Assembly: GCA_028281525.1 (NCBI GenBank) | Contig: JANQJR010000023.1 | Location: forward strand, 1 to 39,098 | From: Magnetovibrio sp. | GTDB taxonomy: Bacteria > Pseudomonadota > Alphaproteobacteria > Rhodospirillales > Magnetovibrionaceae | DNA: 39,098 nucleotides | Direction of reading: 5' to 3' | Shown here: one piece after another, positions 1-39,098 of the stretch | Position numbering within the stretch: position 1 is the first letter of the stretch | How the letters are laid out: every line of letters begins with the position of its first letter | Made by a program: the position numbers and the translations under genes | The notes under the pieces: generated by a model | Told to the model about the DNA's origin: nothing | The model's database searches: none | The model's input: only the letters and a program-made list of their open reading frames with translations

Positions 1-332
1 AAAGACGCCGAAAAGCCGAAGGCTGAGAGGCGGTCCGCAGGCGCATAAGCGCCAAGGATGAAGGGCAAAACCCTTCACAAATCCTACCCCCGCAACCAAC
101 GAAGGGGACCCTGGCGCCTAAATGACGCCAGGCAAGCCCCGGAGATCTAGAAAAGCTTCGTGAGATGAGACGGGAGTCGAAATCGAGCTTAGCTTGCCTG
201 CAGTTCTCAAACCCAGCCCAGGGCGGTCTTTGGCGTTTAGCTGCTTTGAGTGAAGCGTTCTTGGCCATCCGCAGCTCATTCATATGCCGCGCGTTTGTCT
301 CGGTGCAGTTGTTACCTAAATCGTTGAGCTTT
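1..332. other. Non-coding left edge, no gene recognised
   Basis: I see no convincing gene in this stretch. There is a short hairpin at about 60-77 (GAAGGG, loop, CCCTTC). It lies downstream of the minus-strand gene that ends at 333, so it could include that gene's terminator region, but it has no clear T-tract. Confidence 0.3.
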
Positions 333-1469
333 TTATTCGTCGGTGGGGAGTTGGCATCGCTGAAGCGATGTCTGCAATATCTGCAGATGCTGTTTCGCAT
401 CGTCTGTTGTCGCCAAGGCCTCCATAAGCACATTGGCGCGTACGCGGATCGCCTTTGTCGCTGCGTCTTCGAGATTGATGCCCAGAGGGGCGCCCACTGC
501 CCGGCAGAATTTATAGGTTCGTTCTACTTTCGCTAAGAGGGATTCCAAGTTCGTCGTTTCGATGGTACCCGAATGCGCATCGTCCGTCAGATCGTCAAAC
601 AGTTTCAAGATCAAGACGCCGAGATTTTTGATAAACCGTTCGAGCGTGCCCTTGTCGAGGTGACCATGCACGTTGCTGTTTGTCGGGTAATTGCTTTCCG
701 CTAACTCTCGCACCCGTTTGACGACGGTGATCAGGTCATCAACGCAGGAAATGACGATTGCCAAATCGAAACGGTTTAGATCGTTCGGCTCCTTGATATA
801 GCGTTCAATGCTATCGCTGGCCGAATTGACGGTTAGGCGCGCGGTCACACCAAGATTGGATAGGACTGTCGACACAGCCTTACTCAGGTGCAGGCACCTC
901 AGCAAGACAACCAGTATGTCCATGCGCATCAGATCATGTGATAGCGCACGGACATCCGGTGGATCTTCGGCGGCCAGCAGTTTATTGATTTCGCGTTGGT
1001 GGAATCCGATCAAGTGCGCAATCCGCCGGTTCAAATCCTGACGCCACCATGCGCGCCGGCGTCTTCCGGTCAACAGAACCGTATGTCGATCGATTAATAG
1101 ATAGAGACGTACGGCCGCTCGAGCAGTCGCACCAATGGGCATCTCTTGGATGTGCGGCTGATTTGTAAAGACGCCGGGTGCCGGAAGGGTTTCGGCAATT
1201 GCCCGAAACAACCGCCGCATGAGTTCGTCGTTTAAGGCATAAGCCAGTGCAGACATACGGTCCTGTACTAGGTCCGGGTCGAATACGCCTTGTTTGCTAA
1301 GTGCGCCATGTAATGCAACGACGACTTCAATATCGTCGGCAAGGCGCTCGTAATCCGCAGCAATGAAAACGTGGTTATTTGGCGGCTTGTCGGCCGGGAA
1401 AATCTGCGCCATATCCGCGAGTAGGTCTTCGAGCGCCGATCCGAAATCCTCCATGGACTTTGACGTCAT
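333..1469 (-). CDS. Hypothetical helical protein, 378 aa
   Basis: I do not recognise the family. The ATG start is preceded by a GGAG element about 11 bases upstream. The protein has no signal peptide and no membrane segment, is rich in Leu, Asp and Arg, and reads as mostly alpha-helical throughout (for example residues 1-25 and 330-375), so a cytoplasmic protein is likely. It is read away from the STAS/kinase pair across an AT-rich gap. This suggests, without proving, a link to that signalling module. Codon use is ordinary and the frame is open for more than 1.1 kb, so a real gene is likely. Confidence 0.7.
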   Translation of the reverse strand: MTSKSMEDFGSALEDLLADMAQIFPADKPPNNHVFIAADYERLADDIEVVVALHGALSKQGVFDPDLVQDRMSALAYALNDELMRRLFRAIAETLPAPGVFTNQPHIQEMPIGATARAAVRLYLLIDRHTVLLTGRRRRAWWRQDLNRRIAHLIGFHQREINKLLAAEDPPDVRALSHDLMRMDILVVLLRCLHLSKAVSTVLSNLGVTARLTVNSASDSIERYIKEPNDLNRFDLAIVISCVDDLITVVKRVRELAESNYPTNSNVHGHLDKGTLERFIKNLGVLILKLFDDLTDDAHSGTIETTNLESLLAKVERTYKFCRAVGAPLGINLEDAATKAIRVRANVLMEALATTDDAKQHLQILQTSLQRCQLPTDE

Positions 1470-1799
1470 TGAACATTCACTCCGTGGGTGCGTAAGAAAT
1501 TTTAATGCAAAACCGCCTACAGCTTGAATGGAATACTCGATAATAGCCGAATGTTAACTAAAAAATGCAACGTTCATCACTGAGCTGCGGCATTAAACGC
1601 TACTATAAAGGCGATGGGAGGCGATGTCGGGATTTTTTTAGGTCAATTTTTTTCAGTAGTGATTCACTGATCGTTTTAATATTAATGTGCATCGGAAATC
1701 TAACGGGTTTAGAATCATCGTTTAATTAGACGGTGTTACCGTGAACGAGGGTTCGTGCAGGCCTTAAGAAAAGATACCGATAGAAGGGGTTGGAATTTC
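1470..1799. promoter_or_regulatory. AT-rich divergent intergenic region
   Basis: This 330-base gap separates the minus-strand hypothetical gene from the plus-strand STAS gene and should hold both promoters. It has runs of T at about 1633-1650 and an imperfect palindrome at about 1654-1671 (TCAGT...ACTGA with AGTGATTCACT inside). I cannot assign a sigma factor. An AGAAGGGG ribosome binding site at about 1783-1790 serves the ATG at 1800. Confidence 0.4.
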
Positions 1800-2135
1800 A
1801 TGATTGTAAACAGTGAAACCGTAGGCGGCGTGACGGTTCTAAGCCCATCGGGCCGTATCGACAGTAATACGGCGGCGGTATTTGAAACTTCCGTCACCAA
1901 AGCGTTGGCTCACGCGCCGCGCATGATTTTGGACTTTAGCGATGTGCCCTACATCAGTTCCGCAGGCCTGCGTGTGGTTTTGGTGGCAGCGAAAAAGCTC
2001 GGGGCGAAGAAAGGTGGCTTCGCTCTCTGCGGGCTGAGCGAGAGTGTTTTAGACGTTTTCCAATTGTCCGGGTTCGCCAGTATTTTGACCATTATGCCGG
2101 ATCGTGACGCCGCGCTTCAGAGTATGGCCGGATAG
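1800..2135 (+). CDS. STAS-domain anti-sigma factor antagonist (SpoIIAA/RsbV-like)
   Basis: A single-domain STAS protein of 111 aa, the expected length for the family. In partner switching such proteins bind and sequester the anti-sigma or switch kinase when unphosphorylated, and are inactivated by phosphorylation on a conserved serine. The segment around residues 45-58 (DFSDVPYISSAGLR) holds the canonical site, with Ser53/Ser54 the candidates. I chose ATG 1800 over an upstream in-frame GTG at 1755 because it has a good Shine-Dalgarno and gives the usual STAS N-terminus. The ATP-binding kinase follows after 5 bases, so the two are almost certainly cotranscribed. The cognate phosphatase is encoded convergently next door. 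Confidence 0.9.
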   Translation: MIVNSETVGGVTVLSPSGRIDSNTAAVFETSVTKALAHAPRMILDFSDVPYISSAGLRVVLVAAKKLGAKKGGFALCGLSESVLDVFQLSGFASILTIMPDRDAALQSMAG

Positions 2136-2140
2136 CACGA

Positions 2141-2560
2141 ATGACAGCAGGCACGATCCAGATCGAGCTTGCAACCGACCGGTCCGCGATCGACCGGCTG
2201 ATGGCGGCGTTGGATCAGTTTTCGGAAGATACTGGGTTGCCTGAACGCGCAGAGAACCAACTGCGCTTGTGCCTCGATGAGTTAGTGGTGAACGCCATAT
2301 CTTATGGATTTGATGACGGTATGAACGGCGTCATTTTGGTCGCGGTTACATACCAAGGCGATAGCCTGGCGGTCAGAATGGAAGACAACGGCAAGCCATT
2401 CAATCCATTTGAGGAGGCGGCGAAGCCTGACTTGAAAGCGGATGTTGAGGAACGTGAAATCGGGGGACTGGGCGTCCTTTTTGTTACATCCTACGCAAAA
2501 GAATATGGCTACGAGCGGAATGGCGAAAAGAATGTCATCCGTTTATTGCTGGATGCATAA
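2141..2560 (+). CDS. RsbW/SpoIIAB-like serine kinase, HATPase_c domain
   Basis: A 139-aa stand-alone GHKL ATPase of the anti-sigma-factor/serine-kinase type. The N-box is visible at about residues 43-60 (LRLCLDELVVNAISYGF), followed by the EDNGKPFNP G1-type motif near 86-94 and an EIGGLGVLF G2-type motif near 107-115. In this family the protein phosphorylates the partner STAS protein and binds an output target, classically a sigma factor. No sigma factor lies in this window, so the target is unknown. It starts 5 bases after the STAS gene and ends 9 bases from the convergent phosphatase stop, so a shared bidirectional terminator or 3' overlap is likely. Confidence 0.88.
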   Translation: MTAGTIQIELATDRSAIDRLMAALDQFSEDTGLPERAENQLRLCLDELVVNAISYGFDDGMNGVILVAVTYQGDSLAVRMEDNGKPFNPFEEAAKPDLKADVEEREIGGLGVLFVTSYAKEYGYERNGEKNVIRLLLDA

Positions 2561-2569
2561 GGTGTGGCA

Positions 2570-4660
2570 TTAAGCCGAACTGATTTTCTTTAGCCGCAGG
2601 GCGATGGACGTGATGTCGTCGGCCTGCGGGGTCTCCCCGGCAAAAGACTGTACATCTTTCACAACGTGGCTGAGCAAATCGGTTACTTCCATCGTAGCGC
2701 CTGCGCTCAGTGCCGCCTCCAGCCGCGCTTCCTGATATTCCTTTTCTTCGGCGTTGATCGCTTCGGTGACTCCGTCTGTATAAAGATAAAGTGTGTCGCC
2801 TTCGTCCAGTTGTAGTTCGCCTTCCGTGTAGGACAAGTCTTCCATGACGCCGAGCGCGACGCCGCCCGTTCCGGGAATTTGCATTGGCGCGCCGCCACCG
2901 GCGGGTAAGCGATAGGGGCAGTTGTGGCCGCCGTTGGCATAAACCAGTTTGCCGGTTCGCAAGTTCAGAATTCCATAGAACACGGTTACGAACAGGTACT
3001 CTTTATTGTCGCCGCAAAGGGTGTCGTTTACGGCCGCCAAGCAGGCGCCCGGGGTATCCACCGCCGCAGCGGTAGCCCGTAGGATGCTCCGCGAGATGGC
3101 CATAAATAGTGCTGCCGGCACCCCCTTGCCGGAAACGTCGGCAATCACCAGCCCCAGCCGATCTTCGTCAAGATGGAAGAAATCGTAGAAATCGCCCCCG
3201 ACCTCTTTCGCTGGAACCATTTGGCCGCAGATGTGCAGCCGCTCCGTCGGCGGCAGGTCTTCCGGCAGCATCGCCAGTTGAACTCGGGTACCGATGGAAA
3301 GCTCATGCTGAAGGGCGACATAGGCATTTTTGGATTCAAGCGCTTCTTCCAGCTCCAGAATGGTGTTCGCCAAAATTTCATGCTGGTTTTGAATACGTTC
3401 GCGCAGGCGCGTCAAGGTTAATGCGATGGCCGCGAGTTCAATGCCGGATCGCGTATCTTCGTCGGCACCGCTGGCTGCTTCGACCCGCGCTTCTACATCG
3501 TCTAAGTCATGCAAAATGTTTTCGCGCGCCTTGGCATCAAGCGTGTTGGCAAGATTTGTGAGTTCCCGGCGAATGATTCGGGATTGGCGTTTGCTGCGGT
3601 TACGACGTGAGCGGGTCAGTCGGGCTAACTGCATGAGTTCGCCCCGGAAGCGGTCGATTGCGCCGCCGATCAAGGCAATTTCGTCTTTGCCTCGCGCTAT
3701 CTGTTGGCGGGGCGGGAAGGCGCCCTGAGATAAGGCGCGGAGCGCGCCGACCGCATCGGTCAGCGGATTGAGCGAGAAGCGCATATAGAACCAAAGGGCC
3801 AAGGTCGCGCAAAGCAAGAAGATGGTCGTGAACAGATAAATCTTCTGCTCCAAAGATTCAAACCGCTCGCGGCTCTCTGTTACATCTTTTACCGAAACCA
3901 CGTAACCAATCGGATTGGTGACACCGTCTACCGCACCGGCGGCAATCCAATAGCTACGATCTCCTAAATCTCTAGACTGAACGGCGGTGCGTGGGTCGTA
4001 GCTCTCCGCTTTCGTGATCGCATCCCATAATACCTGATCAGTTCCGGCGAGGTAGCGTCCGCGCCGATTGATCAGGAACACGTTGCCGTTCGTCAATGTG
4101 GCGAACTCGGCCAAAACGTTATCGATACCTGCCGATAGAACGGCTACGCCGGGCACCGGTTGGTCATCGCTTAGTGGCAGCGCCAGCACGACCATCGTTC
4201 CTTGAGTGATATCTACGGCTAAACCGGAAAGCTGTGAGATCTCACCACCCGCAACCCGTTTGATATCCGATTTCCCGAAAATCGGTGTTGGAAAATGCGT
4301 CGCCTGGGAGGAATAGATGACAGTTCCATCATTGGTAAGCACCTCTAAACGATCAATTATTCCTGCATCACTCAAGCTGAGGAACGTTTCCACCATTTGG
4401 TCACGAACCGCATCCGGGTCTTTGGCCTGTAGCGCCTGGATTGCGGCGTCATTTCCGCTCACCTTGGTCGAAGCTTTCGCCAATTCTACGACCTGGCCAT
4501 TTACGATTTTTTGCCAGAGGCTGCCTTGGTGGTCTGCAACGTTTGATCCCAGTTCGGTCTCGCGAAGCTCCGCCCATCGATCCAGGGCAAGGGATACTCC
4601 AACCGCCGATAATACGAAGAAGACGAGGGTGATTAAGGTCAGTTTATGGCGTAGCAGCAT
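2570..4660 (-). CDS. Membrane-bound SpoIIE/PP2C-type serine phosphatase with extracytoplasmic sensor
   Basis: A protein of about 696 aa with an N-terminal TM, a periplasmic Cache-like sensor region (about 25-260), a second TM (about 270-290), a HAMP-like stretch, a coiled coil (about 345-480) and a C-terminal PP2C/SpoIIE domain (about 480-695). Metal-binding aspartate motifs are visible: VGGDFYDFF, IADVSGKGVPAALF, LYTDGVTEA and QADDITS. It should dephosphorylate the STAS protein in response to an external cue, giving input to the partner switch. I prefer the ATG at 4660 because AGGGAGG lies 5 bases upstream; an in-frame start at 4690 is possible. It overlaps the upstream MFS gene by 17 bases, which points to translational coupling. 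Confidence 0.9.
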   Translation of the reverse strand: MLLRHKLTLITLVFFVLSAVGVSLALDRWAELRETELGSNVADHQGSLWQKIVNGQVVELAKASTKVSGNDAAIQALQAKDPDAVRDQMVETFLSLSDAGIIDRLEVLTNDGTVIYSSQATHFPTPIFGKSDIKRVAGGEISQLSGLAVDITQGTMVVLALPLSDDQPVPGVAVLSAGIDNVLAEFATLTNGNVFLINRRGRYLAGTDQVLWDAITKAESYDPRTAVQSRDLGDRSYWIAAGAVDGVTNPIGYVVSVKDVTESRERFESLEQKIYLFTTIFLLCATLALWFYMRFSLNPLTDAVGALRALSQGAFPPRQQIARGKDEIALIGGAIDRFRGELMQLARLTRSRRNRSKRQSRIIRRELTNLANTLDAKARENILHDLDDVEARVEAASGADEDTRSGIELAAIALTLTRLRERIQNQHEILANTILELEEALESKNAYVALQHELSIGTRVQLAMLPEDLPPTERLHICGQMVPAKEVGGDFYDFFHLDEDRLGLVIADVSGKGVPAALFMAISRSILRATAAAVDTPGACLAAVNDTLCGDNKEYLFVTVFYGILNLRTGKLVYANGGHNCPYRLPAGGGAPMQIPGTGGVALGVMEDLSYTEGELQLDEGDTLYLYTDGVTEAINAEEKEYQEARLEAALSAGATMEVTDLLSHVVKDVQSFAGETPQADDITSIALRLKKISSA

Positions 4661-6755
4661 GCCGGCCTCCCTGTCTCGTATTTTGAGCACCCCGATCCAA
4701 CAATAGGAACAGGATGATGCCGATCAAGCTGACGGAGGTTAGAATCATTGTCGCCCATTCGATGTTGAGGAAAGCTGCTAGTCCGCCGGCAACCAGAGGG
4801 CCGGCCAAATTTCCGGTGCGCTCAATGGCCCGGAACAGGCCCATGCCCGCATTTGTCGGTATTTGGTTCGGATCGGATTCGATGACGTTTTGCACCAGGG
4901 CAAGCTGAGGGGAGATGCTTAAGGCCTGGCCGAGCCCGATACAGGCAACGACAAAAGTCATCGGCCAAAACCCGCCGCCCGAAAGCACGAGGGCGATGCC
5001 TCCGATACCGGTGATCAGCCCGCCGAGGATGACCGAGCGCCCATGTGCTTGAGAGCGGTCCGACTGGCGCGCCGCCAAAGGCATCAATGCGACGACCGCG
5101 ACGCCGTAGAGCATAATGACGCGGCCAATGGAAGCTTCGCTGGTGCCGAGATCGATGAGATATAATGGAACCAGCAAAAAGATAACGCCGGTTAAGGCCA
5201 TCTTTGCCGGAATAGCGGTTAGGAACGCAATTGCGGCGAAGCGCTGATTCTTAAGCAGTGCAAATGGGAAACGCCGGCCTTCTTTGCCGGCCGGGGTTTT
5301 GGCTGCTGCGGTGGCGTGCGGTGATTCGTCCCGATCCAAAATCAAGGCAATGGCGACGCCTGAGAGGCCCGCCATACATGCGGAAACAAGAAATGTCGCC
5401 GTATAGCCGATTTTGTTGGCGAGGATACCGCCAATGGCAGGGCCGGCAACCCCCGCAACCAAAATAGCGCCGACAAAGACACCCAGATTGGCGGCGCGAG
5501 TTTCCGCGCTGGAATGAGCCATCACGTACCCTTGGCATGCGACGAAGACCATGGCGTAACCGAAACCGGTAACGGCACGGCTCAAGAGAAAAGACCCATA
5601 GTCCCAGGCCAAGAAAACGCCGACATACCCGAGAAGGGCTGGAACAACCCCCATGATGAACATACGACGGGGTCCGAACCGTTCGACCCATCCGCCGACC
5701 AAAAGCGATGAGAGCGCCAGAACCGCCATAAAGACGGCAATGGTTATGCCGCCGGCCAGGCTTGGATATTGCGCCAACCAGTTACCCGCCTCGTATTGGG
5801 CTGCTAACAGCGGCAGGAACGGTCGAGAAAGTTCCTCGGCGAACATAAAGACGAACAGCGTGATACGAATTGCCGGAATATTGCCAAACGTTAAATCCTT
5901 AAAGGCATAAGGCTCACCCGTTTGAAAGCGGGAGCGGAAGCCATCGATCAACGCATCAACTTTTTCTGCCGATGCCTGTTTGATTTGTGCTGCCCTCAGT
6001 TCTTTCGCTTCTTCCAGGACGTCCCATGCACGTTCGCCGATGATGTAAAGACACTGGTTCAGTTTGCGCTCAACACGTTCGACCTCCCGGATGGCCCGGT
6101 TATGCAATGTGTGTGTAAATCGACCGCTGGCGCCTTCGCCGAGTACGGCATCGATCGCTTGCATGGGGCCGAAGATGCGGCCATGAACGAAAAAGCTGAT
6201 CATTTCAAATGCGACCAGCAGGGCAATCAGTGCAGCGGTGATGATATCGTAAACCAACTCTTTCAGCTGTTGGGCGATATATCCAGGCCGTACGGAGACA
6301 CGCACCTCAGCGACATTCTGGCCCTTGGCAATAACCGGTGTCGGCGGGCGCTGAAGGTTGGCCGATATCGTCGATGGATCTATATCCGGAAGATAGGCAT
6401 GATGAAGTACCTGCGCGTTGGATGCCGAGGCGCTCAATATCTCGATGGCCGCAATGTCCGGGTTGCCCGACAAGATGTTCCCTAGATAACTTTGCATCCC
6501 TTGAAGATCGGAGACTGGGATGCCGTATCCGACTGCACGGCTTATGTCTCGGGCAACTTTAACCTCGACCAACTGGGCCTTGCTGTTTAGCTCCGGCGCT
6601 AGGGTTTTCTCGAAATCAAGGAACGATAGATAAGAAAACAATCCAAGCAAGGTCCCAAGCAGCACCACGCTCATAATCGTCAAACGGATCAGAAAGCGCT
6701 GGGAAAAGGGGGAATTCTTGCCGGAAACCAGATTGGGTTTTTGAGTGCTCATCAT
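4644..6755 (-). CDS. Sensor-like domain fused to major facilitator superfamily transporter, 703 aa
   Basis: The N-terminal third looks like a sensor: TM1 (about 24-46), an extracytoplasmic domain (about 47-172), TM2 (about 173-196) and a juxtamembrane helical stretch with many Glu and Arg (about 197-285). From about residue 300 the chain becomes a typical 12-TM MFS permease, including the GGWVERFGPRR loop between TM2 and TM3 (MFS signature region) and a long cytoplasmic loop near 475-495. Normal MFS proteins are about 400 aa, so the extra 290 residues are a true fusion. It starts directly after the stop of the upstream sensor gene with a GAGGAGA ribosome site. It may be a transporter gated by, or acting as, a receptor; that is inference. 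Confidence 0.85.
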   Translation of the reverse strand: MMSTQKPNLVSGKNSPFSQRFLIRLTIMSVVLLGTLLGLFSYLSFLDFEKTLAPELNSKAQLVEVKVARDISRAVGYGIPVSDLQGMQSYLGNILSGNPDIAAIEILSASASNAQVLHHAYLPDIDPSTISANLQRPPTPVIAKGQNVAEVRVSVRPGYIAQQLKELVYDIITAALIALLVAFEMISFFVHGRIFGPMQAIDAVLGEGASGRFTHTLHNRAIREVERVERKLNQCLYIIGERAWDVLEEAKELRAAQIKQASAEKVDALIDGFRSRFQTGEPYAFKDLTFGNIPAIRITLFVFMFAEELSRPFLPLLAAQYEAGNWLAQYPSLAGGITIAVFMAVLALSSLLVGGWVERFGPRRMFIMGVVPALLGYVGVFLAWDYGSFLLSRAVTGFGYAMVFVACQGYVMAHSSAETRAANLGVFVGAILVAGVAGPAIGGILANKIGYTATFLVSACMAGLSGVAIALILDRDESPHATAAAKTPAGKEGRRFPFALLKNQRFAAIAFLTAIPAKMALTGVIFLLVPLYLIDLGTSEASIGRVIMLYGVAVVALMPLAARQSDRSQAHGRSVILGGLITGIGGIALVLSGGGFWPMTFVVACIGLGQALSISPQLALVQNVIESDPNQIPTNAGMGLFRAIERTGNLAGPLVAGGLAAFLNIEWATMILTSVSLIGIILFLLLDRGAQNTRQGGRHAATP

Positions 6756-7556
6756 CTAAGTCTCCTCATCAATCTTCTGCAAGGAGGCCTCGAGTCCCGA
6801 GAGCTCATGGTTTGCGGTGCGGTATTGTTTGGCAAAAACCGTCATTTGCTGGGAAGCTATTGGATCAATGGTCGAGTTGACCGACTCTTCGATAAGCTCG
6901 AAATCGGTTGATTTGGCGGAGACCAGCGACGCAAGCGTTGATTCCAACGATAGAAAGTAGCGGCAAAGTGGGCGCGTAATCATCAAGATGATTACAATGG
7001 TTGCGAGGCTGCCGATGGCCCATAGCCATGCGGCACGCTTTAATGCGGTTGCTTCCAATCCAGCTATTTTGTCGGCGTGTTGCGTAACGGAGAAACGTAA
7101 CACCAATCCGCCGGTCGGCGCATTCAACATATCCCGGAGCCCAATTCCGAGTGCAACCGCCTCCGCCTCGTTCACGGTCCAAAGTGCGCCATCCGCCTGT
7201 TTGGCTGCTTGCTCCCAACCATCGGGGACGATATCGCCCAGGAAACTGCGGTCGGTGCTAAAAACGGTCCGCCCTGAGGCGTTAAAAACCTCCACCGACA
7301 GAATAGAAGCATCCCGGCGTTGTGCATCGTCCAGAAGGTTCGCTGCATTCGTCAAATTCTCAAGCGGCAAGCCGACCCGCATTTCGGCTTCCAGGGCTTC
7401 ACGGACATCTTCCAAAACAAATGCGTAGCGGTCGTTTATCGCGGATCTAAAGGCTTGATCGAACTTGTGTAGGCTGATGAAGGTCACCAGGGCGATTGCG
7501 ACGGCGCTTAAGCCTATAAAGCTCGTGATGATCATGAAGGATATGCTGTTGCGCAT
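6756..7556 (-). CDS. Two-TM membrane sensor-like protein without output domain
   Basis: A 266-aa protein with TM1 at about residues 7-28, an extracytoplasmic domain of about 140 residues and TM2 at about 173-194, then a helical cytoplasmic tail of about 70 residues. The layout is that of the input half of a sensor kinase or chemoreceptor, but no HAMP, kinase, GGDEF or phosphatase domain follows. It resembles the N-terminal part of the next gene in layout, so the two may pair through their sensor halves. Its stop codon touches the start of the MFS fusion gene, indicating one operon. Function is not established. Confidence 0.75.
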   Translation of the reverse strand: MRNSISFMIITSFIGLSAVAIALVTFISLHKFDQAFRSAINDRYAFVLEDVREALEAEMRVGLPLENLTNAANLLDDAQRRDASILSVEVFNASGRTVFSTDRSFLGDIVPDGWEQAAKQADGALWTVNEAEAVALGIGLRDMLNAPTGGLVLRFSVTQHADKIAGLEATALKRAAWLWAIGSLATIVIILMITRPLCRYFLSLESTLASLVSAKSTDFELIEESVNSTIDPIASQQMTVFAKQYRTANHELSGLEASLQKIDEET

Positions 7557-7590
7557 CGAAGGGGTTTGTCTTTCTGTCTTGGCGTTGGCG

Positions 7591-8676
7591 TTACTTCGGT
7601 GCCTTAATCACTTCGGTGATCGTAAGCAGATCCATGGGGGGGTATATTTTTAAGCGTTGCGCTGCGGACATATTGACCTTCAGCGAAAAGCGGGTGACAC
7701 GGTCAAACGCAATGTCGCCGGGTTTCGTGCCTTCGGTAAGGATGCGAACGGCTTTGGAAGCGCAGTACTGCCCAACGATGTAGTAGTTTCCGACCAGCCC
7801 AAATAGGGCGTCGCCTTTTGTCAGAAAAGCGTCAGACGCGGCAAAGGACGGTACGCCTATTTTTGCGATCGCATCGAAAAGGGGTTTGCGATTGACGTAA
7901 AGGAAACTGTCCGGACCGATATAAAAGAAGTCCGGCTTGAAGTCGTTCGCTTGCGCCACCAATTCGGGGATTGCACTTGCGTCGGTTTTCCCATCGGCTT
8001 TTATGGGAAGCGGCAGGGCTTTAAATTCGATCCCTTGTTCTTTGGTTAAGCTTCTCAGTGCCTCGACAGCGGTTACCGGGCTTTTTTGCTGGGGGTCGTA
8101 AATGGTGAAGATGCGCTTGATGTCGCGATAATTTTGCATGGCGCGAAGCTGCGAAGCGATATCCGGAACATGGGATACGCCGGTGAAGTTACCGCCCGAT
8201 GGTCCCCAACCTTCCGAAATGCCTGCGACACCGGGGTCCGAAACCATGCAATTCACGATGGGGATGTCCCGGACATAGTTGTTTGGGGTATCAGTGTTCC
8301 GGGGGCCGGTTATTCCCTGTGCCGAGGCCATGGACCAGGTATAAACCAAGTCAGGTTTCAGGCGTTTGATCTCTTCTACAATAGCGGGAAAGTTCGTTCG
8401 GTCTTGCTTCGGATTTCGGACGATAAGTTCAACCGGAATGCGGCGGTTTTGGAAGTAGTCCCTGAACCCGCGATCAGTTTCAGTTTCGCCGCGCCATTGC
8501 ACGACGAAAATCGTGAAAGGCTTTTCGGACTGACCGATCGATTGCGGTGCCTGGGCAAGTGCTGGAGAAGTTGCCCAAACGGCCAGTACGACAGCCGCTA
8601 AGCCTCCAGCACGTTTAGAGATTCCGCGCCGTATTCGCTTCCGTAAAAACAATGGTCGTTTCCCCGTGTTTCTCAC
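7591..8676 (-). CDS. Periplasmic ABC-type substrate-binding protein (ABC_sub_bind/DUF534 family)
   Basis: A 361-aa exported binding protein. The N-terminus is basic (RKRIRRG) followed by a hydrophobic stretch ending in ALAQ, a plausible Sec signal peptide cleaved near residue 42. The body reads as a two-lobed periplasmic binding fold with the family's features (FTIFVVQWRGETETDRGF near the mature start; VYTWSMASAQGITGP). Start codon is GTG, overlapping the upstream acetyltransferase gene by 62 bases, so the exact start is uncertain. There is no permease or ATPase gene nearby. The following genes are membrane sensors, so this protein may deliver a ligand to them rather than feed a transporter. 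Confidence 0.8.
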   Translation of the reverse strand: MRNTGKRPLFLRKRIRRGISKRAGGLAAVVLAVWATSPALAQAPQSIGQSEKPFTIFVVQWRGETETDRGFRDYFQNRRIPVELIVRNPKQDRTNFPAIVEEIKRLKPDLVYTWSMASAQGITGPRNTDTPNNYVRDIPIVNCMVSDPGVAGISEGWGPSGGNFTGVSHVPDIASQLRAMQNYRDIKRIFTIYDPQQKSPVTAVEALRSLTKEQGIEFKALPLPIKADGKTDASAIPELVAQANDFKPDFFYIGPDSFLYVNRKPLFDAIAKIGVPSFAASDAFLTKGDALFGLVGNYYIVGQYCASKAVRILTEGTKPGDIAFDRVTRFSLKVNMSAAQRLKIYPPMDLLTITEVIKAPK

Positions 8677-9427
8677 CCAACGCCAGCCCCAGTCGCTTTT
8701 CGTCTATCGCCGCCTTAAGTGCGCCGCAGTCTCTAATGCCGACATGGTGCGTCGCATTTCCCTCGTGGCCGAAAAAAGGACGCAGCAAGTTACGATAGAC
8801 CACCAGACGATCCATGCCACCATATTTTACGATAAAATCAATAACCTGAAATCCAGCAGCCATCAGGCTTTTCAAACTATAAAAATTCATGGGTGAACAG
8901 GTGGCCATCAAGTGCGTATAGCCGGTACAGGCTGCATAGCGCGTCCGAATTTCATTCATAAAACGGTGAATATGGCGTCCTCTATATTGTTTGATGATGC
9001 CTGAACCATCGAAATGCGCCACGCGAAGCTGCTCATCAGTTGACAAACCGGCCGAACTGCCGAGATTGTCGGCATCTCGCATAGGGAAAGAAAGTACTGT
9101 GTATCCCACCAACCGATCGCCTGCAAAGGCCCCGAGCGTACGACCGCGTTGCGTTATGTGTGCGGCCATGAACTCCTTCGTATCCGGTCTTAGCAAATGT
9201 GGATGCGGCAAGGTTTGGACGATCTCCAGGTGGGTTTCGAATAATCGGTTCAGATCGTTCTCGGTTAGAAACTTGAGAGTGATACCCGCGTGCTCAGCAT
9301 CCTCCGGTTCTCTATGAGTTCCGGATTCCATATTAAGTACGCCAGCCTCGTCAAATGGCCAAGGGGGTGGCACTCGGGGTGTTGGGTCGGTGAACGCTGT
9401 CGTCTCCACAATATTTCTTTCGTACAA
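8615..9427 (-). CDS. GNAT-family N-acetyltransferase-like protein
   Basis: Up to 270 aa. A GNAT-like core is seen at about residues 50-215, including AGDRLVGYTVLSF (beta strand 4 region), GSGIIKQYRGRHIHRFM in the place of the acetyl-CoA-binding loop, and the CSPMNFYSLKSLMAAGFQ segment typical of the C-terminal half. Substrate unknown. The longest frame begins with TTG at 9427; a GTG at residue 7 or ATG at 9331 are alternatives, and I cannot decide because no strong ribosome site is visible. It is the first gene of the minus-strand signalling operon and overlaps the binding-protein gene. Confidence 0.72.
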   Translation of the reverse strand: MYERNIVETTAFTDPTPRVPPPWPFDEAGVLNMESGTHREPEDAEHAGITLKFLTENDLNRLFETHLEIVQTLPHPHLLRPDTKEFMAAHITQRGRTLGAFAGDRLVGYTVLSFPMRDADNLGSSAGLSTDEQLRVAHFDGSGIIKQYRGRHIHRFMNEIRTRYAACTGYTHLMATCSPMNFYSLKSLMAAGFQVIDFIVKYGGMDRLVVYRNLLRPFFGHEGNATHHVGIRDCGALKAAIDEKRLGLALGEKHGETTIVFTEANTARNL

Positions 9428-9982
9428 ATAATAATGAATTCATGGAATAATTGTCATATTCCTCCGATTTTCCATTCAGTGCAACCGGGTTAGAATGGGG
9501 CATTACCCTCAATAATATTATTATTAAGAAGCAACGAGGAAATTTTAATTCGCGAGATTTTTTACCGCAGCAATAACGGAGAAATCTTATTCCGTTGGAA
9601 TAAGTATAAAACGGGAATTAGACAAAGCTGTAGGCCACTCTCGTTTTTTACTTAATTTAGCGGAGATTCGTTATGGTCAGCAAGGTTCCAGTTCTAAGCC
9701 CCATACACCGGCGACTTTAACTCTCCGCTGCTGTTGGGTAACAAACACGCTTCCGAATTTCACCGTGGCCTTGTCATTGCTCCACTGTCGAAAGAGGCAA
9801 TCTGATCGTGAAGGATGGAAAGCTGCACTAAAATGCGTTCGCCATAACCTTGGGTGAGCATAGCGGCATCTGGGTCTTACGCCCGTTCGGCGGAGGTGAT
9901 TGCTTTCAAAAAGAGAACATTGGTATGACGGGCCTCAATAACCTGTCTCGCCGACCGGTTCCAAAAGCATTTGCGCAGCTCG
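9428..9982. other. 555-base intergenic region with palindromes and possible gene remnant
   Basis: This gap lies between the end of the nir operon and the start of the signalling operon. The part at 9430-9660 is AT-rich, with AATAATATTATT at 9511-9522 and a perfect inverted repeat CTTATTCC-gtt-GGAATAAG at 9586-9604; it probably holds the promoter for the acetyltransferase operon. At 9760-9981 the minus strand reads like coding sequence broken by an internal stop, a possible decayed gene I cannot name. Confidence 0.4.
9586..9604. promoter_or_regulatory. Perfect 8-bp inverted repeat, operator-like
   Basis: CTTATTCC and GGAATAAG are separated by three bases. No T-run follows on either strand, so a binding site for a dimeric regulator is more likely than a terminator. 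It lies 160-180 bases upstream of the acetyltransferase operon. Confidence 0.35.
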
Positions 9983-10747
9983 CTAAACTCCTAACTGTTC
10001 GATCACCAGATCGATCATGGCGGCGTCAGCACCGATGGGACCAAGGTAGTGGATATTGTTCCTGTTGGGCGCTTTGCCGATGGCTTCCGGGATATCATCC
10101 TGGGCGTGCGACCCTTCGGCTGCAAACAAACCGACGACATAAATTCTTCCGCGCAAAGACGGCAGCACCTTGCCGATATGGGGAAACTGGTCCAGATATG
10201 CGGTTTCAACCGACCGGAAAACACGTTGAGTCCGCAGGTCTCTCGCATGCCGTTCGGTCGTTCGAAACGAGGCGTCGCTGGCGGTCGAACCATGTCCGAC
10301 AATCAAAACCGTTACGTCCGTATCCAAAAAACCGTCGTCTGTAACCGTTCGCTGGATGCGGCGGCTGATCAAATTGACCATACCAGACGACAACCCGATG
10401 GGTTGCTCGTAGGACACGTGTTGCCCTTTCAAGCAGGCCTGTTCGATTTTTTCGGGAATGATCCGCTGGGTGAACATACCGTCGCACATGAACATCGGCA
10501 CGACATGGACCGGCTGTTCACCGAAACGGGCCATGGCCTGATCAAGTGACGGGGCGCCGTAAAGTACGGCCGCTTCGACACTGCCGAATTTACCGCTCGC
10601 CCGCAATTGCGCCGCCTGCTCGAGAAGCTGCTTGTTCGGGCCGATGCACCGTTCGGAACCGTGACCGACCAGAAGAAGTCCCCGGTTTCGCCAGGAAAAC
10701 GGATCAGTGGCTGGTGCCCGCCGAGAAGTTGATCTTATTGTAGACAT
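9983..10747 (-). CDS. CbiX/SirB-type sirohydrochlorin chelatase in nir operon
   Basis: A 254-aa protein with two CbiX-like halves. Each begins with the GHGS metal-binding histidine motif: LLLVGHGSER near residues 24-33 and VLIVGHGST near 147-155. In the second half the other histidine element is intact (EGSHAQDDIPEAI), while in the first half the matching position reads GMFTQRIIPE, with Phe in place of His. The family inserts Co or Fe into sirohydrochlorin. In this operon the likely job is iron insertion to give siroheme, the substrate of NirDLGH. The gene overlaps the end of nirN by 44 bases and is last in the operon. Confidence 0.85.
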   Translation of the reverse strand: MSTIRSTSRRAPATDPFSWRNRGLLLVGHGSERCIGPNKQLLEQAAQLRASGKFGSVEAAVLYGAPSLDQAMARFGEQPVHVVPMFMCDGMFTQRIIPEKIEQACLKGQHVSYEQPIGLSSGMVNLISRRIQRTVTDDGFLDTDVTVLIVGHGSTASDASFRTTERHARDLRTQRVFRSVETAYLDQFPHIGKVLPSLRGRIYVVGLFAAEGSHAQDDIPEAIGKAPNRNNIHYLGPIGADAAMIDLVIEQLGV

Positions 10748-12275
10748 TGTATTTGCCTGAGGGCTTTTTCATCGGGATACGCTTCACTTCTACGAGCGTT
10801 TTGTCGTCGTAGATCACCAAAGCACCGTCCATTTCCCAGATACTGACGAGAGCGTGGGAACCGTCTCGGGTATACTCAACATGCGCCGCCGTCTTGCCTG
10901 GTTTGGGCCTGAGCGTCTTGACGATTTCCAGCGTGCGTTTGTCGATCACGTGCATGGCGTCGCGGTGTTTGCCGAAAAACACATCGACCCAGGCGTAGTG
11001 GGAGTTTTCATGGGAGCGCATGAAGAAACCGGGACCCAGCGTCTCGATGCGTTTGACCGTTTTCCAGGTTTCCATGTCGATGACACTGACCGCGTTTTCC
11101 TTGAGGTGGGGTGTCGCCATCACTTCGCGGCCCTTGTATTCAAAAATGATTCCCGATCCCAAATGCGGCATGCTGGACAGCTCCAGATCCGAGACCTTTT
11201 TCTTCACGTCCAGATTGACCACCTGGCCATTCTTGGCGTTGCGCGCCGCGCCCATCACTGCGGAATAGGCCTGGTCGAAAAAGAAATCGTCCATGAAGTC
11301 GTCGATCTTGATGCGCCGGATGCCGAACGGCTGCTCGTGCTGGACGACGGCTTCGACCTGATCCTTGCGGTAATTGTGTACGAAGTTCCCGTAAATGGGT
11401 TCCGCATCAGGATCGTAGGACAGCTCCCAGATTTCCTTGATATCTTTCATGGCGACGATGAAACTCTGGCGTGGCCGGGCGTTGTATACGGCACTGACCC
11501 GGGACGTCTTGCCATTTTCGTCAGAGGCTTTGACGATGCGGAAAGGTGAGAGGTCTTCCGCATTCAAGATGACGATCGAATGGGGCAGGAAGTTGCCGGC
11601 CATGACCCATTTCCCATCGGACGAGACGGCGATATTTCGCGTGTTAATTCCGGCGCGGATTTCGGCCACGGGTTGTAGGGTATAAAGATCGTATTTGCTG
11701 ACCCAGCCGTCACGCGAGCCGAAATAGACAAACCGGCCGTCCGGCGAATACTTGGCGCCACCGTGGAGCGCGTAGCGGGACGGGAACCGCCAGAGTGATT
11801 CGAAACTGTCTCCGTCCAGGATGGTCACGTGGTGATCGCCCGTCTCGACGACGGTGAACAGATTCAGCGGATCGGACGAATGCACCGGTTTGTCGCCAAG
11901 TGACGACACCGCGTTGTGCACGACATGAGTCTCAAACATCTGGTCCATGCCCCACTCGGGGATGTGATCAAGACGCGTGTAGACGTACGCCGCCACGTCG
12001 GCGATCTGTTTTTCATCAAGCGTTTCGGAAAAGGCCGGCATCTGGGTTGCCGGACGACCGTTGGCGATGACCGTGAGCGCTTTTTTCTTGCGCAAGCGGC
12101 GCAGGTTCTCGGGCAAGAGCGCCGGACCGATCCGGCCCAACCGGTCATCTCCGTGACAGGCCGCACAGTGTTGCTGGTAGACGATCTGACCGTTCGCGGT
12201 GTCACCAGCCCACGCAGGAGAACCGGATGCCAGAAGAGCACCGCTTAGCAGCGCAACAAGTTTAAGCCGCAACAT
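10704..12275 (-). CDS. nirN: NirN, cytochrome c plus d1-type propeller (dihydro-heme d1 dehydrogenase)
   Basis: About 523 aa. A Sec signal peptide (about 1-23, cleaving after AWA) is followed by a cytochrome c domain with CAACH at residues 37-41 and a C-terminal cd1-type eight-bladed propeller. It is a paralogue of NirS; in Pseudomonas NirN performs the last oxidation step of heme d1 synthesis in the periplasm. I call it NirN rather than a second NirS because it sits among the biosynthesis genes after nirJ and diverges from the NirS-type HPGPGANW region. The ATG at 12275 fits the signal peptide and overlaps the nirJ stop by 14 bases; longer upstream frames are unlikely. Confidence 0.9.
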   Translation of the reverse strand: MLRLKLVALLSGALLASGSPAWAGDTANGQIVYQQHCAACHGDDRLGRIGPALLPENLRRLRKKKALTVIANGRPATQMPAFSETLDEKQIADVAAYVYTRLDHIPEWGMDQMFETHVVHNAVSSLGDKPVHSSDPLNLFTVVETGDHHVTILDGDSFESLWRFPSRYALHGGAKYSPDGRFVYFGSRDGWVSKYDLYTLQPVAEIRAGINTRNIAVSSDGKWVMAGNFLPHSIVILNAEDLSPFRIVKASDENGKTSRVSAVYNARPRQSFIVAMKDIKEIWELSYDPDAEPIYGNFVHNYRKDQVEAVVQHEQPFGIRRIKIDDFMDDFFFDQAYSAVMGAARNAKNGQVVNLDVKKKVSDLELSSMPHLGSGIIFEYKGREVMATPHLKENAVSVIDMETWKTVKRIETLGPGFFMRSHENSHYAWVDVFFGKHRDAMHVIDKRTLEIVKTLRPKPGKTAAHVEYTRDGSHALVSIWEMDGALVIYDDKTLVEVKRIPMKKPSGKYNVYNKINFSAGTSH

Positions 12276-13461
12276 GGCGTTTACTTCGATACGGGGTTGT
12301 CTCAACACGATCATTTTCTGTTGCGCAACCGATCTCCTCGTCGGTGAGATAGCAGGCCGGGTCCTCGGCCCACGGATCATCCGTCACCTGCAGGGCGCGT
12401 ACCCGGGTATTGCCGTTGCAGATGGCCATATATTGACACTGGCCGCAGCGTCCCGTGACCTGGCGCGGATGCTGTTTCAGGCCGGCCATGATCGGGTCGG
12501 ATGTGTCCATCCAGATTTCTGAGAACGGACGCTCCTTGACGTTACCGAGGTCGTAGTGCCACCACATGGTATCGGGATGCACATTTCCCAGATTGTCGAT
12601 ATTGGCCACATTGACGCCCGATGCGTTGCCGCCCCATTGCTCGAGCTTACCGCGCATGTGTTTTTCTGCTTCCGGGTGGTTTTTCCGGATCCAGTGCAGC
12701 AGATAGACGCCGTCGGCATCGTTGTTGCCGGTCACGAAATCCCGCTCGCGACCTTCGCGTACATCATTCAGCGCAGTTTCGAACAAGATGTCCATCGCGC
12801 GGCGGGTCACTTCGCGGTGCGCGTCGTCCATGCGGTTGGTGTTGCCCCGGCCAGCATAGTTCAGATGCGACAGGTAGAACTTGTCGATGTCTTCTTCGTC
12901 CATCAGCTTGAGCAGTGCCGGGAGCTCAGAAGCATTGTCCATGGTCATGGTGAATCGCAGCCCGACCTTGATGCCGTTCTCACGGCATAGACGTGCGCCC
13001 TTGAGTGAAGCCTCAAATGCGCCGTCCATGCGGCGGAAGGCATCATGCGTTGCGCCGATGCCGTCAAGGCTGATCCCCACATAGTCGTATCCAATCGCGG
13101 CGATGTCATCGATATTGGACTCATCGATCAGGGTGCCGTTGGTCGACAGTGCGGTATAGAAACCCATCTCCTTGGCGCGCCTTGACACGTCGAAAATATC
13201 CGGTCTCAACAACGGCTCGCCACCGGACAGGATCAGTACCGGCACCCGGAAAGCCTTCAGGTCATCCATCACCGTATGGACCTGTGCTGTAGACAATTCA
13301 CCCGGGAAGTCTGTGTCAGCCGATAGGGCGTAGCAGTGTTTGCAATTCAGGTTGCACCGGCGGATCAGGTTCCAGATGACCACAGGCCCCGGTGGGTTAC
13401 GTCTCGGCCCGACGGGTGTGGGCTTCACAAGTTCTTTCATGAACTGACTGATTCTGAACAT
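12262..13461 (-). CDS. nirJ: NirJ, radical SAM heme d1 biosynthesis enzyme
   Basis: A 399-aa radical SAM protein. The CxxxCxxC cluster motif is at residues 36-43 (CNLNCKHC), and a cysteine-rich SPASM-type C-terminus (CGQCQYMAICNG, then further Cys) should bind an auxiliary Fe-S cluster. NirJ removes the propionate side chains from didecarboxysiroheme on the way to heme d1. Length and both cluster regions match the family. It is 13 bases downstream of nirH with a TAGGA ribosome site, and overlaps the start of nirN. Confidence 0.95.
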   Translation of the reverse strand: MFRISQFMKELVKPTPVGPRRNPPGPVVIWNLIRRCNLNCKHCYALSADTDFPGELSTAQVHTVMDDLKAFRVPVLILSGGEPLLRPDIFDVSRRAKEMGFYTALSTNGTLIDESNIDDIAAIGYDYVGISLDGIGATHDAFRRMDGAFEASLKGARLCRENGIKVGLRFTMTMDNASELPALLKLMDEEDIDKFYLSHLNYAGRGNTNRMDDAHREVTRRAMDILFETALNDVREGRERDFVTGNNDADGVYLLHWIRKNHPEAEKHMRGKLEQWGGNASGVNVANIDNLGNVHPDTMWWHYDLGNVKERPFSEIWMDTSDPIMAGLKQHPRQVTGRCGQCQYMAICNGNTRVRALQVTDDPWAEDPACYLTDEEIGCATENDRVETTPYRSKRHVAA

Positions 13462-13474
13462 CGAACTGTCCTAT

Positions 13475-13966
13475 TCAGGCGACCAGCCGGAGACCGGTCT
13501 TTTTCAAAATTCGGGTGCTGTAAAGAATCTCATGCGCCCCGAGGCTGTCGCCGAGCAGCAACTCCACGACTTTCGCCTTCTCCTCGACTTCCGCACGGCT
13601 GCGGCCGTGGATCATGGCGAACAGGTTGTAGGGCCAGTCCGGCAGATGACGCGGTCGGTGGTAACAGTGCGAGACGAAATCGAGCGCCCCGATGTCCTTG
13701 CCCGCCCGTTGGATGTCGGCATCGCGAACATCCCATACGGACATGCCGTTGGCCGAGAACCCAAGGCGGTAATGGTTAGGCACCGCCCCAATACGGCGGA
13801 TGATACCACTGTCGAGCATGCGCCGGACCCGGGCCATGACGTCGTCAGCATCCAGCCCAAGGCGTTTGGCTAGGTCATGGTACGGACGCGGGACAAGCGG
13901 CAGGCCGCCCTGCGTGGCCTTGATGATCAGCCGGTCTACGGTGTCGATGAGGGGCTTGTCACTCAT
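13475..13966 (-). CDS. nirH: NirH, siroheme decarboxylase subunit (Lrp/AsnC-like)
   Basis: A 163-aa protein with an N-terminal Lrp/AsnC-type winged-helix region (about 5-65) and a ferredoxin-like second domain. The motif SHCYHRPRHLPDWPYNLFAM closely matches the corresponding stretch in NirL, so these two form one subfamily pair. Together the four Lrp-like Nir proteins decarboxylate siroheme to 12,18-didecarboxysiroheme; they are enzymes, not regulators. Assigned as NirH because it is fourth in the order D-L-G-H and just before nirJ, as in Pseudomonas aeruginosa. Its ATG overlaps the nirG stop (ATGA). Confidence 0.9.
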   Translation of the reverse strand: MSDKPLIDTVDRLIIKATQGGLPLVPRPYHDLAKRLGLDADDVMARVRRMLDSGIIRRIGAVPNHYRLGFSANGMSVWDVRDADIQRAGKDIGALDFVSHCYHRPRHLPDWPYNLFAMIHGRSRAEVEEKAKVVELLLGDSLGAHEILYSTRILKKTGLRLVA

Positions 13967-14406
13967 AGGTCGAACCTCAGGCCGATAAAGTACTCTTCCA
14001 GCTTGGGCATGTTGACGACTTCCAGACCGGTTTCCGCCTCGATCTCGTCAATGACTTCCGAGATCCGTTCCGGTGTTTCCGTGGCCAGCACGAACCACAT
14101 GTTCAGTTTGTGGTCGCGGGCGTAGTTGTGCGCCACTTCGGCATGGGCATTGACGATCTCCGTCACCGCGTCGAAGCGGTGTTCGGGCACGGAAATAGCC
14201 GCCAGCGTCAAGCCGCCGCCAAGGCGTTCGGCATGGTACATGGGGCCAAACCGGCTCAACAGCCCTTGGTCAAGCATGCGCTCCAACCGCGAGATCAACT
14301 CTTCCTCGGAGGTGTCGAGCGTAGCGGCGATTTCGGCATAAGGGTGCTCGGACACGGGAAAGCCGCCTTGAAGTTCATTGATAATCTGGCGGTCAAGCGT
14401 ATCCAT
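13963..14406 (-). CDS. nirG: NirG, siroheme decarboxylase subunit (Lrp/AsnC-like)
   Basis: 147 aa, the usual NirG length, when started at the ATG at 14406 (MDTLDRQIINELQGGFP). A longer frame begins at 14469 but lies within nirL. The stop/start is TGATG, indicating tight translational coupling. The protein has a winged-helix N-terminus and the stretch VAHNYARDHKLNMWFVL, matching the NirD motif with HNY and NxWFV; it therefore pairs with NirD, while NirL pairs with NirH. It acts in siroheme decarboxylation. Confidence 0.9.
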   Translation of the reverse strand: MDTLDRQIINELQGGFPVSEHPYAEIAATLDTSEEELISRLERMLDQGLLSRFGPMYHAERLGGGLTLAAISVPEHRFDAVTEIVNAHAEVAHNYARDHKLNMWFVLATETPERISEVIDEIEAETGLEVVNMPKLEEYFIGLRFDL

Positions 14407-14912
14407 CAGGCGGCCCCGCATTTCAATTCGGGAGCGGCATGATACCGTGCGCCCTTCTGCTTGAAGCACTGGCCGCTGAACAGGATATCGTGCGGACAGT
14501 CCTGCAGTCCCGTTTGCCGATTGAGCCGGTCAAGTTGCCGGCGCACGGTTTTACGGTCCTTGCCATGGATCATGCAAAACAGGTTATAGGGCCAATCCGG
14601 CTGACGGCGCGGCCGTTCGTAACAGAGTGTCACGCAATCGAACTGTATCGCTTTGTGGGCCAGTCCCGGCAGTAACTGGTCGGGCACATCCCAGACAACC
14701 ATTGCATTGGCGCGATATCCCAGTTCCCGATGACGTACGATAACACCGAAGCGTTTGACGACACCGGTGGAAATCAATCGCCGAAGGCGCGATAACACCT
14801 GACCTTCGGACAGACCGAGCCATCGGCCCACTTCGTCATAGGGTCTGGGGCACAGAGGCAAACCATCGGCCAGCGCCCCCAATAACCTTTCGTCTGTTCC
14901 GTCGATCACCAT
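14406..14912 (-). CDS. nirL: NirL, siroheme decarboxylase subunit (Lrp/AsnC-like)
   Basis: 168 aa, close to known NirL. It carries the winged-helix Lrp-like N-terminus (about 5-65) and the LCYERPRRQPDWPYNLFCM motif shared with NirH. The C-terminus is longer than in NirD/NirG and contains several Cys. In well-studied systems NirD and NirL form a heterodimeric decarboxylase related to archaeal/sulfate-reducer AhbA-AhbB. The gene overlaps nirD by 7 bases and nirG by the TGATG junction. Confidence 0.9.
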   Translation of the reverse strand: MVIDGTDERLLGALADGLPLCPRPYDEVGRWLGLSEGQVLSRLRRLISTGVVKRFGVIVRHRELGYRANAMVVWDVPDQLLPGLAHKAIQFDCVTLCYERPRRQPDWPYNLFCMIHGKDRKTVRRQLDRLNRQTGLQDCPHDILFSGQCFKQKGARYHAAPELKCGAA

Positions 14913-15364
14913 TTCAAGTCAAACCCCAAGTCGATATGAAAGGATGTCACCAAAGGAAGGTCGATAACCTTCAGTCCCGTTTGGTTCTCGATTTCCTTGA
15001 GCACGTCTTTGACGCCTTGTTCATCCGGCGCGGTCACCACGAACCACAGATTGAGGCTGTGTTCGCGCTCGTAATTGTGATTGACGGCCTCGAAACTGTT
15101 GACGATTTCGGCAACCTCGCGAAGACGGTTTTTCGGTACTTTCATCGCCGCCAATGTGCTGGCGCCAACCGTCTGAGGTTTGACAACGGCACCGACACGG
15201 CTGACGACATTGCGATTTTGCAAATTGCCCAACGTCTCAAGCAGCTCTTCCTCTGTGATGCCGACGCATCCCGCAATCCGGTCGTAAGGTCTCGGTTCCA
15301 ACGGGAAATCCCGCTGGTAGTCGTTTAAGATTTTTTCTTCCAGAGAACTCAGATCTGCGCTCAT
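14906..15364 (-). CDS. nirD: NirD, siroheme decarboxylase subunit (Lrp/AsnC-like)
   Basis: 152 aa with Lrp/AsnC fold. The motif VNHNYEREHSLNLWFVV marks the NirD/NirG type. NirD and NirL are sometimes fused in one polypeptide in other bacteria; here they are separate genes overlapping by 7 bases. The start overlaps the nirF stop in an ATGA junction. Cytoplasmic; acts on siroheme. Confidence 0.92.
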   Translation of the reverse strand: MSADLSSLEEKILNDYQRDFPLEPRPYDRIAGCVGITEEELLETLGNLQNRNVVSRVGAVVKPQTVGASTLAAMKVPKNRLREVAEIVNSFEAVNHNYEREHSLNLWFVVTAPDEQGVKDVLKEIENQTGLKVIDLPLVTSFHIDLGFDLKW

Positions 15365-16554
15365 AGCCCTGTCCTGTGTGCTCTTGCCGTCAGAAAAATT
15401 CCGCTGGGCTTCTCGGCCTGAATTTCCTTCAGGCGTTCGAACGTGCGGGTGTCGTATACGTCCACCCGATTAGCGTCGCGAACCGACACCCAAACCTGTT
15501 CACCGCGTGGCGTGAACTCCATATGAAGGATCGCCTTGCCGGGCTTGAAGGTTTTGATAATTTTACGCGACGGAACGTCGATGACCTGAAGCGTGTCGTT
15601 GCGCGGATGGGCGAAGTTCACCCACACCTGACGGCCGTCGGGGCGGGCAACCACGAACACGGGTTGACCGTGCACGGAAATGCGTCCGACTTCCTTCCAG
15701 CTCCGCTGATCGACGATCAGCACTTCATGACGGCCGATCGCGGGCAGAAAGATATGATCACCGGCTTTGGCCCAACCTTCCAGGTGGGGCATTTTGTAAA
15801 CGGGCAGTTTTTCTTCTCCCCTGCCGTAACCGTCCAATATGCGCGTGATTCCCTTATCGATCTGCCACAGGTCCAGCTTGGCCAGTCCGTCTTCGCCGAA
15901 TAGACCGGCGACGTAATAACGCCCGTCATCGGTGACCAAAGCGTCGTAAGGCAATTCGCCGGTATTCGTGAACTTGGTGATTTCAGGTGTCCGGCTTTTG
16001 GAAAAATCTGCAATCCAGGTTTCACCGGCGTCATATAGGCTGAAGACAAATTTTTGGCCGGGAATATCGACAAGGCCGATTGTTTTCGACTGCGTTCCGT
16101 CGGCCGAGACGGCCGGAATATCGGCAACCAATTCCAGAGTCTTACTGTCGAAAACTTTAACGCCGCCGGGTTTGTAGTTGGAAACGGCAACCAGCGAACC
16201 GTCCTGAGATATAGCGCCGCCGATGCTGTTGCCGCCTTGAATAATGCGTTTGACAATCTTGCCGGTTAAGATGTCGAGTTTGGTCAGGCCGCCGTCGCGT
16301 CCGAAAATGTAGGCATACCGCTCATCACGCGAATAAACGACGGAAGCATGGCTGAGATCGCCGAATCCTTCGACCCGCCGCAGGACGGTTTGCGTACTGG
16401 TTTCGATAATTTTAACGGAACCGCTGGCGCGTTCGATAATGATGCCGAGGTCGCCTGTTCCGCGCGGTGCCATGCCCGCGTGGGCCCAGCTGGCGACACT
16501 CAACGCCAATCCCGCAATCAACGCGAGGTAAAAGGTTTTGAGATACCTGTTCAT
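15361..16554 (-). CDS. nirF: NirF, heme d1 biosynthesis beta-propeller protein
   Basis: 397 aa. An N-terminal signal peptide (about 1-26, cleaving after AHA) directs it to the periplasm; there is no lipobox cysteine, so it should be soluble as in Paracoccus rather than a lipoprotein as in Pseudomonas. The rest is a cd1-like beta-propeller without a heme c motif. NirF is required for a late step of heme d1 formation (a d1-bound intermediate), working with NirN. Overlaps nirC upstream (4 bases) and nirD downstream (4 bases). Confidence 0.93.
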   Translation of the reverse strand: MNRYLKTFYLALIAGLALSVASWAHAGMAPRGTGDLGIIIERASGSVKIIETSTQTVLRRVEGFGDLSHASVVYSRDERYAYIFGRDGGLTKLDILTGKIVKRIIQGGNSIGGAISQDGSLVAVSNYKPGGVKVFDSKTLELVADIPAVSADGTQSKTIGLVDIPGQKFVFSLYDAGETWIADFSKSRTPEITKFTNTGELPYDALVTDDGRYYVAGLFGEDGLAKLDLWQIDKGITRILDGYGRGEEKLPVYKMPHLEGWAKAGDHIFLPAIGRHEVLIVDQRSWKEVGRISVHGQPVFVVARPDGRQVWVNFAHPRNDTLQVIDVPSRKIIKTFKPGKAILHMEFTPRGEQVWVSVRDANRVDVYDTRTFERLKEIQAEKPSGIFLTARAHRTGL

Positions 16555-16874
16555 TGCTCAAGACCTTTTTTCAGCTGTTCGATAATCCACCGAGCTTCGC
16601 CGTCCTGAAACTGAGAACGCCAGGGTGGCATGGGTGTCCCGGGCAAACCGTCAAGGACAATTGCCGTCAAGACGTCCGTATCCTTGCCTTCCAGATTCTG
16701 CGGCAACAGCGGTGAACCGAGGCCGCCTTTCATGGTCAGACCGTGACAGGACCCGCAATCCTGGATCACGAGATTGAAGAGTTCCGCCTTTCGTTCCGGC
16801 GCCGGCTCCCATTCGGAAGCAAACGCTACGGAAGCGCTCAAAAAAAAAGCCGGAACAAACAGCGGACTACGCAC
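16551..16874 (-). CDS. nirC: NirC, small periplasmic cytochrome c
   Basis: 107 aa with a signal peptide (about 1-19, cleaving after AFA) and one heme c site, CGSCH, at about residues 40-44. A Met in GTPMPPW near residue 82 is the likely sixth ligand. NirC supports heme d1 maturation and can donate electrons to NirS. The start codon is GTG; the gene overlaps the end of nirE by 8 bases. Its size and position match nirC in other nir operons. Confidence 0.88.
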   Translation of the reverse strand: MRSPLFVPAFFLSASVAFASEWEPAPERKAELFNLVIQDCGSCHGLTMKGGLGSPLLPQNLEGKDTDVLTAIVLDGLPGTPMPPWRSQFQDGEARWIIEQLKKGLEQ

Positions 16875-17655
16875 TTTCGCGTTCCTCTACCAAGTCCCCG
16901 GAAATCCGTTCGTGTTCGAATCCCAGCGCTTTCGTCAACTCGACGACGCGGCCGATGACAAAAAGAACCGGCCCGGAGAAATTGCATTTGGCGACATCCC
17001 CGGTGATTGCCCCAAGAGACGAAATGAGACACCGCTGGTCCGGACGGGTACCATTGTTTATGGCGGCGACCGGCGTACTCTCGGCTAATCCGTTTTCCGT
17101 CAATCGCGTACATATTTGGATCAAGTTGGCAACACCCATATAAACAACGAGTGTGGTATTGGGATCGGACAGTCCCTTCCAGTCCCAATCGAGATCGTTG
17201 TCGTCCGAACAGTGGCCGGTTATAAATCGTGCTCCGGTCGCATAACCGCGATGGGTCAAAGGTAATCCGACCGCTGCGGCACATGCCGAAGCCGATGTTA
17301 CGCCCGGTATCACTTCAAAAGGGATATTGTTGGCGTGCAGATAGGCTGCTTCTTCACTGCCTCTGCCGAACAGAAACGGATCACCGCCTTTGAGGCGCAT
17401 GACGCGCTGACCTTCAGCGGCCAAACTGACGAGAATGTCGTTAATCTGTTCCTGTGGAACAGGATGGAACCGCGGCTGCTTACCGACGCTGATACACGAT
17501 GTTCCGGCAGGTACGAGATTCATGATTTCATCTGACACCAGGCGGTCGTATACGACGACATCTACTTGATCGAATAGCTTGTGCGCCTTGATCGTCAATA
17601 AATCTGGATCTCCGGGACCCGCCCCAACGAGATAAACTTTTCCCGTTTCCGTCAC
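16867..17655 (-). CDS. nirE: NirE, uroporphyrinogen-III C-methyltransferase
   Basis: 262 aa, class III SAM-dependent tetrapyrrole methylase. Motifs: VGAGPGDPDLLT near residues 9-20, VVYDRLVS, GGDPFLFGRGSEEA and VIPGVTSASACAAAVGLPLTHRG. It makes precorrin-2 from uroporphyrinogen III, the first committed step to heme d1. I chose the GTG at 17655 because AGGAGA lies about 6 bases upstream and the longer frame (to 17757) gives an N-terminus unlike the family. In this context NirE is dedicated to heme d1. First gene of the minus-strand operon, divergent from nirS. Confidence 0.93.
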   Translation of the reverse strand: MTETGKVYLVGAGPGDPDLLTIKAHKLFDQVDVVVYDRLVSDEIMNLVPAGTSCISVGKQPRFHPVPQEQINDILVSLAAEGQRVMRLKGGDPFLFGRGSEEAAYLHANNIPFEVIPGVTSASACAAAVGLPLTHRGYATGARFITGHCSDDNDLDWDWKGLSDPNTTLVVYMGVANLIQICTRLTENGLAESTPVAAINNGTRPDQRCLISSLGAITGDVAKCNFSGPVLFVIGRVVELTKALGFEHERISGDLVEERESA

Positions 17656-17757
17656 CGTCTGTCTCCTGTTCCTCGACCCGCTCCAACTGGCGTTGATGCG
17701 CCGGGCGGGATTAGGTTTTGAGCTGTCGTAGCATGGCATGGTCTCGAAACGGCGCAC

Positions 17758-17771
17758 TTGATCTTGATCAA
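17758..17771. promoter_or_regulatory. FNR/NNR/DNR-type box for the nirE operon
   Basis: TTGAT-CTTG-ATCAA is a perfect match to the FNR-family consensus. It lies 103-116 bases upstream of the nirE start on the minus strand. A TACGAC sequence at 17725-17730 (minus strand) is a possible -10 at the spacing expected for a class II site. Oxygen limitation and/or nitric oxide control is the natural reading. Confidence 0.8.
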
Positions 17772-17861
17772 TAACGAGGAAAATGTCCTGCGTATGCCCT
17801 TATAGAGAAACGAAATAAAATTTTTTCGGCAAATTCCCGCTTCATCAAAAAATCTCTCTGT

Positions 17862-17875
17862 TTGACCGCAATCAA
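17862..17875. promoter_or_regulatory. FNR/NNR/DNR-type box for nirS
   Basis: TTGAC-CGCA-ATCAA, whose reverse complement TTGAT-TGCG-GTCAA fits the NNR/DNR type often found before nirS. It lies 68-81 bases before the nirS ATG; a CTTAAA at 17896-17901 suits a -10 for a site centred near -41.5. Confidence 0.82.
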
Positions 17876-17942
17876 GGAATGGATATTCCAAGAGGCTTAA
17901 AACCCTCAGACTACCAGTGAATATCTCAATGGAGGGACCAAC

Positions 17943-19562
17943 ATGAGAACACTCAGCATAAAGGCCACCGCCATGGCGTTGGCGGTCGGCGTCGGAATGA
18001 GTTTCGGCGTTGCCCCGTCTGCCGTGACGGCAGCCGAACCGACGTTGTCGGAGAAGGACTTCGAGGAAGCAAAGACTCTTTACTTCCAGCGCTGCGCAGG
18101 CTGCCATGGCGTTTTGCGTAAAGGCGCCACGGGCAAAGGTCTTTTGCCCAAAGACACCCGGAAACTCGGTCAAAAACGTCTTGAGAAGATCATCACGTTG
18201 GGCACCGAAGGGGGTATGAACAACTTTGACGACTTGTTCACCAAAGAACAGATTTCAAAGTTGTCCACCTATATCCAGATGGATGTTCCGCCGCCAGCGG
18301 AAATGACTCTTGCGGAAATGCAAAATCGGCGGAAGGTATTTGTCGACCCGAAAGACTATCCGACAAAACCGATGCACAATCGTAATTGGGAGAATTTCTT
18401 CCTCGTCATCCTGCGTGATGCCGGTAAAGTCGGCGTCATCGACGGCGACACCAAGGAAGTCGTCGCCAAAATCGACACCGGTTATGCCGTGCACGTGATG
18501 AAAGAAACATCGGACGGGCGTTTCTGGTTCACGCAAGGCCGCGACGGTAAAGTCACCAAGATCGATTTGTGGATGGACCCGCCGCAGGTTGTCGCCGAAG
18601 TGCAGATTGCCTCCGACGCCCGCGACATCGCTGTTTCCCACTATGGGGAATGGAAAGACAAATACGTTGTCGGTGGCGGTTACTGGCCTCCACATTTCGT
18701 GATTATGGACGCCGTTACGCTTGAACCGCTGAAAGTCGTTTCAACACGTGGGGTCAACATTGACGGTGAGTATGTCAACGAAGCCCGCGTGGCCGCCGTT
18801 TACAACACACCGAAGGCGCCGACTTGGATGATCGCCGTTAAGGAACTTGGCCAGATGTGGCAGGTCGACTACTCCGATCTGGACAACCTGCGTGTTGAGA
18901 TGATCAATACCAACAAATTCCTGCACGACGGCTTCTTCGATCCGACGCATCGTTACTTCCAGATCGCCGCGAACGCATCGAACCGCATGGAATTCCAGGA
19001 CACCGTCACGCGTAAGGCGGTCGGCTCTCTTGAAACCGGCAAGAAACCCCACCCGGGTCCGGGCGCCAACTGGAACGATCCGAAATGCGGTCCGGTTGCC
19101 GGCACCCCGCATCTTGGTGAAGGCAAAGTCACGGTTTGGGGTAACGACCCTGAAGGCCGCCCAGATCAGGCTTGGAAAACCTGTTACGCGGTCGAGTCTG
19201 ACGGGCCGGGGCTGTTCATTCGGACACACCCGACCTCCGACTACGTGATCTTCGACCAGACCAAACACCCGGATCCGGAAGTCCAGCAGGCCATTAAGGT
19301 TCTGGACAAAAAGACCGGTAAAATCGTGAAAACGATTCAGGTCACCGATAAGGAATTCGGTCTGGCCACCCACATCGAATTCAACAAAGACGGATCCGAA
19401 TTCTGGGTTTCCGTTTGGGTTCGTGGCGGCAAGAAAAACTGGAGCGAGGGTGAAATCGTTGTTTACGACGCCAAAACCCTTGAGGAGAAAGCCCGCATCA
19501 AGGGGCTGGAAACGCCGACCGGTAAATTCAACGTCTACAACCGCATCAATCACGTGACCTAA
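17943..19562 (+). CDS. nirS: NirS, cytochrome cd1 nitrite reductase
   Basis: 539 aa, periplasmic. A signal peptide (about 1-30) is followed by a cytochrome c domain with CAGCH at 51-55 and the d1 propeller. H184 in GYAVHVMK is the expected axial ligand of heme d1; H370 (PHPGPGANW) and H429 (IRTHPTSDY) match the two distal active-site histidines of cd1 reductases. It reduces nitrite to nitric oxide. In Magnetospirillum a related cd1 enzyme has also been reported to oxidise Fe(II) with nitrite. A GGAGGGA site precedes the ATG. Expression is probably FNR/NNR-controlled; a strong hairpin follows the stop. Confidence 0.97.
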   Translation: MRTLSIKATAMALAVGVGMSFGVAPSAVTAAEPTLSEKDFEEAKTLYFQRCAGCHGVLRKGATGKGLLPKDTRKLGQKRLEKIITLGTEGGMNNFDDLFTKEQISKLSTYIQMDVPPPAEMTLAEMQNRRKVFVDPKDYPTKPMHNRNWENFFLVILRDAGKVGVIDGDTKEVVAKIDTGYAVHVMKETSDGRFWFTQGRDGKVTKIDLWMDPPQVVAEVQIASDARDIAVSHYGEWKDKYVVGGGYWPPHFVIMDAVTLEPLKVVSTRGVNIDGEYVNEARVAAVYNTPKAPTWMIAVKELGQMWQVDYSDLDNLRVEMINTNKFLHDGFFDPTHRYFQIAANASNRMEFQDTVTRKAVGSLETGKKPHPGPGANWNDPKCGPVAGTPHLGEGKVTVWGNDPEGRPDQAWKTCYAVESDGPGLFIRTHPTSDYVIFDQTKHPDPEVQQAIKVLDKKTGKIVKTIQVTDKEFGLATHIEFNKDGSEFWVSVWVRGGKKNWSEGEIVVYDAKTLEEKARIKGLETPTGKFNVYNRINHVT

Positions 19563-19581
19563 GGCCACGCGTACGCGAAAT

Positions 19582-19606
19582 TGGCGGGGGTCTCGCACCC
19601 CCGCCA
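19582..19606 (+). terminator. Strong hairpin after nirS
   Basis: TGGCGGGGGT and ACCCCCGCCA form a perfect 10-bp stem with a CTCGC loop, 20 bases after the nirS stop. The nearest T-run is 19 bases further on, so it may be a factor-assisted terminator or an mRNA-stabilising stem rather than a classic one. Confidence 0.65.
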
Positions 19607-19702
19607 TCTTCCGCCAAATCGAATTTTTTTAGTTTAAGCATTTAAGCCGGATTTGCCCGGCAACCTTATAGTTAGGCTCATATACCGGAAGGGGTTGTCA
19701 AA

Positions 19703-21451
19703 ATGATTGGTCGTCTTTGGAAATGGTTCTGGGCCCCAACTGTGAGATACACGTGGGGTGCCATATTTGTTGTCGGTGCCATCGCCGGGGTCATCTTCTG
19801 GGGCGGATTCAACACCGCAATGGAGGCGACTAATACGATGACGTTCTGCATTTCGTGTCACGAAATGGAAGAAAACGTATACGAGGAATATAAAGAGACC
19901 ACTCATTATCAAAACCGTTCCGGTGTACGTGCAACCTGTTCGGACTGTCACGTGCCGGACCCATGGGTGCACAAAGTCGTGCGGAAAATCCAGGCCACAA
20001 CCGAATTGCTTCACAAGGCACTGGGCTCGATCGACACACCTGAAAAGTTTGAAGATAAACGCCTGACGCTTGCGAAAAAAGTCTGGAAGGCCATGCAGGA
20101 AACGGACTCCCGCGAGTGCCGTAACTGTCACTCATGGGACGCCATGACCGACCAAAAACAGAAGCTCCGCGCCTGGAAGCAACATACCCAGGCGAAGAAT
20201 GAAGGGATGACATGCATTAATTGCCACAAAGGCCTTGCACATCGAGCCGTTCATAACTTGCTGGAAGAAGACGACGATCCTTATGACGGCAAACCGGATT
20301 CGCGCCGACTGATCTCCAAAGCTGAAGAAGCAAAATTGAAGGCCGAAGCGGCAGCGGCAAAAGCGGAAGCCGAACGTCTGGCGGCGGAGGCCGCGGCTAA
20401 AGCCAAGGCCGAAGCGGAGAAAAAAGCGGCTGAAGAAGCCGCCAAAGCCGCCATGCAGGCCAGCGCCGTACCTGCGGCAGCACCTGCCGACGGCGGCAAC
20501 TGGGACAACGTTCCCGGCACCGATATCGTCACACTCTACCCAGGTCAGGCGTCTATGGAGTGGGTCCTGAACGGTAAAGATCACGGCGGCGCGCGGGCCG
20601 TGCGGCGTGTTAATGATCGCTGCATGGAATGCCACAACGGCGAACAGGAGCAAATAGGGCAGAAAATCACCACCGGTGAAAAAGCCGAGGCCACGCCGAT
20701 CCCCGGCAAACGCGGCTCCATCAAGGTCAATGTCAAAGCCAAACACGACGGCGAAAACCTAACCATGCGGTTCCAGTGGCCGGATTCCGGGCATACGCCG
20801 GTACCGTTCGTCGATGGCGGCAAAATGGATCCAGCCAACCAGATCAAACTGGCGGTCATGTTTGATGACGGCAAAGTCGAAATGGCCTCTTATGCCGGAT
20901 GCTGGGCGACCTGCCATCACGACTCACGTTACATGCCGGACGCTCCCAATGCCGAGGCGCTCGGTTCCGCCTCCCACGTCAGTAGTGTCATCGACACATC
21001 CGACGGCATCACGAAATACATCGAGGACAGCCGTACGAAACTGGAATACAAAGGCAAGAACAACACGCCGCGCGGCGGCTGGGACAAGATGATTGAAAAA
21101 GCCGAGCTCGATACCAAGATGACCGAAGGTGTGTTTATGGACCTAGTGCGCTACCGCAGCGGTGACGGCGGCAAGACGGAATCGGGAAGCATCCTTGCCG
21201 AACGCATCCTGAACGAGTCGGATAAAATGTCGTCGACGGGTGTTTTGGCGAACGGTATCTGGACGGTCACAATCACACGGCCGCTCAAGGCGACAGAACC
21301 GGGTGGCGTCTCCTTTGAACCGGGCGTGCTGTACACAATGGGCTTTGCCATTCATGATGACTATACGAGTGCACGTTTCCATCACGTATCTCTTGAATAC
21401 AGGTTAGGTCTGGATAATGCAGATGCTGAAATCAATGTGGTTAAACAGTGA
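19703..21451 (+). CDS. NapC/NirT-type tetraheme cytochrome fused to ethylbenzene-dehydrogenase-like heme domain
   Basis: 582 aa. Residues 1-200 are a NapC/NirT quinol dehydrogenase: one TM (about 17-36) and four CxxCH sites at C49, C79, C139 and C171. A highly charged Ala/Glu/Lys helix (about 206-255) links it to a C-terminal EB_dh-type domain, with a fifth CxxCH at C307 and a sixth site of unusual CxxxCH form at C400-H405 (CWATCHHDSRYMPD). Such C-domains bind heme in DMSO-reductase-family gamma subunits. It should carry electrons from the quinol pool to periplasmic acceptors, perhaps NirS or the cupredoxin. Ribosome site GGAAGGGG. The gene overlaps the cupredoxin start. Confidence 0.88.
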   Translation: MIGRLWKWFWAPTVRYTWGAIFVVGAIAGVIFWGGFNTAMEATNTMTFCISCHEMEENVYEEYKETTHYQNRSGVRATCSDCHVPDPWVHKVVRKIQATTELLHKALGSIDTPEKFEDKRLTLAKKVWKAMQETDSRECRNCHSWDAMTDQKQKLRAWKQHTQAKNEGMTCINCHKGLAHRAVHNLLEEDDDPYDGKPDSRRLISKAEEAKLKAEAAAAKAEAERLAAEAAAKAKAEAEKKAAEEAAKAAMQASAVPAAAPADGGNWDNVPGTDIVTLYPGQASMEWVLNGKDHGGARAVRRVNDRCMECHNGEQEQIGQKITTGEKAEATPIPGKRGSIKVNVKAKHDGENLTMRFQWPDSGHTPVPFVDGGKMDPANQIKLAVMFDDGKVEMASYAGCWATCHHDSRYMPDAPNAEALGSASHVSSVIDTSDGITKYIEDSRTKLEYKGKNNTPRGGWDKMIEKAELDTKMTEGVFMDLVRYRSGDGGKTESGSILAERILNESDKMSSTGVLANGIWTVTITRPLKATEPGGVSFEPGVLYTMGFAIHDDYTSARFHHVSLEYRLGLDNADAEINVVKQ

Positions 21452-21872
21452 CCTGATGCTGGCAATTCCAGCGGCGGCAATCATTACCCTGGCTGCTCAG
21501 GCAGTGGCCGCCGACGGCGAGGTCGAGGTTACGCCGGAGCGCGCAAAAATCTGTGAAGCGGCGGATAAGCGATACGCCGAACTTTATCCCGATGCCAAAG
21601 ATGACGGGACGGTTATCGTCAAACTTTACAAATACAACTTTTGCCCGCCAAATTTGACGGTTAAGGCGGGAACCACGGTTCGATGGGTAAATGTCGATAA
21701 ACGCACCTCACATAGCGTCTGGCTGAAAGAATCGGGGGTTGAAGAGTCTGAGAGATTTTTCCCCGAAGAAATTTGGGAATACACCTTTGAAAGTTCGGGT
21801 CCGTATCCCTACCTGTGTGGTCCGCACTGGGAAAAAGAAGGTATGATCGGGTTCGTCACAGTAGAGCCTTAG
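21417..21872 (+). CDS. Periplasmic cupredoxin (type 1 copper protein)
   Basis: Up to 151 aa, with a signal segment ending near AAQAVAAD (about residue 32) and a cupredoxin domain. The type 1 copper ligands are visible: H99 (TSHSV), C134 and H137 (CGPHW), and M143 five residues on. Two more cysteines (C46 and C76) might form a disulfide. The C-x2-H-x5-M loop is one residue longer than in pseudoazurin/plastocyanin. The start is uncertain: ATG 21417, 21435 or 21456 are all in frame and overlap the NirT-like gene, so the two are coupled. Likely an electron carrier to NirS or away from the multiheme protein. Confidence 0.85.
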   Translation: MQMLKSMWLNSDLMLAIPAAAIITLAAQAVAADGEVEVTPERAKICEAADKRYAELYPDAKDDGTVIVKLYKYNFCPPNLTVKAGTTVRWVNVDKRTSHSVWLKESGVEESERFFPEEIWEYTFESSGPYPYLCGPHWEKEGMIGFVTVEP

Positions 21873-21902
21873 CTTGCACCCGGATTTTTCGGAGATCCGC
21901 TT

Positions 21903-21934
21903 GGGCAGGCATTTTTCTTGATGCCCGTTTTTTC
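21903..21934 (+). terminator. Probable intrinsic terminator after the cupredoxin gene
   Basis: GGGCA (21903-21907) and TGCCC (21922-21926) with a 14-base loop, followed by GTTTTTT. The stem is short but the T-run is in place. Confidence 0.5.
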
Positions 21935-22171
21935 GTACGCCTTTCGCTCCTTTTTGTTGGTCGGTGGGGCGGGTGAATGAGCCTGCCGGTTCGGGAGGGT
22001 GCGCCGCCAAGGCGGCGTCCGACAGACGGACCGAGGGTCCGGTCCCGAAGGGATCAAAAAACGGCCCAAAGGCCGCGTTTTGACAAATTCTGGCCTAAAA
22101 CACTGTACGGGGCTCCGCCGTTTCGCGGATGGTCCCGCAGCCAACGCCTCTGAAGGACATTCGGACAGCAC

Positions 22172-22204
22172 CGACAAGCCGCTGGTTTTCCCAGCGGTTT
22201 GTCG
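22172..22204. terminator. 14-bp hairpin between convergent genes
   Basis: CGACAAGCCGCTGG and CCAGCGGTTTGTCG pair over 14 positions with one G-U, loop TTTTC, with TTTT shortly after on the plus strand. It sits between the cupredoxin and the convergent DUF4399 gene and could serve both directions. The stretch 21935-22171 before it has no gene I can support. Confidence 0.6.
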
Positions 22205-22224
22205 TTTTGCTTGGTGCTCCTAAT

Positions 22225-22650
22225 CTATTTCACGGTGATTGTAATCGGTTTGGATACGATGGGCGGCATGTGCGGAACGTGGTTGTGATCGCCCACCACG
22301 AGTTGCAATGTATGCTTGCCTGGCGCGAGTGTGATCGTCGTTTCCGTCTGCCCACCGCCGAAGTGTTTGTGCTTGTCATCGGAAGGGATGGCGCTGTCGT
22401 AGTCTTCAAGCTTCTGGTTGATGAGGAGGTGGTGATGTCCGGTGTTCGCCTTTTCCACGCCGGCGGGTGCGACGCCCATGCCTCTCAACCCGAATTGAAC
22501 CGTGACCGGGCTGGAAACGGTCGCTCCATCGCTCGGCATGATGATATAGACTTCGCCGCCTTTGGGTGCAGGGGTGCGGTGCCCGTCGGCCAACGCCGCA
22601 TTTGCCGTCAATACCACCGCCACCGCCATAACAACAGATCGAGCAATCAT
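22225..22650 (-). CDS. Exported DUF4399-domain protein
   Basis: 141 aa. A signal peptide (about 1-21, cleaving after ALA) precedes a small beta-sandwich-like domain rich in His: TGHHHLLINQK, KHKHFGGGQTE, HTLQLVVGDHNHVPH. These are the hallmarks of DUF4399. The function is unknown; the histidines suggest metal binding, which is inference. A GGAGG ribosome site lies just upstream. The gene is monocistronic and convergent with the cupredoxin, so a metal-related role near the nir locus is possible. Confidence 0.82.
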   Translation of the reverse strand: MIARSVVMAVAVVLTANAALADGHRTPAPKGGEVYIIMPSDGATVSSPVTVQFGLRGMGVAPAGVEKANTGHHHLLINQKLEDYDSAIPSDDKHKHFGGGQTETTITLAPGKHTLQLVVGDHNHVPHMPPIVSKPITITVK

Positions 22651-23039
22651 CTTATGATCCTCCGTGTGGTTTGTGGTGAAAATTATAATTATTAGAAATA
22701 ATATTTATGAATTCGGGTTGCAATTTACCAGCATATTTTCACGTCAATAGAGAAAGGCCGAGAAACCGCAGCAGCACCAAAAACAGATAGAGTGGCGACA
22801 TGCCGCACGCGTCAGCCATGTGCCTGCGCAGGAACGCTGAAGAAAAGGTTTTCAAAGCCGGTTGAGCACCTCTGCCATCATGAAGCCCATGTGGCCCTAG
22901 AGTGCGATCGGATGAGGTGGAAGCACAAAAGTGAGTCCACCTCATCCGATCCGACCCTAGGTCCTGACCCCAAAGGTGTTCAACTTTTAAAGAAGGGGAG
23001 GGGACTTCGTTTCCAAAGCCCCTCGATTTCTTCAGGCGA
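22651..23039. other. 389-base non-coding gap with palindromic repeats
   Basis: The first 90 bases are AT-rich and should contain the DUF4399 promoter. The rest holds the REP-like palindrome at 22901-22951 and, next to it, GACCCTAGGTCCTGACCCC at 22953-22971, which resembles the tip of the MITE-like element found at 24543-24811. I see no gene here. Confidence 0.5.
22901..22951. repeat. REP-like palindromic repeat, left copy
   Basis: Arms 22906-22921 and 22936-22951 are perfect 16-bp inverted repeats around a 14-base loop. The 25-base outer sequence (AGTGCGATCGGATGAGGTGG and on to 22925) recurs inverted at 24300-24324 with 22 of 25 matches. Confidence 0.75.
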
Positions 23040-23543
23040 TCAATAGATCGGAATGTTGGCATAGCCCCGCGCCTGATAGCCGGTCAAGGAGACAAAGGTG
23101 TTGCCGACTGGTTTGACGCCATCGAGCAAAGTGCTGTTATCCACGCCAAACAACTTGGTCGCCACGGAGCAGGCTTCCATGCGAACACCTGGTCGTTGGC
23201 CTAGATCGGCCAGTTGATCGGCGATCGTATCCAAATCGATGTCATGCTCGAGGCCCATCAGGTCTCGGTTCTTCGAGACCATCTTCACCGCCGAACCTCG
23301 GAAGGCCAGGATCACATCCGGGGTGGCCCCTTGGTTTTTCAGATCCTCGACCGTTTGGCGGATAACCTTCAGATACAGAGTCATTTTCTGCGGGTCGGTG
23401 ACGTTGATGTCAAAGATCACCTTGCCGGTTTTGACCCCTTTCAGGGCATCAGCATCGTTGGGCGGAGCGGGAGTGTCGGCGGCCATCGCCGGTGCCGACA
23501 GGGCCAGTGCGATCAGAACCAGAAAGGGTTTGAGTATCTTCAT
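23040..23543 (-). CDS. Exported DsrE-family protein
   Basis: 167 aa from the ATG at 23543, which has AAGGAGA upstream; a longer frame to 23573 would run into the operator. A signal peptide (about 1-22, cleaving after AMA) is followed by a DsrE/DsrF-like domain: VIFDINVTDPQKMTLYLKVI, an Asp/Gly/Phe-rich core, and MEACSVAT with a single conserved Cys near residue 129. Related cytoplasmic DsrE proteins move sulfur; exported versions are common but poorly understood. It is encoded just after the TetR gene on the same strand and probably controlled by it. Confidence 0.82.
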   Translation of the reverse strand: MKILKPFLVLIALALSAPAMAADTPAPPNDADALKGVKTGKVIFDINVTDPQKMTLYLKVIRQTVEDLKNQGATPDVILAFRGSAVKMVSKNRDLMGLEHDIDLDTIADQLADLGQRPGVRMEACSVATKLFGVDNSTLLDGVKPVGNTFVSLTGYQARGYANIPIY

Positions 23544-23563
23544 TATGTTTCTCCTTAGCCACA

Positions 23564-23579
23564 GAACGAACATTCGTTC
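23564..23579. promoter_or_regulatory. TetR-type operator before the dsrE-like gene
   Basis: GAACGAA-ca-TTCGTTC is a perfect 7-bp inverted repeat. Its flank (ACCGAACG on the minus strand) matches the palindrome before the TetR gene. It is 20 bases upstream of the dsrE-like ATG. Confidence 0.65.
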
Positions 23580-23603
23580 GGTAATGTTGGTTTTTAAAAA
23601 CGT

Positions 23604-24197
23604 CTATGCTTCGAGCCCCCTCCAGGCGCAGTCCAAGGTTTCCTCCATCAAATCCATTAAAGGACGGTCCAGTGCGCCATCGAGGTGAAGGTTCATCAAG
23701 CGAAGGGCGCCGCCAAACATGGCCGAAGCGGCGACCCAACTGTCCAAAGGCCTGATTTCTTTTTTACGAAGACCTTGCTCGACAACCCCTTTCATGGCTT
23801 GAAAAGGCCTGGAGGAGCATATGGGAGAGGCGTCCGGCAGATACTCCCGATGTTGGGCCATCAGGATGAACTGCATCTTTTGGGGTTCGTCCAAGGTTAA
23901 GTGGAACAAGGCTTCGACCACGGCCCGGCTCTGTGCCCGGCAATTCTCATGGGGGGCGATGGCTTCGGATATGGCCTGGTTCATCTCATCCAACAAGGTT
24001 TCATAGAGGGATTTCGCCAGGGCTTCTTTGTTTTCAAAATGGTGGTAAATCGCCCCGATACTGACACCGGTGGCTTTGCGGATGTCTTGGAGCGAGGTGT
24101 TGAAGTAGCCTTGTTGAGAAAAAAGCGTAAGCGTCGTTTTCAGCACCTCGGCTTTCAGGTCCTCTCCGCGACCGGACTTTTGTTCTGCTTTTGCCAT
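23604..24197 (-). CDS. TetR-family transcriptional regulator
   Basis: 197 aa from the ATG at 24197. The helix-turn-helix is at about residues 15-60, with TSLQDIRKATGVSIGAIYHHF followed by ENKEALAKSLYE, a textbook TetR N-terminus. The C-terminal ligand domain is not diagnostic. The alternative start at 24260 would place the operator-like palindrome inside the gene. Overlap of its own promoter with ACCGAA-N6-TTCGGT suggests autoregulation, and the same type of site precedes the dsrE-like gene, so this TetR likely represses both. Confidence 0.9.
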   Translation of the reverse strand: MAKAEQKSGRGEDLKAEVLKTTLTLFSQQGYFNTSLQDIRKATGVSIGAIYHHFENKEALAKSLYETLLDEMNQAISEAIAPHENCRAQSRAVVEALFHLTLDEPQKMQFILMAQHREYLPDASPICSSRPFQAMKGVVEQGLRKKEIRPLDSWVAASAMFGGALRLMNLHLDGALDRPLMDLMEETLDCAWRGLEA

Positions 24198-24208
24198 GGG
24201 GAGAGGGT

Positions 24209-24226
24209 ACCGAACGTGCATTCGGT
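24209..24226. promoter_or_regulatory. TetR-type operator before the tetR gene
   Basis: ACCGAA-CGTGCA-TTCGGT, 12 bases upstream of the TetR ATG. Shares ACCGAACG and TTCG half-sites with the site at 23564-23582. Confidence 0.6.
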
Positions 24227-24278
24227 TTGCAAGGCTGTGCGTGAACCGCCCCTCATCCATGTGTGAGAGGGCGATTCA

Positions 24279-24324
24279 CGGATGAGGTTGGCGTTCATAT
24301 GCATCAACTTCATCCGATCGCACT
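24279..24324. repeat. REP-like palindromic repeat, right copy
   Basis: GATGAGGTTG (24281-24290) and CAACTTCATC (24305-24314) pair with one mismatch around a short loop, and 24300-24324 is the inverted partner of 22901-22925. With the left copy it brackets the DsrE-TetR pair. Confidence 0.7.
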
Positions 24325-24542
24325 GTAAGTGAAAAAAACCTTGCGCCATTTGCGCCCTGGCATGGGTGATGATACCGGCGCTCTCTTTGGATGGAATGAT
24401 AAAGCTTCACCTCGTGCGGGGCTTTTTCGTGTTCCAGCGGGAGATGAGAGAAGGCTGCCGGTTCGTGAGGGAGGCCAAATATCCGGCACCGCTTTGGCCT
24501 CCAATGTGTTATTGGATGTGAGGGGATTCGGGTTGAAGAGAT

Positions 24543-24811
24543 TAGGGTCAGGACCCATTATTCTGTTGCGTTTGGTTTGCGAAAACCGTTTCCTGACAAG
24601 GAAAAGGCGCGCCGTAAAGTGCGCCACCACTTTCAAGCGGTTTTGACGTCGTTCAGGGTACGGTTTTCGCAAATCCAACGGACGGGGCGCTTTTTCGCCT
24701 GGACGAGACGGCAAGATCGCAGTAATGCTCTTCATTACAAGGGCTTGCGGGCGACGTCCAGGCGAAAAATCGTCGCCGCCAAACGCATCACAATAATGGG
24801 TCCTGACCCTA
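24543..24811. mobile_element. 269-bp MITE-like element with 33-bp terminal inverted repeats
   Basis: The left end (24543-24575) and the right end (24779-24811) are inverted repeats with 31 of 33 matches; both start TAGGGTCAGGACCCATTATT. Inside are two more long stems: 24576-24589 with 24660-24673 (14 of 14), and 24691-24705 with 24755-24769 (15 of 15), plus a GTAATG/CATTAC hairpin at 24722-24738. No transposase is encoded. This is the form of a non-autonomous element. TA at both tips is compatible with TA target duplication, but I cannot prove it. Confidence 0.8.
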
Positions 24812-24816
24812 GTCCA

Positions 24817-25890
24817 ATGACATTGCTGTTGTTATTTCTTTTGTTGGCCATCGGGGTGTCGTTTATCTGCTCCATCTCCGAAGCCGTGCTGCTGTCCATC
24901 CGACCGGCTTACATCGCGGCCATGGATCCGGGCACGCGGACGGCAAAAACGCTGAGCAAACTCACCGCCAATATGGATCGGCCCTTGGCGGCGATCCTGA
25001 CGGCCAACACCATCGCGCACACGGTGGGCGCGGCCGGGGTCGGGGCGCAGGCGACGCTGGTGTTCGGCAACCAGTACCTGGGTCTGACGTCAGCCGTGCT
25101 GACGTTTCTCATTCTGGTCTTTTCCGAAATCATCCCTAAAACGCTCGGCGCGACATACTGGAAAGCGTTGGCGCCCACCGTCGGACCGATCATCCATGGG
25201 ATGGCGATTGCGTTGCATCCGCTGGTGTGGTGTTCGGAGAAACTCACCCGGTTCATCTCCCGCTCGGAGAAAACGGACTTTACTTTCAGCCGGGAAGAAA
25301 TGAAGGCGATGATTAAGATCGGCCGGGACGAAGGGGTTTTGGATCACAAGGAACACGAAATCGTCTCCAACCTGATCAAGCTCAAAAAGCTCTCCGTGCG
25401 CGATATCATGACGCCCAGAACCGTGCTTTTTTCCGCGCCGGTGGGCATGACCGTGCATGAGTTTTTTTCGAGCCACGCGCATGCGCCCTTTTCCCGCATC
25501 CCGGTGTTCGGCGCAAACACCGACGACATCATCGGCTACATTTTGAAAACCGATCTCTTGATGGCGCAAGCCCGCGATGAATTTGAACGCCCGCTTCAGG
25601 ATTTCAAGAGGGAGTTTCTGGCCGTACCGGAACATGTGAACGCGTCGGAGATTTATGACAAGCTGATGCGCGAAAAGGCCCACATCGCGCTTGTGGTGGA
25701 TGAATATGGCGGAGTTCAAGGTGTGGTGACGCTCGAAGACGTGGTGGAGACCTTGATCGGGCTGGAAATCACCGATGAAACGGACAAGGTCGAGGACATG
25801 CAACTGCTTGCCCGCGAAAGGTGGCGCGTGCGCATGCAAGAGATGGGGGTCGGGTCCATAGACCTGTCGGACGAGGATCGGAAAGACTGA
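24817..25890 (+). CDS. CNNM/CBS-domain membrane protein (CorC/HlyC-like)
   Basis: 357 aa. Residues 1-150 form the CNNM (DUF21) membrane domain with about four hydrophobic segments and SISEAVLLSIRPAYI; residues about 180-310 hold a CBS pair (SVRDIMTPRTVLF... ALVVDEYGGVQGVVTLEDVVETLIG). The CorC_HlyC C-terminal domain is missing, so this is the short class. The family is tied to Mg2+/Co2+ homeostasis. The start is uncertain: ATG 24817 suits the membrane domain, while an in-frame ATG at 24796 lies inside the MITE-like element. The upstream frame is element sequence, not protein. Confidence 0.88.
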   Translation: MTLLLLFLLLAIGVSFICSISEAVLLSIRPAYIAAMDPGTRTAKTLSKLTANMDRPLAAILTANTIAHTVGAAGVGAQATLVFGNQYLGLTSAVLTFLILVFSEIIPKTLGATYWKALAPTVGPIIHGMAIALHPLVWCSEKLTRFISRSEKTDFTFSREEMKAMIKIGRDEGVLDHKEHEIVSNLIKLKKLSVRDIMTPRTVLFSAPVGMTVHEFFSSHAHAPFSRIPVFGANTDDIIGYILKTDLLMAQARDEFERPLQDFKREFLAVPEHVNASEIYDKLMREKAHIALVVDEYGGVQGVVTLEDVVETLIGLEITDETDKVEDMQLLARERWRVRMQEMGVGSIDLSDEDRKD

Positions 25891-25960
25891 GACCATCGGT
25901 TATGCAGGACATGGGCTTCAAGCAAACCGGCGGGCGTTATGCGTTGGGGGATAGATAGCC

Positions 25961-26674
25961 GTGATTCTTTTGACCTATGCAGTATACATCGGTGTTGGCT
26001 TTTTTATCGCCGGCTACATGAAAAAGTTATCGCGCGTGGCGGCGCGTATTTTCCTGTGGGTGTTTTGTTTGTGGCCGTTGGTCGAAGTGTTTGCCGTGCC
26101 TGCAGCGGTGTTGCAGATGAATTGCCATTTGGCGGCTTCGCCCATCTACAAAGCCGTTCCGGTGTCCACATACTTCAGGGGCGGTTTGACTGGCTTTTGT
26201 TCTGGTCAGTGCATGAACTCCATTTTCGATGGGAAATATGAAGAGATCCAAATGGAGTTTCCCATAACCAAGGATGGGGTTTTCTCCAGATACAATACCG
26301 TATTTTCCTTCCATAGAACCGGCACCCAAACACCTGAGTGCGAATTGGGTAAAAAATTGTTGGGCGATGAAAATGAGCGCGGTGATTTGTGTGTCGGGGC
26401 CACGCCAATTCCCAAAATGACAGCTCGGTATGTCCTTCAGGATCATAGTGAGCACTTAGATACGTTTTGGGGACTGAAAATACAGGCTCAAGGCCAGCAA
26501 TATGTGGACGTAATTGGTCGAACCGTAATGGCTCAGCAAAACAATATCTATGTTAGAAATAATTCTTGGCCCATCATAAATTTCATTGATGAAAAATTTG
26601 GGCATCCTGTAAACATAAGCTGTACTTCTCCTTTTATTAATGTTGAGGATGTGTTTCTTCCTGAGAGTAAATGA
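25961..26674 (+). CDS. Hypothetical membrane-anchored protein, 237 aa
   Basis: I do not recognise this family. The GTG start is 70 bases after the CNNM gene, with GGGGGATAG upstream. Two hydrophobic segments lie at about residues 3-20 and 28-52, followed by a soluble region with several Cys (C55, CSGQC near 80-84, further Cys near 127 and 145), so disulfides in the periplasm are plausible. The end of the gene is clearly richer in A and T than the CNNM gene, which may mean separate origin. Confidence 0.65.
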   Translation: MILLTYAVYIGVGFFIAGYMKKLSRVAARIFLWVFCLWPLVEVFAVPAAVLQMNCHLAASPIYKAVPVSTYFRGGLTGFCSGQCMNSIFDGKYEEIQMEFPITKDGVFSRYNTVFSFHRTGTQTPECELGKKLLGDENERGDLCVGATPIPKMTARYVLQDHSEHLDTFWGLKIQAQGQQYVDVIGRTVMAQQNNIYVRNNSWPIINFIDEKFGHPVNISCTSPFINVEDVFLPESK

Positions 26675-27032
26675 TGGTTGCGATAATTGACCAATCGGCT
26701 CTTTAATGCTGCAACAATTCAGGTTGAATCAGGGGCGTCCTGTTGGCAAAAAGGCTGGAGAATTCTTCGTTGGATTTTGCATTAGTCAGTTCAGCACCTT
26801 GAGCATATCCGTATAGCGCGATCGGCGCGTTTCAGCTGTCTTTTGAGGAAAGCGCGCTTTTTTCATTCGAATGAATACAATCATATGTTGCTCAAATATT
26901 TAATACACATCTCATGATGTTGACTCTTTTAGATTGTATAAATAGATTTTAGTCGCTCATAGTGAGTGATTCTAGCGTATTAGAATAAATCTACAGGATG
27001 AAATGAATTCCAAGCCAAAGGAGAAATGACTT
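26675..27032. promoter_or_regulatory. 358-base region before the RTX gene
   Basis: Holds the decayed gene fragment at 26791-26862 and then about 150 AT-rich bases that should contain the RTX promoter. A TTGACT (26920-26925) and TAGATT (26943-26948) are spaced by 17 bases, a plausible sigma-70 promoter. AAAGGAG precedes the RTX ATG. Confidence 0.45.
26791..26862 (-). pseudogene. 3' fragment of a TetR/COQ9-like gene
   Basis: Read on the minus strand, 26791-26850 encodes FLKRQLKRADRAIRICSRC and a stop, which matches the C-terminus of the intact gene at 31240-31848 (14 of 19 residues identical, about 80% of bases). Just before it the frame breaks by one base after KKAR. No more of the gene is left upstream, so it is a remnant. 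Confidence 0.7.
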
Positions 27033-27992
27033 ATGGCGACTTATACCGGAACATCAGGACGTGACACTTTTACCGGCACCAGCGGTGCCGACACATTTTA
27101 TCTGTACGGCGGCAATGACTACGCCAATGGCAAAGCCGGCAACGATACTTTTTATGGCGGCGATGGCAACGACAACATGCAAGGCGGCGATGGCGACGAC
27201 ATCATCAATGGTGACGCTGGCAGCGACGGCCTGTGGGGCGACGCCGGCGACGATACCTTGAACGGTGGTAGCGGCAACGATACCGCGCAAGGCGGCATCG
27301 GCTCGGACACGCTTTCCGGTGGAACCGGGGATGATTACCTGTTCGGTGGACAGCAGGGCACCTGGAACAGTAACACCGGGCGCTTCGATACCGACCAAGA
27401 TCCTTTGGGCCCAGGCGAAACCTGGGGCGACGACATTTTGTACGGCAACGACGGCAACGACACGATGTACGGTGGTGAAGGCAACGACACGCTGTACGGC
27501 GGCAACGATAACGACACCATGTATGGTGATGAAGGCGACGATTACCTGTATGGTGATGACGGCACGGACACCCTGTACGGCGATGACGGGGATGACCGGA
27601 TGTCGGGCGGAACAGGTAACGATACCCTTTATGGCGGTGCGGGGAACGATCACTTGCGCGGTGAGGCTGGCAGCAACGTGCTCGAAGGTGGTGTCGGCGA
27701 TGATATCTATTATCACGCAAACACCTCCACCTCCACGGGCAACACCACCATCACGGAAGCCGGTGGTGCGGGAGATGCCGTATACATGATGAATACGGCA
27801 ATTTCCAACATCTACACCTATGACGGCACGATCATGGGCGGCACCACCAATGACTTGGCTGTCTTTGACATTGCCGACTGGAACGACAACTTCAACATCG
27901 ACTACGGCGTCTTGATCAAGGACTTCTATTCCGGCGGTGCGAACGACGTCGAATACGTGATCGATTCCAACTTGAATGCGTATTACCTCTAA
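27033..27992 (+). CDS. Small RTX calcium-binding repeat protein
   Basis: 319 aa, made almost wholly of GGxGxDxxx nonapeptides: about eight in residues 22-103 and about nine in 133-225, separated by a 30-residue insert (GQQGTWNSNTGRFDTDQ...). Such repeats fold as calcium-loaded beta-rolls outside the cell. No enzyme domain is present. The last 100 residues are not repetitive and end NLNAYYL, in the place of a type I secretion signal. The exporter genes follow directly. Likely a secreted surface or matrix protein; that role is inference. Very acidic and rich in Gly, Asp and Asn. Confidence 0.92.
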   Translation: MATYTGTSGRDTFTGTSGADTFYLYGGNDYANGKAGNDTFYGGDGNDNMQGGDGDDIINGDAGSDGLWGDAGDDTLNGGSGNDTAQGGIGSDTLSGGTGDDYLFGGQQGTWNSNTGRFDTDQDPLGPGETWGDDILYGNDGNDTMYGGEGNDTLYGGNDNDTMYGDEGDDYLYGDDGTDTLYGDDGDDRMSGGTGNDTLYGGAGNDHLRGEAGSNVLEGGVGDDIYYHANTSTSTGNTTITEAGGAGDAVYMMNTAISNIYTYDGTIMGGTTNDLAVFDIADWNDNFNIDYGVLIKDFYSGGANDVEYVIDSNLNAYYL

Positions 27993-28020
27993 GCTGCGGC
28001 TTGGATGAGAACACCCAACC

Positions 28021-28053
28021 GGCCGTGGGGAGGGTTTCGCCTTCCCCACGGTC
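28021..28053 (+). terminator. Hairpin between RTX and exporter genes, probable attenuator
   Basis: Bases 28021-28034 and 28040-28053 pair over 14 positions (two G-U), loop TTTCG. No T-run follows. Placed between substrate and exporter, it could limit read-through or protect the RTX mRNA 3' end, making more substrate than transporter. Confidence 0.6.
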
Positions 28054-28087
28054 GATGGTGTTTGATCCAGATTTGAGAGCCCACTTC

Positions 28088-29815
28088 ATGCATCCCTACC
28101 TCCGCGCCATACGCCGCCCCTTGGGCGTCGTCATTCTATTCAGCGCCGTCATCAATATTCTGGTGATGGCCAGCCCGCTTTATATGCTGCAGCTCTACGA
28201 CAGGGTGTTGGCGAGCCGCAGCGTCGAAACGCTGATTTCTTTAACAGCCATCACCGCCGTTTTGCTGTTGAGCATGGCGGTCTTGGATGTGTTGCGTGGG
28301 AGGCTTTTGATCCGCGCCGGGGCTTTGTTTCATGAACGCATCGCCAACCGTCTGTTCGATACGGTCCTGGCGCGCACCGCGTCGCACCCCCAAGAACCGG
28401 CCCGCGAAGCGCAAAAGGATTTGCATGACATTCGACAGTTCGTATCCGGCACAGGGCTGGTTGCGTTGATCGACGCCCCATGGGTGTTGGTGTTCTTAGG
28501 CGTAATCTTCGTTATGCACCCTTTGCTGGGCAGCGTCGCTTTGATCGGCGCGTTGATTTTGTTTGCCCTGGCGTTTTTGGCTGAACTCTCAACGCACAAC
28601 ATTTTACAAACATCGCGCAGCGCAACGATGAAAGCGGAACGCACCCTGGGCGAAAGCATACGCGACGTGGATGCCTTGCGCGTCATGGGGATGGTGCCGA
28701 ACTTACGGTCATTGTGGAGGACACGCCAAAACGACGCGGTCTTCAAGCAAGACATCATCGGTGCGCGGCTGAATGCCTTGACCGCCACCACCAAAGCCAT
28801 GCGTCTGATCTTGCAGATGGCGATGTTGGGGACCGGTGCATGGCTGGCCATCGGTCAGCACATCACACCCGGTTTCATGATTGCCGCATCGATCATCATG
28901 GCGCGCGCCCTGGCCCCGGTGGAGCAGGCGTTGAGCGCCTGGCGCGGCCTTGTCGCGGCCAGAAGGGGATACCAGCGTCTCGATCATTTGTTTTCCGTCG
29001 TTCCCGAAGAAGAAACGGGCATGCCCTTGCCGCCGCCCCAAGGGGCATTGACGGCCAAAAACCTTTTCGGCGGGGCCCCCGGAAACGATAAGCCTATTGT
29101 GAGAGCTATCAACTTGCGTTTGGAACCGGGGACGGTGTGCGCCGTCGTGGGGCCCAGTGCGGCCGGTAAATCAACCCTTGCGCGCCTTTTGATCGGCGCA
29201 TGGCCGGTCCTGACCGGGGAAGTGCGGCTCGACGGTATCGATGTCGCGTCTTTGCAAAAACACGCTATGGGCCGCCATGTTGGATACCTACCCCAAGACA
29301 TCGAGCTTCTTGAAGGGACCATTCGTGAAAACATTTCCCGCTTCGCCGACGGCCCGCCCGAAGACACCGTGCGCGCCGCGAAACTTGCGGGGATACACAG
29401 CATGATCCTGTCGTTCCCTGACGGCTACGACACGCAAATCGGGACCAAGGGGATTGTTTTGTCCGGTGGTCAAAAACAACGTATTGCCATGGCGCGGGCG
29501 TTTTATGGAAACCCGCTTCTGATCGTTATGGACGAACCCGACGCGCATCTGGATGAAGAGGGGGTTGCGGCTTTGTTCAGGGCCTTGTCCGAACTGAAAG
29601 CCGGTGGGCGCATTGTCGTAATCACCACCCACCGCCCGGCATTGATGAAGGCCATCGACACCTTGGTGATCTTGCGTGACGGGGTGATTGAGCGTTTCGG
29701 GCCGACGCCGGACGTACTGGCCCAGGTACGTCAATCCTCCCGCACAGCCGTTCCCGCGCCCGAGGCGCCTTCCGGCACGACGGATATGAACCCTGCGCAG
29801 GAGGCGCCGCAATGA
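28088..29815 (+). CDS. Type I secretion ABC transporter (PrtD/HlyB-like)
   Basis: About 575 aa. An N-terminal membrane domain (about 1-300), starting with the family-typical VMASPLYMLQLYDRVLASRS, is followed by an ATPase domain with Walker A GPSAAGKST, ABC signature LSGGQKQR and Walker B LLIVMDEPDAHLD. It has no peptidase domain, as in PrtD-type exporters of RTX proteins. Start choice: TTG 28001 and ATG 28055 are in frame, but both lie before or in the hairpin; ATG 28088 gives the usual N-terminus. The stop overlaps the next gene's ATG (ATGA). No TolC homologue is present here. Confidence 0.93.
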   Translation: MHPYLRAIRRPLGVVILFSAVINILVMASPLYMLQLYDRVLASRSVETLISLTAITAVLLLSMAVLDVLRGRLLIRAGALFHERIANRLFDTVLARTASHPQEPAREAQKDLHDIRQFVSGTGLVALIDAPWVLVFLGVIFVMHPLLGSVALIGALILFALAFLAELSTHNILQTSRSATMKAERTLGESIRDVDALRVMGMVPNLRSLWRTRQNDAVFKQDIIGARLNALTATTKAMRLILQMAMLGTGAWLAIGQHITPGFMIAASIIMARALAPVEQALSAWRGLVAARRGYQRLDHLFSVVPEEETGMPLPPPQGALTAKNLFGGAPGNDKPIVRAINLRLEPGTVCAVVGPSAAGKSTLARLLIGAWPVLTGEVRLDGIDVASLQKHAMGRHVGYLPQDIELLEGTIRENISRFADGPPEDTVRAAKLAGIHSMILSFPDGYDTQIGTKGIVLSGGQKQRIAMARAFYGNPLLIVMDEPDAHLDEEGVAALFRALSELKAGGRIVVITTHRPALMKAIDTLVILRDGVIERFGPTPDVLAQVRQSSRTAVPAPEAPSGTTDMNPAQEAPQ

Positions 29816-31200
29816 ATCAAATCGCCCCACACCGCCAGGGTTCGTCCATCAACGCTTTGTTTTCGATGTTCGAAACTCAACAGTCGGTCCCGCCGGATGA
29901 TGCGATCGAAGAAAGCCTTTCGGGTTCGGCCCGGCGTATTAGCCGAATGGGCCTCGTGCTGGTGGGGGGGCTGACTCTGATTTTCGGCATCTGGGCAAGC
30001 CTTGCGCCGCTTGCCAGCGGGATCATGGCCACAGGCGTCGTCGTTGCCGACGGTGAACGCAGTTCCGTCCAGCACTTGGAAGGCGGTATTGTCAAAGACA
30101 TCCTGGTCGAGGAAGGCGAGCTTGTCACGGCAGGCCAAGTGCTGATCCGCCTGGACGATGTTCAGGCAAAAGCCAAACTGGGGTCTTTGCGCGCGGAATA
30201 CGATGGCTACCTTGCACGCCATTCCAGGCTTCAAGCAGAACGGGCAAACGCCTCGAGCATATCTTTCCCCCAGAAATTGACCATCCGTGAACATGACCTA
30301 CGTGTACGCGATATCATTCAGGGAGAGACCGCGCTGTTCGGTGAGCGGCGCACAGGCCTGCAGACCGATTTGGAAATGATCGCAAAGCGACGTGCCCTGT
30401 ATGAGCGTCACATTGCAGGGACCGAAGCGCAAATCACCTCCAAAACCGCACAGCTCTCCATCATCAAAGACGAGTTGTCCGGATTGGAGGAGTTGTTCGC
30501 AAGCGGTTATGTCTCTCGCACCCGTCTTTTGAAGCTGAGGCGTGAAGCCGCCCGCTTGGAAGGCGACATTGGGGAAAAAGCATCTTCGATGGCTCAAGGT
30601 GAGATCAAAATCATTGAATCCAGAGTCGAAGAAAACCAGATCAAGACCGATTTTCGCAAAGAGGTCACGGCGGAATTTCGCGAAGTGCAAGACCGGATGT
30701 TCGATTTGGAAGAACAAATGCGCGCCGTGGAAGACACCTTGACCCGGCTGGACATTCGCGCGCCAAAGGCCGGAGCCGTCTTGGACCTGCAAGTTCACGC
30801 CGAAAATGCTGTGGTGCTCACCGGGGAACCCGTCTTGGACATCGTTCCATCGGGCAAAAGCCTCATCATCGAAGCGAGGGTTTTACCGACAGACATCGAC
30901 AATGTTCTGGTTGGCGCCCAAGCGGAAGTTCGCTTTCCAGCATTTCGTCAACGCACGACACCATCCATCTTTGGAACCGTCATGACGGTTTCGGCGGATA
31001 CGCTGGTCGATCCGGTTGCCGAAACGCCCTACTACACAGCCCGGGTCACAGTGGAGGAAAGCGAGCGCAAGCTGCTTGCCGGCAAGGTTTTGGTTGCCGG
31101 CATGCCAGCCGACGTCACAATCCAGTCCGGCGAAAGAACATTGATCGAATATTTGATCGAACCGCTTACGGATGTATTGGTACGCTCATTCAAGGAATGA
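29812..31200 (+). CDS. Type I secretion membrane fusion protein (PrtE/HlyD-like)
   Basis: 462 aa. One TM (about 45-68) is followed by a lipoyl-like half (GGIVKDILVEEGELVTAGQVLIRLDD), a long coiled coil (about 120-300) and the second lipoyl half and beta-barrel (DIRAPKAGAVLDLQVH...), ending in a short tail. The length is typical of HlyD/PrtE. It joins the inner-membrane ATPase to an outer-membrane channel supplied from elsewhere. The ATG overlaps the ABC gene's stop by four bases, so the two are translationally coupled. Confidence 0.93.
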   Translation: MNQIAPHRQGSSINALFSMFETQQSVPPDDAIEESLSGSARRISRMGLVLVGGLTLIFGIWASLAPLASGIMATGVVVADGERSSVQHLEGGIVKDILVEEGELVTAGQVLIRLDDVQAKAKLGSLRAEYDGYLARHSRLQAERANASSISFPQKLTIREHDLRVRDIIQGETALFGERRTGLQTDLEMIAKRRALYERHIAGTEAQITSKTAQLSIIKDELSGLEELFASGYVSRTRLLKLRREAARLEGDIGEKASSMAQGEIKIIESRVEENQIKTDFRKEVTAEFREVQDRMFDLEEQMRAVEDTLTRLDIRAPKAGAVLDLQVHAENAVVLTGEPVLDIVPSGKSLIIEARVLPTDIDNVLVGAQAEVRFPAFRQRTTPSIFGTVMTVSADTLVDPVAETPYYTARVTVEESERKLLAGKVLVAGMPADVTIQSGERTLIEYLIEPLTDVLVRSFKE

Positions 31201-31239
31201 TGTGTCGTCGAGCATCCCTGCGAGTTTGTTTTGCTTGAT

Positions 31240-31848
31240 TTAGCATCTTGAACATAGACGCATGGTGCGGTCGGCGCGTCTCAGCCGCCTTTTGAGGAAG
31301 GCGCGCGTTTTCTTATGCCCCGGGCTTTTATCGTTCGTCCAGTACGCGAGCGTGCCGAGGAAGATGGCAGTCAACCCGACTTCGGCCATTTGGCGCTTGC
31401 GTCCGACGGAAGCGATGCGCGCCGCGTCCAGCCACCAGTGGATCTGGGCCGACAGATCGAAGATCATCGGCACCCAATGATGAACGTGGGGCGGGTGAAG
31501 TTTCGCGCGGATGATTTGCGCCGTGACCTTTGGGTGCTGGGAGACGTGCTCCAACCATTTCGTCATCGTTAGGTAAAGGCGGCGCCAAGCCGGTTGCTCG
31601 ATGAATACGCCGTCCGGCGGCGAGACCATGTGCAGTTGAGCTTGCCTGAACCATGCGTTGGCCACGCCGTTGAGATCGGCGTAATGGTGGCGAATGTCTT
31701 CGAGCGAGATATCCAACTGATCGGCCACCTGATAGAGGCGGATGTTGTCCCAGCCTTTTTCTTCCGCCAAGCTCAAGGCCGCACGCAGAATTTCCTCAGA
31801 TGATACGGACTGAGGCATGGGGGATGAAGCGCTGTTCTCAGCCGGCAT
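31240..31848 (-). CDS. TetR/COQ9-like regulator
   Basis: 202 aa. I chose ATG 31848 because GGAGGAAA lies about 8 bases upstream; frames to 31863 or 31887 (TTG) have none. The N-terminal helix-turn-helix spans about 15-60 (EEILRAALSLAEEKGWDNIRLYQVADQLDISLEDIRHHY). The C-terminal part (WWLDAARIASVGRKRQMAEVGLTAIFLGTLAYWTNDKSPG...TRAFLKRRLRRAD) resembles COQ9-like TetR proteins. Target unknown. It reads toward the exporter genes and ends 39 bases after them. A broken copy of its 3' end lies before the RTX gene. Confidence 0.8.
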   Translation of the reverse strand: MPAENSASSPMPQSVSSEEILRAALSLAEEKGWDNIRLYQVADQLDISLEDIRHHYADLNGVANAWFRQAQLHMVSPPDGVFIEQPAWRRLYLTMTKWLEHVSQHPKVTAQIIRAKLHPPHVHHWVPMIFDLSAQIHWWLDAARIASVGRKRQMAEVGLTAIFLGTLAYWTNDKSPGHKKTRAFLKRRLRRADRTMRLCSRC

Positions 31849-31997
31849 AACAGTTTCCTCCATGCCGGTATATGGTGATCGCAGCAATTGAAATCAAATG
31901 AACCGCCAGCCTGTGCGTTGTTTTGGTGCAAAGAGTGCTTATCTATAAGTGACTTTCATGCCTTCACGTCTGGATGAAACCGTTCGGAGGGATGACC

Positions 31998-32615
31998 ATG
32001 TCCGATAAGAAAAGAAAACGCGCGAAGTCGGCGAAAAAAGACATTGCCGATCAATTGATTAAAGCGGCTTTTGCGCGCGCGCGCGAACACGGCTGGAACC
32101 GGCTGACACTATATCAATTGAGCCAAGACACGGGCCTGAGCATGAGCGAAATTCTCGCCGTTTTTCCAACCAAGGGCATGCTTTTAAAAGGCTATGTGCA
32201 ACGTGTCGATCACCGCGCGTGGGACGATTACGAAGCCGGTGAAGACGACAGCACGCGCGACCGGATTTTTGATCTGATGATGTGCCGGTTCGATGAATTG
32301 AACGAAGACAAACCGGCGATTGCGGCCATCGCGAAGCAAGCCTGCACCGACCCGGAAACGCTGTGCGTCAGCGGGTGCGGGCTGCGCCGCTCCATGCGTG
32401 ACGTCTTGGAGAAAGCGGGCGTGCGGGTGTCCGGCATCCGCGGCATGTTGAGAGTCCAGGCCCTGGGCCTCATCTTCCTGGCGACATTTCGCACCTGGCT
32501 TCAAGATACGTCGGAGGACATGTCGAAAACCATGGCCGAACTGGATAAACAACTGGCCCGCGCCGAAAGCTTTGAACACGATTTTTGCCGGGTGACGAGA
32601 AAAGCGGCGGCTTAG
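31998..32615 (+). CDS. TetR/COQ9-like regulator coupled to UbiB
   Basis: 205 aa from ATG 31998 with GGAGGG seven bases upstream; in-frame ATGs at 31974 and 31992 are less well placed. The N-terminus is very basic (KKRKRAKSAKK), followed by a TetR-like helix-turn-helix (WNRLTLYQLSQDTGLSMSEILAVFPTKGML) and a COQ9-like C-terminal region (FLATFRTWLQDTSEDMSKTMAELDKQL). It is 3 bases before the UbiB-like gene, so the pair is one unit, and COQ9-like plus UbiB-like suggests a role in quinone metabolism. It is divergent from the paralogue at 31240. Confidence 0.8.
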   Translation: MSDKKRKRAKSAKKDIADQLIKAAFARAREHGWNRLTLYQLSQDTGLSMSEILAVFPTKGMLLKGYVQRVDHRAWDDYEAGEDDSTRDRIFDLMMCRFDELNEDKPAIAAIAKQACTDPETLCVSGCGLRRSMRDVLEKAGVRVSGIRGMLRVQALGLIFLATFRTWLQDTSEDMSKTMAELDKQLARAESFEHDFCRVTRKAAA

Positions 32616-32618
32616 GCG

Positions 32619-33959
32619 GTGGACGAAGACACCTTACAAGGACGGGTCAAGCGTTACACCCGCGTCGGATATGCCGCCGGCAAGGCGGCGGGAAAGTACG
32701 CGGGCAAACGTATACTGGGCTTGCCGATCAGCGAGGCGGCACATGCCGAAGAACTGCGCCAAGCCCTTGGCGGGCTGAAAGGGCCCGTGATGAAAGTGGC
32801 GCAGATCATGGCCACCGTGCCCGATGCGTTGCCCCCGGAATATGCCAAAGAGCTGGCGCAGTTGCAGGCGGATGCGCCGGCCATGGGCTGGCCTTTCGTC
32901 AAACGCAGAATGAAAATGGAACTTGGGGCGGGTTGGCAGGACCTGTTCGCCGACTTCGAGCATAAGGCCACCTTTGCCGCTTCGTTGGGCCAAGTTCACC
33001 GCGCCGTCGATCACGATGGGAATGTCCTCGCTTGCAAACTGCAATATCCGGACATGGCATCCGCCGTGGAAGCCGATTTGCGTCAATTGAAAATCGTCTT
33101 CGGTTTGTATCATCGTTATGACAAGGCCATCGATCCTTCGCAAATTCATCACGAACTGTCGGATCGTTTGCGCGAAGAACTTGATTACGACCGCGAAGCC
33201 CGTCACATGAGGCTTTATGCGCGGATGTTGAAGGATGAGCCCAGCATTCACACGCCTGAGCCCAAAGAAGACTTATCGACATCCAGGTTGCTGTGCATGA
33301 CGTGGCTGGATGGCAAACCTCTCTTGGGTTTCGCCGAAGACAACCCGGAATTCAGGGACCAGTTGGCGCTGAACATGTTCCGCGCCTGGTACACGCCGCT
33401 GTATCGCTATGGCGTGATTCACGGAGACCCGCATTTGGGCAATTACACCGTGCGCCCTGACGGGTCCTTAAACCTTCTGGATTTCGGCTGTATCCGTGTT
33501 TTCAAGCCGGGTTTTGTGAAAGGCATCATCGACCTTTACCATGCTTTGCGTGAAGATGACCGCGATTTGGCCGTACATGCGTATGAAAGCTGGGGGTTCG
33601 ATACGCCCGACCAAGAGGTGCTGGATGTCCTGAACCGCTGGGCGCGTTACATTTACACGCCCTTGCTGGAAGATAAGGTCCGCCGCATCCATGATACGGA
33701 TACGGGGGCTTATGGGGCCGGAATGGCGGCCAAAGTCCAACGTGAATTGAATCAATTGGGCGGCATCACACCGCCGCGTGAATTCGTCTTGGTGAACCGG
33801 GCCGCGATCGGGCTCGGCAGCGTTTTCATGCGGATCAAGGCGGAAGTGAACTGGTATCGCCTGTTTCACGACCTCATCGAAGATTTCGATGTCGACGCCA
33901 TGGGTAAACGCCAGCAAAAGGTCCTGCGTAAGGTGGGCCTGGTGGAAGATGAAGATTAG
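32619..33959 (+). CDS. UbiB/ABC1-family atypical kinase
   Basis: 446 aa, GTG start. The ABC1/ADCK signature is seen as KVAQ (here KxAQ rather than the usual KxGQ) near residue 60, the Ala-rich nucleotide loop AASLGQVHRA near 120, catalytic HGDPHLGNY near 270 and LLDFGCIR (metal-binding DFG) near 290. Such proteins support ubiquinone synthesis or handling in Coq8/UbiB systems. It follows the COQ9-like gene by 3 bases. A hydrophobic C-terminal membrane anchor, common in UbiB itself, is not evident, so it is a UbiB-family paralogue. Confidence 0.88.
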   Translation: MDEDTLQGRVKRYTRVGYAAGKAAGKYAGKRILGLPISEAAHAEELRQALGGLKGPVMKVAQIMATVPDALPPEYAKELAQLQADAPAMGWPFVKRRMKMELGAGWQDLFADFEHKATFAASLGQVHRAVDHDGNVLACKLQYPDMASAVEADLRQLKIVFGLYHRYDKAIDPSQIHHELSDRLREELDYDREARHMRLYARMLKDEPSIHTPEPKEDLSTSRLLCMTWLDGKPLLGFAEDNPEFRDQLALNMFRAWYTPLYRYGVIHGDPHLGNYTVRPDGSLNLLDFGCIRVFKPGFVKGIIDLYHALREDDRDLAVHAYESWGFDTPDQEVLDVLNRWARYIYTPLLEDKVRRIHDTDTGAYGAGMAAKVQRELNQLGGITPPREFVLVNRAAIGLGSVFMRIKAEVNWYRLFHDLIEDFDVDAMGKRQQKVLRKVGLVEDED

Positions 33960-34202
33960 GTGCACATCAAGCAAAGCAAATGATTGGGCTGCTCAACGCA
34001 ACAGCGCCGCCCAACATCACACACACCGGCATACCGGTGTGCATTTGCTCATGAAAAAATAAGGCGTTCCCCCCGCCTGAAGTGTCCCAGACCCTTAACG
34101 CGCCTGCGTCTTCACCATGCCACTTCGACTGCCTCACGGCAGCCGAATATAAATCCATCCGTATCTGATTGGGGGCGGGTGCCCCAAATCAGATATTGGA
34201 AA
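33960..34202. terminator. Intergenic gap with two hairpins
   Basis: CACACCGG-cata-CCGGTGTG at 34022-34041 may end the UbiB-like transcript. A larger stem, 34163-34176 with 34181-34194 (13 of 14), lies just after the stop of the minus-strand small gene and could end that transcript. Neither has a clear T-run. No gene is seen here. Confidence 0.45.
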
Positions 34203-34373
34203 TTAGGAACTTATGGGCGAAAGGCCGCTTGCCTTGACGGTTTTGGCTTTCGGGCTGCGCGCGGCGAGCGCCTGGCTCAGGCGGTCATAAGCGTAGTCCA
34301 TAACCAGCCACATGTTGAGTGCGATAAAGGCGAGTCCTAGAGCGATCATGCCCCAAACAAGAAAGAATTCCAT
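34203..34373 (-). CDS. Small membrane protein, 56 aa
   Basis: A short gene that length cut-offs would miss. ATG 34373 has AAGGA about 9-10 bases upstream. The product starts MEFFLVWGMIALGLAFIALN, one clear TM of about 20 residues, followed by a tail rich in Ala, Lys and Ser, with positive charge, likely facing the cytoplasm. Function unknown. A hairpin follows the stop. The reading frame has no neighbour on this strand, so it would be monocistronic. Confidence 0.55.
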   Translation of the reverse strand: MEFFLVWGMIALGLAFIALNMWLVMDYAYDRLSQALAARSPKAKTVKASGLSPISS

Positions 34374-34566
34374 TTTCACCATCCTTATGAGTGCGGGGTT
34401 GTCGCACTACACATGGTAAACCGCTGTATGCTTATTCAATACAAATCGAATATGTAGAAAATATTTTTTTCGTATTTCCCCGGGTTTTCCCTAATTCCGC
34501 GGCGACTGCGCTTGGTTTGAGGGTTCCCACCTTGCCGCCCACGGGGCCTGCCGCTAGGCTGGCGGC

Positions 34567-35889
34567 ATGGATTCCGGGGCCGCCCGAAATGTGCTGAACC
34601 GCTTGTTTGATGCGGCTGTGCAAGCCGCATTGCCGGATCAGTGCGTGCCTGCACACCTGCCGCAGGGACCCAAGGGCCGTACGGTGGTGATTGGCGCGGG
34701 TAAGGCTGCGGCGGCCATGGCGCGGGCGGTGGAGGCGCACTGGAATCAAAGGGGTAAGGGTGAATTGCAAGGCGTGGTGGTGACTCGCTACGGCCATGCG
34801 GTGCCGACGCAGCGCATCGAGGTTTTGGAAGCGGGGCACCCGGTGCCCGATGCAGCCGGTGTGGCGGCGTCGCGGCGCATTTTGCAGGCCGTTCAGGGGC
34901 TGTCCTCTGAGGATTTGGTGTTGTGCCTGATCTCCGGTGGCGGATCGGCGTTGTTGGCGTTGCCCGCAAGCGGCATCACACTTGCCGATAAACAAATCGT
35001 GACCGAGCGGCTTCTGCGCTGTGGTGCGTCGATCAATGAAATCAATTGCGTGCGCAAGCACCTTTCCGCCATCAAGGGGGGGCGGTTGGCGGCGGCGTGC
35101 CATCCGGCGCGTGTCGTGACCCTGATCATGTCCGACGTGGTCGGTGACGACCTGTCCGTCATCGCCTCCGGCGCGACGGTGGCGGACCCCACCACCTACG
35201 CGGATGCGCGGGCGGTGCTGGACAAGTACGACCTGGACGTACCCCAAGCCGTGCGCGCTGTGCTGGACCGGGAAGCGGACGAAACGCCGAAGCCCGGCGA
35301 TTCACGTCTCTCGTGCGTGGAAAATGTGTTGATCGCAACACCGCGCCTGTCCCTCGCCGTCGCCGCCGACGTGGCGCGTGCCGCGGATTATGATGTCTTG
35401 AATCTGGGCGATTTGATCGAAGGCGAAGCGCGCGACCTCGCGGTTGAACATGCTCGCCTTGTTCACCAAATTATGAACCACAAGAAACCGGTTCGCCCGC
35501 CGATGGTGATCCTGTCGGGCGGCGAAGCGACGGTCACATTGGAACGGGCAAGCGGTGAACAAGAAGGTGGGCGCGTCCTGACAGGCCGTGGCGGCCCGAA
35601 TACGGAGTATCTCTTGGCCTTGGCTCGGGAATTGAACGGATTGGCGGGCGTCGCGGCCATCGCGTGCGACACCGACGGCATCGACGGGTCCGAAGACAAT
35701 GCTGGCGCGATGGTTTTTCCCGACACCTTGGCGCGCGCCCGGGCCGCCGGTCTGGATGCGGGTGCTTGCCTGGACGCCCACGACGCCTATACGTTCTTCG
35801 ATGGGCTGGGCGATCTGGTGATCAGCGGCCCGACGCTGACCAACGTCAACGATTTTCGCGCGATTGTGATCGAAGGCGAGGCTAAGTAG
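34567..35889 (+). CDS. Glycerate 2-kinase, MOFRL family (GckA/TtuD-like)
   Basis: 440 aa. The N-terminal Rossmann-like domain contains VVIGAGKAAAAMARAVE near residues 39-55 and the phosphate-binding LISGGGSALLALPASGITLADK near 117-138; the C-terminal MOFRL domain contains ILSGGEATVTL and GRGGPNTEYLLALA, then DTDGIDGSEDNAGA. It phosphorylates D-glycerate at C2, joining the glycolate/glycerate route to glycolysis. The gene is 15 bases upstream of glcD, which fits a glycolate-use operon. The gap before it (34374-34566) is AT-rich and should hold the operon promoter. Confidence 0.9.
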   Translation: MDSGAARNVLNRLFDAAVQAALPDQCVPAHLPQGPKGRTVVIGAGKAAAAMARAVEAHWNQRGKGELQGVVVTRYGHAVPTQRIEVLEAGHPVPDAAGVAASRRILQAVQGLSSEDLVLCLISGGGSALLALPASGITLADKQIVTERLLRCGASINEINCVRKHLSAIKGGRLAAACHPARVVTLIMSDVVGDDLSVIASGATVADPTTYADARAVLDKYDLDVPQAVRAVLDREADETPKPGDSRLSCVENVLIATPRLSLAVAADVARAADYDVLNLGDLIEGEARDLAVEHARLVHQIMNHKKPVRPPMVILSGGEATVTLERASGEQEGGRVLTGRGGPNTEYLLALARELNGLAGVAAIACDTDGIDGSEDNAGAMVFPDTLARARAAGLDAGACLDAHDAYTFFDGLGDLVISGPTLTNVNDFRAIVIEGEAK

Positions 35890-35904
35890 GGGTAACCTAA
35901 GCAA

Positions 35905-37392
35905 ATGAAAATGCCTGTACCCGACCAAGGCGTGATCGAACGCCGGGCCGAGATCATTGACCGCCTGCGCGCCATCGTGCCGGGCGAAGGGGTGATCGTG
36001 GACGAAGGGGAACTGCGCGCTTATGAGTGCGACGGCTTGATGGCGTACAAGCAATTGCCCATGGTGGTGGTGTTGCCGCAAACCACCGATCAGGTGTCGC
36101 GTGTGCTCAAGACCTGCCACGAATTGGGGGTGAAGATCGTGCCGCGCGGCGCGGGCACGGGGCTGTCGGGCGGCGCGCTGCCCTTGGCTGACGCGGTGAC
36201 GCTTGGGCTGGGCAAGTTCAACAAGATTCTCGAAATCGATTACGACAACCGCTGCGTGGTCGCGCAACCGGGCGTGACCAACCGCGCCATCACCGACGCG
36301 GTGGAGGACGAGGGGTTCTATTACGCCCCGGACCCATCGTCGAAGATTGCCTGCACCATCGGCGGCAACGTGGCGGAAAACGCGGGCGGCATGCATTGCC
36401 TCAAATACGGTCTTACCACCAACAACGTGTTGGGGGTGAAGATGGTGCTGATGACCGGCGAGGTGATCCGCTTGGGCGGTAAGCATCTGGATGCGGGCGG
36501 GCTCGATTTGTTGGGCGCGGTGACGGGTTCGGAAGGGTTGTTGGGCGTCATCACCGAGGTCACGGTGCGCATCTTGAAACAGCCCGCTAGCGCCAAGGCG
36601 TTGTTGGTCGGCTTTCCCAGTGTCGAGGCGGGCGGGCAGTGCGTCGCCAAAATCATCGGTGCGGGCATCATTCCCGGCGCTATGGAAATGATGGACAAGA
36701 TGGCCATCGGCGCGATGCAGAAGTTCGTCGATTCCGGCTATCCCCTGGACGTGGAGTCCTTATTGGTGGTGGAACTGGACGGGCCCAAGGCCGAGGTCAA
36801 GCACCTCTGCGAACGGGTGCGCGCCATTGCCGAGGACGCGGGCTCGACCTTCCTGCGCATCAGCGAAAGCGAAGAGGAGCGCCAACAGTTCTGGAAGGGC
36901 CGCATGTCGGCGTTTCCATCCGTGGGGCGCATTTCCCCCGATTACCTGACCATGGACGGCACCATTCCGCGCCACCGCTTGGCCGATGTGCTGGCGCGCA
37001 TGACGGTGTTGTCCGAACACTACGGCCTGCGCGTCGCCAACGTGTTCCATGCGGGCGACGGCAACTTGCACCCGCTGATCCTGTTCGACGCCAATGAGCC
37101 GGGCGAGTTGGACAAGGCCGAAGCCTTCGGCCACGACATCCTGAGGCTCTGCGTCGAAGTCGGCGGCGTGCTGTCGGGCGAGCACGGCATCGGCGTGGAA
37201 AAGCGCGACCTGATGGGCGAAATGTTCACGGAAGATGACATGAAACAGCAGCAACGCCTGAAATGCGCGTTCGACACCACCGGCTTGCTCAACCCCGGCA
37301 AAGTCTATCCGACCCTGCATCGCTGTGCGGAATTGGGCAAGATGCATGTTTCCGGCGGGCGCTTGCCGTTTCCGGACATTCCGAGATTTTGA
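35905..37392 (+). CDS. glcD: GlcD, FAD-linked subunit of glycolate oxidase
   Basis: 495 aa. FAD-binding type 4 (PCMH) domain: PRGAGTGLSGGALPLADAV, CTIGGNVAENAGGMHCLKYG and AVTGSEGLLGVITE are typical; the C-terminal domain has RVANVFHAGDGNLHPLI and CVEVGGVLSGEHGIGVEKRD. With GlcE and GlcF it oxidises glycolate to glyoxylate and passes electrons to the quinone pool. Length is as in Escherichia coli GlcD. Its stop is 20 bases from the start of glcE. Confidence 0.95.
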   Translation: MKMPVPDQGVIERRAEIIDRLRAIVPGEGVIVDEGELRAYECDGLMAYKQLPMVVVLPQTTDQVSRVLKTCHELGVKIVPRGAGTGLSGGALPLADAVTLGLGKFNKILEIDYDNRCVVAQPGVTNRAITDAVEDEGFYYAPDPSSKIACTIGGNVAENAGGMHCLKYGLTTNNVLGVKMVLMTGEVIRLGGKHLDAGGLDLLGAVTGSEGLLGVITEVTVRILKQPASAKALLVGFPSVEAGGQCVAKIIGAGIIPGAMEMMDKMAIGAMQKFVDSGYPLDVESLLVVELDGPKAEVKHLCERVRAIAEDAGSTFLRISESEEERQQFWKGRMSAFPSVGRISPDYLTMDGTIPRHRLADVLARMTVLSEHYGLRVANVFHAGDGNLHPLILFDANEPGELDKAEAFGHDILRLCVEVGGVLSGEHGIGVEKRDLMGEMFTEDDMKQQQRLKCAFDTTGLLNPGKVYPTLHRCAELGKMHVSGGRLPFPDIPRF

Positions 37393-37412
37393 GGGGCGGG
37401 GTACTGGGCGGC

Positions 37413-38582
37413 ATGGGCGACATCTTCAAACCGGAAAGCGAGACCCAAGTGTTGGATGCGGTGAAATGGGCCGTGTCCGGCAACGCCCGGGCCTTGGGCG
37501 TTCGCGGTCATGGCAGCAAGGACGGTCTTGGCCGCCCGCTCCAGGCCGACAGCATGCTGGATCTCTCGGGGCTGTCCGGGATCGAGCTGTATGAGCCGGA
37601 AGAATTGGTGATGACTGCGCGCGCGGGCACGCCCATTGCGGATGTGCAGGCCGCGCTGGACGAAGCGGAGCAAATGCTGGCGTTCGAACCGTGGTCGCCG
37701 GAACACATCTACGGAACCGAGGGCGGCACCGTAGGCGGCCTGTTCGCCGCCGCCCAGGCCGGACCGCGCCGTCCTTTGGCGGGTGCGGCGCGCGATCACC
37801 TGCTGGGTTTTCGCGCGGTGAGCGGACGGGGGGAGATTTTCAAATCCGGCGGGCGGGTGGTCAAGAACGTCACCGGCTTCGATCTGTCGAAACTGATGGC
37901 GGGATCCATGGGCACGTTGGCGGTGATGACGGAAGTGACGCTCAAGGTTTTGCCCAAACCGGAAAAGGCGCGCACCATCTTGGTGTTCGGCGCACCTGAC
38001 CCTGGCCAAGCCATGCGCGATGCGCAAAACAGCCCTTATGAAGTATCCGGCGTCGCCCACTTGCCAGGCGAAATCGCCGCCAGGTCCAGCGTATCTTATG
38101 TGTCCGGCGCGGGGACGGGGGTGACGGCGGTGCGTGTGGAAGGGCCAGCGCCGTCGGTCGAGGCGCGCTGTGAGGCCTTACGCGAATTGTTGGCCGTACA
38201 TGGCGAAGTTGAGGAACTGCACACCCACAACACCCATGCGCTCTGGCGCGAAATCCGTGACGTCCGCTTGCTGCCGAACGATCAGGCGTTGTGGCGCATT
38301 TCGGTGCCGCCCACCGACGGTGCGGAAGTGGTGGAGAAGCTGTGGGGCGATCATTATTTCGACTGGGCCGGGGGTCTGATCTGGTCCACCCAGGCCCTGG
38401 TGGATTCGGAACGGGTGCGCGGCGCGTTGAAGGGGGGGCACGCCACCTTGATGCGCGCACCGGACGATGTGCGGGCCAGCGTCGATGTGTTTCAGCCGCA
38501 AGCGGATGGCGTCCAGGCACTGACGGACCGCCTGCGCGCCGGGTTTGATCCCCACGGCATTCTCAATCCGGGCCGGATGTAG
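37413..38582 (+). CDS. glcE: GlcE, FAD-binding subunit of glycolate oxidase
   Basis: 389 aa from ATG 37413 (MGDIFKPESETQVLDAVKW); a longer frame overlaps glcD and is not needed. The PCMH-type FAD region has ALGVRGHGSKDGLGRP, TEGGTVGGLFAAAQAG and GGRVVKNVTGFDLSKLMAGSMG, all typical of GlcE. Part of the membrane-associated GlcDEF complex. The ribosome site is weak (GGGCGG). The gene ends 17 bases before glcF. Confidence 0.93.
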   Translation: MGDIFKPESETQVLDAVKWAVSGNARALGVRGHGSKDGLGRPLQADSMLDLSGLSGIELYEPEELVMTARAGTPIADVQAALDEAEQMLAFEPWSPEHIYGTEGGTVGGLFAAAQAGPRRPLAGAARDHLLGFRAVSGRGEIFKSGGRVVKNVTGFDLSKLMAGSMGTLAVMTEVTLKVLPKPEKARTILVFGAPDPGQAMRDAQNSPYEVSGVAHLPGEIAARSSVSYVSGAGTGVTAVRVEGPAPSVEARCEALRELLAVHGEVEELHTHNTHALWREIRDVRLLPNDQALWRISVPPTDGAEVVEKLWGDHYFDWAGGLIWSTQALVDSERVRGALKGGHATLMRAPDDVRASVDVFQPQADGVQALTDRLRAGFDPHGILNPGRM

Positions 38583-38599
38583 GGGCTGAAATAAAAGTC

Positions 38600-39098
38600 A
38601 TGGAAACCAAGTTCACGCCCCAGCAATTGCATGAAACGCCGGTCCGGATCGCCAACGGCATCCTGCGCACCTGCGTGCACTGCGGCTTTTGCACGGCGAC
38701 GTGTCCGACCTATGTGATCCTGGGCGACGAGTTGGACAGTCCGCGCGGGCGCATCTACCAGATGAAGGACATGTTGGAATCCGGCGGGCCTGCGCCGGCG
38801 AAAACGGTCATGCACATCGACCGCTGTTTGAGCTGCCTGTCATGCATGACCACGTGCCCGTCCGGCGTCGACTACATGCACTTGGTGGATCACGCCCGGG
38901 TGCATATCGAAGACACGCACAAGCGGCCCTTGGGCGAACGGATGCTGCGCGCGCTGTTGGCGTTCGTGTTGCCGCGCCCGGGGTTGTTCCGTTTGTCGTT
39001 GATCGCTGGGCGTTTCATGAAGCCGTTGCAAGGTCTCCTGCCGGGACGGCTCAAGGGCATGATTGCCATGGCCCCGGATACGTTGCCGAAGTCCAGGC
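38600..39098 (+). CDS. glcF: GlcF, iron-sulfur subunit of glycolate oxidase (partial)
   Basis: The window ends inside this gene; 166 codons are seen. Two 4Fe-4S motifs are complete: CVHCGFCTATCP (C25, C28, C31, C35) and CLSCLSCMTTCP (C76, C79, C82, C86). The later CCG-type domain is beyond the edge. GlcF passes electrons from GlcD/GlcE to the quinone pool. Confidence 0.93.
   Translation, partial: METKFTPQQLHETPVRIANGILRTCVHCGFCTATCPTYVILGDELDSPRGRIYQMKDMLESGGPAPAKTVMHIDRCLSCLSCMTTCPSGVDYMHLVDHARVHIEDTHKRPLGERMLRALLAFVLPRPGLFRLSLIAGRFMKPLQGLLPGRLKGMIAMAPDTLPKSR

What the first reader, a model, noticed from the sequence alone, without database searches (positions are those of the whole stretch)
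1800..9427. Partner-switching module wired to an orphan binding protein and transporter-like sensors
A STAS antagonist, an RsbW-like kinase and a Cache-type membrane SpoIIE phosphatase sit with a second sensor-like protein, an MFS-sensor fusion, a periplasmic binding protein without permease and a GNAT enzyme. Overlaps and touching genes on the minus strand (8615/8676, 6756/6755, 4644/4660) argue for one operon. Partner switching is well known; input through a binding protein plus an MFS fusion is not a layout I recognise. Inference: a periplasmic ligand, seen by the binding protein, controls the phosphatase or MFS protein. The output target of the kinase is not in the window.
Basis: partly seen in the sequence, partly recalled or inferred. 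Interest (0 to 1): 0.72.

Follow-up and report, generated by a model that had tools for sequence, protein, structure and literature searches.

The report
Binding-protein/MFS sensor cassette
Three neighbouring bacterial genes - a binding protein, a sensor and a transporter that carries a matching sensor - recur together in many Proteobacteria beside protein-phosphorylation switches or secretion systems, and look like an undescribed receptor that reads a chemical outside the cell.

Summary
The genes are real and placed as described. The conserved unit, however, is a trio: a Cache-type sensor (sens2), a Cache-HAMP protein fused to a 12-helix MFS transporter (MFSf), and a PF04392 binding protein (PBP). 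Among the best 80 of 208 relatives of MFSf, from Alpha-, Beta- and Gammaproteobacteria, sens2 lies beside it in 79 and the PBP in the same cluster in 79. SpoIIE lies within 7 kb in 41 of 80, SpoIIE+HATPase+STAS in 26; other copies sit in type VI secretion loci or beside a Ser/Thr kinase. Partner switching is thus one output of several. sens2 is homologous to the N-terminus of MFSf and co-varies with it; the PBP co-varies with the MFS part. So the 'orphan' binding protein probably serves the MFS. Paralogs that lost key MFS residues sit with SpoIIE in 9 of 11 loci, which favours signalling. Ten literature searches found no description. Ligand, transport and kinase target are untested. The cassette is patchy: 0 of 5 other genomes of the window's genus have it.

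The parts
1800..2135 (+). STAS protein, anti-anti-sigma-type switch (SSAGL motif)
   Evidence: PF01740 1e-19; TIGR00377 80.1 bits, cut-off 53.45; aligns with 4hyl and SpoIIAA 1th8_B
2141..2560 (+). RsbW/SpoIIAB-type HATPase Ser kinase
   Evidence: PF13581 3e-20; aligns with SpoIIAB 1tid over the E..N box
2570..4660 (-). Membrane SpoIIE (PP2C) phosphatase with extracytoplasmic segment and HAMP-like linker
   Evidence: PF07228 1e-48 at 508-700; hydrophobic segments 17-35 and 284-302; 44% identical, full length, in G045/Thalassospira
4644..6755 (-). MFSf: Cache-HAMP sensor (about residues 16-285, nt 5901-6755) fused to a 12-helix MFS domain (about 287-698, nt 4644-5900)
6756..7556 (-). sens2: membrane protein with one extracytoplasmic Cache domain and a cytoplasmic helical tail
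7591..8676 (-). Periplasmic binding protein PF04392 (TrpX-like) with signal peptide; start may be 8652
   Evidence: PF04392 1e-19; profile matches 6hni 7e-29, 3lkv, 3lft; near MFSf in 79 of 80 loci
8615..9427 (-). GNAT-like acetyltransferase, optional member; start uncertain (9427 TTG or 9331 ATG)
   Evidence: sub-threshold Pfam match; homolog within 7 kb of the trio in 20 of 80 loci

Best explanation
The minus-strand genes encode a receptor complex, best called a binding-protein-fed MFS transceptor, that here drives a partner switch. The PBP captures a small periplasmic solute, probably amino-acid-like. Loaded PBP docks on the MFS part of MFSf. The Cache domains of sens2 and MFSf form a heterodimer that reads PBP docking or the transport state of the MFS and passes it through the second membrane helix and HAMP to the cytoplasmic coils. 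The co-encoded membrane SpoIIE phosphatase responds by dephosphorylating the STAS protein, which then captures the HATPase kinase and frees or blocks the kinase's client. Shown here: gene conservation, homology of sens2 and the MFSf sensor, folds, conserved phosphatase/kinase/STAS domains, co-variation. Inferred: every physical contact, the ligand, direction of signal flow, whether the MFS still transports, and the client.
For: Trio kept in 79/79 of 80 loci, order sens2-MFSf-PBP in 75. In 385 alphaproteobacterial genomes MFSf occurs in 24 and sens2 in 26, both in 21. SpoIIE within 7 kb in 41 of 80, same strand and at most about one gene away in 32 of these 41; the label needs at least 6-7 changes on the MFSf tree. 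sens2 homologous to the MFSf sensor. Distance matrices of 41 loci: sens2 with MFSf N-terminus rho 0.82, PBP with MFS part 0.73, N-terminus with its own MFS part only 0.51; partial values 0.72, 0.62, 0.06, stable when two large clades are removed. Paralog c10 is a full-length MFSf homolog (hhalign 100%, 586 columns) that lost E307, Y400, Q408 and K518 in 7 of 7 and lies near SpoIIE in 9 of 11 loci: a transporter turned receptor. Folds.
Against: No contact, ligand or transport was tested. SpoIIE is absent in 39 of 80 loci (some on short contigs); of 56 loci with 7 kb on both sides it is in 30, and 5 of 56 have neither SpoIIE, VgrG nor the kinase. The SpoIIE protein has its own sensor region and might not need the trio. 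HAMP in MFSf leads into the MFS, not into a known output domain, so the sensor may regulate transport instead. c10 keeps 119 of 280 conserved MFS cells, with some positions such as R393 and P516 in 7 of 7, so its loss of transport is not proved. Matrix correlation is indirect and the sensor columns align poorly. MFS-only relatives without sens2 exist (G074, G252, G403).
Confidence: 0.5

Rival explanations
1. Transport first: the trio is a binding-protein-dependent MFS carrier whose Cache-HAMP parts gate transport; SpoIIE or T6SS genes are only co-regulated neighbours.
For: HAMP runs straight into the MFS domain. In window numbering R297, P516, R642, G442, G450 and G648 are invariant and E307, R393, Q408, K518, E645, R646 nearly so in 77 MFSf, as expected of a working carrier. 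PBP tracks the MFS part.
Against: c10 paralogs that lost several of these residues are kept with SpoIIE; SpoIIE adjacency arose or was lost repeatedly.
Confidence: 0.25
2. The MFS part is a DHA1-type exporter of a metabolite made by neighbours (GNAT, racemase, formyltransferase, ATP-grasp), and PBP and Cache domains sense the exported product.
For: MFS part is closest in fold to VMAT/NorA/SotB antiporters and carries the GPxxGG stretch (recalled as the antiporter motif). Modifying enzymes recur: GNAT 20, formyltransferase-like 14, Asp/Glu racemase-like 13, Ala racemase-like 5 of 80 loci.
Against: No biosynthetic enzyme is constant; fold does not show direction of transport.
Confidence: 0.15
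3. Ordinary SpoIIE/RsbW/STAS partner switch with an unrelated transport operon beside it by chance.
For: The window's genus relatives lack it; 39 of 80 loci have no SpoIIE.
Against: 41 of 80 against roughly 0.4-2% expected, in several separate branches.
Confidence: 0.04

Closest known systems
RsbU-RsbV-RsbW / SpoIIE-SpoIIAA-SpoIIAB partner switching; SiaABCD
   Same: PP2C phosphatase, STAS antagonist and HATPase kinase together
   Different: Input genes sens2, MFSf and PBP are not part of those systems (recalled); SiaA model scores 56 bits against a cut-off of 700; no sigma factor or diguanylate cyclase among the ten ORFs scanned at 333-12380
UhpC-UhpB (MFS sensor plus histidine kinase)
   Same: A transporter-family protein used as a receptor; PMC8871633, passage seen: UhpC senses glucose-6P and activates UhpB
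   Different: Here the MFS is fused to its own Cache-HAMP, has a PBP, and no histidine kinase was found among the scanned neighbours in the window
Solute-binding-protein-stimulated receptors (LuxP-LuxQ, TorT-TorS type; names recalled)
   Same: A binding protein next to membrane sensors; PMC9602780, passages seen, lists chemoreceptors, sensor kinases, c-di-GMP enzymes and Ser/Thr kinases as partners
   Different: Partner here is a Cache/HAMP-MFS fusion with a Cache partner; SpoIIE phosphatases and MFS proteins are not in the passage seen
Binding-protein-dependent transporters ABC, TRAP, TTT
   Same: PBP plus membrane carrier
   Different: The three families named in PMC9602780 do not include MFS; here the carrier is an MFS protein
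Yeast Snf3/Rgt2 receptors
   Same: MFS transporters turned receptors, as proposed for c10 (PMC12740885, abstract start in listing)
   Different: Eukaryotic, different output, no binding protein or Cache domain

Membership tests
SpoIIE/RsbW/STAS partner-switching module | PP2C phosphatase + HATPase kinase + STAS protein in one locus | tested here: met
   Pfam above cut-offs for all three; alignments to solved relatives
SpoIIE/RsbW/STAS partner-switching module | STAS serine phosphorylated by the kinase and dephosphorylated by the phosphatase | not testable with these tools
   Only the SSAGL motif is seen; needs phospho-assay
SpoIIE/RsbW/STAS partner-switching module | Client of the kinase (sigma factor or other) known | tested here: inconclusive
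   None among ten ORFs at 333-12380; client may lie elsewhere
SiaABCD | SiaA equivalog score | tested here: not met
   56.2 bits against a cut-off of 700
ABC importer | PBP encoded with permease and ATPase | tested here: not met
   None in the ten window ORFs scanned; ABC-ATPase motifs within 6 kb in 3 of 80 loci (motif search only)
TRAP/TTT transporter | PBP encoded with DctQM- or TctAB-type membrane subunits | tested here: not met
   No such Pfam hit in the ten window ORFs scanned
DHA1-type MFS transporter | 12-helix MFS fold with conserved polar residues | tested here: met
DHA1-type MFS transporter | Proton-coupled transport of a substrate | not testable with these tools
   No assay
Cache-domain receptors | Extracytoplasmic Cache fold between two membrane helices | tested here: met
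UhpC/UhpB-type transceptor | MFS sensor paired with a histidine kinase | tested here: not met
   No histidine kinase among the ten window ORFs scanned

The most novel reading that the evidence does not exclude
A new class of envelope machine: a binding-protein-dependent MFS carrier whose own Cache-HAMP sensor pairs with a separate Cache subunit, working as a transceptor that plugs into different Ser/Thr phosphorylation outputs (SpoIIE partner switches, type VI secretion loci, a Cache Ser/Thr kinase), with transport-dead copies kept as pure receptors.
Probability: 0.3. Interest if true: 0.85.

Novelty: new variant of a known kind. Interest (0 to 1): 0.66.

Why it matters
How partner switches of Gram-negative bacteria and many type VI secretion systems receive outside signals is mostly unknown. 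A three-gene receptor that recurs beside both gives a concrete candidate input that can be deleted and tested. If the binding protein really feeds the MFS, it would also add a fourth kind of binding-protein-dependent transporter to ABC, TRAP and TTT.

Tried and rejected
Chance neighbourhood: rejected by the counts. ABC-transporter remnant: rejected by the near absence of ABC-ATPase motifs and the constant MFS. Partner switching as the defining feature: rejected, since about half the loci lack SpoIIE. Type VI secretion as the window's output: rejected for the window, because its genome has no VipB match. ORF 333-1469 as part of the module: no Pfam hit and no tblastn match (E<=1e-3) in the loci held. 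Ligand: not settled; the PBP is closest to TrpX-like proteins (that these bind aromatic amino acids is recalled), and racemases, GNAT and formyltransferase near some copies hint at an amino-acid derivative only weakly. Cyclic nucleotide output: a class III cyclase-like ORF lies near in 6 of 80 loci, too few to generalise. A plain Foldseek search of the sens2 model was never accepted; only VIA second looks were run.

Limits: the 10 seed rows of alignment A1 were chosen among loci that already showed the trio (L012, L020, L021 left out), and the genome scan keeps the best 80 of 208 relatives, so 79 of 80 may flatter the cassette. The class survey is less biased: 24 of 385 genomes with MFSf, 21 of them with sens2. 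Pfam names of neighbour clusters rest on one or two members each. Gene starts outside the window come from my own simple gene finder. The tree is a quick one with long branches. The SpoIIE null density is from Alphaproteobacteria only, while the 80 loci also include Beta- and Gammaproteobacteria.
Full report
What is there. The window holds, on the minus strand from 9427 down to 2570, GNAT, PBP, sens2, MFSf and SpoIIE, with overlapping or touching ends; on the plus strand STAS (1800-2135) and HATPase (2141-2560) converge on SpoIIE with 9 bases between the stop codons. Pfam supports STAS, HATPase_c_2, SpoIIE, MFS_1 and ABC_sub_bind above their cut-offs; GNAT and HAMP are below theirs, and sens2 has no hit. 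Promoter-like and terminator-like sites in 1-10800 are no more frequent than in shuffled sequence, so the transcript structure is not shown.

Relatives. The full-length MFSf protein matches in 9 of 60 genomes searched, the window's own included: 0 of 5 of the same genus, 1 of 12 of the same family (MFS part only) and 7 of 42 of the same order. Around the matches the same neighbours appear: sens2, MFSf and PBP, sometimes GNAT; only G045, with the contig length of Thalassospira lucentensis L022, also has SpoIIE and HATPase, the latter convergent as in the window. Ten plasmid records, nine of Azospirillum and one of Vibrio, carry a match.

Survey. A scan of 84,980 species genomes with the MFSf alignment A1 found 208 relatives, the best 80 of which were kept. 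sens2 lies beside MFSf on the same strand in 79 of 80 (L090 is cut by its contig start) and the PBP within the cluster in 79 of 80 (in L025 it is 6.7 kb away). The order is sens2-MFSf-PBP in 75 and PBP-sens2-MFSf, as in the window, in 3. In an even draw of 385 alphaproteobacterial genomes MFSf is found in 24 (E<=1e-60), sens2 in 26 (E<=1e-15), both in 21. The three MFSf-only genomes (G074, G252, G403) match mainly the MFS part; the five sens2-only ones are weak (E 1e-16 to 1e-24).

Outputs. Within 7 kb of the trio: SpoIIE in 41 of 80, HATPase 33, STAS 28, GNAT 20; SpoIIE, HATPase and STAS all in 26. Of the 41, 15 have SpoIIE on the same strand within 300 bases, 17 within 1300 bases, 9 further off or on the other strand. 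VgrG-type clusters are found in 19 of 80; Pfam confirms VgrG, DUF6931 and PAAR in a Vibrio plasmid and TssA, Hcp, VipA, VipB beside the Vibrio furnissii copy, whose VgrG gene starts about 40 bases after the PBP gene. A cluster of 8, in one member a protein kinase with dCache and HAMP, lies near mostly oxalobacterial copies. Of 56 loci with at least 7 kb on both sides, 30 have SpoIIE, 18 VgrG/DUF6931, 7 the kinase (some have two), and 5 none of these. On a quick tree of 77 MFSf proteins the label SpoIIE alone needs 7 changes, at least 6 forced by well-supported branches; type VI needs 2. So the trio has been joined to, or parted from, SpoIIE several times.

Null. SpoIIE has 85 matches in 115 alphaproteobacterial genomes and 4 in the window's genome, about 0.4% to 2% per 18 kb. 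The observed 41 of 80 is far above that even though the loci are not independent.

Co-variation. For 41 loci with all three proteins, distance matrices correlate most for sens2 with the MFSf N-terminus (0.82) and PBP with the MFS part (0.73); the MFSf N-terminus follows its own MFS part only at 0.51. Partial correlations are 0.72 and 0.62 for these two pairs and at most 0.20 for the other four; without the type VI and Magnetospirillum-type clades (22 loci) 0.68 and 0.55, with PBP-N-terminus at 0.26. I read this as a sensor heterodimer plus a PBP-MFS pair. It is indirect evidence.

Receptor-like paralogs. In 11 of 80 loci a second protein, c10, occurs, in 9 with a second sens2-like protein and in 9 with SpoIIE. 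It is a full-length homolog of MFSf (hhalign 100%, 586 columns, 17% identity) without a Pfam hit. Of 40 MFS positions conserved in at least 90% of MFSf, c10 keeps 119 of 280 cells in 7 sequences; E307, Y400, Q408 and K518 are lost in 7 of 7, while R393, P516, G450, P338 and G607 are kept in 7 of 7; of 7 conserved sensor positions it keeps 30 of 49 cells. This pattern suits a transporter turned receptor, as with yeast Snf3/Rgt2 (PMC12740885, listing only).

Literature. Ten searches gave no paper that describes the trio. Passages of PMC9602780 name ABC, TRAP and TTT as families with binding proteins and list receptor classes stimulated by binding proteins; PMC8871633 describes UhpC; PMC8276074 treats ABC and TRAP; PMC9545535 shows no mention of MFS in its type VI clusters. 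The library lacks most subscription papers, so absence is not proof.

Verdict. A conserved, undescribed receptor or transceptor cassette, here wired to a partner switch. The parts are of known kinds; the combination, and a PBP working with an MFS protein, is not one I could find described. Mechanism confidence 0.5.

Noticed in passing
L068:15349-17043 (also L069, L099): RsbW-like HATPase domain and class III nucleotide cyclase domain in one protein next to STAS (Pfam for L068; L069 and L099 by coordinates): a possible cyclic-nucleotide output of the switch.
   Followed up: partly
L069:6343-8178 and homologs in 10 further loci: c10: MFSf paralog that lost several conserved MFS residues, often with a second sens2 and SpoIIE.
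   Followed up: yes
L078:9177-20990: The trio sits directly upstream of VgrG, TssA, Hcp, VipA and VipB genes in Vibrio furnissii; similar in 14 other gammaproteobacterial loci.
   Followed up: partly
L044:8046-8921, L069:13761-14804, L044:13047-13961: Asp/Glu racemase-like (13 of 80 loci), Ala racemase-like (5) and formyltransferase-like (14) genes recur next to the trio (one member of each tested by Pfam); possible hint at an amino-acid-derived ligand.
   Followed up: partly
L140:6770-10424: An MFS protein without the sensor part next to two PF04392-like binding proteins, perhaps a simpler relative of the cassette.
   Followed up: no
L131 (G217:C23:170422-171189): sens2 match with one in-frame TGA.
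   Followed up: no
window 9983-19562: d1-haem and nitrite reductase genes: CbiX-like, two NirF/cytochrome cd1-type proteins plus a third at 17943-19562, NirDL-like siroheme decarboxylases, TP methylase.
   Followed up: no
window 19703-21451: NapC/NirT cytochrome fused to an ethylbenzene dehydrogenase haem domain.
   Followed up: no
window 27033-29815: RTX repeat protein followed by an ABC exporter-type protein.
   Followed up: no
window 333-1469: 378-aa minus-strand protein with no Pfam or NCBIfam match beside the STAS gene.
   Followed up: partly
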